Shown here: positions 1 through 64,000 of the stretch, one piece after another
How the letters are laid out: each line of letters begins with the position of its first letter
Numbering within the stretch: the first letter of the stretch is position 1
Source of the DNA: Cordylochernes scorpioides
Taxonomy: Eukaryota; Arthropoda; Arachnida; Pseudoscorpiones; Chernetidae
Direction: 5' to 3'
Assembly: GCA_030710605.1 (NCBI GenBank)
Contig: CP092863.1
Location: 113,956,010 to 114,020,009, forward strand
DNA length: 64,000 bases
Position numbers and translations under genes: made by a program
Notes under the pieces: generated by a model
Seen by the model: the letters and a program-made list of their open reading frames with translations, nothing else
The model's database searches: none
Told to the model about the DNA's origin: nothing

Positions 1-1230
1 CAACCTGAATGCTTCAAGAAACCAGGAGAAGAAAACTTGTTCTGCAAGCTTAAGAAATCAATCTATGGATTAAAACAGAGCGGAAGATGCTGGAATAAAT
101 TCTTAAACAAACAACTTCACGAAATAGGATTCCAACGTAACCCAATTGATCCGAGCATCTACGAAGTTGAACTTGAAGAAGGAAGGATCATTCTCTCAAT
201 CTATGTGGATGACATCTTTGCCATTTCAGAGAATCAAGCAGCGAGAAACAAATGCAGAGAACTCTTAAATTCCAGTTTTGAAGTGAAGTATCTAGGACCA
301 ATTTCTCATATGCTTGGAATATTCTTCAAGAAGTCAGAAGATGGAAGTATGACTCTTTCTCAAAGTAACTACATAGAAGAACTGCTTCAACGTTTCAGAC
401 TACAGGATGCAAAAGGTGTCTCGACTCCAATGGAAACCAATCTTGACCTGAGTGTAAGGAAAAATGGAAATTCCAATGAGCGGTTTCCATACCATGAACT
501 GATTGGAGGACTGTCATACCTTTCTCAGAGAACCAGGCCCGACATCGCCTACGCAGTCGGGACCCTATCCAGATACTGTGATAACTACACAAGAAAACAC
601 TGGGAAGCTGGGAAACGCGTGCTGCGTTATCTGAAGAGCACCAAGGACTTTGGCATAACTTACAGATCCACTGGCAAACCTTTGATTGCCTTTTCGGATG
701 CAAGTTGGGCCTCAGACATTGTAGACCGAAAAGGAGTATCTGGACATCTCATCATTTTAGCTGGAGCACCAATAATTTGGAGAAGCACCAAACAAACAGT
801 TACCGCTTTGAGTACTATGGAATCGGAATACATTGCACTGTCATCAGCTGTGAAGGACATCACATGGGTACGGAATCTGATGGAACAGTTGAAAATGTCA
901 AGTTTGATTTGTGGAGAAACAAAAGTATTCTGCGACAACCAAGCTGCAATTTCCCATGCGGAAAATTACATCCACAAATCGAAAACTAGACATTTTGCCG
1001 TAAAGTACCATTTTGTTCGAGAAAAGATCTCAGAAGAAGCAATCGAACTTTTCTACACTCCGAGTGCTGAGAACCCTGCTGACTTCCTTACCAAGCCTCT
1101 TGCTAGAAGCCAGCATGAAAAGTACTGTAGAGCGCTGATGGACTATCGGAATAAACGTCCAGCTGAAGTTTTTTCCGGGAGGGGATATGTTGGACACCAG
1201 CGAGTGCCGACACTCAAGTATAACACGTGA
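1..1230 (+). CDS. Copia-type pol, C-terminal part (reverse transcriptase and RNase H), cut by window edge
   Basis: The frame is open from base 1, so the N-terminal side lies outside the window. The visible part carries the RT signature KKSIYGLKQSGRCW followed by YVDDIF, the catalytic aspartate pair. The Copia RNase H follows, with SDASWASD, LSTMESEYIALS and FCDNQAAISHAEN. The C-terminal LTKPL motif is also characteristic of Copia pol. In the family this polyprotein copies the element RNA into DNA in cytoplasmic particles. No frameshift or stop interrupts the visible ~410 codons, so this copy may be young. The stop at 1228-1230 lies inside the presumed 3' LTR, the last ~14 codons being LTR-encoded. 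Gag, protease and integrase would lie to the left of the window. Confidence 0.93.
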   Translation, partial: QPECFKKPGEENLFCKLKKSIYGLKQSGRCWNKFLNKQLHEIGFQRNPIDPSIYEVELEEGRIILSIYVDDIFAISENQAARNKCRELLNSSFEVKYLGPISHMLGIFFKKSEDGSMTLSQSNYIEELLQRFRLQDAKGVSTPMETNLDLSVRKNGNSNERFPYHELIGGLSYLSQRTRPDIAYAVGTLSRYCDNYTRKHWEAGKRVLRYLKSTKDFGITYRSTGKPLIAFSDASWASDIVDRKGVSGHLIILAGAPIIWRSTKQTVTALSTMESEYIALSSAVKDITWVRNLMEQLKMSSLICGETKVFCDNQAAISHAENYIHKSKTRHFAVKYHFVREKISEEAIELFYTPSAENPADFLTKPLARSQHEKYCRALMDYRNKRPAEVFSGRGYVGHQRVPTLKYNT

Positions 1231-1432
1231 CCGGAAGGATGACGTCGGCCCCCCCCCCACTCCTACTGACTGGAAAGTTTAGCCTAACGACGTTGTTGTT
1301 TGTTTACCTTCTACGGAGGATGTAACCTCTTTGTTTCCTCTCTTTCCCTTTTAATCTTTATATAACCTATGCTTTAATAAATTAGTTAGTGCAAGGCTCT
1401 TGTCCTAAGTGTAACCAAGTACCTTGTCTACA
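1188..1432 (+). repeat. Probable 3' LTR of the Copia element
   Basis: The segment begins TGTTGGACA directly after the purine-rich tract GGGAGGGGATA (about 1177-1187) and ends TGTCTACA, giving TG...CA ends. It holds a TATA-like stretch and an AATAAA near 1374. The partner 5' LTR is outside the window, so the right boundary and any target duplication cannot be confirmed. Confidence 0.6.
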
Positions 1433-1753
1433 CCCCTACAAAAATATCTTTATACAAGGCTTTAAGGTATATATGGTAAAATTTATTATCTTCAAATATT
1501 TCGTTCTCATGGTCGGGCCACGGACTTATGGGACACCCCTTGTACAAGACCTTTGAGAGAGGCCGCTGCTTACCATCAAACAGCCCAAGGAGCGTGAACT
1601 CATGGAATTTGTGTAATATTTACACAAGGGGATAAGAAACAACAACAAAGGGTAGAAAACTGCATCGTAACCCCAGCATCACCACAACACATTATACTAC
1701 TCTGATCAAAAAGTTTCGACACTTTGCTCATAAGTTAAAAAAACCTTTATTAT
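1433..1753. other. Intergenic sequence, nothing recognised
   Basis: No coding frame, tRNA or repeat that I recognise. It separates the 3' ends of two Copia elements that face each other. Confidence 0.4.
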
Positions 1754-1968
1754 TGTTGAAGTTTGAGATTGAATCAAGGAATAAAAAGATTATTTATTAA
1801 ACAAAGTAACTTAAAACAAGATGTTAAAATAGCAAAATTTTAAAAGCAAGTATATAGGAAGGCGAGAGACAAAGACTATATATATTGACGTCGACCGCAG
1901 CGCCGCCGCGGCCGTTGATTGGTCGATCCCGCAATGCTCCACGCCAATTTTTGATCGCTATTCCAACA
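1754..1968 (-). repeat. Possible 3' LTR of the second Copia element (minus strand)
   Basis: On the minus strand the Copia frame runs into a purine tract (GAGAGGGAG) followed at 1968 by TGTTGGAATAGCG, a Copia-like LTR start. A plausible CA end on the minus strand is at 1754. No second LTR is visible to the right, so the far boundary is a guess. Confidence 0.4.
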
Positions 1969-3676
1969 CTCCCTCTCGATCCAAAATGTTCAGTAGACCT
2001 CTTAAGTAGTGGAATTTGTTTCGTGGAAGAGGTTTAGTCATTATATCAGCTAGCTGTTCTGAGCTGCAAACATGATGCACTTTAAGTTCACCTTCTTCAT
2101 GTTTGGATCTAATGAAGTGGTAGCGAACATCAATATGTTTCGTTCGTTTGTGGAATACTGGATTTTCAACAAGTTTTATTGCTGCTTGGTTATCACAGCC
2201 GATGCCCTGTAGAAGTCTTCTGATCCAAATCAATTCCTTAGCAGCACTGCAGGCAGCGATGTATTCACTTTCGGTGGTTGAAAGTGCGATAATTGGTTGT
2301 CGTTGGCTTGCCCAAGAAACAGTTCCTCCGTTCATCATGAAGGCATAACCAGTCGTACTTTTTCTGGAGTCAACATCACGAGCAAAATCACTATCAGAGT
2401 AGCCAGCAAGTTGGTCTTGTCCAGTGAAGAGAATTCCCATGTGTGGAGTGCCTTTCAGATAACGGAAAATATTCTTCACTGTTGTACAATGTGCAGGTCC
2501 TGGATATTCTAGGAATTTACTCACTTGTGAAACTGCATAAGTGATATCTGGACGTGAAACACATGATGCAAACATAAGGGATCCAACAGCTTCTCGAAAA
2601 GGGAATTTAGGCATCTTTTCCTTTTGTTCTGGAGTAGGACAGTCCTGCTTTGTTAAGATGACAGAAGGATCCATAGGCACCGAAGCAGGAATACAGTCAG
2701 CCATATTAAATTTACTCAAAATTTTGTCAATATATGATGACTGGTGAATGAAAATACTTGCCCTATCTTCTGACTGCTCTATTTGTAGCCCAACAAAAAA
2801 GTTAACACTTCCAGATGTAATATCAAATGCGTGTTCTAACTCATCCATTATAATAGCTATTGCCTCTTTATCTTTAGATAGAATAATTCCATCATCAACA
2901 TAGAGAGCTAAGATAACATTTGAATCATTGTGTGTTCCAATGAAAATGCACGGGTCGGCGTCTGATGTTTTGAAATTATGGCTATATAAAAAATTGGTAA
3001 ATTTCTTATTCCAATTTCTAGAAGATTGTCTCAGACCATACAGACTTTTATGTAATCTATAGCAGCTATTATCATCTCTCTTGTAGCCTTCTGGTTGTTC
3101 AAGATAAACAAGTTCCTCTAATTCGCCATTGAGAAAAGCTGTCTTTACATCGAATTGCTTAAGAAACATCCTTTCAGAAGCAGCGTGTGATAAAAGAATG
3201 CGTAACGAATCATACCTGACTACTGGGCTAAACGTATCGAAATAGTCAACATTTTTGATTTGAGAATAGCCTTTTGCAACTAATCTGGCTTTGAACCGTT
3301 GAATTGTACCATCGGACTCCGTTTTAATTTTATAAACCCATTTACAACCGATAGGTTTATGACCATCTGCCAAACGTTCTAAAGTCCATGTTTTATTTTT
3401 ATTTAATGCATCAATCTCTTCATCCATGGCTAATTTCCATCTTTCTGAATCTGAACTTGTTATTGCATCTATATAGTTACTGGGTTCATCAGCGAGCGCA
3501 AAGTTACATTGGCTATTCGAAACTTTAGAGCGTGTTATCATTGGATGCGAACTGATATCGGATACTGGCAGCATTTCCTGCACTGGGATGTTTGTTGTTG
3601 CAACTGTAAAGTTCGAGAGCATTTCATAAATTTTTTTTTTAGTATAATGGAAGAAGAAAGTCATTGTTAAAAACAA
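1958..3676 (-). CDS. Copia-type pol fragment: reverse transcriptase plus RNase H, 5'-truncated
   Basis: An open frame of about 572 codons. Copia similarity starts roughly 45 residues in, at MITRSKVSN, then runs without a break. KWVYKIK and ARLVAKGY open the RT, FDVKTAFLNGELEE is the first catalytic aspartate motif, and LALYVDDGIIL is the YVDD box. RNase H follows with GYSDSDFARD, LSTTESEYIAACSA and CDNQAAIKL, ending in the IMTKPL motif. Gag, protease and integrase are absent and no 5' LTR is seen upstream, so the copy is cut at about 3.6 kb. It differs clearly from the Copia fragment at 1-1230 and is a separate lineage. The RT-RNase H frame itself is unbroken, so the loss was a 5' deletion rather than slow decay. 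Confidence 0.92.
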   Translation of the reverse strand: MFLTMTFFFHYTKKKIYEMLSNFTVATTNIPVQEMLPVSDISSHPMITRSKVSNSQCNFALADEPSNYIDAITSSDSERWKLAMDEEIDALNKNKTWTLERLADGHKPIGCKWVYKIKTESDGTIQRFKARLVAKGYSQIKNVDYFDTFSPVVRYDSLRILLSHAASERMFLKQFDVKTAFLNGELEELVYLEQPEGYKRDDNSCYRLHKSLYGLRQSSRNWNKKFTNFLYSHNFKTSDADPCIFIGTHNDSNVILALYVDDGIILSKDKEAIAIIMDELEHAFDITSGSVNFFVGLQIEQSEDRASIFIHQSSYIDKILSKFNMADCIPASVPMDPSVILTKQDCPTPEQKEKMPKFPFREAVGSLMFASCVSRPDITYAVSQVSKFLEYPGPAHCTTVKNIFRYLKGTPHMGILFTGQDQLAGYSDSDFARDVDSRKSTTGYAFMMNGGTVSWASQRQPIIALSTTESEYIAACSAAKELIWIRRLLQGIGCDNQAAIKLVENPVFHKRTKHIDVRYHFIRSKHEEGELKVHHVCSSEQLADIMTKPLPRNKFHYLRGLLNILDREGVLE

Positions 3677-4435
3677 TGATGATTTTATACTTTTACTATT
3701 TCCAGATCTCTACATGTCCATATATTAGGGCGCCAGTGGCTGCTGAAAAGCAGACCACAAATTTATTCATCTATGGCACATGTAGAGACCTAAAGCTGTG
3801 CCGGCTAGCAATTATATGTTAAAAGGGGAAATTAACCAATCAATATTTTGGCCAAACATATTTTATTTATCCTAAAAAAATAAATTTTCAATGTACTACA
3901 CAAGCAGATATATATATAAGATTTCATGAAAAAGGATAATAAAAAAAAAAACTATATAAGTTTAAAATTGGGAGGAGTTTAATATACATATAAATGTAAA
4001 CACAAACACAAAAAAAAAACCTATTATGCCATTATCCCCAGAATATCCCCACCTACCTTCAGCCACCCATGTCCACCATTCGAAAAAAGGGGCAGCCAAG
4101 GCCGCAGCTAGCGGCCTTCGCCCTCCGCAACTCCAAGTCTTTTTTTGCTTCTCAAAAAAGATCAAATTTTTGTTTAAAAAAAATGTCAATATCAAAAAAA
4201 TGTCAATCTCCAAGAATGTCAATATAAATCTCCCCGCTTCCTTGTCCCAGTGTTGCTGAACTCACCCCCCCAAGCTATCATCGCCTTTCTCTCTATGAAA
4301 ATAAAAAAATTAAAAAGGCATCTTAAAAAAATGATAAAAATAAATTAAATATAAAATTATTAAGGAAATATTCACAAAAAATAAAATAAAAATACGAAAA
4401 TATTGAATTAAAAAAAAACAATTAATATTGTAGGA
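3677..4435. other. AT-rich non-coding stretch
   Basis: Contains many A and T runs and a GC-richer island near 4030-4140. The short frames here have no recognisable motif. It lies between the Copia break and the minisatellite. Confidence 0.4.
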
Positions 4436-4880
4436 TCTGGGCATCTTGGGGTCAGCTTGGGAAAGGTTCAGGGCTTGTGGTGGAGTCAGGTCAAGCACCA
4501 TAGGTCGGTGGCTTGACTACAGGGAAGGGTGTCTGGGTCCATCTTGGACTGGCTTGTGGTCAAGTCGGCCACCATCGGACATGTGGCTCGACCAACAGGA
4601 AGGGGTATCTGAGTCATTCTCAGGCTAGCTTGGTGTTGATGGGGCCAGGTCATCCACCATAGGTCAGGTGTCTTGACCACCAGGAAGGGGTGTCTGAGTC
4701 CATCTTGGACTATCCTGGTGTTGGTGGGGCCAGGTCATCCACCACAGGTCAGGTGACTTGATCACCAGGGAGGGGTGTCTGAGTCCATCTTGGACTATCC
4801 TGGTGTTGGTGGGGCCAGGTCATCCACCACAGGTCAGGTGACTTGACCACCAGGAAGGGGATCTCGGTCTCTGGCTCGGT
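4436..4880 (+). repeat. 85-bp tandem minisatellite, about five copies
   Basis: The phrase GGTGTTGRTGGGGCCAGGTC begins at 4632, 4717 and 4802, an exact 85-bp spacing. Earlier, more diverged units run back to about 4440. Each unit also holds GGTCAGGTGACTTGACCACC and GTCTGAGTCCATCTTGGACT. The inner copies are nearly identical and the outer ones diverged, as expected for unequal crossover. It is GC-rich against AT-rich flanks. Short frames across it are chance readings. Confidence 0.85.
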
Positions 4881-5395
4881 GCTGCCAAGGCTAAAGGTGG
4901 CTTCAGGCTCCATCTCAACACCTCGCAATCACCAGAGGTTGGTAACTTAAATGGACAAAGGTGGGATATGGTTAGGTTAGGTGGGGTTCTGGGTTACTTT
5001 GGCATATTATGGTCACGAGGTGTCCCAACAATCCTCCCTGCCAAAAAATTAATTTTACAAAATAAAAGGAAAATTAATTTCCAACACCGAGTGAGGAAAC
5101 TTAATAAAATAAAAAAATTACATAAAAGAAAATATTTACTACAAAAAATAGTATATCTATACTCAAATATTAATTAATCACTCAAATCCACCCTGGGTGC
5201 TAAGGTGAAGTGATGAATGCACATTAAAAAAAAAAAACTCAAAAATTCTAAAATCATAAATCTACAAATAAAAAAAAAATATTATGGTATATACGTATGC
5301 AAATGCAATTCATTTTCTTTTTCAAATAATAACAATTATCCAATATATGCATTTTTCATAATGTAACAGCCAAAAAAAAAAAAAAAGTCCTAAAA
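4881..5395. other. AT-rich spacer before the nested transposon block
   Basis: No coding or structural feature recognised; ends at the TA (5396-5397) that flanks the mariner-like element. Confidence 0.4.
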
Positions 5396-5397
5396 TA

Positions 5398-5824
5398 CAG
5401 GGTGATCCAAAAGTCCCGCACAACTTTAAAAATTAATAACTCCGCGAATATTTGCGCTAGAGCAATGCGGTAAACACCATTGTGTTCAGGATGCAATGGG
5501 ATTTTTTATGGCAAATAATGAAAAATTCGAAATTGATTTTAGTTACAACTTTATTCGCTAGATGGCGCTCTACCAGAATCAGCTATTCAGCGGCCAAATT
5601 GTTTGATAAATTGAAAAATATAACTCAACGACACGTATTTATCCTTTTTGAATACCAGGAAAAAACCCTAATAATATCAAATGATAAATTAATAAAACAC
5701 CATTTCGCCAAAAGTTAGAAGAAACGGTTGACGATTTTTAAATACAATCTGAGATATGTAAAATAGGTATATGCAAATTAAAACATGTAGCAGAAAAAAA
5801 AAACTTGATATTTTAGATGCGGTT
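5398..5824 (+). repeat. Left terminal inverted repeat (~425 bp) of the mariner-like element
   Basis: Matches the reverse complement of about 18826-19246 with only scattered differences, including the GATGGCGCTCTACCAGAATCA block. The short open frame at 5482-5718 is a by-product of this repeat and reappears inverted at 18925-19164. Confidence 0.85.
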
Positions 5825-5955
5825 TGCTGGAATCCTCTCAGCTATTTAAATTTTCAAAATAATAATTTTTTAATTTTTTTAATTCAACTCTCTCTCTCAG
5901 TATCGATTATATTTATTTTAATTCATTTGAAAAATATTTATCTATCTCTGATGAT

Positions 5956-7059
5956 TTATTTTACTCTGGAATGCCGTTGTTGTTTTTGTCGTGTCCAATA
6001 AAGAGCCTCAGATGTCTCCATGCACATCTCTATCACAGCAGCAGCATTGTCCACTATCTTGGGTGTGTAAAGCAGCTGGTCTGGGTCTATGCCAATTTTC
6101 TGCAAGGCTGCGGGCATGAGAATATGTGGGTAGGTGTTAGTTCCACACCAGGACAGTTGTTGCATGTTCTATAGGTTCTTGTGCCCTCTGGATGTATTGC
6201 CATTCCTTTATAGTGTTTTGTTCTAAGTCTTGTTATAATTTTGTTATTTTTCTCTCAGAGTTTATTTAACATTTTGATCTTTTCTTATTTTTTGTTTAAT
6301 TATCTTGTATTTTGCAAAAGCATTAGCGTCAAATAATGACATTTGTTCTTTCCTTTTGCTCAACTTTATGGCTTCCTTTGCCAAATCAAATGCCATTTTA
6401 TTACGTTCGATCCCAGCATGGGCAGGAATCCATTGTAGAGTGCAGTTATGCTACTGCTTTCAAGTAAGTCTAGACCACATTCTCTCTGAATTTTCTAATT
6501 GTTGGTATTTGAAATAGAACCAGTGATTAATTTGGCCGCTTTTGCTTGAACACTGTCTAGTCTTCTTTCTAATGATGAACTTGAGGGAGCCCAAACAGGT
6601 ATTGCATATTCCATTATTGGCCTTATTAAGGTGATATATGTTGTTCTGAGTTTATTGGGTTTTGCTCCCCAATTTTTTCCACATAGCCTTCTCAGAATGT
6701 TTAGGTTTCTGGTAGCTCTATTTGAGGTGCTAATTATGTGTTCAGTAAATCGCAATTCCTCATCAAGTATCACACCTAGGTAATTTGGAGATCTAATCTT
6801 ATCAATTATTTGGTTGTTTATGCTTATTTTGGAGTTAAATTCATGCCTTTTTTTCCTGTCAGTGAAGGAGACCTATAGGTTTGTGTTTATTGGGTTAATG
6901 GTCATTTTGAGTTTCATTGCCCACTTCTCCAGTCCTCTCATTGATGTGTTCAGTATTTTTCTGATATTTCTATACTGCTACTTGTGTGCCATATGGCTAT
7001 ATAATCTGCCTAACAGGCAACTTTTGTGTCTTCAGTGAGGATGGATGTTGTTAGGGTTG
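5956..7059 (-). pseudogene. LINE ORF2: RT thumb, RNase H and C-terminal tail
   Basis: The minus strand first gives LDEELRFTEHIISTSNRATRNLNILRRLCG-like text and RPIMEYAIPVWAPSS (6495-6773), the usual region after the RT palm. Near 6402-6438 it reads WIPAHAGIERN, the H-x-G-I-x-x-N core of an RNase H. Several stops then lead to the tail ending near 5956. RNase H in a LINE is known mainly from the I, R1 and LOA-type groups. The 3' end holds an AATAAA-like signal close to 5960. Confidence 0.75.
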
Positions 7060-7226
7060 TGTCGTAATTAGATGTACAACAACTCAAACTTGACCATGAC
7101 TCATTTTTTTAGCTCTTATTCTTTTCGTTTGGCCAACAAAAAATGCCCAATTTATATACACATATATTCTTACATAATGAGACTTTAAAGAATGCAAATA
7201 ATATTCATCTATTTACATAAACAACA
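7060..7226 (-). repeat. 3' LTR of the gypsy element (left end on + strand)
   Basis: Matches 11240-11373 apart from an extra ~32 bases (CATTTTTTTAGC... region) and scattered substitutions. Confidence 0.8.
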
Positions 7227-7229
7227 CAT

Positions 7230-8621
7230 CTCCCGCCTTAATAATACTCCAGTCGTTCTGGGGGTTTCCTGGCTCTCTGAGGTCTAGGACTGCGGACGGG
7301 CACTTGCACAGCGGCAGGCTCCGGTTTAGGAGTGCAAGAGGGCACGTGCACAGCAGCAGGCCCTGGTCTAGGAGTGCAAGAGGGTACGTGCACAGAAGCA
7401 GTCTCCTCCATGTTTCCTGTTGCAACCTCTGGAACCTCCTCTTCACTTTATTTCTGACTTCCACCTACAGGCTTCTCTCCTGATGTTCGAGAAAGTATCA
7501 AATTTCTTGTCTCCACTTATTTCTTTCTCACAGGTCGCAATTGATTGATATGCCTCTTATACACGACGCCCTCGCAACTTATAAGGTAATGACGGTAGCT
7601 CAATTATTTCAAAATGGTACCTTTTTACCGTTCAGGTCCAGTTGCATAGTTGCGGAAATAAACCTCGCAACCTGTAGTGAACTGCTCCTGCCTTCTTACG
7701 GCCTCATGAAATACCTCTCGCGAATTTCCCATCTTGGTATTAAATTCGAGAATCTTGATCTTAAACTTCTCTTCAATAGCAGTTCCGCGGGGGAATTCCT
7801 TTATCACAGTTTGGGGGAATGCTCTATAGGCAAATAGGAATATTTGTAGATTCGTCTCTAAATCATCCTTCCCATTATTCTTTCTCAAAAGGTTTTTAAA
7901 CTCTCTTACATATCTCTCAGCTAAACCATTTGTACTAGGATTATACGGACTGGTCTTAGTGTGCCGTATACCATTCATTTTGGTAAATTGTCGAATTCAC
8001 CGGAGACAAACTGTCTTCCGTTATCTGTAACCAAAAATTAGGGCAATCCAAATCTGGCAAAATTTTACTCTAAGATGATTTATAATCGTTTTTTCTGGTA
8101 ATAGTATTGATGATAAAAATTCTATCCACTTTGAGTATGCGTCCACGAGAACCAAAAACATTATTCCCATGAACGGACCCGCTAGATCAAGATGAAGTCG
8201 ATGCCACGGTTTTTCGGGCCAAGTCCATTTCGAAATGGTAGCCGGGAGCATGCCTTCCGATTCTTGGCATACTCCACATTCTCTAGTTAACTCCTCGATG
8301 TTACTGTCTATGCCTGGCCTCCAGAAAATACCGTCTGGCAATCATCTACATTTTAACAATCCCCATGTGTATTTCATGCAAGTCATTTAAAATTAAAGAT
8401 CTTAAATTTTGGGGAATTACCACTCTTTCACGCCATTGAAGACAACCAAACTCCAAACTTAATTCCTCTTTGATCTTATAATGAGGAGCTAGTGGGTTTT
8501 TCCTCGGTACCCTTGTGAATTTCCAGTTGCCTTCTCTAACATTCCTTAATACTATAGAGAGTATTTTATCTTGCGGCGTCTCATATGCCACCATCATAAA
8601 AGGGAACGGTACCTCATTCAA
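7230..8621 (-). pseudogene. gypsy integrase and C-terminal tail
   Basis: The minus strand gives the zinc-binding domain (HEIHMGIVKM near 8346, then CGVCQES after a shift). The catalytic core follows with LHLDLAGPFMG (first D) and TKTSPYNPSTNGLAERYVREFK (the catalytic E in GLAERYV). Near 7.25-7.45 kb the tail reads RARKPPERLEY, a common gypsy integrase C-terminus, preceded by two or three ~36-bp repeats. At least three frameshifts break it. Confidence 0.75.
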
Positions 8622-8826
8622 CTTCCTGAGAAGAGTACCTGGTCTTCATCAAGAGACTCCCTGACACTCGATTCTAAAGGAAGACGTCACAATGCGTCAA
8701 CATTGAAATTATCACTACTTTTTCGAAATTCTAGAGTATAATTAAATGCAGCTAATTTTAAGGACCATCTTTTAATTCTGGATGATGCACATATGGGAAT
8801 TGGTTTATGAGGTGAAAATATATGAA

Positions 8827-9066
8827 TTAAGGGTCGGTTGTTTGTGACCAATACAAATTTCGTCCCAGTAAGTATTGTCTGAATTTCTCAACGCCAAAGG
8901 TTATGCTCAACGCTTTCTTTTCTAGTTGAGAGAAACGTTTTTCCGCTTCAGTTAATGTTCTAGAAGCAAAAGCTATAGGGCATTCTTCCTTTCTATCATT
9001 TCTATGACTCAGAATTATGCCTAGTCCATAATAGTCCATAGTCCATATTCTTTCGTCTAATTCCAT
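8827..9066 (-). pseudogene. gypsy RNase H fragment
   Basis: Reads YYGLGIILSH, CPIAFASRTLTEAEKRFSQLEKKALSI and FGVEKFRQYLLGR, the classical gypsy RNase H run with its catalytic glutamate in LEKKAL. The DASPYGLG-type opening is altered, so a catalytic aspartate appears lost. Confidence 0.8.
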
Positions 9067-9349
9067 CTACAATTTTTATTCAAAAGTTGATAGAATAGCG
9101 CTAAAATGTTTGCTATATTCTTTATGAATCTATAATAATAAATTAAGAGTCCTATGAAAGATCTTAATTGCGAAACATTATTTAGGTTCAGGCGCCTCTA
9201 TCACTGCTTTAATTTTATTTTCTAAGGGATTCAGTCCATATTTATCCATTTTAAACCCTAAATATTCCACCGATTTCTTTTTTAATTTACATTTATATCT
9301 GTTTAACTTTAAACCTTTTTCTAGCAATCATCTAAACACTAGATCCAAC

Positions 9350-10020
9350 TTTTGTTCATAATCTTCAAAGTATTTTCCTGCAACCAAAATATCATCTATT
9401 TAGCAGGCCACACCTGGCAAATCAGCAAATAGACCTTCCATAATCCTCTGAAATTTATTTGGTGCTACCGCTACGTCATATGGGAGTATTTTATAAGAAA
9501 ACAACCTCTTTGTTGTGTTTATATCAACAACAGCTTTGGCTTCTTCCGCTAACATTACTTGTAAGTAAGCCTGTGATAGGTCTAGAGTCGAAAGTACGGT
9601 TCTTGTAGATAATTTTGAAAATAACTCATCGATCGATGGAATGGGATATCTATCTAATTCTATTGCTTTATTAGCTGTACATCTGAAAACACCACATATA
9701 CTTACATTTTTTACCATCCTTTTTCAATACCGGTACTATTGGAGCGGTCCAATATGCATGAACTATAGGTTATAAAATGCAAGAATTCACTAAACGATCA
9801 ATTTCATTCTCTACTTTGTTTTTAGAGAGAAAGGCAAACTTCTGGCCTTACAAAACACACCAGTCACCTCCTTTTTTAAATTAAATTTTATTTTAACATC
9901 CTTTAGACAGCCCAAATCTTTGTTAAACAAATCTGCATATCTATCAATCAAACTATTTCTATTAGATTCATCATTTAAATTTTTATTGATAAACAATCTA
10001 GAATAATCAAGTTTTAACAC
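9350..10020 (-). pseudogene. gypsy reverse transcriptase
   Basis: The lower frame (9400-9717) reads ELDRYPIPSIDELFSKL, then LSTLDLSQAYLQV with the first catalytic aspartate, and FQRIMEGLFADLPGV. Beyond a stop at about 9400 the same strand gives IDDILVAG, the xxDD box. The upstream part (9811-10020) holds the linker from protease. Several stops and shifts separate these pieces. Confidence 0.8.
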
Positions 10021-10159
10021 TGTTTAAGCCATTCTCTTTCTAACAAAATCACCTGGAATTTTCATTTACAACTATTAATAGTAAATATTGGTTGGCTTCT
10101 TTTACAAAAACATTTATTTGCTCTATAATCTCTATTGATTTACCACAAACGAATTTTAA

Positions 10160-10354
10160 TCATAAATTTGTTGGAAATAATTTTCTACTTTGCCAATAAA
10201 TCTTATAAATATCTTTAGGTATTAACGTAACTGGACTTCCTGTATCTATTGTAAAGCACAAAGAATAATCATCTACTGTTAAATTTATTGAGGCATCAGT
10301 TTCGCCCTGTTCAGAATATATAGAGTCCTCTTGTACATATTTACATCCCCACAT
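10160..10354 (-). pseudogene. gypsy aspartic protease fragment
   Basis: Contains FTIDTGSPVTLIPKDIYK, the D-T-G active-site loop of a retroelement aspartic protease. Only about 64 residues are open before a stop, so the domain is incomplete. Confidence 0.75.
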
Positions 10355-10395
10355 TTTTACTAGCTTTTCAGGCCCTACTTAAATCACCCAGTTTT

Positions 10396-10900
10396 TTACA
10401 TTTTAAAACAAGTATTTGTTCTATGAGGGCAAACAGAGGCCACGTGTGAATGTCTTTCACCACATCTATAACACATTATTTCTCCCCTTTGCCTGAAAGG
10501 CCTATGCTGCACCATACTATTATTGTACTCACCCTTTTTATCTTTTCCATTCACAGGGGATATCTTGGCCACTAATTTATCTAGTAATTCTCTTGTATTT
10601 ATCTCCGCCAGTTCGAACGAGATCGCCACTGCAAAACTTTATTCAGGGTGACATCGTCGTTTTCTTGTAGTAGCTTCTTTTGCAGGATTTCCAACTTGTT
10701 TCCAGCCACAAAACGGTCTCGCATAATGGTTCCTAGCATATCGCGGAAATTACAATTTATTGCTAAATGTTTCAATTCTCTAAGATATTCCGAAATTGAT
10801 TCTCCTTCCTGTTGAATTCTCTTTAAAAATCTGAATCGCTGTGGTATCACTTTCTTCTTTGGATCCAAATGCAGCTTAATTCTTTAAATGATAGAATAAT
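10396..10900 (-). pseudogene. gypsy gag with CCHC zinc knuckle
   Basis: The upper frame (10599-10868) reads QQEGESISEYLRELKHLAINCNF, a typical capsid C-terminal stretch of gypsy Gag. After a frameshift the next frame (10396-10629) carries CYRCGERHSHVASVC, a CCHC-type knuckle with spacing C-x2-C-x4-H-x5-C, which binds element RNA. The frameshift between capsid and knuckle, plus missing N-terminal sequence, makes this a broken gag. Confidence 0.75.
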
Positions 10901-11239
10901 AGGGTTGATCTTTCATTAGACCAGGAAGAAAATGTCGTTTCCCTGCTTCAAAGTTTCAGAATCTGGTAGCGAGGTAAAAATCAGCACTTTAATCTCCTCT
11001 TTCAGGTGCCAAAAAGAAAGCCTCAAATTTTTGTACAAAAAGATCGAAGTGTCCTCCACTGGGCTATAGCATCTAAAAGGTACTATTAACTTTGAACTTG
11101 TCATGCTGATCTTTTCTACTCCATTGTTTTCTTGATCCAGATAGTTTAAAAGATGTAGTTGTTATACTTGCATAGACGCCGTTTTCCTCATCCTTTTACT
11201 GGCTCTGTAGATCGCGCATCCTCGTCGCCACTTTTGTTG

Positions 11240-11373
11240 TGTCGTAATTAGACGTACAAGAGCTCAAACTTGACCATGGCCAACAACAAATGTCCAATTT
11301 ATATATACATATTTTTTTACATAATAAGGCTTTAGATAATACAAATAATATTCACCTATTTACATAAACAACA
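11240..11373 (-). repeat. 5' LTR of the gypsy element (right end on + strand)
   Basis: Shorter partner of 7060-7226. The primer-binding-like TGGCGACGAGGATG lies just inside it on the minus strand. Confidence 0.8.
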
Positions 11374-12670
11374 GTTAATATATAGCGAGAAGTGTAGAGG
11401 ACTGTGCACAGATCCCCTGAGGTACACCAGCCCATGTTCTTCGGTCCTTGGAAAATGTTCCATTGACCCGAACCTTTATCCTTCTTCCCCTTAAGAAGTC
11501 TGCAATCCAGATTAAGGTTTTTCCTCTAACTCCGATGTTGTGCAGCCTTTCAAATAATTTCTTCCCTCGAACAAAAGGTGAGATCATATCCAGGAATACG
11601 GCCGTTGTCTTCTTTGGCGGTTTTTCCTAGAAATCTATTATTGATTGACAGAAGTAGAACGGTTTATCAGTTGTACAGTGTCTGGATCTTTAGGCAGTTT
11701 GGTAGAGGTTTATTCTATTATTGTTAGTGAGCCAGACTATGAGCCTAGAGTGGATAATTCATTCTGTTATTTTACAAAGTATGCTGGAAATAGTAATTAG
11801 CCGATAGTTCTTGCATTCCTTGGCATCTTTGTTTGGTTTCAGTTTTGGCACTATAATTGATATCTTCCAAATCTTTGGTAGTTTACCAGTTTGCCATGAA
11901 ATGTTCAGTATTCGTAGGAGTTGATTTTTAGCTTCGTCTCCAAAGTGTTTAATCATTTGACCAAAGATTAGAGCATCTCCAGGTGACATCTTGGATTTAA
12001 CTTTCCTATTGATAAGTTTATCTCAATCAGTGTGAAGTCTCTCGAGTAAATATCTTTTTGATGGTAATTTCTTGCTTGTTTAACTAACCTGTTTACATTA
12101 TTTTTTAGAGTCCTGCCTTCATTCTTATAGCTGAGTCTGGACGTGCTTGAAAGATATTCAGCAATTATTTCAGCCTTCTGTTTGTTCGTTCTCGCTATTC
12201 ATATCGGTTAGAGTATTGGAGGATTAGTGCTGGTTTTGATTGTTTTATAACACAAATATATTCCAGTGATGGCTTTCCTTTTTGGATCAATTTTATCGCA
12301 GAATTCTGCCCATTTATTTCTCTTGTTTGAATATCCAAATTTCTTGTTCTATTTGGTGCTTAATTTCAATGAGTTCCTTTATGATTTCTTCTGTTTTATT
12401 TGTTTTAAGAAGTTCATTGATATTGTCTCTCTCTGCAATCATTGCCTCGATATTGTGGTCCTTCCAGTAAAGTATTCACAGGTCTTTACGTCTACCTCTA
12501 GGTATCGATACTTTTGCAGCTTTGGATATGTTCGAAGAGAATTTTTCCATTTTTTTGTCAATCGTTCTGTGATTTAATTCTTCGTTGCACAGTTCTTTAA
12601 GCTTTTCTGTGAATTTTTTCCAGTGTTCTTTTATTCTGTTGGAAATTCTCAATTTTGAATTTTAGGGTTG
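11374..12670 (-). pseudogene. LINE ORF2: endonuclease-RT linker and first half of reverse transcriptase
   Basis: From 12.67 down to 12.2 kb the minus strand encodes a lysine-rich linker. RT motifs follow: SPGDALIFGQMIKHF, KIWKISIIVPKLKPNKDAKE and NYRLITISSILCKI around 11.76-11.99 kb. Next come FLRGRRIKVRVNGTFS and AGVPQGICAQSSTLLAIY at 11.38-11.59 kb, the PQG motif. Frameshifts near 11.6-11.75 kb divide it. The sequence stops at the gypsy LTR at 11373 and continues at 7059. RT motif C (the xxDD box) would fall at this junction; I did not identify it with certainty. Confidence 0.75.
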
Positions 12671-13023
12671 TTAAAAATGTCTGTGGTCACTGATTGCACT
12701 TTTCAGAATTTTCCATTGTGTTGTGGGTGCGATGTTGTAATTTATCGTAGTGATGTCTATTGCGGATTCTGTGCCTGTGGACTTGGAAAGATAGGTGTTC
12801 TTTTCGTTATTTAACGGTGTAAAGTCGAGGTCGGTTAGCATGTCCTCAACCTGCTGACCTTTGTTATCCTGGACAGGTGATCCCCAAGTTGGTCTTTCGG
12901 CGTTAAAATCACCAAGTATGATTGCGATATCCGAAGACGCTTCACTTAATGTCTCTATCAGGCCTGTATTGATGCTAGTATTATCGTGGTCATAAACATT
13001 TATGATTGGAATTGTTTTATCTG
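12671..13023 (-). pseudogene. LINE ORF2: C-terminal part of APE endonuclease
   Basis: The minus-strand frame reads IPIINVYDHDN, then IILGDFNAERPTWGS with the catalytic GDFNA box, and ends ISDHRHF, the SDH box that completes the APE active site. This is the direct continuation of the part at 16.7-17.06 kb. The open frame formally starts at 13051, but bases above 13023 belong to the inserted LTR element. Catalytic residues look intact although the gene is broken. Confidence 0.8.
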
Positions 13024-13218
13024 TGTCGTGTTCTACGACAAGAATTAACACGAGACGATTTCACACTAAAGAAAACTCTGACTTTATTACTTTTCCTAGC
13101 TATATATATACATCGCGCTTCTCGCGGACATGCAAATATAACAACCTTTCATAAGAAACATAATGTAAAAATATATAAAACAAAACAATACTATGCAAAT
13201 ATCTCGCGGTATGCGACA
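13024..13218 (-). repeat. 3' LTR of the kinase-carrying element
   Basis: 195 bp. On the minus strand it carries TATATATATA and an AATAAAG, suitable as promoter and polyadenylation signal. The last ~38 codons of the element's ORF run into it. Confidence 0.9.
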
Positions 13219-16200
13219 GACTCCCCCCCCATGACCTCTCATCACTCCTGTGATGAGACTCCTGGTGGTTCAATGATTTTTCTAGGTCTTCCAACTTTTC
13301 TCTTTTCCCAATAATCTTTTTAGGCCTACCAACTTTTCTGGCACAAAGAGCCGAGTATTCAGGATAGATTTGATCATGTCGATAGTACTTCCATTCAGCA
13401 CTTTCTCCGTTCTCCACATCACATCGAACAAATAGACCTGGAAGATGATAACGATAGTAACCAGCTGTATGAATAATAGGCGTTTTCAACAGATTATAAA
13501 CCCTAAAATCTTCTTTAGTTTTCTTATCTCTTGATTTCTTAACAGATTTACAAAGTCTATCATGATGTTTCTGCATCATTACTTCAATAAGTGCTGTAAA
13601 AATGATTATCTTATCTTTAAGATCAAATTCAAAGATACTTAACAATGTTAACTTTTCGTTAATGGTAGTATTAACTGTCTCCAAATGTCTTCGCATTATT
13701 TCAGAAGCAGTATAACAGTTGTTATCTGTATTGTCAATAAATTTTGCTAGGCATATTAGAAGTTTGCTTAAAGGCCCCTCAAGAATTTGATTTCTAAGCA
13801 TGGATTCAAATTGAGATGGACCAATAACTTCAGGAAGACCTAACTTTTCACGAAAACCATTCAGGAATTCAAGAATATACATAAAATCTGCAAAATATTC
13901 TTTAAAAGGTAGACAATCTATAGAATTAAGTTCTGGTAACTGAATCTTATCATCTCTTGTTGATTTTCTTTTCTCTAATCTCATTTTCCTAACAATACCT
14001 GCCATTTTCTTTTTAAAAGCATCGCTTCGTTCGATTTCATCCCATCTACACTTAGAACCATCAATAATATAAGATGCAGGAAGAAGTTCATCATCTTTTG
14101 TAATAATTTCTTCAATTATATGGATTTTACCTTCCTCTTTATCTCCGTCTTTAGAATTCACTTTATCAGGTTTCTGAAGAGGCTCCATAGTGTAAGGGAT
14201 GCAATTGTCCTTTTTTGCTGGTTTACTTACGTCTTTAAGATATGCCAGAACAGGCTCGTCATAGGGTGGGATGCAATACACTTCCAGGCAATTTTCGAGT
14301 AATTCCATCTTCGGTCTAGTTGGTCTGCCTATTTTGACATACCACTTCTGGGTTCGAAGTAGCTGCAGGTAACGATAGAACCTCGTGGCCTCTAAAGTAA
14401 AGGATAAAACATCCCCCCCAATCATGGCAATGTCACGTAGTCCTTTCTTTGTCCAATTCGCTTTCACAACTTCCTCGTATATATCTACAGGAGATCCTCT
14501 TTGTTCAACAGATTCCGGTTCATGGAATTCAAGAATTGCCAAATCTTTTAAGATTTGAATTAAACCCTCATACAGTTGTAGAGATGTAGTTACTCTTGGC
14601 AGTTCAGGTAGTGCTGCACGAAGTTCCAAACTCGTATTTATCATTTCAAAATAGAGTCCACTCAGCATAAATAGACTCCCTCCTGAATACTCAGCTGGAC
14701 ATGGTCTCTTTCCATATTCACTAATCATCCTTTGTCTATAATCTATATCCTTAATACACCTGGCATTCCCAAAATCGATTACTTTAGCAATATATCCAAG
14801 AGTTGGGATTTTAATCTTTTTTGAAGCTACTTCATATTTGATTAGTTTCTCTTCTGTTTCTGCAACTAGAACATTGTTAATATGAAGATCATCATGTAAA
14901 AGTTCAATTTCCTCTTCACCAATTGCAAAAATTATACAAATCTGGCGAAATAATACTAATAAGTTTTCATATGAAAGTCTCGATTTGATAGCCGTTTCGA
15001 GAGTTATTCCTCCATATTCCATTAGGAAAACAAAATAATTTTTTCGTTCTCCTTCACAATAGTAAGGCCATGGTTTTCCTTTTTCAAAGATATTTATGAG
15101 AAGCCTAAACGTCTTTTCAGTATCTTTAACAAGCATAAAGGAATATGGATAACATAACTTGACCTGACCATTTTTTAGGGTTCTTAAGGAATTGTAGATG
15201 GCCAATTCATTTCGTAAATCATCAATGTCATATTTATCAAGCATGCTTTTTTGCATCTGGCTGAATTCTTTAGCATAAATCCAAACTTTTTGGCAGCGTG
15301 TTAACTTCTTTAATATTAACAAACGACGTCTTGCGTGATTGCCTTTATTGAAATCACCTATTCCTAATTTCATATTTCTTTTTTCACCGCTTGTTTGAAA
15401 CGAATAGATTCCTTTCTTGAGAGTTTCCAATAGAGTATCGTAACAAGGTAGCTCTCTCAAAGCTTCTTCGCCGGTACCAGGCTTTGGTTCTTTTTTGCCA
15501 GTACCAGACTCCTTAGTAGGTTCTTTTTCGCCAGTACCAGACTCCTTAGTAAGTTCTTTTTTGCCAGTACCAGACTCCTTAGTAAGTTGAGAATCGTCAA
15601 TTGCAGACTTTTCGTCTGAAGGCTTAGAGTTATCGTCTGCAGGCTTAGAGGTATCGTCTGCAGGCTCAGAGTTATCGTCTGCAGGCTTAGAGGTATCGTC
15701 TGAAGGCTTAGAGGCATCGTCTGAAGGCTTAGAGGCATCGTCTGAAGGCTTAGAGTTATCGTCTGCAGGCTTAGAGGTATCGTCTGCAGGCTCAGAGGCA
15801 TCGTCTGAAGGTTTAGAGGTATCGTCTGCACTTTCAGTTTCTATAACTGACTTTTTATCAACTTGAGACTTTTGACTTTCCCCAACTTGAGTGAAAGTGG
15901 CATCATCAAGATCACAGAGTCCTGCATTATCTGCATCAATATCAGCAATAACATCCTCTTTCGTAAGAGACTCTGCACTTTCAGTTTCTATAACTGAATT
16001 TTTCTCAACTTCGGCTTTTTCACCCTCTTCAACTTCAACATAATTTTTTTCAACTTCAGCCCTTTCACTTTCATCTGCTTCAACGAATTTTTTCTCAACT
16101 TCGGCTTTTTCACTTTCTTCCGTTTCTACAACTGAATTTTTCTCAACTTCGGCTTTTTCATTTTCTTCAACAACAGACTTTTTTTCAACGTCAGCCTTTT

Positions 16201-16537
16201 CACTTTCATCTGCTTCAACGGATTTTTTCTCAACTTCGGAAAGTAAGTCCATGATCAAACGTTGCTGCTTCACCATCGTACTGATTTCAGACTTTTCAAG
16301 ACTCTCTAGAGACTCAATATTTGCCTCTTCTTTCTCCTCTTCTTCATCTTCAACAATTGAATATTTAAGATATTCTTTTTGTTCATAGTAATCCTCTTCG
16401 CTGAGATATTCTTCTCTCTTATTTCCACAAAGAATGCTCATCATTAAGCTTTGCTGATCAGCCATCGTCTTGATGAGGCTTTCCAGGGAAGGTCTTGAGG
16501 ATCCTTCACCTCTTCGTCCTGTCGTCGGCTGCGCCAT
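13100..16537 (-). CDS. Haspin-like protein kinase with acidic repeats and a DDT-like domain, carried by an LTR element
   Basis: About 1145 residues, starting at the ATG that overlaps the primer-binding site (MAQPTTGRRGEG). A longer reading would need a GTG inside the LTR. Residues 1-230 are acidic and repetitive (EKAEVEKKSV units). Residues ~236-312 are 7-residue repeats (SKPSDDA, SKPADDN) and ~313-355 are KESGTGKKEPT-type repeats. Residues ~385-680 form a kinase fold. The lysine is in IYAKEF (423), the helix-C glutamate in RNELAIYNSL, the catalytic loop HDDLHINNVL at 548-557 and DFG at 588-590. The text MEYGGITLE, the insert KYEVASKKIKIPTLG before IDFG, and HxDLHxxNVL are haspin-like. Haspin phosphorylates histone H3 Thr3. 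Residues ~870-930 (FADFMYILEFLNGFREKLGLP) resemble a DDT domain of BAZ-type remodelling subunits. A GRPKK basic motif lies near 1070. The tail beyond ~1107 is LTR-encoded. Domain calls are motif-based; kinase fold very likely, haspin likely, DDT fairly likely. Confidence 0.75.
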   Translation of the reverse strand: MAQPTTGRRGEGSSRPSLESLIKTMADQQSLMMSILCGNKREEYLSEEDYYEQKEYLKYSIVEDEEEEKEEANIESLESLEKSEISTMVKQQRLIMDLLSEVEKKSVEADESEKADVEKKSVVEENEKAEVEKNSVVETEESEKAEVEKKFVEADESERAEVEKNYVEVEEGEKAEVEKNSVIETESAESLTKEDVIADIDADNAGLCDLDDATFTQVGESQKSQVDKKSVIETESADDTSKPSDDASEPADDTSKPADDNSKPSDDASKPSDDASKPSDDTSKPADDNSEPADDTSKPADDNSKPSDEKSAIDDSQLTKESGTGKKELTKESGTGEKEPTKESGTGKKEPKPGTGEEALRELPCYDTLLETLKKGIYSFQTSGEKRNMKLGIGDFNKGNHARRRLLILKKLTRCQKVWIYAKEFSQMQKSMLDKYDIDDLRNELAIYNSLRTLKNGQVKLCYPYSFMLVKDTEKTFRLLINIFEKGKPWPYYCEGERKNYFVFLMEYGGITLETAIKSRLSYENLLVLFRQICIIFAIGEEEIELLHDDLHINNVLVAETEEKLIKYEVASKKIKIPTLGYIAKVIDFGNARCIKDIDYRQRMISEYGKRPCPAEYSGGSLFMLSGLYFEMINTSLELRAALPELPRVTTSLQLYEGLIQILKDLAILEFHEPESVEQRGSPVDIYEEVVKANWTKKGLRDIAMIGGDVLSFTLEATRFYRYLQLLRTQKWYVKIGRPTRPKMELLENCLEVYCIPPYDEPVLAYLKDVSKPAKKDNCIPYTMEPLQKPDKVNSKDGDKEEGKIHIIEEIITKDDELLPASYIIDGSKCRWDEIERSDAFKKKMAGIVRKMRLEKRKSTRDDKIQLPELNSIDCLPFKEYFADFMYILEFLNGFREKLGLPEVIGPSQFESMLRNQILEGPLSKLLICLAKFIDNTDNNCYTASEIMRRHLETVNTTINEKLTLLSIFEFDLKDKIIIFTALIEVMMQKHHDRLCKSVKKSRDKKTKEDFRVYNLLKTPIIHTAGYYRYHLPGLFVRCDVENGESAEWKYYRHDQIYPEYSALCARKVGRPKKIIGKREKLEDLEKSLNHQESHHRSDERSWGGSLSHTARYLHSIVLFYIFLHYVSYERLLYLHVREKRDVYI
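13219..13232 (-). promoter_or_regulatory. Polypurine tract of the kinase-carrying element
   Basis: Minus strand ATGGGGGGGGAGTC immediately before the 3' LTR; the eight G are encoded within the ORF as glycines. Confidence 0.7.
15470..15602 (-). repeat. 33-bp coding repeats (KESGTGKKEPT units) in the kinase ORF
   Basis: Three to four in-frame 11-residue units directly following the 7-residue array, highly charged and likely unstructured. Confidence 0.85.
15610..15830 (-). repeat. 21-bp coding repeats (7-residue units) in the kinase ORF
   Basis: About ten in-frame units of the type SKPSDDA / SKPADDN / SEPADDT. Length stays a multiple of three. A frame on the same strand, offset (15457-15831), reads as LSLQTIP repeats and is a shadow of this array. 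Confidence 0.9.
16518..16536 (-). promoter_or_regulatory. Primer-binding-like site of the kinase-carrying element
   Basis: Two bases inside the 5' LTR the minus strand reads TGGCGCAGCCGACGACAGG. TGG at the start matches a tRNA CCA end, and TGGCGCAGYCG resembles sites that some insect gypsy elements pair with tRNA-Ser. It overlaps the ATG of the ORF (ATGGCGCAG). Confidence 0.55.
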
Positions 16538-16538
16538 T

Positions 16539-16734
16539 TGTCGTGTTCTACGACAAGAATTAACACGAGACGATTTCACACTAAAGAAAACTCTGACTTT
16601 ATTACTTTTCCTAGCTATATATATACATCGCGCTTCTCGCGGACATGCAAATATAACAACCTTTCATAAGAAACATAATGTAAAAAATATATAAAACAAA
16701 ACAATACTATGCAAATATCTCGCGGTATGCGACA
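16539..16734 (-). repeat. 5' LTR of the kinase-carrying element
   Basis: 196 bp; identical to 13024-13218 by eye except for one extra A in an A run. Confidence 0.9.
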
Positions 16735-17060
16735 ATCTGTAAGATAGATTTTATTGCCTGAGCTTCTGTCGTGCTTTCTCTAGGCATACCCCGATTATAG
16801 GCGATTTCCTCAAATTTGATTTCTAGAGTTTTAATCAAAACGGCAAGTCCTCCTGCGAATTTTCCCGGTCTGTCCTTTCGTAGTGTTGTATAATCTTTGA
16901 TATTGAATCTCAGATTCTGATTCAATATTGTCTCCTGCGGACAAGTAATATGTACATTGTTGTCACAGAGAAGACAAGTCAGCTCTTTATTTTCCTCTGG
17001 GTACCATTTATATTGAGTTGTAGTAGATTTAATTGTGTCCTCGTAGTAGATTTCTCATCA
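16735..17060 (-). pseudogene. LINE ORF2: N-terminal part of APE endonuclease
   Basis: The minus strand reads LNLLQLNING, the usual opening of an APE-type LINE endonuclease, near 17040. It then reads NQNLRFNIKDYTTLRKDR and GGLAVLIK, matching the family pattern of a Y-x-x-x-R-x-D-R box followed by a glycine-rich GG.A.LIK box. The frame is shifted within the stretch. It stops at the LTR-element boundary at 16734 and resumes at 13023, one base out of frame relative to this side. In the family this domain nicks target DNA to prime reverse transcription. Confidence 0.7.
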
Positions 17061-17263
17061 TGAGCTCGAGCTGCAGCTCCTGACGCGGCAGTTACCCCGG
17101 AAGCGGTAGCATTACTGGAGATATCAGTTTTGCTCTTCATTTGAAAATGGGTGCCGTTGCAACGTTAGTCATCTTGGAAACGAACAAGAATTTGGTCAAA
17201 TATTCCAAGGGCCCAGGGGGGACCGCAAGGAGGTGTGGTCGGACTTCTCCCCTTCCCCCTGGA

Positions 17264-18350
17264 ATGCCGTCACTACAGGATAAAGCACTCTTGGTGAATT
17301 TTTTAAATTGTGGTTCAGAATCTGCCACTGAAGCTTTACGAGCGTTTCGTTCCTTTAAATATATTCGAAGCGGTAAAGGACCAATGAGTTGCTACTCTCT
17401 AAAGCGATTGATTAAAAGTTTAGAGAAAACTGGATCTCTGGAAGCAAAACCTCGGAGTGGAAGACTATCGACATGCAAGTCAGTGGCTGTTACGGTTTTG
17501 CAGAATGCTGAAGCTATTGAAACGTTATCCACGTATGGAGAAGTAAGTGCTAGACAAGTTTCTCGACAAACGGGGATTTCGTATGGAACAGTTTGGAGAG
17601 AACATACATTTAGAATTTTTCTATAAAAATACCCTAACAATATTCAAAGTTTTCACAAGTTGAAAGTCAGCGATTTTGAGAAGCGTCAAGAATTCGCTGC
17701 ATGGGTTTTCCGGCAAATTGATATTGATGAAAACTGGTTGTCAAATATTCTAAGAACAGATGATGCTCACTTTTATCTGAAGGGAGAATTTAACATTGAA
17801 AAATGCCTCATATTGGCAACAGAAAACCCTAGGATTTTTACAGAAATACCCCTTCATCAGCCCAGAGTTACAGTTTTGTGTGGGTTCACTTTTACTTGTA
17901 TTATTGGGCCATTTTCTTTGAAAATATCAATGGAAGAACTTTTAAAACCGTTTTGTAACTGGTGAACGTTATGTTCAACTTTTGAGAGAAAAGGTTATTC
18001 CCATATTGCAGGACAGACAAGCACTAAGCGAAATAACATCCATGTAAGATGGAGGACCTCCTCATATCTCCCGCGGTGTCAAACAATTGCTGAAGGATAC
18101 GTTCGGTGAAATTCGTTGATAAGTCGCCACTTTATATACCAGTGGCCTCCAATATCACCAGACTTGACGCCTTACAATTTCGGTTATGGGGGTACATTAA
18201 GTCGCGTTTTTATCGATGCCGGCCTACCACTTTGGCCATGTTGAAGGCTTCTATCAGATGGCACGTTTTATAAATTTCAACTATTTGTGACCATTCTGTC
18301 ATCTATCGTCTGCAGGCGGTGTTTGAGAATGAAGGGCGCCACATTGAGCA
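17264..18350 (+). pseudogene. DUF4817-type Tc1/mariner transposase, degenerate
   Basis: Starts MPSLQDKALLV at 17264, the usual opening of this family. A helix-turn-helix region follows with RSGKGPMS, KRLIKSLEKTGSLEAKPRSGR and SARQVSRQTGISYGTVWR. A stop near 17625 ends the first frame. The second piece (17660-17965) holds WLSNILRTDDAHFYLKGEFN with the first catalytic aspartate, then ATENPR, LHQPRVTVLCGFT and IIGPF. Beyond 17.97 kb further pieces in shifted frames read RYVQLLREKVIP and WPPISPDLTPYNF, the last holding the second catalytic region. Several stops and shifts make it dead. It lies just inside the right inverted repeat, consistent with being this element's own transposase. A frame starting upstream at 17141 includes the LINE target duplication and is not the true start. 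Confidence 0.8.
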
Positions 18351-18825
18351 AGGATTGTGAGCTAATACAAAAGAGAAGGCAGTTACCTCATGTGTTATAT
18401 TTTGCAGCTCTTTGTTTTGGGTTATGGGAATAATATGTGCTGTCCTTACACTTTGTGTAATTTTTTTGTTTGTCATTTGCCCACATCTTATATTATGTCG
18501 TGCAGGCCAAAGTGTTATAACTTCTCGAATAACTCTGGTATACACAATTTTACCCCTTATGTTTAGTTTATCGCTTTTCGCTCATTAGAAGAAATAGCAT
18601 AAGGAATAATCTCTGTATCCCCCTCAACTTTAGAAATTTTGCGCAAAAGATAATACAAAATGATTTTACTACCACGTTTTTCAACGCAAAAGGTCGATTT
18701 AAAAATGATTTTAGCACGAAATCCTATTAGTAGTGCCATCATAATTTTTGGTACTATATTAGCATTTCAAAAATCGTGTATTGATATCAGTAGTTATTTT
18801 CAAACATTCAATCTATTTCACAAAA

Positions 18826-19246
18826 CTCCATCTAAAATATAAATATTTTTTGCTACATGTTTTAATTTGCATATACCTATTTTACATATCTCAGATTGTA
18901 TTTAAAAATCGTCAACCATTTCTTCTAACTTTTGGCGAAATGGTGTTTTATTAATTTATCATTTGATATTATTAGGGTTCTTTCCTGGTATTCAAAAAGG
19001 AAAAATACGTGTCGTTCAGTTATATTTTTCAATTTATCAAACAATTTGGCCGCTGAATCACTGATTCTGGTAGAGCGCCATCTAGCGAATAAGGTTGTAA
19101 CTAAAATCAATTTCGAATTTTTCATCATTTGCCATAAAAAAATCCCATTGCACTCTGAACACAATGGTGTTTATCGCATTGCTCTAGCGCAAATATTCGC
19201 GGAGTTATTAATTTTTAAAGTTGTGCGGGACTTTTGGATCACCCTG
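18826..19246 (-). repeat. Right terminal inverted repeat of the mariner-like element
   Basis: Inverted partner of 5398-5824, followed by TA at 19247-19248. Confidence 0.85.
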
Positions 19247-19248
19247 TA

Positions 19249-22200
19249 CATAAAGGTATCAGGGGGAAAAGACAAATTTCAAATCTAATGCGCCTCTTTC
19301 TACTAATATTTAATAGGGTAATTCAAATCAGTAATTTAAAACACTTTGATCCCACACACAACTCATTCTGTTAAAAACCAATTGAATCTTTGATTAAAAA
19401 TTGAACTGAAACCTTTTACATGGTTAGACTAGTTGTCTACCTAAATTATTCGGTACATTGACCTCGCATGGCCATACATAACTGAAAACATCCTTTGTTA
19501 AAAAAAAAAATCTTGCTTCACAAAATATTAAACCAAACCTATAGCTTAACCTTAAGGTATATATACCTCCTCTTTTTTTTTTTTTTTTAATGACCTTAAA
19601 ACACACAAAAATTACCCTACTTTTTTATAATAAAGCTTAAAAAAAAAAATTCTTTCGAACCGGTATTCAAGGTTCAAGACCAAATCTATAATCACAAACT
19701 GACACTCAGGTACTTGTTAGTTTACATGGGATTATACCATTTGTCCTCTAGCTGCCCAAAGCTAGAGCTTCTCACACCTTCGGGGCTTTCAGGCGGAGGA
19801 CAAAGACCTTCACATGGTCTCAACACAACTGCTGCTCCCAGAGCAGTCAGAAGAAAAGGAATCATGGGACTCTCTCCCTTGACATCCAGTGTGTGCTCCG
19901 TTTACCTTGCCTCTGGGGTGTGTACAGTTCAGCTACCTCCCCCCCTTCCAAGAAATTCATATTACTTTCGTCTACTAATATACTCTCTATTCATTGACCT
20001 GAATCCTATAAATCTACATCTTATAGGTTTGAATTTTTATCAATCTGAAATTTTGGTTCTTTTACAAATTCCTTCAGAATTCTACTCCCTGCATAACTGC
20101 TCTTAATTCTACTGTCCTCAATACAACACTTCTAAAACTTTGACTCACTGGCTTGTTCTGGCGTCTCGTTCGCGGTCATTATAGTTAACTAATACTTTAA
20201 AATCTTATCCTAACATGGAACAAGTCTTAACTCGTTGAAGGTCCTAATAATTACTTATTCTGTCTCTCGAATCGGTCTTATGCTCGAATTCATTCCAACA
20301 AAACGTATGGCAGGGCGAATCCTTTATTAGAAGAAACTTCCGCTAGCTATGGGGGATCAAACTGGTACCAAAAAAATTCAATAGACGGAAACTACTTCGT
20401 CTAGAATAACTGGGCAATCTCTGCCTACATGCCAATCTTACAGGACCTCCCGTCTGGAATACCCTCGCTCCAGCCACGCTAAAAGCGTCGAAACTACGGT
20501 GTCAGATCGGTTACCCAAGGTCGCGCCGTTATACCCAGGCTATACGGCATGGCTAAAACAAATCCCCCATCCTGCATAAAATTCAATCTATACCTCTTCG
20601 TTTCCTCTAATGAGGAGAAGTTTTGTGGGTTTCCTGGTCTGATCATAACCTCCCACAACCCTTCCAGTCTGAGAATCAAGATATGATCATTATCTACGAC
20701 TCTTAAAATTCAAGTTGATATAAATAACAAAGAGTACTTGATTACCCTAGTAATAGAAATTAAAATTTTATACTCCCGAAAGGGGAGACCCTAACAAAAT
20801 GGAGCGAATACCTTTCCTAACAATAGAGTTTTTACAGTCCTGTGAGGCTATCGTTCCTAACAAATAAAGAAATCAAAATTGAAAATTGAACCTATTAAAT
20901 TCCCTAACACGCTCTAAAGTAATTTTGGTCTAACAGTATACTAGTTTTTAACCTTCTCATCATCTATTCCACTTCACATTCATACAAAAAAAAAATTCAG
21001 TCACTGTGGGCATTCATTCTAAAGTTAAAAGCTGCTATAGACGCCAAAACACTCAATAATCTCTATCAAATAAACCCTAACAATTTCTAAATTCAAGGAC
21101 TAATGTGAAATCAAATAAAGTTTTCTAATTAAAACAAATTGGGAACTAAAGCCCTAGGTTACTCAAAGAAAATGCCTCTGTACAAGCTCTATATATACTA
21201 ACACTTTATACTCGATAAATGATTGTTAACAATAATTGTTAACAATTCTAAATAATCTGGAAGCTAACCTACCAAAAAAAAAAGAATCAGTGTAACTTCA
21301 AAAACTGCCCTTGCCTTGACACTAAGCGACTTTTCACGACAATTCTATAAAGACACACACAAATTATAATGGTGAATAAAGGACCATTAAATGTGACACC
21401 TCATAAAAGCGGATTGAGTCACTCCCCTAGCCACCGTGGGTGAAGTCACTATCTTCTTACTTCATCGTGCGTCTGTCCCCTTTGCAGTAGTCCGACCTCA
21501 ACACTCTATTGAAAGATGGATTTATAGGGTTTATGATTCACTACCCAACACTAACATTCTCAAGTGCTTTCCAAGGATCGACTACGGTCTGGGCCTACTT
21601 AACTTCTACCCCTGGCTTAGGGTCCCTATACTTCACAACTTTACTCTGAAAGATTGACCTTTCATGTCCTCATTAGAAACCTATTTCAAAGCTACTACCT
21701 GAAGGCCAGGGATTATAGGGTTTCTTTTCTAAATTACCCAACACAAGCCATAGGATGTCTATTAGGTTTGTTGTTTTAGACATAGCCCCCCTCTAAGTTG
21801 TGATTTCCTACACCTTCCTTCACCTATTACTCCTGATAATAACTAAAATTTCAGATTTACACTAAATAGTTAATTCACAATGGTATACATTATTCTCATT
21901 GGTCTTTGAAACTCGGGTTTTAACAAGAAATAGTTTGTATAGAAAAAAAAATCCTAATGAAGCTTTTACCTTAAAAAAAACAAAAAAGGTTTAAAAAAAA
22001 AAAAGATTGAAATCTCTAAGCTTCTCATTCTATTGAGATGATTCTCCGTACACACTCCAAAATCCTAGTTATGGTCCACCTCCATAAACTCACAAAAGAA
22101 AATAAACTTGTAATAATTACCACCAATTTGGTCATTCGGTACCCAAAATAGTAATCCATCATTAAAAAAAAATGTGCAAGGTTCATAAGAAAAATAGAAA

Positions 22201-22623
22201 TCCTATCTTCAAACATTCATCTAATCCTATCTATTTAACCTAAAAAAAAATATTATCATTTACTGTAAAAGCTATCTAGAGGGTCTGTATCCCATCCGTC
22301 CTGTGTTTACAATAAGCGACAAAGAGAAAACAACAAAGAAAAAAAAAAAGGAAAAATCCTCAAATTAGACCATATTATAAATCCTAGAATCCTATTAAAA
22401 AAAGCAACTACTACACTGACTATCCAACTAATTCAACATTGCTTCATAAAGATTGCTCACAGTGATGGATACCAAGAGAGCCTAAATCTCGTCTTTTAGG
22501 TGCTTCACTGTCCGAGACACAAAATCTTAACTCCTAGTTGAAGAAATGGATATCTCTTTAATCATAAAAGTAGGTCTTAAATCTATACTAAAATAAAAGT
22601 TTATAAAATTACTAAAAAAAAAA
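19249..22623. other. AT-rich sequence, no recognised gene or element
   Basis: About 3.4 kb with many A runs and no frame longer than about 130 codons. Translations show no motif I recognise. GC is somewhat higher around 19.75-19.95 and 20.3-20.65 kb. It may hold an old, unrecognisable transposon. Confidence 0.4.
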
Positions 22624-22723
22624 NNNNNNNNNNNNNNNNNNNNNNNNNNNNNNNNNNNNNNNNNNNNNNNNNNNNNNNNNNNNNNNNNNNNNNNNNNNNN
22701 NNNNNNNNNNNNNNNNNNNNNNN
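22624..22723. other. Assembly gap of 100 N
   Basis: Exactly 100 N, so a placeholder length rather than a measured one. The right side starts in the middle of a sequence that is duplicated at 59784. Confidence 1.
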
Positions 22724-23092
22724 TAAATATGTGACTTTAGATCCTTTAGATTACTTGACAAGATTATTAACTTCAGTGGTTTGAAGGAGTTACTCTTGAG
22801 AAGTAGAGATTGTTGCGCTAGAAATTTATATCTCAAGGAGGTTCTAAGACACTCGTAGAACATATTTTGGCCCTATTGCACTTGATAGTGTTAAAGCGCG
22901 CGCGCTCTGTGTGTGATTGTGATTTTTGAGATTTCCGCAGTGAGGTCTCCATGTGAGTCACCTTCATCTCCTTACTTTATGAATAATATTATCTTGAGAC
23001 CATCGGTAATCTTAGCAGTTGAGTTTTGCGTGAATTTCTGGCATACTGTTTATTACTTATGTTATAATGATGTCTGCCACAAATTAAAGTAT
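22724..23092 (+). repeat. 5' flank duplicated at 59784-60150
   Basis: From TAAATATGTGACTTTAG onward this flank matches 59784-60150 with only a few substitutions. Both copies lead into the same gypsy LTR with the same GTAT flank. It contains a run of CGCGCGCGC and no coding frame. Confidence 0.9.
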
Positions 23093-23359
23093 TGTGGGGG
23101 CCGAGAGACTTCCTTCCTGCCTGCTGGAATGACTGACCACGCCGTCAGCAAACATAAAAGCGGGAGACATGAAATAGGAGATGACCACCGCTCTGCGGCG
23201 CGGCAGATCAGCGGAAGTGAAGGAGAACCAGAATAGACATTCTAGGGTGTTGTCCTTTTTGTCTTCCTCTAAAAATGTAGCTAATAAGTAATACCAATAA
23301 AACACTAACTTGGAGATACTTTCTGAGCCATCGCTGGACTAATAAATCGACACACGACA
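23093..23359 (+). repeat. 5' LTR of gypsy copy 1
   Basis: 267 bp, TGTGGGGG...CACACGACA, with ACTAATAAATCG near the end as a possible polyadenylation signal. Confidence 0.85.
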
Positions 23360-23360
23360 T

Positions 23361-23377
23361 TGGTGAGCCGGACGTGA
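23361..23377 (+). promoter_or_regulatory. Primer-binding site of gypsy copy 1
   Basis: TGGTGAGCCGGACGTGA starts with the TGG that pairs with a tRNA CCA end; repeated identically in copy 2 at 62289. Confidence 0.65.
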
Positions 23378-23595
23378 TTGAAAATAAAAACCTTATGAAG
23401 ATTTCAAGAGATAAAGAAATGCAAATATTGATTTTCAAGCTTGTAAATAAATTTCATCCAAGATATCGGGATATCATCTCAAGACTAAGATAAGTTTTTA
23501 TATTATCTTCCTTATTATTTCATCTCAATATTTTAATTTTTAACTTTATCTCTAAATATATCTAGCTGTTGTGTCGAATTTTAAATTTGCGTAAG

Positions 23596-24297
23596 ATGGA
23601 AACAGAAAATAAGCCACTCGATACCTCCGAAATATGCAAAGTTAGTGTTAAAATTCCGCCTTTCTGGGTTGAAAAACCTGAAATATGGTTCTTCCAGGTA
23701 GAGGCGCAGTTCAAAATAGCTGGAATTATTCAGGAAGACACTAAATTTAATTATTTGATCTCCCAATTAGAACCTAAATATATAGAAAAAATTCGGGACA
23801 TAATTAATAGCAAAATTGATAACAAGTACTCTGAATGTAAATCACGACTACTTGAATTGTTCAGAGAAAGTGAAGGGTTGAGAATTAAAAAGTTAATTTC
23901 TGGCATAGAGCTCGGAGACATGAAGCCGAGCCAGTTATTACAAAAGCTCAGATCCCTCGCTACCCCAGATATCTCTGACAATTTGATTAAAACTTTATAG
24001 CTCGATAAATTGCCAACATCCATAAAGATTATACTCATTGTAAGCGCTGAGGACATTAGCAAATTGGCCATATTGGCCGATAAAATAAATGAAATAAACA
24101 CTTCCAAAGAAATATATGATTCGGAAGTATATTCTTCTTCAACAGATCGCTTGATCGCCAAATTGGAAGAACTTGAACAGCAGGTGTCCGAATTGAGGCT
24201 GGAGAGATCAAGATCTCGATCCAAAACTAGGAATCAGTCAAGGGCGAGAAGTGATTTTCAAAGATCTTTCAATACAAAAGGGAAATACTGCTATTAA
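23596..24297 (+). pseudogene. gypsy gag with an internal TAG stop
   Basis: Starts with an ATG at 23596 (METENKPLDTSE). It holds a capsid typical of arthropod gypsy Gag: WFFQVEAQFKIAGI, TKFNYLISQLEP, SECKSRLLELFRESEG and PSQLLQKLRSLA. After LIKTL a TAG at 23998-24000 interrupts the frame, which then continues in register as LDKLPTSIKIILIVS and ends in an arginine/serine-rich stretch. The same stop is present in the second copy at 62926. It therefore arose before the two copies separated, or is read through. A knuckle-like C-rich segment (CLQNKCRPPCSW) follows a further stop at about 24297. Confidence 0.85.
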
Positions 24298-24299
24298 AA

Positions 24300-24954
24300 T
24301 TTTAGATTTGGTCCTAATTGCTTGCAAAATAAATGCAGGCCTCCGTGCAGTTGGATAGAGTCAGGAAAACTCCAACCGGCGGACAAAGTAGCAACAAACT
24401 CTTCCGCCGGCATTCAGGATTGTCGCAATCTCCGATAATAATCGGATTTGTGATGGACAAAAACATGGGATTGCGCTTTTTGGTGGACAGTGGTGCTGAT
24501 ATTTCTATAATACCACCAAAGGATAAAATTAGGATGCCTAGCTCTGATTATAAACTATATGCAGCCATTGGTACAGAGATTATTACCTATGGAACAAAAG
24601 TTAGCAATTTGGATATCGGACTTCGACGTCGATTCCAATGGCCTTTTGTAATCGCCAATATTAACAGAGCAATAATAGGAGCCGACTTTTTGAACAACTT
24701 TGGATTGATAATTGATATAAAAAATAAACGCGTAATTGATGGAATAACTAATCTTTCCATAAGAGGCGTCATTCAGTTAATCTCAGACATGGGAAATATT
24801 AGCACTCTAAATTCATCATCCAAGGTCAGCGCTATCCTAACCGAATATCCTAACCTATGTAGGCCACCTTCACATTTTGTAGAAGCAATACATAACGTTA
24901 AGCATTATATTCCTGCAAGAGGTCAGCCAATTCACTCAAAAGCCCGTCGTGTCT
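24300..24954 (+). pseudogene. gypsy protease and start of RT
   Basis: An open frame of ~207 codons (24333-24956) carries LRFLVDSGADISIIPP, the aspartic-protease active site, then NRAIIGADFLNNFGLIIDIKNKRVID, the typical flap-side region. It ends with FVEAIHNVKHYIPARGQPI, the beginning of the RT region. A stop at 24954 ends it. The residues for protease catalysis are present. Confidence 0.85.
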
Positions 24955-25560
24955 AGATTCACAGAGATTAACTCTTGCTAAAGCAGAATTTCAATATATT
25001 TTGAATAATGGAATAATTAGACCCTTAAATTCTCCTTGGGCGAGTCCATTACATTTAGTTTAAAAAAAGGACGAATCACTAAGACCTTGTGGTGATTATA
25101 GAAGACTCAATGAAGTTACACTTACAGATCGTTATCCAATCCCTAGACTGGACGATTTCCACCACATCTTAAAAGGTACTCGTGTGTACTCAAAAATAGA
25201 CCTATGCAAGGCATTCTATCAGATTCCAATTGCAGAAGAGGATAAACCAAAGACTGCCATCATTATTCCTTTTGGGCTATTCGAATTTAATGTAATCTGT
25301 TTCGGTCTTAGAAATGCTACTGCCACCTTTCAGAGATTCATGCATGAAGTCTTAAGAAATTTGGACTTCGCGTTTGTCTACTTAGATGATATTCTGGTAG
25401 CCTCTAAAACGGAAGAAGAGCATTATAGTCACCTTGAAATCTTTTCAGCAGACTAGATTCTTATGGATTAAGAATCAAACTTTCTAAATCTAAATTTCTG
25501 GTACAGGTTAAAGCTATTTTAGAATATAAGAAACCAAAAACAGTTCATGAATTACGCATA
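24955..25560 (+). pseudogene. gypsy reverse transcriptase
   Basis: After several stops (24.95-25.18 kb, where SPWASPLHLV-like and CGDYRRLNEVT text is readable in mixed frames) an open stretch at 25184-25456 reads YSKIDLCKAFYQIPI, TAIIIPFGLFEFN and FAFVYLDDILVASK, with the YLDD catalytic box. A deletion or shift follows at about 25.45 kb. Not functional. Confidence 0.85.
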
Positions 25561-26238
25561 TTTTTGGGAATGCTAAACTTTTATCGTACCTTTTTGAACA
25601 ATGCCGCAGAGACTCAGGCAACCTTTACTTGAGGGGTGCCAAGAAAAAGGATAGAAGCGAAATTAAATGGACTGAAGAAGTTGAAGTTCAGTTTAAAAAT
25701 CCAAACAAGCCCTAGCTAATACAGCACTGTTAGCCTACCCCGATACTGAACTGCCTATCTCACTCTGTACTGATGCTTCAGATCGGGCAGTTGGATCAGT
25801 TCTCCAACAGCTTGACAATAATACATGGAAACCAATAGCATTTTTCTCTAAAAAATTAAATCCTGCTCAATGCAATTATAGTGCATATGATAGAGAGCTT
25901 CTCGCAATATATTTGTCTATCAAATTCTTCAAGCACCTGTTTGAGACACGTGAATTTACAATTTTAACTGATCACAAGCCTTTAATTTACGCATTCAAAC
26001 AAAAAAAATGAGAAAGCTTCTCCTAGACAATTAAGGCATCTTCAATACATCTCCCAATTCACTACTGACATCAAGTACATAAAAGGTACTGACAACATAC
26101 TCGCCGATGCTCTGTCCAGAGTTGATGCTATCACAACCATCGACTATGAAGAGATCGCCAAAGAACAAACTGGTGATTCAGAACTACAATCTGATATCAA
26201 CTACTGATATCAAAGAATACCTCTCTAAAATTTAAGCA
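25561..26238 (+). pseudogene. gypsy RT connection and RNase H
   Basis: Reads ELRIFLGMLNFYRTFL near 25.55 kb. After a shift it reads CTDASDRAVGSVLQQL, PIAFFSKKLNPAQCNYSAYDRELLAIYLSIKFF and LTDHKPLIYAF, a full RNase H with catalytic D and E. A stop then precedes RHLQYISQFTTDIKYIKGTDNILADALSRV, another conserved block. At least three frame breaks. Confidence 0.8.
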
Positions 26239-27657
26239 ATGCCCAATACAATCAGGCAATTTGTTATGGTGTCTACCAATAATATTAGACCATTCATTCC
26301 AATTAAATTCCGAATGATGGTTTTTAGGAACTTCCACGAACTCTCACACCCAGGCATCAAAGCCACAACTAAAGACATTAGGAAATGTGTTCAAGCTTGT
26401 GTTAACTGCCAAAAGTGCAAGGTGTCGATACACACGAAATCAGAAATAGGCAAATATCAAGAAGTGGATGAAAGATTTAGTGTTGTGCACATCGATCTAA
26501 TTGGTCTTTTACCTCCGTCGAATGGTAACATCTACTGTCTGACCTGTATCGACAGGTACACCAGCTGGATGGAAGTTGTTCCGCTACCAGATATGAAGTC
26601 TGAAACGGTAGCGAGAGCGTTCTACGAAAACTGGATTGTTAGATTTGGAGCACCGCTTACAGTGATATCAGACCAAGAAAAGCAGTTTACTTCTCAAATT
26701 TTAAAAGATTTAACAACGCTGTGTGGTATCAAACTTCGTCATTCCACGGTGTACCACCCTCAGTGTAACGGGAAGATTGAAAGGCTTCATAGAACCATTA
26801 AAACTGCCATTCGTGCCCACAATAATATTAAGTGGACAGAAACGCTGCCAACAGTTCTCCTAGGCTTGCGTGCTGCTATCAACAAAGATAACAACCATTC
26901 TTTGTCTCAAATGGTATATGGAAAAACCATCAGACTTCCTGACGAATTCTTTGATGATTCTAAATATCACCTGGACAATTTTTTTTTTGACAATTTAGAC
27001 AATTTTATTGATTCTTTTAATCAAATTTTGCAAAGGAGAAAAATAAAAGAGTAAAAGGGCATATAAAGTGTAGGGGAATATATATACAATAATCTTCAGC
27101 AAGGAAGGCTTCCCCACCTTGAGAGAGTCCTCCTCCAGACAAGGAGGGGGTCTTCTTGTACAATTCTCAGTTCCGCGCCGAGGAAGTACCTATAGATGCG
27201 CGTCTTGGCAGACGCCAGGATGGCCAGGGCGTCATCGTCTAGGCCATGCCCGATAAATATCACCTGGATGCAGAAGAATTTGTTCAACAGCTTCAAAAGC
27301 AAATGGAATTGCTCAAAACATCATTCGAAGACTAAAGTATTTGTCCATAAAGATCTGAAAACATGTTCACATGTATTTATCTGGACAGATCGAGTGAAGA
27401 AACCTCTGGAACCACAATATGAGGGACCCTTTCCAGTCCTTGATAGAACAGACAAGTACTTCACACTCAAAGTGAAAGGAAGAAATGTGACCATATTGAT
27501 TGACCGATTGCGACCTGATTACTTACTGGCAGATTCGGACAATCTAACTTCAGAACACCCTACTGCAACAAGACCGATCGTGTCGGGAGCGCTGCCTTCT
27601 ACATCGTCCCAACAGAATCCTGACCCACCAGATGTGGAGAAGTACACAGAATTCTAA
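26239..27657 (+). pseudogene. gypsy integrase split by a LINE insertion
   Basis: The first part (26239-26975) has the zinc-binding HHCC domain (HELSHPGIKAT...CVNCQKCK). The D-D-E core follows with VVHIDLIG, VISDQEKQFTS and HPQCNGKIERLHR. It is interrupted at 26976 by a 278-bp LINE fragment. The second part (27269-27657) resumes after the duplicated TAAATATCACCTGGA. It holds the GPY/F-type C-terminal module (QYEGPFPVLDRTDKYFTLKVKGRNVTILIDRLRPDYL, read in short blocks). The frame is broken by the insertion and a further stop near 27.33 kb. Catalytic residues appear intact. Confidence 0.85.
26976..27253 (-). mobile_element. 5'-truncated LINE fragment (family C) inserted in integrase
   Basis: Flanked by TAAATATCACCTGGA at 26961-26975 and 27254-27268, a 15-bp target duplication. 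On the minus strand it encodes the end of a LINE ORF2 (RIYRYFLGAELRIVQED, WRRTLSRWGSLP) and finishes in an A-rich tail. A related copy on the plus strand lies at 45110-45333. Confidence 0.85.
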
Positions 27658-27842
27658 GGAACAGGATCAGCACCAGACCCGACTAGGACAAGATCTGGGA
27701 GAATAATCAAGAAACCCGTGAGATTTAAGGAGCAATAGACTATATTTCTCCTTTTTTTTCTTGCCTACATTGGTGATGTATATATATTGTAATTAACCAC
27801 TTTGTGCACCGAATCGTGATTTCGCCACTGGAAGGGGAGTAC

Positions 27843-28370
27843 TGTGGGGGCTGAGAGATTTCCTTCCTGCCTGCTGGGATAACGGACCACGCCGTCAGCA
27901 AACATACAAGCGGGGGACATGAAATAGGAGATGACCACCGCTGTGCGGCGCGGCAGATCAGCGGAAGTGAAGGAGAACCAGAATAGACATTCTAGGGTGT
28001 TGTCCTTTTGTCTTCCTCTATAAAATGTAGCTAATAAGTAATACCAATAAAACATGTAAATACCTGTTTTCTTTCCTCTCTTCGCTCTCCACTTCTCCCA
28101 TCCATATTTCCAATTTTTTTCTTCTTATTTTCCATAGGATTATTCAAATAATAATCTGTATATATTTACCATATGTATATAATCTTTCTCCATTTTTACC
28201 CCTTTGTATATTTCCCACTTTCATGGGTTTCTCCGTCTTGTAACCCCAAGGAGAATCCTCTGTAAGACCTGTGTGTCTTAATAAAGGCTTTTGTGTGTGT
28301 AATACCAATAAAATACTAACTTTGAAATACTTTCTGAGCCATCGCTGGACTAATGAATCGACACACCACA
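27843..28370 (+). repeat. 3' LTR of gypsy copy 1, split by a LINE tail
   Basis: Matches the 5' LTR on both sides of a 247-bp insertion (28053-28299). The rest differs from the 5' LTR by about 5%, so the gypsy insertion is not recent. Confidence 0.85.
28053..28299 (+). mobile_element. 5'-truncated LINE 3' end (family B)
   Basis: Flanked by TAATACCAATAAAA at 28039-28052 and 28300-28313, a 14-bp target duplication. It ends in a short hairpin, CTTAATAAAGGC and a GT repeat. The same 3' end occurs inverted at 63213 onward, where more of the LINE is preserved. Confidence 0.85.
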
Positions 28371-28520
28371 GTATCAATAAAAACACACAAAAAAAACCCC
28401 CAGAGATTATACCTTGAGTTATGGGTAAACAAAAATGTCCTTGAATGTCTTGTACATCCTATATGTGTAAAAAGACATCTAATTTTGACGCGTATTATTC
28501 ATTTTGAATTAAAACAATTT

Positions 28521-28588
28521 CTTATGCATACCTCTGGTTAATCCTGTATAGGGTCAGTGACCCTAAATAAAGGCTTTTTGTTGTTGTC
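28521..28588 (+). mobile_element. 68-bp LINE tail insertion (family A)
   Basis: Only the last 68 bases of the LINE seen at 60370-62225 are present: hairpin GGGTCAGTGACCC, AATAAAGGC and TTG repeats. Flanked by GAATTAAAACAATTT at 28506-28520 and 28589-28603, a 15-bp target duplication. Confidence 0.88.
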
Positions 28589-28602
28589 GAATTAAAACAA
28601 TT

Positions 28603-28738
28603 TTCTACTGCTCTTACTGCAACGATAAATTAATGGGAGAGCCCCTGGCTTATTAGAATGGAGAAAACGCTGGGAGGGTTCATCACTGATGAGCTAGGCC
28701 CTCCCATTAATTTATTATCACAGTAAGGGCAATAGAAG
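28603..28738. repeat. Foldback (MITE-like) repeat
   Basis: Left arm TCTACTGCTCTTACTGCAA plus AAATTAATGGGAGAGCCC and right arm GGCCCTCCCATTAATTT plus CAGTAAGGGCAATAGAAG are inverted partners. About 136 bp, no coding capacity. Confidence 0.75.
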
Positions 28739-28780
28739 ATTGTTTTAATAAAAAAAAACATACATATAAGTACATTTAGA

Positions 28781-28909
28781 TATTTTAAAGGCGTAAGATT
28801 CTTTTTGATATTAAACATTTTCTACTGCCCTTACTGCAATGGAAAAATTAATGAAGTAAGGGCAGTAGAAAATGTTTAATATCAAAAAGAATCTTACGCC
28901 TTTAAAATA
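28781..28909. repeat. Near-perfect 129-bp palindrome with ~56-bp arms
   Basis: TATTTTAAAGGCGTAAGATT at 28781 returns inverted at 28909. The centre is another copy of the TACTGCCCTTACTGC foldback ends seen at 28603-28738. Arms appear identical. Confidence 0.85.
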
Positions 28910-28973
28910 GTTCCGAATTTTGATAACAGATGGCGCGCTAGTGCAACATTTAGATATATATCACATATATATG

Positions 28974-29267
28974 TGAATCGAATTGGCTTTGGCCTCCTGG
29001 CACTAAGGAGGAATCACCGCCTATATTCTTATTTTAACGCTGGTTTTAATTCTACGCTCCTTAACTCAGCGAGCTAATTATAACTCCTTCAAACTTGACT
29101 GACTGCTATTGTCTTGTCTCACCAACTCTAATGACTCAACCACGTATACTTTAATAACTCACTTTATTTTCTAAAATCAAGTTTATATACATTTCTAAAA
29201 TTTACATAATTTAACAATAATTAACAAAAGTAAATTCTAACAATTTTGCATATTTAAGGCTGGAACA
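28974..29267 (-). repeat. 3' LTR of BEL/Pao element
   Basis: 294 bp, identical by eye to 32883-33176. Confidence 0.92.
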
Positions 29268-29269
29268 TA

Positions 29270-30961
29270 CTCCCCCCGGCCGCTGAACCCTGGTTCAGAT
29301 TTGAAGGGAAGCGGAGCCAACTTCGTAATAGGTCGTAGGTAGACTCCGGTAGCAGCCCGAACTTGGGCAACTCGCACCTTCTGGTCAGAGCCCGGATATA
29401 CCTCGAGGATCCTGGCCAGACGCCACTGTAGAGGTGGAAGGTTATCTTAATTTATTAGCACTAACTGATTAGGCTTCAAATTGTCTTGTGACAACCTCCA
29501 TTTATTTCTCTGTTGCAAAGAGTTAATGTACTCTCTTGTCCATCTTGACCAGAAAGAGTTCCTCAGACCTTGTACCATATTCCATCTTGATAGAGTTAGA
29601 GACTTACATGGGGCAACTCTGGTTTTTGCTGCAAGCATTGATATATGGACTTGTCCATCCAGAGAGACTGTTCTTAAGTAGCACACAGTCGAATAAGCTA
29701 CACTTGACGCGTCACAAAATCCGTGGAGTTGAACATCTCGATCCTTTTCACATGCCCATACGTATCTTGGGATACTCAAATCCTCTAATTTTAGTAATTC
29801 GGCTCTAAAATTATTCCACTTTTCCTTGATGTCGTTCGGAATATGCTCATCCCAGCCTGTCCCACCTCTCCATAACTCCTGCATTATTATTTTCAAAGCC
29901 ACTGTAGTAGGTGAGAGGAAACCAATTGGATCGAAAATCCTCGCAATATTGGAGAGAAGATCTCTTTTGGTAACAACTTCTTCAGGAAGAGTTATATTAA
30001 CTCTAAACGTATCTTGTACATGATCCCATACAATTCCTAAAATCTTGGATATGGCTCCTTTCTCCAAGTTAATTTTCTTCTCTTCGTTCATTTCCTCGAC
30101 ATGAGACACTATCTCGTGGCAATTTGAATTCCACTTTCTTAAGTGAAACCCTCCCTTTTTCATTAAGTCTTTTAATTGGTCTATTAGTTCTTTGGTTTCA
30201 GCAATCGTTTGAGCTCCTGTTAGCAGATCATCGACATAGAAATCATTCAAGGTCACCCTAGAAGCTTCAGGATAATTATGGCCTTCATCTTCTGCTAACT
30301 GTTGTAATGTTCTCATTGCCAAAAATGGAGCCGAAGTTGTACCATAGGTAACAGTCAGTAGTCGATAGTCCACCACAGGCTCTTCTGGCGATGGTCTCCA
30401 CAATATCCTCTGATAGTCCGCATCTTCTGGATGAATTCTTATCTGGCGGTACATCTTTTCTATATCAGCAGTTATGGCGACAGGATACGTTCTGAATCTG
30501 AGGAGAATGAAAAATACATCCTGTTGGAATTTTGGTCCCTTGTGCAAAAATTGATTTAAAGAAACATTATTTTCAGATTTAGCTGATGCATCAAACACAA
30601 CTCTCATTTTTGTTGTAGTGGATTGCTCTCTAATTACTGGATGATGAGGCATGTAATAGCATCTGCACAATTCTCGCTTCACTTCTGCAATTGGGACCCT
30701 TTCCATGTGGTTTAAGTGTTCATATTCCTTCATGAATCCCCGGTATTGGTCATATAATTTCACATTCTTACACAATTTTCTTTCCAACAAAAGGAACCTT
30801 CTTAAAGCTTTTTCTCTTGATTCACCCAGAAGCGGTCGATGTTGTCTGAATGGCAATTTTACCCAATACCTTCCATGGCTATCTCTGCCATGGTTATTCG
30901 AAAATAAACTTTCACAATCTTCGTCCTGTGTACAAAGATCCGGTGACGGCACAGATTCAGT
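29270..30961 (-). pseudogene. BEL/Pao RT fused to integrase tail by an internal deletion
   Basis: In register with the gag frame, the text continues after a TAA. RT landmarks are MRVVFDASAKSENNVSLN, ITADIEKMYRQI and LNDFYVDDLLTGA with the YVDD box. The start of RNase H follows (LHGFCDASSVAYSTVCYL, AAKTRVAPCKSLTLSR). Immediately after it comes WNMVQGLRNSFWSRWTREYI, which belongs near the integrase C-terminus. About a kilobase or more coding for RNase H and the integrase core is thus missing without loss of frame. A second TAA at 29447-29449 precedes the last block (NLPPLQWRLARI, RPITKLAPLP). Reverse transcription could in principle be encoded but integration could not. Confidence 0.9.
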
Positions 30962-32815
30962 TTACCAGAATCTTTTCATTACGAATTCTAGTTCTGGTTC
31001 AGATTGTAAACTCAGGTTACAGACTTCTGTATTAATCTCCGATGTTCCCATGAGTTTTCCTAGAAGTACCCAACCTAGTCTTGTATTAATAGCCATTGGC
31101 AATCCTTCTCCGAGAGATATAGGGCCATTCAACATAAGTTCAGTGTATACATCTGCTCCCAATATCATATCTATTGGGGCTTGTATGTAGAACTTTGGGT
31201 CTGCCAATTTGAGGTTATTCAAAGTTGGCCAATTAGGGTCTTTCAACCTGAAGTTCGGAATTTCTGAAGTGAGCACTCCCGTGACTACTGCCTCTACCGA
31301 GAATTCCTCAGAATTATTCAGTGGACAAAATGTCACACTTACTGTCGATGAAGAATGCTGCACTGGTGTGTTTCCAACCCCTATAATCATCCGATCTGAT
31401 TTCCTTTGGACAAGTCCCAATCTTTCGCAGCATCCTTTTGTTATCATGGTGACTTGGGAACCGCTGTCCAGTAGGGCTCTGCAGGTGCATAACTTTCCGA
31501 GTCCATTTTTTATCTTGATTCCAGCTGTTGCGAGTAGTACGTGGCTATCATTGCAGTTTGCCTGTTGAGTATTAGTCAAATTGATAGCACTTTCATGTTC
31601 CTTCGGAGTTGTGTTCTCAACTTGGGCCGAAGCGCCTTCCGTGCTCGGTTTATCATAATGAATCATCGTGTGGTGCTTCCCCTTGCATACTTTGCATCGT
31701 TGGTTCAGCCTACAATTCCATGAGAAATGGCCTTTCCTCAAGCAATTGAAGCACAATTTATGACTCTTTACTACATTTAATTTTTCTTTTAAAGGCATTT
31801 TGCAAAATAAGTTGCACATGTATAGTGGATGATGCTTAGATTTGCATAATATGCAAGTGTCCGAACTCTCAATTAGCATCCCGTAGCTTTGGCATTTGGG
31901 AAATCTCGATCCGGTGGTTTCTTCCTTTTTTGAACATTCCCTGACAGCACAAGACATGCTTCTCGCATGTCTGGAAATGAACGCTATGAACTTGTCATAA
32001 GATGGAAGAGTGTTGTCCACTGACAGTTCCCAATCCAACCTTAGATTTTCACTCAACTTCTGCTGGAGGAAGTGCACCAGGATCACATCCACTAATTGAT
32101 TTCTCTTCAATTCCAGCGTTTCTAAGTTTCTTATGGCTTCATTACAAACATCCATGAATTCATGGAGACACTTAGCCGATGGATTCTTAATTGCCCGGAG
32201 AGAAAATATTTTTGACACCTGGGCATAAGCTAGCTCTCTCGGGTTATCAAATCTTGATAACAGTGTACTCCATGCTTGGCCATAATTTTCACTTATTAAA
32301 GGGAAACCCCTTATTAATCTGGCCGCTTCGCCTTTTACTGCAGAATTCAAATATTGTAACTTCTGTATATTAGTTAACCCTGGATGTGCATCGATGGTGG
32401 TGAGGAATAGCTCTTTGAAGTTGATCCAAGTGCCCATATCTCCATCATATATCGGCAAGTCAAATTGAGGCAATTTTATATTTGCCTGAGAGCCATTTGG
32501 CTTTATGTCCGCCAGTTTGTCTTTGAGTTTTCTTTTATTTTCTATTTTTACCCTCAAGCTTCCAATCTTGTTCATTGAACTATCATATGCCTCACTTTTT
32601 TTATTTATATCAACTTCATCCAAAGAAAACAGCTCATCGTAGAGTTTCTCAATTTTTTCTTTGATCTCCTTTAATTCTTCGCCCATTATTTCTAAGCGTA
32701 CTGTTTCACCTGCCACAATAATTGAATCCACAGTTTCAATAAATCCATCAATTCGCCTTATCTGGCAACTTAACTTTCTTTGGAGGATCCTTTCGTCTCG
32801 AGAGACATTTCGCAA
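30962..32815 (-). CDS. BEL/Pao Gag and protease
   Basis: Open frame of about 617 codons. The N-terminal third is a coiled-coil-like charged region. It is followed by the DUF1759-type Gag core (IKLPQFDLPIYDGDMGTW, NFKELFLTTID, KLQYLNSAVKGEAARLI). Next come paired zinc motifs (CILCKSKHHPLYMC, CFNCLRKGHFSWNC and CKVCKGKHHTMIH). The A17-type protease then begins (CRALLDSGSQVTMI) and extends to PIDMILGADVY and TRLGWVLLGK, all standard BEL/Pao landmarks. It ends at a TAA (30962-30964) and the RT continues downstream in the same frame. In most BEL/Pao elements gag and pol form one frame, so this stop is probably a mutation. Confidence 0.92.
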   Translation of the reverse strand: MRNVSRDERILQRKLSCQIRRIDGFIETVDSIIVAGETVRLEIMGEELKEIKEKIEKLYDELFSLDEVDINKKSEAYDSSMNKIGSLRVKIENKRKLKDKLADIKPNGSQANIKLPQFDLPIYDGDMGTWINFKELFLTTIDAHPGLTNIQKLQYLNSAVKGEAARLIRGFPLISENYGQAWSTLLSRFDNPRELAYAQVSKIFSLRAIKNPSAKCLHEFMDVCNEAIRNLETLELKRNQLVDVILVHFLQQKLSENLRLDWELSVDNTLPSYDKFIAFISRHARSMSCAVRECSKKEETTGSRFPKCQSYGMLIESSDTCILCKSKHHPLYMCNLFCKMPLKEKLNVVKSHKLCFNCLRKGHFSWNCRLNQRCKVCKGKHHTMIHYDKPSTEGASAQVENTTPKEHESAINLTNTQQANCNDSHVLLATAGIKIKNGLGKLCTCRALLDSGSQVTMITKGCCERLGLVQRKSDRMIIGVGNTPVQHSSSTVSVTFCPLNNSEEFSVEAVVTGVLTSEIPNFRLKDPNWPTLNNLKLADPKFYIQAPIDMILGADVYTELMLNGPISLGEGLPMAINTRLGWVLLGKLMGTSEINTEVCNLSLQSEPELEFVMKRFW

Positions 32816-32865
32816 TTGTATTCTCGCTGAGTTTTTTCCTAAATTTCTTCTGTTTCAAATCCTAA

Positions 32866-32882
32866 TCCGGCTCGAGGGACCA
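32866..32882 (-). promoter_or_regulatory. Primer-binding site of BEL/Pao element
   Basis: Minus strand TGGTCCCTCGAGCCGGA abuts the 5' LTR with no spacer. Confidence 0.7.
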
Positions 32883-33176
32883 TGAATCGAATTGGCTTTG
32901 GCCTCCTGGCACTAAGGAGGAATCACCGCCTATATTCTTATTTTAACGCTGGTTTTAATTCTACGCTCCTTAACTCAGCGAGCTAATTATAACTCCTTCA
33001 AACTTGACTGACTGCTATTGTCTTGTCTCACCAACTCTAATGACTCAACCACGTATACTTTAATAACTCACTTTATTTTCTAAAATCAAGTTTATATACA
33101 TTTCTAAAATTTACATAATTTAACAATAATTAACAAAAGTAAATTCTAACAATTTTGCATATTTAAGGCTGGAACA
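32883..33176 (-). repeat. 5' LTR of BEL/Pao element
   Basis: 294 bp; ends flanked by ATATG. Confidence 0.92.
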
Positions 33177-33204
33177 ATATGTATACGAGTTCTTTACGAG
33201 TATT

Positions 33205-33560
33205 TTAAAAATAAGACTTATTTTGGATTGTAATAAGATTATTTTATTGATCCGATATTTCGATGGACCAAACGTCCATCTTTTTCGAGGTATTTTGCCG
33301 TGAAGCACGCAGCAGGTCGCGTGCCCCAGGTGAGCCACTAGACGTCTTCCAAGCTTATTGGGCGATAAACCATCTGCAGGCGATCAATCGTCAGCATTCC
33401 AATAAGCTTGGAAGACGTCTAGTGGCTCACCTGGGGCACGCGACCTGCTGCGTGCTTCACGGCAAAATACCTCGAAAAAGATTGAAGATTGGTCAATCGA
33501 AATATCGGATTAATAAAATAATCTTATTACAATCCAAAATAAGCCTTATTTTTAAAATAT
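33205..33560. repeat. Large palindrome with ~150-bp arms, Penelope-terminal-like
   Basis: The left arm (to ~33361) and right arm (from ~33397) are inverted copies around a 36-bp spacer. They include GTGAAGCACGCAGCAGGTCG and CCACTAGACGTCTTCCAAGC. Outer parts contain GATGGACGTTTGGTCCATCGAAATATCGG-type text, a stem followed by GAAA, like Penelope-like element ends. Short frames on either strand are duplicates created by the inversion. Confidence 0.8.
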
Positions 33561-33890
33561 ACATATATTATGGATTGCTTTATATTCAAAATATATGTAT
33601 TTATATGTGCTTTATACATTTCCTCAAATTTTAAACAATATGACTGAAATTTTATTAGACTATAGAGTTAAATTTGAAAGGAATATTTGTCACATTTTCA
33701 AATCTATTTCTCTAAATTTTCTAAATAGTAGACTGATAAACTTATTTTTTTAAGTCATAAAATGATGATGATATGGTCGAGAATTGGTTCCCGATGATGA
33801 TAATGTTGCTTTATCATGTTTGATGGGCAGAAATAAGATTCTTTCCGCGAACATTCACTCGAGCATTCACAATTATATGTGCCTCGTAGA
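33561..33890. other. AT-rich spacer, nothing recognised
   Basis: No frame or repeat identified. Confidence 0.35.
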
Positions 33891-33894
33891 TATT

Positions 33895-34975
33895 TTCTTT
33901 CTCTCATGTTTACTGGGACGTAAAGGGTCCCAGTGTATGGTCAGCCTTACATCAACCCCTGCGTTGTGACCAAAGAAGATGCAGGGCCAAAGAAAGACCA
34001 GCTGATGGTTATGAAATAAGTAAGAAGCTGTTGACTTTGCTTAGAATGTTTAATGAAACTGATTCCAAGAATTATTAATTAAACATTATATTTATTGATT
34101 TACAAGAGAGAGAGAACAAAATATAAAAGGAAAACTCATATTAAACAAAGGAACTTTTTTTTGGGTTAGCGCCTATTTACCTGTGAGCTTACACACACTC
34201 TGTGGTAACAATTAATTAATATATATACAACAGAAGCTCATGTCCCCTTTGTAGGAGCTGGTTAATGGGCAGGACATCCATTTATAGTGTTAGAGCAAAA
34301 TTTTGTTTCAAGCTATGCGGAATGTTATATGAAAGTTCCCGCAAATAATCCTATCGTGTTACAATAAAACCGTTTTGTAGGAGGGGGCTACCTGTATTTA
34401 ACACACACACACAGCCTTTTATTAAGACATTAGCCTTATACAGATTCTCCGTACAAGGTGCAATATCAGGAAAAGAGCAGCACAGGAAACCAGTAGTTCC
34501 GCAACTATATACAATTATTAGTAATAAGGAAAAGTAAGATTAAATATGAAAGGTCGACGCCATCGCCCCAAGTCTTCAATTCCATAGTCTTCAATACCTG
34601 TATTTAAAACTAAATGGATTTACAACTTGTCTATGTTGTTAAATAAATAATGCGTTAAACGCATTTTGTGTGTACTACTTGTTTATTTAACAACATAGAC
34701 AACCATTTAGTTTAAAATACCGATAGCCTCCTCCTACAAAACTGTTTTATTGTAACACGATAGGATTATTTGCGAGAACTTTCATATAATATTTCTCATA
34801 TCTTGCAACAAAATTTCTCTCTAACACTATAAATGGATGTCCTGTCTATCAACAAGCTCCTGTGAAGATGTCACGAGCTTCTTAATCATCTCATAACCAT
34901 CAGCTGATCTTACTTTGGCGCTGCATCTTCTTTAGTCACAACGAAGGGGTTGATGTAAGGCTGAACATGCACGCC
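33895..34975. repeat. Foldback element about 1.1 kb
   Basis: 33905-34040 (CTTACATCAACCCCTGCGTT...CAGCTGATGGTTATGA) returns inverted at 34874-34970. 34229-34395 (GGACATCCATTTATAGTGTT...CGTGTTACAATAAAAC) returns inverted at 34719-34860. An inner stem (TTGTCTATGTTGTTAAATAAA) pairs at 34630-34700 around the palindrome ATGCGTTAAACGCAT. Two unpaired inserts, 34041-34228 and 34400-34600, sit in the left arm; the latter begins with a LINE-tail-like AC repeat and AAGACATTAGCCTTAT hairpin. No coding frame. Confidence 0.75.
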
Positions 34976-35039
34976 TCGACACGTTCTGTCCATCAGGCTT
35001 TAGCACGACAGTCCTGTGTCATCTATGGGCTCACAGACC

Positions 35040-35446
35040 TGTCTTTGGTCCACCAGTACTGGTCCTGCCTCAGGTATTTATTTATTTATTTCGTCTCAAT
35101 TTACAGGTGTTACATTCGAGTCACCTTGTCCTGGCTATTTACACAGTTGGTGGAGTAGAGGTGGTCCCCCCGGACCGTGCAGGAGGGCAGCTGTTGGGCG
35201 ATGAGCTCTTAACTAAGCGTCAGGGCCGGGTCGTCGGAATCGGTTATTGATATCTCCTTTATTTTGTAGAATATCTTGTATGATTGGATTATTTGAATTT
35301 TGCATTTGAAGGTATAATTTCTTAACGCAAGTTTGGTACATACCTTCTAGATCGGGTTGGTTCAAGTCCTCCTTCAGTATCTTGTTTGATAGGTTGAATG
35401 GAGCTCCTATACTTGTCCGAAGGCAGATTCACATAAATGCGTTTAT
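35040..35446 (-). pseudogene. LINE ORF2 C-terminal fragment
   Basis: The minus strand reads LRTSIGAPFNLSNKILKEDLNQPDLEGMY followed by a short tail, RFRRPGPDA. This is the hydrophobic block that ends many Jockey-like ORF2 proteins. The 3' end finishes in an AAAT repeat near 35079-35094. No upstream domains are present, so it is a dead 5'-truncated copy. Confidence 0.55.
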
Positions 35447-36061
35447 CCTATTTTTGTCTGTGGTTTGTGAGCGTCAGGTATCTCATCTTGGAGGCCTTTA
35501 TCATAATTCAGCGGTCACCTGACCTGCATGGCTGGGTCTTTAGGCGAAGCCTGGAAAGAGAAAAAGATTCCAATAAGATGGTCGGAAGGGCTCAAAAAAT
35601 CTACCACCAGAAGATCACTAAATGAACTGCAAGTGATTGTCACCAACAGATCACAAATTAAAGAATATTTAAGAACGAAATACTTGATGAGGAAAGAGTT
35701 TCTTTATTACACAAAATTAGACCACAAGCTTTCGGGCACAATCACCCTTCTACTGGTGTAAAACGAGACAAAATTATTAGTGGCATTCAGCTATATATAT
35801 ATATATATCAATTGAAAAAGCCCTGTAAGATTTATATATGAATAAAACAAAGCATCAAGGGCTGCGTTTCTTTATTAAAACAAATATATTCGAGCTTTCG
35901 GGCACATACGCCCTTCTACAGGAATTAATAAACAATAATCCAACTAGTTTGAAATAATATTTATATTTAAATTTAACGTGCATATCCACGATACACGTGC
36001 ATTTCAATTTGCAAGGTATCCCATCAGACATGTGATATCTTATACTGTGAATGAATTATTT

Positions 36062-37075
36062 TTATCTTATTTTATTTAAGTCTATTGAATTATATGCTTC
36101 TGGTAAATCAATTCTGCGATTTATACTGTTATATTGTTTGGACACTATTGCTTCAATTATTAATCTTTGAAATTTATTATTAATATTGTTATAATGTACT
36201 TTAGGTTCATTTAAGTTAAATGTGTGTCCTGTTGAATTGGAGTGCTGTACTATTAATGATAATGGGTCATTTCTGTTTATGTTTCTTCTGTGTTCAATGA
36301 TTCTATTATGCAATTTTCTTCCCGTTTCTCCTACATATTTGGCATTACAATTATTACATTCTATAGAATAAATTACCTCTTTTCTGTTTGATATATATTC
36401 AGTTTGCCTGTTTTTTGTAATCGGGTTTCTTAAGATATCTGATAAGTTGGGAGAGTTGCTATAAAAGGTTTTTATTCCATATTTATCTAGTGTTCTAGAA
36501 ATGTGGATGGATTTCGGGGAATATGGGATGTAACAATTCTGCCTATATATTTTAGTTTTTTGTGCTGACATGTTAGATGTGACCTGTGCCTGATAGAAAT
36601 GTTTTAAAATAAATGTTTTGGGATAACCAGCTGATGTCAAATTATTGATAACGGTTTGCGTTTCTTGCGTTTTGTATTGATTTAAAGAACAATGAGTATA
36701 AATTCTTTTAGTTAATGTTTTCACTGTGTTAATTTTATGACTAATGGGGCAGAATGAATAAAATTTTATATAATTGGGGGTGAATGAAGGTTTGTAGTAA
36801 ACTGTTGTTTGCAATCTATTGTCTATTTTAATTATTTTAATATCTAAAAATGGCAATGTGCAATTATCTTCTTTTTCTATAGTGAAACGTAAGCTATTGT
36901 TATAATTGTTGAGTGAGGCTAAGATGTTGGGAATCTGTTTTTCTGTACAAATGCAAAATATATCATCTATATATCGTCTGTATAATATGATGTCTGCTGG
37001 ATATGATGATGTTATCCAATTGTCGATTTCTCTCATAACTATTTCGGCTAATGGAGTTGATAATGGGCTTCCCAT
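36062..37075 (-). CDS. Penelope-like RT/GIY-YIG polyprotein, left inverted copy, 5'-truncated
   Basis: 337 open codons beginning MGSPLSTPLAEIVM, the RT motif B region, then LYRRYIDDIFCI with the YIDD catalytic pair and LPFLDIKI. The C-terminal endonuclease of GIY-YIG type reads VIYSIECNNCNAKYVGETGRKLHNRIIEHR. A C-terminal stretch with HSNSTGHTFNL and RLIIEAIVSKQYNSINRRIDLPE follows. The protein is residue-for-residue the same as the plus-strand copy from 37301 on. RT motif A is missing because the copy starts at the inversion centre, so it cannot be active alone. Confidence 0.92.
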   Translation of the reverse strand: MGSPLSTPLAEIVMREIDNWITSSYPADIILYRRYIDDIFCICTEKQIPNILASLNNYNNSLRFTIEKEDNCTLPFLDIKIIKIDNRLQTTVYYKPSFTPNYIKFYSFCPISHKINTVKTLTKRIYTHCSLNQYKTQETQTVINNLTSAGYPKTFILKHFYQAQVTSNMSAQKTKIYRQNCYIPYSPKSIHISRTLDKYGIKTFYSNSPNLSDILRNPITKNRQTEYISNRKEVIYSIECNNCNAKYVGETGRKLHNRIIEHRRNINRNDPLSLIVQHSNSTGHTFNLNEPKVHYNNINNKFQRLIIEAIVSKQYNSINRRIDLPEAYNSIDLNKIR

Positions 37076-37118
37076 AGGGGAACCCTTGATTTGTTTATAT
37101 TGTTTTTGGTCAAAAACG

Positions 37119-38314
37119 TAGAGGCCTTATATCCCAGTCTCCCCCATAACTTAATAATTGAAACTACTAAAACCTTTTTAAATAACAATACGATAGACTC
37201 TAAAACAATAGATAAAATAATAGATTTAATTACATTATGTCTTAGAGTTAACATATTCACTTTTGACCAAAAACAATATAAACAAATCAAGGGTTCCCCT
37301 ATGGGAAGCCCATTATCAACTCCATTAGCCGAAATAGTTATGAGAGAAATAGACAATTGGATAACATCATCATATCCAGCAGACATCATATTATACAGAC
37401 GATATATAGATGATATATTTTGCATTTGTACAGAAAAACAGATTCCCAACATCTTAGCCTCACTCAACAATTATAACAATAGCTTACGTTTCACTATAGA
37501 AAAAGAAGATAATTGCACATTGCCATTTTTAGATATTAAAATAATTAAAATAGACAATAGATTGCAAACAACAGTTTACTACAAACCTTCATTCACCCCC
37601 AATTATATAAAATTTTATTCATTCTGCCCCATTAGTCATAAAATTAACACAGTGAAAACATTAACTAAAAGAATTTATACTCATTGTTCTTTAAATCAAT
37701 ACAAAACGCAAGAAACGCAAACCGTTATCAATAATTTGACATCAGCTGGTTATCCCAAAACATTTATTTTAAAACATTTCTATCAGGCACAGGTCACATC
37801 TAACATGTCAGCACAAAAAACTAAAATATATAGGCAGAATTGTTACATCCCATATTCCCCGAAATCCATCCACATTTCTAGAACACTAGATAAATATGGA
37901 ATAAAAACCTTTTATAGCAACTCTCCCAACTTATCAGATATCTTAAGAAACCCGATTACAAAAAACAGGCAAACTGAATATATATCAAACAGAAAAGAGG
38001 TAATTTATTCTATAGAATGTAATAATTGTAATGCCAAATATGTAGGAGAAACGGGAAGAAAATTGCATAATAGAATCATTGAACACAGAAGAAACATAAA
38101 CAGAAATGACCCATTATCATTAATAGTACAGCACTCCAATTCAACAGGACACACATTTAACTTAAATGAACCTAAAGTACATTATAACAATATTAATAAT
38201 AAATTTCAAAGATTAATAATTGAAGCAATAGTGTCCAAACAATATAACAGTATAAATCGCAGAATTGATTTACCAGAAGCATATAATTCAATAGACTTAA
38301 ATAAAATAAGATAA
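37119..38314 (+). CDS. Penelope-like RT/GIY-YIG polyprotein, right inverted copy, 5'-truncated
   Basis: Recognisable protein begins VKNVEALYPSLPHNLIIE, just after RT motif A, and continues through GSPMGSPLSTPLA, YRRYIDDIF and the GIY-YIG domain to the same stop as the left copy. The open frame starts at 37091, but the first bases belong to the left arm. About 140 bp (37119-37260) are present only here. In the family the endonuclease nicks target DNA for RT priming. It lacks the N-terminal part of a full Penelope ORF. Confidence 0.92.
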
Positions 38315-38764
38315 AAATAATTCATTCACAGTATAAGATATCACATGTCTGATGGGATACCTTGCAAATTGAAATGCACGTGTATCGTGGATATGCACGT
38401 TAAATTTAAATATAAATATTATTTCAAACTAGTTGGATTATTGTTTATTAATTCCTGTAGAAGGGCGTATGTGCCCGAAAGCTCGAATATATTTGTTTTA
38501 ATAAAGAAACGCAGCCCTTGATGCTTTGTTTTATTCATATATATATATATATACAAAAAGTAAGAAAATAAGACAGATATGTAAAATTGTGCCAGAGAAA
38601 ATTAACATAATATTGGAGGATCATTCATAAAAGTTAAGCAAAGCAAGTAAATAAACGTATAATACATTCAATACATGGCCATTACAGAAACTAAGTACGA
38701 ACAACGACTGTTAAACGAAATAAAACAAAATAAAATAGAAATAAAATAAAATAAAATAAACCAA

Positions 38765-39000
38765 AATTGCCATTGACGTGTAAAAGTATAAGTAGGTTAT
38801 GAAAACTAAATCTTTCAGGTAGGAGGTTCCAGTACTAAATTATCATATATTTCAGGAAGGTCTATTGCTCTATTGATACTTTTAAATTTTTTGGTGAGTA
38901 TAGCTTCCAGGACCAATCACTGGTGTTTGTTCTTAATCCCATGATAATGGGCCGAGGGGTTATAGATATTGAATGTGTGGCCTGTGTCCCGTATGTGTTG
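38765..39000 (-). pseudogene. Second Penelope-like ORF, C-terminal fragment
   Basis: The minus strand reads IRDTGHTFNIYNPSAHYHGIKNKHQ, a stop, then LVLEAILTKKFKSINRAIDLPEIYDNLVLEPPT, the same C-terminal block as the Penelope ORFs alongside but clearly diverged. It belongs to the outer, older element. Confidence 0.75.
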
Positions 39001-39432
39001 GTAAACTTATTTTATTTCTATTTTATTTTGTTTTATTTCGTTTAACAGTCGTTGTTCGTACTTAGTTTCTGTAATGGCCATGTATTGAATGTATTATACG
39101 TTTATTTACTTGCTTTGCTTAACTTCTATGAATAATCCTCCAATATTATGTTAATTTTCTCTGGCACAATTTTACATATCTGTCTTATTTTCTTACTTTT
39201 TGTGTATATATATATATAAAGCTGAATGCCACTAATAATTTTGTCTCGTTTTACACCAGTAGAAGGGTGATTGTGCCCGAAAGCTTGTGATCTAATTTTG
39301 TGTAATAAAGAAACTCTTTCCTCATCAAGTATTTCGTTCTTAAAGTTTAGTGAAGGAATTATTACTTCAATAAAGAATATTTGTTGATATAGTCGCTAGA
39401 AAACGAACTCATCGCCACTAACATTTGGTCTT

Positions 39433-39447
39433 TAAAAAAAAAAAAGA
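39433..39447 (-). terminator. Pol III T-run terminator of tRNA-Arg
   Basis: Minus strand TC followed by at least twelve T directly after the tRNA. Confidence 0.85.
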
Positions 39448-39520
39448 CGAGCCTGCCAGGATTCGAACCTGGAATCTTCTGATCCGTAGTCAGACGCGTT
39501 ATCCGTTGCGCCACAGGCCC
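39448..39520 (-). tRNA. tRNA-Arg (anticodon ACG)
   Basis: On the minus strand a 73-base cloverleaf starts GGGCCTG and ends CAGGCTC plus discriminator G. The acceptor arms pair fully, with one G-U. The anticodon arm is TCTGA-CTACGGA-TCAGA, giving ACG, and the T arm holds GGTTCGAATCC. Box A (TGGCGCAACGG) and box B are intact. A run of T on the minus strand follows (plus-strand A run at 39433-39445), a Pol III terminator. No intron. This is the only clear host-type gene in the window. Confidence 0.95.
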
Positions 39521-39780
39521 ACAGGATCATTCACCAATCTTTAATATTTGTAACATAATTATTAAATTGTGTTTAATTGTTCAATTTTTAAAATAATCAT
39601 ACGCGTCCAAATAATAGTTTCGAATTTTCATAATTATTTTCAACGATTTTTCGAATTATATTATTTGTGTGGTTAACCTAGATCCCCGTAGTATGAAAAT
39701 TATTGTTAAAAATATCTTAGATCATGCACAAATCTTCAGAAAATTTAAGATCTTTTCATGAGGAATCACATTTGCAAAAT

Positions 39781-40347
39781 ATCAATCAATACCTTTATTA
39801 AGACCTTTAGTCTTATATACAGATTCTCCTGAGCGATACAGAAAAGGAATATCAATTAATACCTTTATTAAGACCTTTAGTCTTATATACAGATATTCCT
39901 GAGAAATAAAGAAAAGAAGTATCAATCAATACCTTTATTAAGACATTTAGTCTTATATACAGATTCTCCTGAGAGATACAGAAAAGGAGTATCAATCAAT
40001 ACCTTTATTAAGACCTTTAGTCTTATATACAGATATTCCTGAGAAATAAAGAAAAGAAGTATCAATCAATACCTTTATTAAGACATTTAGTCTTATATAC
40101 ACATTCTCCTGAGAGATACAGAAAAGAAGTATCAATCAATACCTTTATTAAGACATTTAGTCTTATATACACATTCTCCTGAGAGATACAGAAAAGAAGT
40201 ATCAATCAATACCTTTATTAAGACCTTTAGTCTTATATACAGATATTCCTGAGAAATAAAGAAAAGGAGTATCAATCAATCAATACCTTTATTAAGACCT
40301 TTAATCTTATATACAGATTCTCCTGAGAGATACAGAAAAGGAGTAAA
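39781..40347 (-). repeat. 70-bp tandem array of LINE 3' tails, eight units
   Basis: ACCTTTATTA recurs at 39791, 39861, 39931, 40001, 40071, 40141 and 40211, exactly 70 bp apart, with an eighth unit after a 4-5-bp slip. On the minus strand each unit has a hairpin (AAGACTAAAGGTCTT) followed by AATAAAGG, the pattern that ends several LINEs here. Units come in two types (TTCTCCTGAGAGATACA and TATTCCTGAGAAATAAA) that largely alternate. Confidence 0.9.
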
Positions 40348-40349
40348 AA

Positions 40350-40828
40350 AAAAATAATGAGAAAGAAATTAAAATTTACATAGTTATATGCAATGAAAAT
40401 TACAACATGTAAATTTCCTGGAGAAATTTCATAATAGTTCATAATAAAAAGTCATCAAAAGCCATAATTATGGCCAGCCTCTGAAACATTATCGTTGCAG
40501 AAACCATAAACCAACACCATGTCCACATATTCATTGTTTGAAAAAGTTGCCCTATCGTGTGGAAAACGAACTTATTTGAAGCCTTTCTATAAATTTGCAT
40601 ATTAAACATGTATATTAATTTGCATATTTTATTTAGGTTTCATCAAAATTTAAATTTACAATTGTATTTTTACATACTATTTTCTCAATTACTTTATATT
40701 TTTAAAACACTTTTCACAAACACAAATGATAAAAACATGCATTTAACTACAGAAAATGTTTACTTTTTCATCCTCAACATATTTTCGAGTTTTGAAGTTT
40801 ATAAATTTGGAAGAATCTGTATGCTAAA
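40350..40828. other. AT-rich spacer, nothing recognised
   Basis: A short frame at 40608-40880 is low-complexity and has no motif. Confidence 0.35.
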
Positions 40829-41108
40829 ATCTTCTTCTTCCTTATCTTCATTCAATCATATTAGGGTCTGGGTGAAGTAGAATGTGTCTGCCTTTGTCAT
40901 TAAGACTGGGAGCACTACTCAGTGGCAGGCCGAGGAACAGACGCCATGTGCAGCCGCTCCTAACATGGAGTACAAACGCTGCTTATCCTGTATCCCTGGA
41001 TTAGGAGCCCTTACAGGGTACTATCAGCCGGGCCAGCTGAGCCCAGGTTTTTTAGTGAGCTTGTTACTGCTCCCCCTTCCTCCTTTTTCATCCGGGTATG
41101 CTAAAATG
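40829..41108. repeat. Dispersed repeat, empty copy (no hAT)
   Basis: Matches 42353-42605 joined to 44902-45000. Shared blocks include TTTGTCATTAAGACT, CACTACTCAGTGGCAGG, CTCCTAACATGGAGTACA and GCCCAGGTTTKTTA. It carries one CCTTACAG (41009-41016), whereas the other copy has two flanking the hAT. No coding content; class unknown, possibly a SINE or LINE end. Confidence 0.85.
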
Positions 41109-41521
41109 AAGTAACGGAATTTAAAACTGAATTTTTCACCTAATTTTAAAACTCACTATGAAGATTCTAGTTCAAAGAAACATAATTATAATAGGTGAAA
41201 TATGTATTTGTCAAGCAAATGCTACAGGTTTCTGCAAATGAGTTTCCCTTCCTACAAACGGCTTTTTATATATATTTAATCACTAGATTGTAAATTCTCA
41301 TTAATCTTTGTATCAATTAACTATGAGTGTCAATAAAATATTTTTGAATTTATATTTTAAAAAAATCTTCATCTTTATGAAAAAGGCATATCCTTAACGT
41401 GCAAATGAAAGTTGCTGATAGCCTGCGCCATCTATCGGAATAAATATCAACTATTCTCGTTGATTTCTAATTATTCCAGAAATTTGCCAATTACCCATTC
41501 TTGGTTAATCAAGAAAAGCTT

Positions 41522-41563
41522 ACCACGTACGCGTTTCGGGCTGTTGGCCCTCATCAGCGTGGT
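41522..41563 (-). ncRNA. Hammerhead ribozyme
   Basis: On the minus strand stem I is ACCACG with CGUGGU. The core CUGAUGA is followed by stem II GGGC-CAACA-GCCC, then GAAA. Stem III is the self-complementary ACGCGU with no loop. The predicted cut is after the A following ACGCGU, between 41528 and 41527. All core residues of the motif are present. Hammerheads with loop-less stem III are known from Penelope-like element ends, where two copies pair as a dimer. A Penelope-type terminal motif lies next to it at 41583-41618. Confidence 0.85.
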
Positions 41564-41582
41564 GCAAGCTTAAACGTAATCT

Positions 41583-41618
41583 TGAGCTTTCGGGCATATC
41601 TGACCTTCTACAGGGGAG
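41583..41618 (-). repeat. Penelope-type terminal motif, hammerhead variant
   Basis: Minus strand CUGUAGAAGGUC...GCCCGAAAGCUC. It resembles the hammerhead core but has CUGUAGA in place of CUGANGA. Related motifs are at 35725-35760, 35891-35925, 38449-38488 and 39251-39290. Confidence 0.6.
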
Positions 41619-41811
41619 TACATAGAAACATATAAAACGGTGTTTACATTTATATTTACACTGCAATCTTGTGATGCTCAGCAGTTCCTTCTTTCTGTTA
41701 ACAGATTCAAAGAAGTTATAAATAGTGGCGAAGAGAAATAATTTATATTTTATTATTCAATTTAATTATTCAATGAAAATATTTTAAACGGATTTATTAC
41801 TTTATAAAACG

Positions 41812-42074
41812 ACATTTGAAAATTATACCGCATGTGTTTCTTTTCAACGAAAAATCAAATTTTTTGGCATCTGCCTGGTAAGCGGAACACGGTGGGTTCG
41901 ATTCCCATCCATGGACACTTTTATTTTTCCGTTTATCATTACTATTCACAATTCATCCTTTCATATCTCATCCCTAAGGTTAGAAATAATCGTTATTTCT
42001 CCTTAAAATAAAAATTCGATTTTTCGTTGAAAAGAAATACATGCGGGATAATTTTCAAATGTCGTTTTACAATC
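41812..42074. repeat. Foldback element with a tRNA-like core
   Basis: Arms of about 60 bp (AAAACGACATTTGAAAATTAT ... TTTCTTTTCAACGAAAAATC) are inverted at 42010-42070. Between them, 41874-41925 reads like a degenerate tRNA or SINE head with GGTGGGTTCGATTCCCATCC, a box B match. No coding frame. Confidence 0.7.
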
Positions 42075-42605
42075 ACAAGCCGCATTATATTATATTGTAT
42101 TATTATTTTATATTTGTAAAATCATGTTGCCTTGCTTACTTGTTCAATATTCTCTAGCTGTAGATAGTTTGGTTGATAATTGTCGACTGGTCGTGGTGAC
42201 GTCATCAATAAATACTTTTACATCTTGAGATATACAAAGACTTTATTTCTACGCTACAATATTCCAACCCACCAATATTTATAAATTTAATCCATGAATT
42301 CAAGTTTCCATGACCTTGTATAATTATACAATAGGATAATAATTTTTATAAAGAAGTCTTCTTCTTTCTTATCTCCACTCAATTATATTAGGGTAATCAA
42401 GCCTGTAGAGCTTGAAACTTGATGGTGTCTGAGTGAAGTAGAAGGCATATGCCTTTGTCATTAAGACTAGAAGCACTACTCAGTGGCAGGCCACTAACTT
42501 AGCTCCAATATGAAATGGCCACCTCTGACATGAGGAACAGACACCATGTACAGCTGCTCCTAACATGGAGTACAGACTCATCCTGTATTCCTGGATCCCT
42601 TACAG

Positions 42606-44901
42606 CAGGGGTCTCCAAACTTTCCAGCCTTAGGGCCATACTGATGGGGTCTTTCCAGCCTTAGGGCCATACTGATTACTCCAGTAAGTTCCGAGGGCCA
42701 AGATGGCAACACTGCATATTATTAATTTTCCTGTATTAATTGTTATGTTTATTTATTATTAAATGTTATTATTAATTGTTGCTTTTGTGTGTGATTTAGC
42801 AGAATGGAAAAGAAGCGAAAAATTGATAGTGAATGCAGAAAATTCAAAGATCAGTGGAACATTCAGTATTTCGTAATTGAGTCCAGTAACAAGGCGCTAT
42901 GTTTGATTTGCAATGAAAGCATAGCCGTTCTCAAAGAATATAACATGAAACGTCATTATGAAACAAAACATTCTCAAAATTACTCAAAATATACAGGAAT
43001 TGTGCGGACAGAAAAATTCGAAGCTTTGAAGCGCGGATTGAAATCGCAGCAATCTTTATTTACAAAAGTCAAAACTGAACAAGAGGCGGCAACTCGTGCC
43101 AGCTTTCGTGTGGCTCTTGAAATTGCAAAACGTGGAAAACCATTCACCGATGGAGAAATGATCAAGGAATGCATAATTGCAGTAGTCGAAGAAATGTGCC
43201 CTGAAAAGGTAAATTTATTAAAAACTGTCAGTATGTCAGCAAACACTGTGGCTCGAAGGGTAGAAAACATCGCTGAAAATATATCCTCTCAACTGCTCGA
43301 CAAAAATGGACATGTTGAGTGGTTTTCTTTGGCCTTGGATGAGTCAACGGATGTGTCAGATACTGCTCAGGTGTTGATTTATATTAGAGGAGTAGATAAA
43401 AGCTATGAAGTGCACGAAGAACTTCTTGATATGTATAGTATTCATGGCACAACTACTGGTACCGATATTTTTAAAGGAGTTGAAATGGCCATTAATAAAA
43501 AGAACCTTCGATGGAAAAACTTGAAATGTATTACAACTGATGGAGGCAAAAACATGAGTGGGAAAGATAAAGGAGTGGTCGCTCTTGTGTCAAAGGCTGT
43601 AGAAAATGACGGCGGCTCAAAACCATTAGTCTTACATTGTATCATTCATCAACAGTCTTTGTGCGGAAAATGTTTGGATATGTCTGACGTTCTGAAACCA
43701 GTCATATCAACTGTTAATTTCATCAGATCTTTTGGGCTGAATCACCGACAATTCCGACAATTTATTGCAGAGATTGGAGACACAGACTTACTTTATCATA
43801 CTGCCGTACGCTGGCTTAGTTGTGGGAAAGTCCTTCAGCGCTTTTTTGAACTTCGAGCAGTGATCGAAATTTTTTTGAATGAAAAGCACCGCCCTCTTAC
43901 TGAATTACAAAACAACGCATGGCTATGGAAGTTAGCATTCTATGTTGATTTGACAAAACATGTGAACGAACTGAATTTGAGATTGCAAGGAGAAAACCAG
44001 CATCTTCCTGATTTATACACTAATATCAAGTCATTCCGGATGAAATTGATACTGTTTCAATCACAACTACGAAGTAAATGTTTTTCACATTTTAAAACAT
44101 GTGAAATATTCAGCCACACTACTGAGACTGAGTTTCCTATCGATTTTGCAATCGAAACTTTGAGTGCTTTGAAGATAAATTTTGATACTCGTTTCTCGGA
44201 CTTTGATGCCATTGCGAATCAAATTAAGATTTTTCAGAATCCTTTTGATGCTGACATTGAAACCCTAGCCCCGGAACTTCAAATGGAAATGATTGATCTT
44301 CAGTGCAGTGATATAATTAAGAACAAATATGAAAACTCATCTTTGTTGGAATTTTATAAGAGTCTTCCACTGACACAATTTGATAATTTGTATAAATTTG
44401 CTCGTGGGCTGTTTTCCGTTTTTGGTACTACTTATTTGTGTGAGAAAACCTTCTCCAAAATGAAGTACACAAAAAATGTATACAGATCTAAATTAACTGA
44501 CGAGCATCTTAAATCTCTTTTAATAATTGGTACAAGTAAAATTAGTCCACAACTACAAACTATTGTCGGTGGAAAATCTCAATTACATACATCTCATTAG
44601 CATTTCATATGTCATGTTATAAGGTATGTGTTGTTCATTACTTACAATGTATAAAATGTAAGTTGGATTCATTTCAATAATTTGTTAGTTATTATATGCT
44701 GAAGTTAAATTTGCTGCATAAATTAAACATGTCTTTACTCATTACCATTCTGTGTTTCTTTATCCAACTTATCACAAACATTTTATTTGCTATAAAAAAT
44801 ATTTGTTCTCTAAAAGGAGTTTTCAAGTATGTCTCCGCGGGCCGGACAAAATCTGTCTGCGGGCCGGATGTGGCCCTCGGGCCGTAGTTTGGAGACCCCT
44901 G
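42606..44901 (+). mobile_element. Complete hAT DNA transposon
   Basis: The ends are inverted (CAGGGGTCTCCAAACTTT at 42606 and its partner GTAGTTTGGAGACCCCTG ending at 44901). CCTTACAG flanks both sides (42598-42605 and 44902-44909), the 8-bp duplication expected of hAT. A single full-length transposase frame lies inside. A 25-bp direct duplication (TTTCCAGCCTTAGGGCC...) sits just inside the left end. The undisrupted paralogous site at 41009-41016 confirms the boundaries. Confidence 0.96.
42804..44600 (+). CDS. hAT transposase (BED finger, GTF2IRD2/ZBED-like group), intact
   Basis: 598 residues from an ATG 198 bp inside the left end. Residues ~25-55 form a BED-type zinc finger (CLICNESIAVLKEYNMKRHYETKH). 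The RNase H-like core follows, with SLALDESTDVSDTAQ carrying the first catalytic aspartate, KCITTDGGKNMSGK with the second, and LHCIIHQQSLCGK. The C-terminal hAT dimerisation region ends in YLCEKTFSKMKYTKNVYRSKLTDEHLKSLL, containing the conserved late catalytic area. The text resembles GTF2IRD2 and ZBED-type proteins, which are domesticated hAT relatives, but terminal repeats show this is a mobile copy. No stop or frameshift is seen, so it may encode active enzyme. Confidence 0.95.
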   Translation: MEKKRKIDSECRKFKDQWNIQYFVIESSNKALCLICNESIAVLKEYNMKRHYETKHSQNYSKYTGIVRTEKFEALKRGLKSQQSLFTKVKTEQEAATRASFRVALEIAKRGKPFTDGEMIKECIIAVVEEMCPEKVNLLKTVSMSANTVARRVENIAENISSQLLDKNGHVEWFSLALDESTDVSDTAQVLIYIRGVDKSYEVHEELLDMYSIHGTTTGTDIFKGVEMAINKKNLRWKNLKCITTDGGKNMSGKDKGVVALVSKAVENDGGSKPLVLHCIIHQQSLCGKCLDMSDVLKPVISTVNFIRSFGLNHRQFRQFIAEIGDTDLLYHTAVRWLSCGKVLQRFFELRAVIEIFLNEKHRPLTELQNNAWLWKLAFYVDLTKHVNELNLRLQGENQHLPDLYTNIKSFRMKLILFQSQLRSKCFSHFKTCEIFSHTTETEFPIDFAIETLSALKINFDTRFSDFDAIANQIKIFQNPFDADIETLAPELQMEMIDLQCSDIIKNKYENSSLLEFYKSLPLTQFDNLYKFARGLFSVFGTTYLCEKTFSKMKYTKNVYRSKLTDEHLKSLLIIGTSKISPQLQTIVGGKSQLHTSH

Positions 44902-45048
44902 CCTTACAGGGTACTATCAGCCAGCTGAGCCCAGGTTTGTTACCGAGCTTGTTACTGCTCCCTCTCCTCCTTTTTCATCCGGGCTTGGAACCGTCAAAGG
45001 CGGAGTTAAAAAAAGTTATATAGAAGTACGATGCAGGATTTGTCCTTC

Positions 45049-45100
45049 CAAGGAGAATCTTATATAAGAACAATGTGTCTTAATAAAGGTTTGTGTGTAA
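45049..45100 (+). repeat. LINE tail fragment
   Basis: AAGGAGAATCTTATATAAGAACAATGTGTCTTAATAAAGG-type hairpin plus GT-rich end, matching the family B tail pattern in short blocks. Confidence 0.6.
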
Positions 45101-45109
45101 ACAATTAAA

Positions 45110-45333
45110 AGAAGCTGCATATCAACAATGGATACTTCCTCGGCGTGGAACTGAGGAGTGAAGACCTTGTCTGGAGGAGAACTCTCAAAGTGGGGAAACC
45201 TTCCTTGCTGGAGAAATTTGTACACATACACAACTATTCCCCTACACTTTATATGCTCTTTATTTATTATATTTTTTCCACCTTCGTAAAAATTGATTAG
45301 AAGAATCAAAATTGTTTAAATTGTCAATTGTCA
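45110..45333 (+). mobile_element. LINE ORF2 end and 3' UTR (family C)
   Basis: The plus strand encodes GYFLGVELRSEDLVWRRTL and KVGKPSLLEKFVH, then a 3' UTR ending in AATTGTC repeats. Same family as the minus-strand insertion at 26976-27253. Confidence 0.7.
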
Positions 45334-45689
45334 ACAATGGACAGAGAAGCCATCAAACAAAGGGACAAAACAAGACGCTCTAGGACAACTTCCCCCTCCC
45401 TCTATTTCCTCTAGTGACAGATGACATTGCACCAGATGACATCCATCTGTCTTTCCCTCCTCAACTAGAAGAAGGGAAGTGTCACATTTCCTTATGTCCA
45501 CTCATGGACACAGATGGTGATGTCCTTTATATAGAATACACCCGCAGTTTCCAATTTTTTCTTTTCCCCTTGAAAGGAAACTTCTTTTACATAAAATTGG
45601 ATCAAATCATCTTGCTCTGGAAGTTCTGTTGTCTAGGACGACAAAGAATAAATCCAATACATTGGTTCTGTATAAGTTTTACAGGGCTG

Positions 45690-46292
45690 GGTAAGAGAAT
45701 AAACATTGAGAAAAGAGAGCCATATGTAAATGGCTATGTAAATGAAGGATCACCTGTAAATAACTAACTCATCTTTTCTAAGCAACTATACACCAGGGTG
45801 AATCCAGTGTAGGACATAGATCCCCAATAAAAGGCTTGTTGTTGTTGTTGTATTAGAGCTCTAGAAGAAACATTGAGAAAAGAGAGTCGTATGTAAATGG
45901 TAATGTAAATGAACGATCACATGTAAATAACTAACTCATCTTTTCTAAGCAACTATACACCAGGGTGAATCCTGTGTAGGACATAGGTCCCCAATAAAAG
46001 GCTTGTTGTTGTTGTATTAGAGCTCTAGAAGAAACATTGAGAAAAGAGAGCCGTATGTAAATGGATATGTAAATGAACGATCACATGTAAATAACTAACT
46101 CATCTTTTCTATGCAATTATACACCTGGGTAAATCCTGTGTAGGGAATATAGGTCCCCAATAAAAGGCTTGTTGTTGTTGTATTAGAGCTTTAGAAGAAA
46201 CATTGAGAAAAGAGAGCCGTATGTAAATGGTATGTAAATGAACGATCACATGTAAATAACTAACTCATCTTTTCGATGCAATTATACACCTG
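45690..46292 (+). repeat. ~166-bp tandem array ending in LINE-type tails, four units
   Basis: AGAGAGYCGTATGTAAATGG recurs near 45714, 45881, 46045 and 46211. Units end in GTGAATCC...GTCCCCAATAAAAGGCTTG plus TTG repeats, the LINE tail layout. The fourth unit is cut before its tail. A shorter inverted counterpart lies at 48150-48540. Confidence 0.85.
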
Positions 46293-46612
46293 GGTGATAT
46301 CTTTCTTCTTGAATTTTTTTTTTTTTTTTTTACAGTATCACTTCACTTCTTTCTCTCCATCCCTGACCCGGGGATACTTACTTGTGTTGCAGCTCTGTTG
46401 GCTTGCTGCTTGCTTGGTTCATTGCCACAGTGATCGTTCTGCTTGGTACAGACCTTTGGTAGGATTAGATGACCATTCTATAATGGCCAATTAGTCGAAC
46501 AAAAGAGTGAATTTCCAATTTTTTCTCAGATTTTTGTTTAGAATACCTTCTCTATTGGTCAAATATCCTTAGGAAAGACTACGAGTTTTCAATTATATCC
46601 TGAATTTTTTTT

Positions 46613-46918
46613 TTACTTATCCCTAAGTACACGTGGTACAGGACATGATAATCATGGTGGGTAATTAGCGACTGCTTTTACTGTAAGCGCACCACATGTC
46701 TACACATGTGAAAAGCAGTTCGACTTTGCACTTACAAATGTGCCCCGTTTGGTTACTTGCACTCGCTGGTGGGGTTGGACTTTTTCAAGAATCGGGGGTG
46801 ATTGGAGCATTATTATTATTATTTTTTTGAAATCAGAAAAAAAGTGTCCAATGCGGGAATCGAACCCAGGTCGTAGTGGTCGAAAACCAAACGGTTTAAC
46901 CATCCTTCCACCGACATC
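46613..46918 (-). mobile_element. tRNA-headed SINE, copy 1
   Basis: Read on the minus strand it begins with a tRNA-like head containing a box B (GGTTCGATTCCCGC) and box A-like GGTTAAACCG. A T-rich linker follows, then a body with the hairpin CACATGTGTAGACATGTG and an end near GTACCACGTGTACTTAGGG. Members in this window differ by about 10%. Confidence 0.8.
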
Positions 46919-47189
46919 CTGAATTTGAAAGTTACTATTTGATATATAAATATAAAGCAATATAACACGCCATCTATATATAGCAAATGTAAACATTAAG
47001 ACGCGAAAGTTTCTTTCATACATAAATCAAATTTCTGCTGTCCTTACTGCGATATTAGATATTATTTGCAAAGACTATTTTTTGAATATCAAGAAGCTAA
47101 TGAATAAAATTTGCATATACTATCGTTTTACATACTATTTTATTTTAAAAATAAAGCAATCCATAAATAAATCTTTAAAAAGGCCTATA

Positions 47190-47262
47190 TTGGATCAAAA
47201 TATCATTTATTTTACCAATATTTCAGTTGGCTGAACGCCAACCTTTAATCAAGGTATTATAA
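47190..47262 (-). repeat. Penelope-type terminal motif fragment
   Basis: The minus strand reads CTTGATTAAAGGTTGGC, GTTCA, GCCAAC, then TGAAATATTGG. A hairpin followed by GAAA in the layout of Penelope-element ends. Confidence 0.45.
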
Positions 47263-47859
47263 CATAACATTAATACAACATTAATATAACATTAACACAC
47301 ATTAATATGTTATAACTCCTTGCCTTAATATGCCTTTTTATTTATGTAATGATTATGTAATGATTCCATATGCAAATTTTATTCTTAAAGAAAAAATGTA
47401 GCATATATGTAAATATGTATTAATTTTCTGATAGAAAATAAAATATGTAAAAATGATTGGATGTATATAGAGTGTAAGAGGAGAGTGAAAGTATCTTATT
47501 TATAGAAATAAATGGCTTATACCTAATAGTGTTCGTCAAGTGCTATTTTTGTTAGGTAGAGAACACAACAACTGGTATGTAAATTTCCATATATCAAAGA
47601 AATGCTTCACTAGTCCATCAAGCTGAGTTCAACTTTAGGTAATCATATGGACAAATATTGTCCAATTTGTTCTGTTGTCCATATAGTTATCTCAACAGTG
47701 TATGATACAGAAGTCATTTATGGCGTCTTCTTTCGTCTATGCTGTTAGCCAAACAAATCTGGCTTTTCATCTTTTGGAGCGATTTCTGCCCATCACAAGG
47801 ATAGGAGAATATCAATAACAAGCCTTTTATTGAGGACCTATATTCTTCTTTTTGGTTTA

Positions 47860-48155
47860 TATAAATTCTACAAGGCCGCAGTCACCGTTCGGAGGAGATT
47901 AATTGAATCGCCGAATGCCGTGGTTCATTTGGACGAGGAAAGTGAAGACTAGAACGCGGCTGATTCCACACTCGTCTGTTCAGTGATACGCTAACCATGA
48001 CGTATGTACGAAGGAACGTGTGGCCATTGGACATGTGTCGGACCTGGAGGCTGTTGTTGGGTGCTGCGCTGCCTGGAGTATAGGAGCTCTATCTATTATT
48101 TCTCCCTGTGGTGAATCTGTATAAGACCGCTGGTCTTAATAAAGCTTTGTGTGTG
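47860..48155 (+). repeat. LINE 3' end fragment
   Basis: Ends GTGAATCTGTATAAGACCGC, TGGTCTTAATAAAGC and a GT run, the hairpin-plus-AATAAA tail. No ORF2 text recognised upstream. Confidence 0.55.
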
Positions 48156-48545
48156 TGACTTATTGGGGACCTATATGCTCTACACAGGCTTCACACAGTT
48201 CATAAATGATTATAAAAGATGAGTTATTTATTTACATGTGATCGTTCATTTACATACCATTTACATATGGCTCTCTTTTCTCAATGTTTCTTCTAGAGCC
48301 CTAATACAACAACAAAAATTATTTTATTGGGGACCTATGCCCTAGACAGGATTCACCCTGGTGTATAATTGTTTATAAAAGATGAGTTATTTACAGGTGA
48401 TCGTTCATTTACATATCTATTTACATACGGCTCTCTTTTCTCAATGTTTCTTCTCTTTCCCAGCCCTATAAAACTTATACAGGACCAATGCATTAGATTT
48501 ATTCTTTGTCGTCCTAGTCAACAGAGCCTACAGAGCAAGATGATT
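48150..48545 (-). repeat. Inverted tandem LINE-tail units (two)
   Basis: Two units of the 166-bp repeat of 45690-46292 in opposite orientation (GGGGACCTATA... TTTACATATGGCTCTCTTTTC). The outer part also matches the sequence left of the first array (45590-45690). Confidence 0.8.
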
Positions 48546-48649
48546 TGATCCAATTTTATCCAAGTTTCCTTTCACTTATTAAATTTAAACAGAAAAACAT
48601 GTGGTGCTCCAGTTCCAAGTCGTTTTTTTTTTTAATATTACAAAATGGA

Positions 48650-49005
48650 CATATCCCTAGTACACGTGGTACAGGCCATGATAATCATGGTGGGTAGTAA
48701 GCAACTGCTTTTACTGTAAGTGCATCACATGTCTACACATGTGAAAATAAAAGATAATAATAAAATAAAAGAAACTTATCCTCGGAGTTTTATGTGTTGC
48801 TGCAACTTGTATACCAGAGGATTCTATCTTACGACTTACAAATGTGTCAGAGCCCCTGTTTGGTTACTTGCACTCGTTGGTAGGGTTGGGACTTTTACAA
48901 GAATTGGGCCATTGGAGCATTTAGAAAAAGTGACCAATGCGGGATTCGATCCCGGGTCGTAGCGGTCGAAAACCAATTGTTTACACCAACCTTCGACCGA
49001 CCCCC
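48650..49005 (-). mobile_element. tRNA-headed SINE, copy 2, with an internal insert
   Basis: Same layout as 46613-46918 but with about 85 extra AT-rich bases at 48745-48830. Box B GATCCCGG/GGATTCGATCCCGG region is preserved. Confidence 0.8.
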
Positions 49006-49465
49006 GCAGTATTTCCTGGAAGACAGGAGTGGCGGGCGTCTTTGTAGGATGGGGAATTTTTTTACAGCTTTCTTTGTCGGTATTATCAATGCCGGGGTAC
49101 GCCCAACTTCCTTTAGCTCAATAGAATCTTCCTTATTTGTTCACATTGGATGGTGTTTCGTTCGCCAACAACTCACTTCTTAACCGTTTTCATTGATAGT
49201 CATACCATTTTGTTTATCACGTTAAAGAATATCTTCGATTATTGGAAAGGGTTTTTGAAATTTTAATATTTAGAATAATGTGTAGAGCTCACGTGTCATA
49301 TGGTAGGCCGCGTACATGGACAAAACTTAAGGAAGTGGGAAGTCTTTTAATCACCGATCGTCTTTTTTTTTTTTTTTTTGGAAAGAGATAGAGGCTGTTC
49401 ACACTTGGTTATCTCGTGTGTCTTCAATAAAGGCCACTGTAATATCTTTCAGAGTTATTGTCTGA

Positions 49466-49565
49466 NNNNNNNNNNNNNNNNNNNNNNNNNNNNNNNNNNN
49501 NNNNNNNNNNNNNNNNNNNNNNNNNNNNNNNNNNNNNNNNNNNNNNNNNNNNNNNNNNNNNNNNN
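49466..49565. other. Assembly gap of 100 N
   Basis: Exactly 100 N. Open frames running through it are artefacts. Confidence 1.
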
Positions 49566-49604
49566 AAGAAACTGCTGAACAATAAAAGCCCGAGATAATC
49601 ACAT

Positions 49605-50105
49605 TTTATAATATGACCAAAAGTGGTGTGGATGTAGTTGATCAGACATGTATTCAGTAGGAAGAAGAACCAAAAGATAGCCCCTGTGTTTATTTTTCAA
49701 CTTTTGGGATGTGGTTGCAATAAATTCAGCAGTAATTTATAAGGCTGTCAAGCAAGACGGTGGAATGGCTCGAAAAGATTTTATAAAGCAGCTTGCTCTA
49801 CTACTAATGAGAGATGCCTTGAATATGAGAAATCAAGACAAAAATTTGTCAAGAGATCTGCAAGTATTAATTCAGAAGCATGCTTGAACTTCATCACTTG
49901 AGGTAGGCAAATATTTATTTGATATTCAAACGAAATATCAATAATATGTGTTATCTAGGAATCCACAAGCGGCAGTCCTTGGTCCAAAAAACGCAAAAGA
50001 TGCTACCTATGTAAAAAAGATCGTTGAACTCAAATGCAATTTAAAAAATGCAAAGAACCAATCTGCAAAGATCATTCTATTGAAATATGCTTGAATTGTG
50101 CACCA
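49605..50105 (+). pseudogene. piggyBac transposase C-terminal relic
   Basis: The plus strand in mixed frames reads MTKSGVDVVDQ, the typical GVD-x-x-DQ block of piggyBac transposases. RRTKRW-like, LFFNFWDVV-like and INSAVIYKAVKQDGGMAR text follows. Near 49990-50100 a cysteine-rich end is readable (KRCYLCKKDR, KKCKEPICKDHSIEICLNC), matching the C-terminal zinc-binding domain. Many stops. The left part is lost in the assembly gap. Confidence 0.7.
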
Positions 50106-51259
50106 AATCTTGAATAAAATATTTTAGATAGAATTTTTTAGAATATATATAGAATATTTTAGATAGAAAGAGTTTCTTGTACATTTTCATTTAATTTTGT
50201 TTAGAGCTCTGTTTATTCGAAAAAAACAAAATATTTATTCTTTGGAAATTATGTGTATACGTTTAATTTCTTTTTATTTTATGAATAACATGGTTTATTA
50301 TTGATTTTAAAAGATGGCCTGAGAGGCCGAACGCCAGTAATTGTGTAAGGAAAATAGGCGCCAGTAACTAAGGGTTAAGAGCGACTGGGTTTCGATGCCA
50401 TCCACCATTATTTCTATCAATCGATTCAAGATTCATATTGTAAGCCTAACTTGCCACTTTATATAAGAATGGAATAGATTTTGGCTTCTCTACATGTGAG
50501 AGTCTGTATTTCATAATAATATTATTACAATTTACCAGTAAAAAATATATATACTTAAAAATTGTATAATCGATCTAGCTTCTATCCAAGCACAGCCGCC
50601 ATCTTTCTTTAGCTGTCATCCTCTCGACAACGCTAGTTTTGTCAGAAAGTTGGATCCCACATTCCAGTATGGATATCCTCCAGTTATACAAAGGTTAATT
50701 AGGAACGAGATAGATTTAGGACATGGACTCACCATATCCTCAGGAGAAAGCAATGAACAGCTCCAACTACCAACCCGCACTAAATCACCTCGGCGACAGC
50801 TTCACGGCTATTTTTAGCATCAATCAATACTTGTTGCCATCACTGGGATGCTCTGGGCAGCCATTGCTTTAAAGCAATCTTCTCCAGTTGCAGTGTATTT
50901 CCAGCGGGTTTTCTGCCATTCTCTTGGATGGGATTAACATATTTTGTCATCCTTAGTTTGACCATAGTGTCAGAATGTAGTCATAGCTGTCCCCCCATTG
51001 GGTGCCATCAGAATGTACTCTTCAAAAAAATTATTGGGTCGTGTTTTTCCCTTTAGTCAACCAGTTATACTTTTTTGTTTAAGAGTCTTCCCTTATAATC
51101 TATTTTCTCATATGTTAGTTAGCAATACTCCTTGTAAAAGGGTTCTATGGCCCAATGGACCTTGAGTTAATAAAGAGTTTTACACAAGAAACATCCCTGG
51201 ATGCATTTTTCCCAATAGAATGTGTGTTCTTTCCAGGAAAAAATATAGAGTTGAACTTC
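50106..51259. other. No recognised gene
   Basis: Contains a weak tRNA/SINE-like phrase near 50370-50410 (GACTGGGTTTCGATGCCATCC) but no cloverleaf. Otherwise unremarkable. Confidence 0.35.
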
Positions 51260-51867
51260 ATCATAACTTGGGACTTGTTATAACCACAGTTAAAACACAT
51301 GTAGGTCTTAAAACTTGGGACCTTAGAATTACTATGTCATAACCAAGTGGCTGTTATAAGGAGGTTCCATTGTGAAAAAAAAAAAGTATTCATATAAAGG
51401 CAACAATCTTTTCTTGTTTAATGAGATAGCATAATTTTGTTCACAGGGCCTGCTTTCATTAAGACTTATTATTTCTTGCCATTTGTCTTTGTTTCTTATA
51501 ATGGGTTTTTGCTAGAAAGTTCTCCAAATATTATTCTTTTAGCCCTCTAACACCTGTGAAAGAAATCTATAGATTGACCTTCAGTTCCACCTGTCGCCTA
51601 CCACTGTTCATTCAACAGTCCCTAGTGTCCTGGATGCCATTTGGATTTAACACAACTACACCTAATGAGAGGGCGTCTCTCTACAAAGTTTTAAATACTA
51701 AAATGACCATTTTTAGTAATTAGCAGCTCTGAGGAGGTGAATACCTACAAACTACGTAAAAAAATATCAAAATTATTATAGCCTTATATGTACATATTTC
51801 CCATATAACTATGTAAATTTTTATTTCTTTCTCTCAATTATTGTATCTCTCAGGAGAATCTGTAAAT

Positions 51868-52166
51868 ACAGTAGAACCTCTTTTTAGCGGGCACCTCTCT
51901 ACAAAGGACAGTTTTCATTTGCAAAATTACCATTTTTACTATTTTGCAACTCTCTGGTAAGAGGACACCTCTCCCTAAAGGACACTTTGGCTCTGCAATT
52001 AGGTGTTGTCCTTTACATGGAGGTATTTCTACTGTATTACTAAAGATACTAACGGTACTGATTGACTTAACTAGCAACTCTCCAGTAAGAGGACACCTCT
52101 CTCTAGAGGACATTTTGGTCCTGAAACTAGGTGTTGTCCTCTACAAAGAGATATTCTACTGTACAA
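51868..52166. repeat. MITE-like repeat with CAGTAGAACCTC ends
   Basis: Begins ACAGTAGAACCTCT and ends AGAGATATTCTACTGTA, short inverted ends. Inside, a unit with GTAAGAGGACACCTCTC and GGTGTTGTCCTYTAC is repeated twice. A truncated relative lies at 52720-52960 and a weaker one at 51260-51375. Confidence 0.65.
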
Positions 52167-52719
52167 TGGGATAACAAGACCAAAAAGCAATTTCTAAGAT
52201 GTTAGTGTTGGCATCGTTATTATCAGATCCCATTGGGAAATTTTTCTACTGCAAGGTACCAATGACAGGCCTCTTTCCCACTGATCCTCCTCTACATCCA
52301 AGCTTTCCTGGCCTCACCCGGCGATGATCCTCTGGTCACCCATCCCCCTCCAACAGTGCTTTGTATATATTCCTCTTTATGCGTCCATCGGGCCTCAAAA
52401 ATCATCCATTCTGGTTAGCAGCGCCGTAAATAAAGATATTTCCGGCAGGCCTCTCTCTAATTGGAAGTTCAAATGTATTTAATTAAGGTTTGTGCTTAGC
52501 ACAAATTCTATTGGTCACAATTTGATATCTTTGGTCTGATAATAAAGTTATTTATAACTATATTGCTTGATTATTGTGCTAGAAAAAAAAAACTGCGATT
52601 TCCTGCTTTAAAAAAATAACATTTAAGCCTTTGAAAAGGCTTTCTTTAAATTGGCTGTAAATGGAGAACTCACCAACTGATATATGGATTCTCTGAAATT
52701 ATATTTTAAGAGTTCTTCA

Positions 52720-52960
52720 GGAGGAACTTGCATGAGAGGACACCTCTCTACAAAGGCCAGTTTTCATTGGCAAAATTACTATCTTTACTAATTTTCAACT
52801 CTCCAGTAAGAGGACACCTTCCCTAAAGAACACTGGCACTACAACTTGGCATTGTCCTTTACATAGAGGTTCTGACAGACACCATCAACAAGCTTTACAA
52901 GGTTGACACCCTAATATGATTGATTGGAGATAAGAAAGAAGACAGAGAGGTTCTATTGTA
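52720..52960. repeat. Second, diverged copy of the CAGTAGAACCTC repeat
   Basis: Shares GAGAGGACACCTCTCTACAAAG, CAACTCTCCAGTAAGAGGACACC and ends AGAGAGGTTCTATTGTAC. Confidence 0.6.
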
Positions 52961-53593
52961 CTTGTGGAAGCTCTACTGTTTTTTAATAATATTTTCTCAA
53001 GAGACATTTGTGAACAGGATTTCATTACCATTAATTCCTTAGAACCAGTTCACATCCATCAATGCTTGGTGACAATGGTTACATCAACACCAGCTGAAAA
53101 AGAATCTATATAGCGCTGCAATAGAGAGCAAATTATCGACCCTTAGTAAGCCCACGCAACAATAACAAAGCTAAAATGCAATGTCGGGCAAATCACTGAT
53201 GCAACCCATGCATGAAATTACAAGTTATGCATGTCTTTCCTCCTTTGTAAGTTCTTTCAAATATCATGTTACTCTCCAAGACATGTGTTTACGTTGGTGA
53301 CTTGTGCCCAATTAGATTATTGAACCAAAGCAGCTGTCTAAATCATCCACATGAAAATCATTAGAGACATATGAATAGTGCCAGTGTTTGTGCCAACTAA
53401 ATACAGCACTTTTATACCCGTCACGCATGCATGAACTCCAGTAGAGCATTGCTAATACATGAAAAGTTACTGTGCGTATGTGCAGAGTACAGCAGGATTT
53501 ATGCCTCTGTAAATAATTTCTAATGATAAAAGTTGTATCTAAACATCTACAATCATTGTTGAAGTTTGATTTAAGTAATAGTTTTTTTTTTTG
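52961..53593. other. No recognised feature
   Basis: No coding frame or repeat seen. Confidence 0.35.
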
Positions 53594-53895
53594 CTTATCC
53601 CTAAGTACACGAGATACAGGCCATGATAATCATGGTGGGTAGAAGTTGGTGACTGCTTTTACTGTAAGTGCACCACATGTCTACACACGTGAAAAGCAGT
53701 TCAACTTTGCACTTACAAATGTGCCAGAGTCCCATTTGGTTAATTGCACTTGCTGGTGGGGTTAGACTTTTGCAAAAATCAGGAGCCATTGGAGCATTTT
53801 TTTTTTAAATCAGAAAAAAAGTGCCCAATGCGGGAATCAGACCCGGGTTGTAGAAGTTGAAAACCAACGGTTTAGACCATCCTTCCACCAACCCC
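53594..53895 (-). mobile_element. tRNA-headed SINE, copy 3
   Basis: Full layout: tRNA-like head (box B GGTCTGATTCCCGC, mutated), A/T linker, hairpin body and CTTAGGGATAAG end. Confidence 0.82.
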
Positions 53896-54324
53896 TCAAG
53901 TAATAGTTGAATTATATCAATGGTGTCAAATTTAGTTGTTGGCTTTTTGTTAGACCATGTGTGGACATAAAAAAAAAGAAATGGTTGAATTATGGTTTTG
54001 ATTGATATGGTTAGTCGAATTGAAGTTAAGACTGTATAATCTGACATTTTCTCTATTCAACGACTATAGGAGTAATGACTAAAGATTAAGAGACTAAATC
54101 CCTCAAATTAGCGCTTAGAAAGTAAAAGTTATATATAAAAGGGTAATACTGGTAGAATAAACATAATACATTGTTCTAATGCATATTTAAAGGGAGAGGT
54201 GCCTATTTTGGTACATGAATACCATCCTTCCGTAACTTTATGTTGCATATTTGAAAGAGTGGCATATTCACAGATGATAATGCTTTTAATCTATGATAAA
54301 GCACAATTTGGATTATAGATACTA

Positions 54325-54436
54325 GAAAATAAGACCAATATCCAAATAAACTAATAGTGTTTGATGCTTCAATAACAGCGTTGTTACCGAAACGTCACAC
54401 ACTATTTATTTAGATATTGGTCTTATTTTCTTGTTG
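54325..54436. repeat. Foldback with hammerhead-like centre
   Basis: Arms AAATAAGACCAATATCCAAATAAA and its inverse enclose TTGATGC, a hairpin AACAGCGTTGTT, CCGAAACGTC. This has hammerhead order but two core changes. A related GAAACATCACACACTATT phrase lies inverted at 56393-56440. Confidence 0.55.
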
Positions 54437-54814
54437 TTTTTAATCTACTAAATGTTGTGGCACTTCACACAGTTACAAGACTTCACCAAAGCCTTTCATT
54501 ATTTGACAGATCTAACTGGATAAGCCAATACTTATGACCATTGAGATTTTAAATTAAATAGAAGAAACTTGTGGAGTTTTATAAAGAGAGAGAGACTCAG
54601 GACAAATGTATCTCCCAAACCCCACAGACGTTACACCAATTTTATAGCAGGTAGAAGCTCAAAATCTTGCTCCACTTTAAATAAAAAATTTGCCCTACGA
54701 TCAGTCAAGTGTAAAAAGCCTGGAGCTATTCTAGAATGTGGGAGACAAGCAGCAACCTGTATTTCCAGGCTCAAAACTGTCAGCCATACAAGACCAAGAT
54801 GGTCTAAATATGTG

Positions 54815-56136
54815 TTGGTGTGTTCAAAAAGTGTCGCGACTTTTGTGTTTTTTCAAAAATTATTTATTTATTCATGGATACCTATTTTGTCCCCTTCAAA
54901 GTAATCCCCATGAGATATTATACACTTGTGCCAACGGTTTTTCTAATCTTCGAAGCACTTCAAAAAATCATTTTTTAAAATCTTTTTCAGCTCCTCCTCC
55001 GATGCCGTCTTTATCTCGTCAAGCGTAGCGTAACGTCGTCCTTTCATGGGCCTCTTCAGTTTAGGGAACAAGAAAAAGTCACAGGGGGCCAGATCTGGGG
55101 AATATGGTGGCTGCGGCATCATTAGTGTGTTGTTTTTGGCCAAAAAGTCGCGCACAAGCAACGATGTGTGAGCAGGGGCGTTATCGTGGTGCAAAAGCCA
55201 AATTTTGTTCTTCCACAAATCCGGACGTTTCTGGCGGATTGCTTCGCGCAAATTGCGCATAACTTGAAGGTAATATTCCTTATTGACAGTTATACCCTGT
55301 GGCAAGAACGCATCATGCACCACGCCCCTGCAATCGAAGAAAACTGTCAGCAAAACTTTCACATTCGACCGAACTTGGCGCGCTTTTTTCGGTCTTGGTT
55401 CGTGCGGCAGCTTCCATTGAGATGATTGAGCTTTGGTTTCCACGTCATAACCATCAACCCACGCTTCGTCACCAGTTATGACCCTCTGGAGCAAATTTGG
55501 GTCGTCGCGGACAGAGTCCAACATCTCATTAGCAATGTTCATGCGATGCTGTTTTTGGTCGCAATTGAGCAATTTTGGTACGAATTTCGCTGCGACCCGT
55601 CTAATGCCCAAATCATTGATAAAAATCGAATGGCACGAGCCAATCGATATGTTTAGGTCCTCAGCAACTTCTCTAACGGTGATTCAACGATTGGCAAATA
55701 TCATTTTCTCCACTTCATTATTTTTTTTGTCTGTTGTTGAAGTGCTCGGGCGTCCGGCACGCTCTTCATCGTTCACATGTTCTCGGCCTTCTGAGAACAT
55801 TTTGTACAAACCGATAAACGTTGCTTCGGTCCAAGGTAGCTTCTCCGTATGCCACAGTCAACATTCGGAATGCATCCGCGCACTTAATTTTGCTTTTCAC
55901 ACAAAATTTGATACAGGTTCTTTGATCCATTTTTTTTTTAATAGGTAAAAATCGAAGACGATTCAAAACACCTGCAAGCAAAGCAGCTGTCACCAATTAA
56001 GTGAACATTCAAAATGGCCGAGCTTGTCGGCATAAGTGAGACATGAGTACTAACATAAAGCCACAAAAAGATCGAAATTCGAATATACATAACCAGCGAA
56101 AATTCAAAAGTTGCGATACTTTTTGAACACACCTCG
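54815..56136 (-). mobile_element. mariner transposon, minus strand, defective
   Basis: The ends share GGTGTGTTCAAAAAGTRTCG in inverted orientation (54818 onward and to ~56134). The transposase lies on the minus strand with a frameshift and a nonsense codon. Outer bases of the left end are altered, so the TA duplication is not clean. Confidence 0.88.
54880..55930 (-). pseudogene. mariner transposase, broken
   Basis: Starts MDQRTCIKFCVK at 55930 with the N-terminal helix-turn-helix (CADAFRMLTVAYGEATLDRSNVYRF in short blocks). It leaves frame near 55.77 kb and resumes by 55611 (IRRVAAKFVPKLLN, the family's linker). The catalytic triad is visible: VITGDEAWV, LLHHDNAPAHT and YSPDLAPCDFFLFPKLK, a D-D34D arrangement. 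A TAG at 54943 then interrupts the last ~22 residues, after which KNRWHKCI continues to about 54880. Catalytic residues intact, gene dead. Confidence 0.9.
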
Positions 56137-56689
56137 TACACAATGCACCATTTGCAGGCATCACCGAAGAGTCCTCTTCCAGATGATCAGGAAGTCTTTG
56201 TTATTTTCCTTTACCTCAAGTCTCAGGAAGAACTTGTAAATGGATTGTTGAAACGAGAATTGCATTGGCAAATTTAAAGAAGAAGGGAAGAAGTTTCTTG
56301 GAAAACCCAGTACATTCTATCTATCAATGAGTAAATAGCAAACCCAATCTCATGAAGTAATAAGTGTCATAAACACAAGGTAACAAGACCAAATAAATAA
56401 ATAGTGTGTGATGTTTCGGTAACAGCATTGTTATATCTATAATCCAAATTGTGCCTTATTATAATAACTGTCATGAATTCAATACCTTTGTTTGAGGAAG
56501 TAACAATATTGTTAACATTTTGTCATGTTACATGATCTCTATAATCCATATTGTATCTTATTAATACTCATTTGTGATTTAAAAAAAAACACTTGTGCTC
56601 TACTTTTATCATCCTATTATCCATGGTGAGGGAAGAAATTCTTTTTGAGTCTTTTGATGGATGGATATGGGAGATATTCATTTTTTTGT

Positions 56690-56995
56690 GCTTATTCCAA
56701 GTACACGTGGTACAGGCCATGATATTCATGGTGGGTAGAAGTAGGCGACTGCTTTTACTGTAAGTGCACCACATATCTACACATGTGAAAAGCAGTTCCG
56801 ACTTTGCACTTACAAATGTGCCAGAGCCCCGTTTGGTTACTTGCACTCGCTGGTGGGGTTGGACTTTTGCAAGAATCGAGGGCCATTGGACCATTTTTTT
56901 TTTATAAAAAAAAAAAAAAGTGCCCAATGCGGGAATTGAACCTAGGTCGTAGCGGCCGAAAACCAACGGTTTAGACCATCCTTCCACCGACCCCC
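56690..56995 (-). mobile_element. tRNA-headed SINE, copy 4
   Basis: The minus strand starts GGGGGTCGGTGGAAGGATGG with TGGTCTAAACCG as box A-like and GGTTCAATTCCCGC (56929-56942) as box B. Best preserved copy. Confidence 0.85.
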
Positions 56996-57007
56996 TTGTG
57001 TTTATAA

Positions 57008-57410
57008 TCTACTAGCCGAATGACCCGGGCAACGCCCGGGTTTTACCAGATTAAATGTTTTATTAAAATACTATTCTTTACAATTATAAATTTGCGTTGT
57101 GGATGGCACTCTTTTGAAACGTCCCGCTTCAATCTTTTGTGTGTTTTTAAAATACAAAAATAAAAATGTAAATTTTCACAACGATATTTGAAAATTGTAT
57201 TATTTAGATTTTTTGTATGAATATATTTTAAATCTGATATATACATAAAATGATATGATAATGATAGCAAGTGATTTCTTGTTCCTACCCTGTCATTACG
57301 TCACTCAAGGTCACCGTCGCGCCACGTGGTGGCGCAGCAAACGGTGACACCTGAATGGCGCTCTCCTATTGGCTCGCTACGATCACGCCACCAAAAGCAA
57401 ACAGTGACAG
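57008..57410. repeat. GC-richer segment with CCCGGGCAACGCCCGGG palindrome
   Basis: The palindrome is at 57018-57034. Further right CGTCGCGCCACGTGGTGGCGC and CAAACGGTGACA/CAAACAGTGACAG near-repeats occur. Probably a transposon end, class unknown. Confidence 0.4.
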
Positions 57411-57917
57411 AACGCATTATGCTGATAACTGTATATAGAATAATCCTAATTATGCCTTATTATCGAGAGTAGAAGTTTGTTTTATATGTAAAAGGAACAT
57501 TTGTTCTTTTATTTCTTACACTTAGGTTAGTTTCTGAAAGGTTAAATTAGGTTAGGCTGTTTTAAAAACGGATTTTAGTCTCCAAGTATTGACCTAGAAG
57601 AGAATAATTGGTGGCATGTTTCCACACAGCCAGTGATACGAGTATCTCACTGACAACTTTGATGGACATTTTTTTCATATAAAGCTATTTTTATTGGAAC
57701 AGAGATTTGAATTATTATAAATAGCTTCATATGAATCAATATATACATTTATTGTATTAGACATTTGACTGTGTTTTGATAGAAGCCTTATTTTTACTTT
57801 GTCCCTAGATAATTATTGTAAAAATAGTAAGATATTAGCTTCATAATTAAGTCTAAAATAATGGACTTTTAACAAGTTTATCAAATTAACCATAGGATTA
57901 AAACATTTGGGACTTTT
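57411..57917. other. AT-rich spacer
   Basis: Nothing recognised. Confidence 0.35.
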
Positions 57918-58216
57918 TGTATTATCCCTAGTACATGTGGCACAGGTTATGATAATCATAGTGAACAGTATTTGGTGACTGCCTTTACTGTAAGTGCACC
58001 ACATGGCTACACATGTAGAAAGCAGTTAGACTTTTGCACTTACAAATGTGCCAGAGCCCTGTTCGGTTAATTGCCCTTGTTTGTGGGGTTACGCTTTTTC
58101 AAGATTCAGGGCCCAATGGAGAAATTTTTATTCATAAAAAAGTGCCTAATGCTGGATTCAATCCTTGGTTGTGGCATTCAGAAAATGACAGTTTATACCA
58201 CTTGTCTACTGACCCC
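57918..58216 (-). mobile_element. tRNA-headed SINE, copy 5, most diverged
   Basis: Retains the body hairpin and linker; the head is mutated (GGATTGAATCCAGC for box B). Confidence 0.75.
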
Positions 58217-59783
58217 CGTTTTTAAATGTTTAAATCTATTGAATTTTTTAGAATAGGAAAATTGATAAATGTTGGTAAAAACATGGTAAAAAAATGTTGC
58301 TTTCAAGTCTATTATGAGGAAAATTACCAAACTTTTAATATTGCATAATTTTCAAGTTTGTAAAACAATTTAAAGGTATTTTATAAAAATACATTTAATT
58401 AAATGAATTTGAAGTATTTTGTAAGTGTGTGTGTGGTTAAATGTGTCGTTATTATAATCGTACAAAATAGGTTTAATATAAATGAAAAATAATCTTTTAT
58501 ATATAATCAAATTAATGAAAATCTTAAGAGAAGGAGAACTCTCAAACCACTGTTTTACAAATGTCAAATATGCAAATTAAAAAAAGCAGTTTAACAAAAA
58601 GATACTATATTATAGGCTATATTATGCTTTGATTATTTTAAAACTGCTTTTCAAATTTCTCTTCATAAAAAAAGCAAATTTAATTGATTTTTAATTACTT
58701 CTGTAAAATGACATCTCATGCATGCAGCGTGGACTAAAAAAATGAGTCAAATGAATTTTAAGGAATTCCTATAAAAATTATTTGAGCCCTTTGCACTCAC
58801 CTTTATTAGCTAATTAACTATTAACTAAAATTAATATATTTTTAATTTTAATTTTTTTAATATCAGCGTTACAAAAGAGCGCGAATTTTTACCAGGTCAA
58901 ATAGTAAAAAAAAATATCTTTTGAAGAGATGATGATAAATTCGAATATATTTTGAAAACACTATTTTATTATTTATATATATATTTTTTAAAATGTTTAT
59001 ATTTTATTATTATTGAATTTATATATATCTAATCAAATTTTAAAAATTTTGTAGTAAATAATGTATCGCATAAATCAGAAGTCCAATGGGAATGGTTCAT
59101 TTTATTCAGACATGTTTGTCCTTCAACTGATACATAAACAAGCAAGATAAAAGCTACAATAAAAGCCAATATAAGTACAACCGATTTAATTTATTGAGAA
59201 AGTATTTAGACAAAAAATAACTAAGCTTAACTCTTAAAATGGTTGCGTAACACATAATTAAATATTTTTTATCCCGTTCAACTATTTTTTTAAAGGATCT
59301 TGTAAACATCAGGCATATCTGGGTAGTTGGCATTCTGCGCTCCAGGAACCTGGGTTATAAATATATATCTGTACGGTAAAAAATATTTATTAGATTTTAG
59401 CTTCGTGTTTTAAATAGTTAGGTTGAATTTTGAATATATATAGAAAAGAAATTATTTATAACTCTTCAGTTTGGAAAACTATAAATGAGGTGTATAAGGA
59501 ATTTGAGGACAGTTGAAAATACACGCATACAAATGGGATAAATCTACTTATCTACCAAATTTAGTTAAAAGTTAAAACTTTGTACATTCATAAAATAAAA
59601 TATATAAAAACTTTATTTTAAATAGTACACACATCTCAATAAGGGCTTTAATATTTGTTGAAAACATTGGTCTACCAAAAATTCAATGGCAATTAATCAA
59701 GATTGTTGTGTGAACATTTAGTGATATAATTTTCAAAAACGCCCCATGTGTAATAGCCTAGGCCCTAGGGGATTAAGATCTAA
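58217..59783. other. AT-rich sequence, nothing recognised
   Basis: No frame above about 65 codons and no repeat seen. Confidence 0.4.
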
Positions 59784-60462
59784 ATATGTGACTTTAGATC
59801 CTTTAGATTACTTGACAAGATTATTAACTTCAGTGGTTTGAAGGAGTTACTGTTGAGAAGTAGCGATTGTTGCGCTAGAAATTTATATCTCAAGGAGGTT
59901 CTAAGACACTCGTAGAACATATTTTGGCCCTATTGCACTTGATAGTGTTAAAGCGCGCGCGCTCTGTGTGTGATTGTGATTTTTAAGATTTCCGCAGTGA
60001 GGTCTCCATGCGAGTCACCTTCATCTCCTTACTTTATGAATAATATTATCTTGAAACCATCGGTAATCTTAGCAGTTGCGTTTTGCGTGAATTTCTGGCA
60101 TACTGTTTTATTACTTATGTTATAATGATGTCTGCCACAAATTAAAGTATTGTGGGGGCCGAGAGACTTCCTTCCTGCCTGCTGGAATGACTGACCACGC
60201 CGTCAGCAAACATAAAAGCGGGAGACATGAAATAGGAGATGACCACCGCTCTGCGGCGCGGCAGATCAGCGGAAGTGAAAGAGACCAGAATAGACATTCT
60301 AGGGTGTTGTCCTTTTTGTCTTCCTCTAAAAATGTAGCTAATAAGTAATACCAATAAAACACTAACTTGCGCTAGGTGGCCGGACAGTAAACAGCACGTG
60401 CAGCACCGCTCCGGTAAATATAGTTATATTACTAATATTTCAGTGTATATTTGCCTTATACT

Positions 60463-61422
60463 ATGAAAGGGATAATACGGTTACTCTTAATACTTGTGGT
60501 ATGCAACACTAAATATGTAAATTTACTCAAGGTAACGCACTATGCAAAAATCTCAGTACGAAGGGATAATGATGGACAATGTGGTCAAAATATAAACTTA
60601 CCATCTGGGAATATATCTGGTAACCAAAAAAGACTGCTATGTATCATTCTGGCTCTATTATTTATCTCAGGCATTGAACAAAACCCAGGCCCCCCAACCA
60701 AAAGGCAAACTACATTGACTGCGCCAGTACACTCAGGAGAGAGAGAATCAATAGATGGCGAGCTAAAAATGCTAATCTTAAACATGGCGGCGGAAATAAA
60801 GAGTCTAGGAGAGAGAATTGACATCAGACTTACCAAAATAGAGACTCGAATGGACGATTGGGATATGCGATTCTGCAATATGGAGGAGAAGCTAACTAAA
60901 TGTACAGAGTCTCAACAAGCTACCGAAAAATTGGCTTCATGTAATTCTTTAAAGGTAAATGAACTGGAGGCTAGAGTCGAATTTTTTGAGACGAGACTGC
61001 GTGAGCCCAATCTAGTGTTCTATGGTATTGAGAGGGAGGGTGACGAAAACCAGGCAGATTGTAACTTAAAGATTCAAAACGTAATTAGAGATAAAATGGA
61101 AATCGGAGATGATTTAAAAATAACAAAATGTCACCGACTTTCACGCGGATCCAATGCACCAGTTCTTGTTGTGGTGCCTGATTATGCTGATAGAGCAAAA
61201 ATATTTAAAAATGCCTACAAACTCAGAGATACTAAAATTTCGATAAGTAAAGATTATAGTAAAAATGTTAGAGAGCAGCGGCGCATCCTAATTGCAAAAA
61301 GGAAAGAATTGGGTGAAAGGGGAATAAAATCGAAGTTGAGAGATAACAAGCTTTTTGTAAATGATAAAGTCTGTAAAGTGATGAATGGCCAAGTTGTTGA
61401 TAGCACAGAAGCTGCTATATAG
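60463..61422 (+). CDS. LINE ORF1 protein with N-terminal 2A-like motif, coiled coil and L1-type RNA-binding domain
   Basis: 319 residues from the ATG at 60463. Residues 1-20 and ~50-68 are hydrophobic (LLLILVVC; LLCIILALLFIS). They lead into SGIEQNPGPP at 69-78, matching the 2A pattern (I/V)E-x-N-P-G-P, at which ribosomes skip a peptide bond between G76 and P77. Residues ~100-180 form a coiled coil (IKSLGERIDIRLTKIETRM, NSLKVNELEARVEFFETRL). Residues ~185-290 resemble the L1 ORF1p RRM and C-terminal domains (NLVFYGIERE, ITKCHRLSRG, APVLVVVPDYADRAKIFKNA, VREQRRILIAKRKEL). Such proteins coat LINE RNA. The frame is intact. Confidence 0.85.
   Translation: MKGIIRLLLILVVCNTKYVNLLKVTHYAKISVRRDNDGQCGQNINLPSGNISGNQKRLLCIILALLFISGIEQNPGPPTKRQTTLTAPVHSGERESIDGELKMLILNMAAEIKSLGERIDIRLTKIETRMDDWDMRFCNMEEKLTKCTESQQATEKLASCNSLKVNELEARVEFFETRLREPNLVFYGIEREGDENQADCNLKIQNVIRDKMEIGDDLKITKCHRLSRGSNAPVLVVVPDYADRAKIFKNAYKLRDTKISISKDYSKNVREQRRILIAKRKELGERGIKSKLRDNKLFVNDKVCKVMNGQVVDSTEAAI
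60661..60696 (+). promoter_or_regulatory. 2A-like ribosome-skipping motif in ORF1
   Basis: Codes for FISGIEQNPGPP. The usual D before (V/I)E is G here, a variant also reported among LINE-encoded 2A-like sequences, but activity must be tested. Confidence 0.7.
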
Positions 61423-61439
61423 CAACAACCTCGTAGAAA

Positions 61440-61775
61440 CAATTGTGTAAATAGAAGAAATACGACATCAAAATCACAAATTAATTCTCCACCCAACAAT
61501 CAAATAACGGAAAGTTACTTCGACACAAATACATGTAAATTCGATTTTCAAGACGCTGACAATGCAATTTTTTCTGAAAATTCGCGAGACATCGCGGAAA
61601 CTTGGTTATCTATTTTCTTATCAACAAACACAAGAGCCCTCCAACATGTTATCTGTTTGATATTTGTATACCTTCCTCCAAACCAAATACAGCTGCATAA
61701 CTTAGATAAACTGTTTACATATATTCAAAAGCAAATAGCATATGAAAATTTTTTAGAGAAAACAACACCAAGATG
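61440..61775 (+). pseudogene. LINE ORF2 endonuclease fragment
   Basis: In one frame reads FQDADNAIFSENSRDIAETWLS and ICLIFVYLPPNQIQLHNLDKLFTYI, resembling the middle of an APE endonuclease (YLPPN). It ends where the sequence jumps to the ORF2 C-terminus. Confidence 0.55.
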
Positions 61776-62009
61776 CTCTGCGGTGAGGACCCGATTTGTA
61801 CCTTCTGTAATTCAAAACTAAAAAATGAAATCACTCACTATATTTTTGATTGCTATGCTCTGAAAGAAGAAAGAAGAACCCTTATGCTCAAAACTGGGCA
61901 ACTCTGTGCTTCACTTCCATCAATAATTGACAATATGACCCAGAATAAGTATATTGCTACGGCGTTTTATGGTTTCCACAAGTCCATATCTCAGAAGAAG
62001 GCCAAGTGA
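61773..62009 (+). pseudogene. LINE ORF2 C-terminal zinc motif
   Basis: 78 codons with CTFCNSKLKNEITHYIFDC, the C-x2-C...H...C end of many LINE ORF2 proteins, then a short helical tail. RT itself is deleted. Confidence 0.7.
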
Positions 62010-62523
62010 CACTCACTTCTCACTTTCTTACTGCTACTCTTTTTGTGTTGTTTTTCTTGCTTCCCTCTTTCTCTTTCTTGTTTTTTTTTTTTTTTTTTTC
62101 CTTTTCTTCTGTATATATCGATATTTCCTTTGTCTCACTGCTTGGTTCTTATGCATACCTCTGGTGAATCCTGTATAGGGTCAGTGACCCTGAATAAAGG
62201 CTTTTTGTTGTTGTTGTTGTTGTTGTAAAACACTAACTTGGAGATACTTTCTGAGCCATCGCTGGACTAATAAATCGACACACCACATTGGTGAGCCGGA
62301 CGTGATTGAAAATAAAAACCTTATGAAGATTTCAAGAGATAAAGAAATGCAAATATTGATTTTCAAGCTTGTAAAGAAATTTCATCCAAGATATCGGGAT
62401 ATCATCTCAAGACTAAGATAAGTTTTTATATTATCTTCCTTATTATTTCATCTCAATATTTTAATTTTTAACTTTATCTCTAAATATATATAGCTGTTGT
62501 GTCGAATTTTAAATTTGCGTAAG

Positions 62524-63217
62524 ATGGAAACAGAAAATAAGCCACTCGATACCTCCGAAATATGCAAAGTTAGTGTTAAAATTCCGCCTTTCTGGGTTGA
62601 AAAACCTGAAATATGGTTCTTCCAGGTAGAGGCGCAGTTCAAAATAGCTGGAATTATTCAGGAAGACACTAAATTTAATTATTTGATCTCCCAATTAGAA
62701 CCTAAATATATAGAAAAAATTCGGGACATAATTAATAGCAAAATTGATAACAAGTACTCTGAATGTAAATCACGACTACTTGAATTGTTCAGAGAAAGTG
62801 AAGGGTTGAGAATTAAAAAGTTAATTTCTGGCATAGAGCTCGGAGACATGAAGCCGAGCCAGTTATTACAAAAGCTCAGATCCCTCGCTACCCCAGATAT
62901 CTCTGACAATTTGATTAAAACTTTATAGCTCGATAAATTGCCAACATCCATAAAGATTATACTCATTGTAAGCGCTGAGGACATTAGCAAATTGGCCATA
63001 TTGGCCGATAAAATAAATGAAATAAACACTTCCAAAGAAATATATGATTCGGAAGTATATTCTTCTTCAACAGATCGCTTGATCGCCAAATTGGAAGAAC
63101 TTGAACAGCAGGTGTCCGAATTGAGGCTGGAGAGATCAAGATCTCGATCCAAAACTAGGAATCAGTCAAGGGCGAGAAGTGATTTTCAAAGATCTTTCAA
63201 TACAAAAGGGAAATACA
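62524..63217 (+). pseudogene. gypsy gag, second copy, same TAG stop, truncated
   Basis: The translation equals the copy at 23596 throughout, including the TAG (62926-62928). It ends at KGKY where a LINE in opposite orientation begins with its AC-repeat tail. Confidence 0.88.
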
Positions 63218-64000
63218 CACACACACAAAAGCCTTTATTAAGACACACAGGTCTTACAGAGGATTCTCCTTGGGGTTACAAAACGGAGAAACCTATGAAA
63301 GTGGGAAATAAAAAATGGAGAAAGATTATATACATTTGGTAAATATATACAGATTATAAGAAAGAATAAAAAATAAGAAGAATAAAAAAAAAAAAATCAA
63401 AAAAAGAGAAAAAATTTTTTTTGGAAATATGGATGGGAGAAGTGGAGAGCGAAAAGAGGAAAGAAAACAGGTATTTACATATGGACAAGACCATTTAAGC
63501 TCTCACACAGCACAGGTGGGCCATGTATTTTTTAAGAAATCTTTAAGAGATTTCCCAGGAAATCCTCGTGTTCAGGGTTGTAAGGTAAACACCGTTTTAT
63601 CATTGTTAACTTATCGTATCTGCCTAAACAAATAATTGGATGTTGGTTCTGTCTTTCTCATCAAACAGAAATTTTTGGTATGTTTGAATGTTCGGTTAAG
63701 TCTTTCTTTTTTACAGCATTTTTATGGAAGTTATATAGATTTAGAGCTACTGAACTATTGTCTATAAAGTTGGATAATAAAGAATATAATGTGAAGTGTG
63801 TATGGCCTATCTTAGAGAAGAGTATTTTTCTTTCCGTGTCAAGAGGCATGCATTCAAATATATAATGTTCTAATTCATTTTCGGTTCTATTTTTGCATAG
63901 TTGGCAATACAAGTCTTCTGTCCTTAGATATTTTATATGGTCTTCTCGATATAAAACAAATAGAATTCTCAATTGCGCAATGAGGCGTTTAGCCGGCAGT
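63213..64000 (-). mobile_element. LINE (family B) 3' part, minus strand, running off the window
   Basis: The 3' tail (GT repeat, AATAAAGGC, hairpin AAGACCTGTGTGTCTT on the minus strand) abuts gypsy gag. The 3' UTR spans 63285-63660. The ORF2 end at 63661-63999 is open to the window edge with LPAKRLIAQLRILF, CQLCKNRTENELEHYIFEC and a short tail. The zinc motif is that of LINE ORF2 C-termini. Confidence 0.8.
63661..63999 (-). CDS. LINE ORF2 C-terminal domain, partial
   Basis: At least 113 codons, no stop up to the window edge. C-x2-C-x-H-x-C zinc motif (CQLCKNRTENELEHYIFEC) follows a basic stretch. The RT would lie beyond the window. Related to but distinct from the one at 61773-62009. Confidence 0.75.
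   Translation of the reverse strand: MPAKRLIAQLRILFVLYREDHIKYLRTEDLYCQLCKNRTENELEHYIFECMPLDTERKILFSKIGHTHFTLYSLLSNFIDNSSVALNLYNFHKNAVKKKDLTEHSNIPKISV

Follow-up and report, generated by a model that had tools for sequence, protein, structure and literature searches.

The LTR retrotransposon Bs1 of maize keeps part of gag and is without enzymes of its own. Segments of three host genes lie in its chimeric gene, according to the published account (PMC13317346). By analogy Bs1 is the nearest precedent for the element described here, in which host gene segments are likewise joined in one chimeric frame; the present case differs by its animal host, by the gene families concerned, by Ty3/Gypsy gag-pol relatives found in the same genome, and by several subfamilies with reshuffled cargo and a repeated Gag-like motif. 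We know of no TRIM or LARD element with a long coding frame, whereas in our elements the frame is about 950-1150 codons long and gag-pol relatives share their ends. Both groups, to which PbTRIM of the ant Pogonomyrmex belongs as a TRIM element, resemble ours in being non-autonomous LTR elements for which movement in trans is presumed, the helper being often unknown (PMC3532108). Uptake of chromatin- or DNA-modifying genes is also described for the DNMT-carrying retrotransposons of Symbiodinium and a charophyte, where the domain stands beside enzymes encoded by the element itself, evolves under purifying selection and was in some cases shown to be active (PMC5890265). In contrast, our element has no enzymes of its own, and its replacement/silent ratios are near or above 1 in well-aligned blocks and below 1 in some less reliable counts. 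Two of its modules are homologous by sequence to haspin (GSG2) and ACF1/BAZ1, but the kinase has no N-lobe and only the DDT-WSD part is present. The open-licence literature gave no relevant report of haspin with an LTR retrotransposon, an absence that says little about novelty; all gene-capturing LTR elements found there to have hybrid frames come from plants, and the present one is an animal case.

Structure of the element and its insertion site

The element occupies positions 13024-16734, minus strand, of the window, i.e. the whole stretch of 64,000 nucleotides analysed in the pseudoscorpion Cordylochernes scorpioides. Its architecture is as follows:

12674..13024, minus strand: insertion target, left part of a LINE endonuclease (Pfam Exo_endo_phos_2 E 9.2e-18; joined flanks)
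13019..13023, no strand: target-site duplication ATCTG, left copy
13024..13218, minus strand: 3' LTR, 195 bp
13219..13233, minus strand: polypurine tract, CATGGGGGGGGAGTC in minus-strand reading
13100..16537, minus strand: single open frame, 1145 codons and stop, ATG overlapping the primer site
16526..16536, minus strand: primer-binding site TGGCGCAGCCG, complementary to a tRNA-Ser 3' end over 11 bases
16539..16734, minus strand: 5' LTR, 196 bp
16735..16739, no strand: target-site duplication ATCTG, right copy

Paired LTRs, a target duplication, a primer site, a polypurine tract and dispersed genome copies make this an LTR retrotransposon, as the preliminary description had proposed. The LTRs are near-identical, their sole difference being one A within an A-run. 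ATCTG is present on both sides and does not result from chance: exact 5-bp target duplications flank 21/21 loci of the first set, which counts the window's own element, versus 16/420 cross-paired flanks. The primer site and polypurine tract are common to the copies, and a tRNA-Ser gene was found whose end is the complement of the primer site. The sequence split by the element is a decayed LINE endonuclease, the empty site of which can be read from the joined flanks.

The single frame of about 1145 codons, running from the primer site into the 3' LTR, was confirmed, and its stop codon lies inside that LTR. Neither Pfam nor NCBIfam detects a protease, reverse transcriptase (RT), RNase H or integrase in the frame, in agreement with the earlier statement that no retroelement enzyme is visible; the element is not an autonomous Ty3/Gypsy. 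A gag-pol frame that has diverged, or a host gene lying between repeats by chance, would find in the Gag-like N-terminus its only support, set against the missing enzyme domains, the many LTR-paired copies with target duplications and the empty site in the LINE; it is refuted by the copy structure and almost certainly wrong. The LTRs recur elsewhere and the frame is not a gag-pol, and the preliminary description, which had named the opposite findings as fatal to itself, stands on both points.

Gene fragments in the reading frame

The frame had been thought to carry one captured chromatin gene as its only cargo. It is a patchwork holding pieces of several genes, given here from its start to its end:

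16403..16537, minus strand: N-terminal stub resembling Gag and containing SLESLIKTMADQQSLMMSIL (59% over 29 aa when compared with the Gag frames of the gag-pol relatives L063 and L064, presented below)
16238..16285, minus strand: incomplete second copy of the Gag-like motif, ISTMVKQQRLIMDLLS
15455..16237, minus strand: acidic tandem-repeat linker (units of 21, 33 and about 45 bp)
15227..15454, minus strand: SRR1-domain fragment containing IYAKEF (75% identity over 89 columns to P0003)
14537..15232, minus strand: haspin-like kinase remnant, helix C onward, with HDDLHINN and DFG (Pfam E 9.5e-6; PDB haspin E 2.4e-6; alignment)
14231..14263, minus strand: NAP-like scrap YDEPVLAYLKD (by-eye match to the NAP domain of L066, itself Pfam NAP E 5.8e-28)
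13331..13957 (limits approximate), minus strand: ACF1/BAZ1-like DDT-WSD module (Pfam DDT sub-threshold; match to L068)
13229..13255, minus strand: part of the Gypsy-derived 3' tail (HHRSDERSW), common to the gag-pol relatives

Judged by sequence similarity, the cargo is several animal gene pieces and not one gene. As in Bs1, a hybrid frame of several host gene fragments is carried by an LTR element without enzymes of its own; here the modules vary from subfamily to subfamily. The profile search that had been proposed for the frame gave a mixed result, with a haspin fragment above the cut-off and DDT below it. The resemblance of the first codons of the frame to Gag had been overlooked in the earlier reading.

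Homology to haspin is significant, the Pfam Haspin_kinase score (cut-off 25) being 25.3 bits as a fragment and 23.4 as a whole protein. The complete kinase domain announced earlier was not recovered: the match spans only profile positions 179-243 of 364, and by Pfam and alignment the window domain begins at helix C, without the N-lobe and ATP-binding lysine of a bilobal kinase. IYAKEF, formerly assigned to the kinase lysine, belongs to a segment that aligns to the SRR1 domain (P0003 matches Pfam SRR1 at residues 315-431, E 4.8e-12). The catalytic Asp and DFG are retained, and HRD reads HDD. Among the sister copies, L062 retains the N-lobe, with Arg replacing the ATP-site Lys, and the L065 kinase begins, by eye, at the hinge. 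A complete, active haspin kinase was rejected, the N-lobe and ATP lysine being missing and IYAKEF lying inside the SRR1 fragment.

The DDT-like region of the preliminary description is real. Alone it scores 18.9 bits against a Pfam cut-off of 22 (E 0.0017), but it is 36% identical over 205 residues (E 7e-38) to a same-genome ORF, L068, which carries a WSD domain (E 4.6e-11) and through which homology to the ACF1/BAZ1-like DDT-WSD is established. No DDT module is seen in L062 and L066. Searched against PDB, the C-terminal region gave two chance-level matches only, and structure predictions without alignment, with a mean pLDDT of 37 and 35, were too poor to be informative.

Matches to the haspin domain number 113 in the genome and those to the SRR1 domain 150; most lie in frames free of introns, and some are only a few kb apart. 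The donor-like genes listed seem to have a single exon each. These counts would suit donors belonging to a multicopy virus-like or selfish element with an abundance of haspin- and SRR1-like frames, a proposal that concerns the source only, is compatible with the explanation preferred below, and seems to us doubtful: around 30 haspin loci the flanks (about 1.5 kb to the left and to the right) contain no more than small groups of similar ORFs, and at four loci long direct repeats stand on both sides, as they do in tandem arrays of genes. The 30 loci and L068 gave no match to the three LTRs tried. Outside Cordylochernes, no relatives were found at E <=0.001 among 7992 candidates scored, nor any of the DDT region at E <=1 among 993 candidates; the kinase alignment found none at E <=1e-10 among 7092, a weak negative as host kinases were missed too.

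Copies of the family and gag-pol relatives

The family is large and young. Its primer-site pattern has 102 matches in the genome versus 0 for the reversed control pattern. The search for copies with the same LTR, suggested earlier, was successful: both LTRs are present in 18/20 further loci of the LTR list, and in 15 of these 18 they are identical and of equal length. Divergence within the kinase and DDT regions stays below 1% in a set of 14 close copies. Broken frames were found in 5/19 first-set copies and 1/4 later copies. A short form of the element also exists, which lacks the following segment:

13877..14536 (limits approximate), minus strand: segment absent from the short form, bounded by 13-bp direct repeats ATTCTTGAATTCC

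One large in-frame deletion was found between 13-bp direct repeats. Near-full matches to the DDT-WSD module start at query residue 31-32, like the short form, in 24/36 cases, and 23/36 lie inside open frames of at least 900 codons. Sister copies with different cargo mixes are also numerous.

Two Ty3/Gypsy gag-pol relatives, L063 and L064, were found in the same genome; they are of the autonomous type sharing LTR and primer site that the preliminary description had recommended looking for. Their LTRs are 84-85% identical to those of the window over 148-152 bp, and they also share the element's primer site, its Gag start and its 3' tail (72% over 57 aa for L063; 70% over 63 aa for L064). Both match the Ty3 peptidase, RT, RNase H and integrase, in separate frames, and in both copies read the frames are broken. 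With LTR, primer site and Gag start in common with gag-pol elements, the window element is a non-autonomous Ty3/Gypsy, and gag-pol elements of the L063/L064 kind are its likely helper type. Movement by another element's enzymes, as first suggested, is probable, the two related copies speaking for it and their broken frames against.

The explanation we favour, and regard as probably correct, is a non-autonomous Ty3/Gypsy retrotransposon moved in trans, in which ends related to gag-pol Gypsy elements (LTRs, primer site, Gag-like start and 3' tail) enclose a cellular-gene mosaic that has replaced the rest of gag-pol with fragments related to SRR1, haspin-like kinase, NAP and ACF1/BAZ1 DDT-WSD. 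The fragments would have been acquired and reshuffled by template switching while co-packaged RNAs were being reverse-transcribed, and copying of the elements would fall to gag-pol relatives like L063 and L064.

Selection on sequence and on frame

Replacement/silent ratios between subfamilies, computed on blocks of at least 90% identity only, gave six totals ranging from 0.92 to 2.07, and in no case was the departure from 1 significant. No depletion of replacement changes is seen in the best-aligned block of the kinase, with 6 silent versus 32 replacement changes between the window and L062. Among the 14 close copies the pairwise ratio is 0.54-0.78 by region. A protein-alignment count, less reliable because it also aligns repeats and unlike joins, gave 0.30 for the SRR1 fragment (L062; 5 silent, 6 replacement), 0.57 (L065) but also 1.18 and 2.99 for the kinase, 0.46 and 0.74 for L062-L065, and 0.81 and 0.58 for L062-L066. 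Some counts (protein alignments, 14 close copies) being below 1, a weak constraint is possible.

These lower ratios, the real haspin and DDT-WSD homologies, the retained catalytic Asp and DFG and the DDT-WSD copies in long open frames are what a captured haspin-DDT chromatin regulator could claim, whose kinase would act on histone H3 and help the element to persist or choose its sites. Such a regulator is very improbable given a window kinase without N-lobe or ATP lysine and with HDD for HRD, Arg at the lysine position in L062, the replacement changes of the window-L062 block, the two copies without DDT module and the numerous sister copies with other cargo. From one subfamily to another the frames have stayed open and, where the alignment is good, the proportion of replacement to silent changes is close to neutral, which makes a working kinase unlikely.

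The same frame is used in 26/28 aligned blocks, the other two starting out of frame. In blocks of at least 90% identity 15/18 indel rows are multiples of 3; of the remaining three, two come from a single site in the LTR portion and the third from an alignment edge. Below 90% identity the blocks contain many indels whose length is not a multiple of 3; we attribute these to misaligned repeats, and they were excluded. Frames are open between copies whose aligned blocks differ by 2-24%. Taken as a product over blocks, and for pairs that are not independent, the chance of no stop comes to about 0.001 in one and 0.0005 in the other of the two most diverged pairs (about 0.08 and 0.02, respectively, with blocks of at least 90% identity only) and to 0.007-0.05 in the remaining four. 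As a sign of selection, frame openness is only suggestive because the compared copies were chosen intact.

An ordinary non-autonomous LTR element, in which captured DNA and frame have no role and the frame is open through youth or joined open exons, would agree with the identical LTR pairs, the low divergence of the 14 close copies and the near-neutral ratio between subfamilies. It accounts less well for frames open despite such block differences, for indels in threes and for a Gag-like motif both retained and duplicated, and we consider it possible but rather unlikely. Under the trans-mobilized mosaic that we prefer, the retained trait would be an open frame from primer site to 3' LTR with a Gag-derived motif at its start, which may aid packaging by helper Gag or shield the RNA from nonsense-mediated decay; as for kinase activity, it is an improbable candidate for that trait. 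More tentatively, selection may keep the open frame and not the amino acids, the gene pieces being interchangeable filler behind a repeated Gag motif that hijacks helper particles or protects the RNA. If so, the family would be a continuous exon-shuffling machine minting chimeric proteins, several from chromatin genes.

The element looks more like a gene-shuffling parasite than a carrier of one working kinase. This animal case combines many very recent copies, gene pieces cut, joined and swapped across subfamilies, and a candidate helper type alongside. It offers a natural series for studying how retroelements recruit gene fragments, and for asking whether an open frame itself, and not protein function, can be selected in a mobile element.

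Structure, copies and age of the element

The LTR retrotransposon of the window and the other mobile elements matched there by Pfam are located as follows.

13024-16734, minus strand: LTR retrotransposon with paired LTRs of 195 and 196 bp, one A different
1958-3709: RVT_2 (Copia-type) reverse transcriptase, by Pfam
26236-27054: integrase, by Pfam
29447-32854: Pao-type gag-pol, by Pfam
42795-44600: hAT-like frame, by Pfam
54943-55683: Transposase_1 (mariner-type) frame, by Pfam

In addition, two near-identical frames with reverse transcriptase and GIY-YIG parts lie head-to-head in opposite orientation at 36062-38314 (Pfam RVT_1 below cut-off in one frame, GIY-YIG sub-threshold); we take this pair to be Penelope-like.

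The long frame of the element contains 1145 codons, from an ATG overlapping the primer site to a stop within the 3' LTR. ATCTG is present on both flanks, the left of which codes for a portion of a LINE endonuclease (Pfam Exo_endo_phos_2, E 9.2e-18). Joined via a single ATCTG, the flanks form a decayed LINE with the element inside; the joined LINE frame has a shift close to the junction.

Protein relatives found for the window frame are four predicted proteins, all from Cordylochernes scorpioides. The best 40 of 1610 candidates of the LTR search were 99-100% identical throughout, with pairs mostly 2.4-3.5 kb apart. These 40 scored matches correspond to 21 loci, of which the 20 besides the window were all fetched; two are solo LTRs. 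Exact 5-bp duplications were found at 21/21 of these loci compared to 16/420 cross-paired flanks, and at five of the six loci fetched later, the exception being L063 (a gag-pol relative). Since 15 of the 18 other first-set loci having both LTRs carry identical LTRs of equal length, the LTR-matched group is judged to be very young. The LTR pair of L012 differs at 1/195 sites, the 3' LTR match of L018 begins at base 3, and the second LTR match of L023 covers only 98 bp. The target duplication is TATAT or ATATA at 6/21 first-set loci, a hint that the element may prefer TA repeats. L017 (C1:164421768-164427990) contains two units with a common middle LTR, three LTRs all identical to the query and one outer 5-bp duplication, an arrangement which looks like LTR-LTR recombination or tandem integration.

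Composition of the cargo

Pfam matched positions 179-243 of the 364 of the haspin profile in the window frame (E 9.5e-6 as a fragment; under cut-off on the whole protein), and a PDB search of the frame found haspin at E 2.4e-6. A profile of the window kinase aligned with seven haspin-like ORFs from this genome found haspin structures at E 7.8e-54. In this alignment the window kinase starts at helix C; its HRD motif is HDD. By eye, the ATP position holds Lys in all seven genomic ORFs, Arg in the sister copy L062 and nothing in the window. The preliminary description had taken IYAKEF for the kinase lysine, which is not borne out: the segment is 75% identical over 89 columns to the predicted protein P0003, whose residues 315-431 match Pfam SRR1 (E 4.8e-12). 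The SRR1-like fragment of the window alone gave no SRR1 match in Pfam; by eye, the SRR1-haspin junction sits at a KYDI/EYDI match. P0003 also represents a second kinase type, 26% identical to the first and likewise with Arg at the Lys position.

Haspin-like genes appear strikingly expanded in this pseudoscorpion genome. Of 588 candidates 112 were scored, giving at least 113 haspin-domain matches; the majority lie in frames of about 300-450 codons that appear intron-free, partly arrayed. For the SRR1 domain, scoring 150 of 236 candidates gave at least 150 matches. Many of these are in arrayed frames of about 240-310 codons; some on contigs C5 and C18 are no more than a few kb away from haspin-like frames, and the weakest sit in long frames resembling those of the elements.

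Downstream of the window kinase are a NAP-like scrap, recognized by eye against the NAP domain of the sister copy L066 (E 5.8e-28), and a DDT-WSD module 36% identical over 205 residues to L068, an ORF of the same genome (WSD at E 4.6e-11; WAC and DDT both below threshold). All 53 candidates for the DDT-WSD module were scored, giving 52 matches: 36 near-full (90-100% identity), two in L017, three pieces from a single place, and 11 distant ORFs at 28-38% identity which form a donor-like set. Of the near-full matches, 24/36 start at query residue 31-32, as in the short form, whose aligned copies are missing the stretch between two ATTCTTGAATTCC repeats, and 23/36 lie within a frame of at least 900 codons. 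ACF1/BAZ1-like frames occur in several copies (L068, C12:79.57-79.68 Mb, C13:9.1 Mb, C1:62.8 Mb), mostly of about 560-720 codons and intron-free in the part read.

Four more copies (L061, L062, L065 and L066) carry cargo other than that of the window. L062 contains a kinase with an N-lobe (Pfam E 5.6e-4, below cut-off), alignable with that of the haspin locus L045, and a second kinase remnant; L065 contains a kinase from the hinge on and DDT-WSD; L066 contains a window-like kinase and NAP. The kinase limits in these copies were set by eye. The NAP query gave at least 151 matches (150 of 300 candidates scored), and 27 among the rows listed span the full 128 residues at 92-100% identity, one with a stop.

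Primer site and gag-pol relatives

After AA, 13 of 19 interiors start with TGGCGCAGCCGACAGGAT and four with TGGCGCAGCCGGCAGGAT; those of L013 and the window diverge beyond the first 10-11 bases. A genome pattern list with 238 matches (control: 0) contains the complements of TGGCGCAGCCGACAGGAT and TGGCGCAGCCGGCAGGAT at 3' ends; some of its rows are primer sites belonging to the elements themselves. The single locus read from this list, of the second type (TGGCGCAGCCGGCAGGAT), is a tRNA-Ser(UGA) gene. The LTR-end-plus-primer pattern, with up to two mismatches, matched the genome 102 times, compared to 0 for the reversed pattern; among 100 listed matches 40 are exact, three have one mismatch and 57 have two.

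Nine of these 100 have a AAACACCACA start, and the two fetched, L063 and L064, are both Ty3/Gypsy gag-pol copies with domain matches in separate frames: in L063 Ty3 peptidase (E 5.9e-7), RNase H (about 4e-31), integrase H2C2 (7.6e-20) and, below cut-off, integrase rve (8.2e-6); in L064 reverse transcriptase (E 1.1e-32). Their Ty3 capsid match is under its cut-off. Over 148-152 bp their LTRs share 84-85% identity with the window LTR, their Gag start resembles the start of the window frame (59% over 29 aa), and their 3' end resembles its end (72% over 57 aa, 70% over 63 aa). This lineage is likely the parent lineage and helper type of the element, with broken frames in both copies read.

Selection on the long frame

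Across 14 close and intact copies, divergence in the kinase and DDT regions is <1%, and the pairwise replacement/silent ratios (0.54-0.78 by region) reflect change too small to weigh. Between subfamilies, a count from protein alignments, which also aligns repeats and unlike joins, gave ratios scattered from 0.23 to 2.99: the SRR1 fragment is at 0.30 (6 replacement and 5 silent changes), and the kinase at 1.18 against L062, 0.57 against L065 and 2.99 against L066. Totals from DNA blocks of at least 90% identity were 0.92, 0.96, 1.06, 1.17, 1.53 and 2.07 for the six pairs, none significantly different from 1. Between the window element and L062, the kinase block shows 32 replacement against 6 silent changes. 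Across the 15 blocks the ratio is lowest, at 0.34 (8 silent, 9 replacement), in the first 220 bases of the comparison of the window element with L066, and two other blocks are at 0.57-0.58; significance was tested on the pair totals.

Frames remain open despite this near-neutral replacement: 14/19 are intact and 5/19 broken in the first set, and 3/4 are intact among later ones. Random placement of the observed substitutions would give about 6 stops between the window element and L062 and 7 between L062 and L066. The chance of no stop, as a product of block chances, is about 0.001 and 0.0005 respectively (0.08 and 0.02 with only 90% blocks), and 0.007-0.05 for the four other pairs. The same frame is kept in 26/28 aligned blocks, and in blocks of at least 90% identity 15/18 indel rows are divisible by three, the three exceptional rows being one LTR-internal site (two rows) and an alignment edge; blocks below 90%, which are largely repeats plus the 3' end, were left out and hold many indels not in threes. 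Because the compared copies were picked for being intact, this openness is suggestive.

Literature on haspin with retrotransposon terms contained no report of this element among the matches listed. The closest published case found is Bs1 of maize, which carries segments of three host genes (PMC13317346), and PbTRIM is a non-autonomous family of an animal (PMC3532108). In contrast to the near-neutral ratios in the well-aligned blocks of the element, DNMT-bearing retrotransposons are described as having their domain under purifying selection, and active in at least one case (PMC5890265).

Each of the 15 cargo frames that were scanned has two or three copies of the Gag-like motif, the second being partial in the main group; the two gag-pol Gag frames have a single copy each. 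The Gag frame of L064 (L064:264-1283) has about 70 additional N-terminal residues compared to L063, with the motif at residue 108 instead of 36. Taken with the repetition of the Gag-like motif, the shifting cargo, the loss of catalytic parts and the near-neutral replacement suggest that selection, if there is any, would act on translating a long frame headed by this motif.
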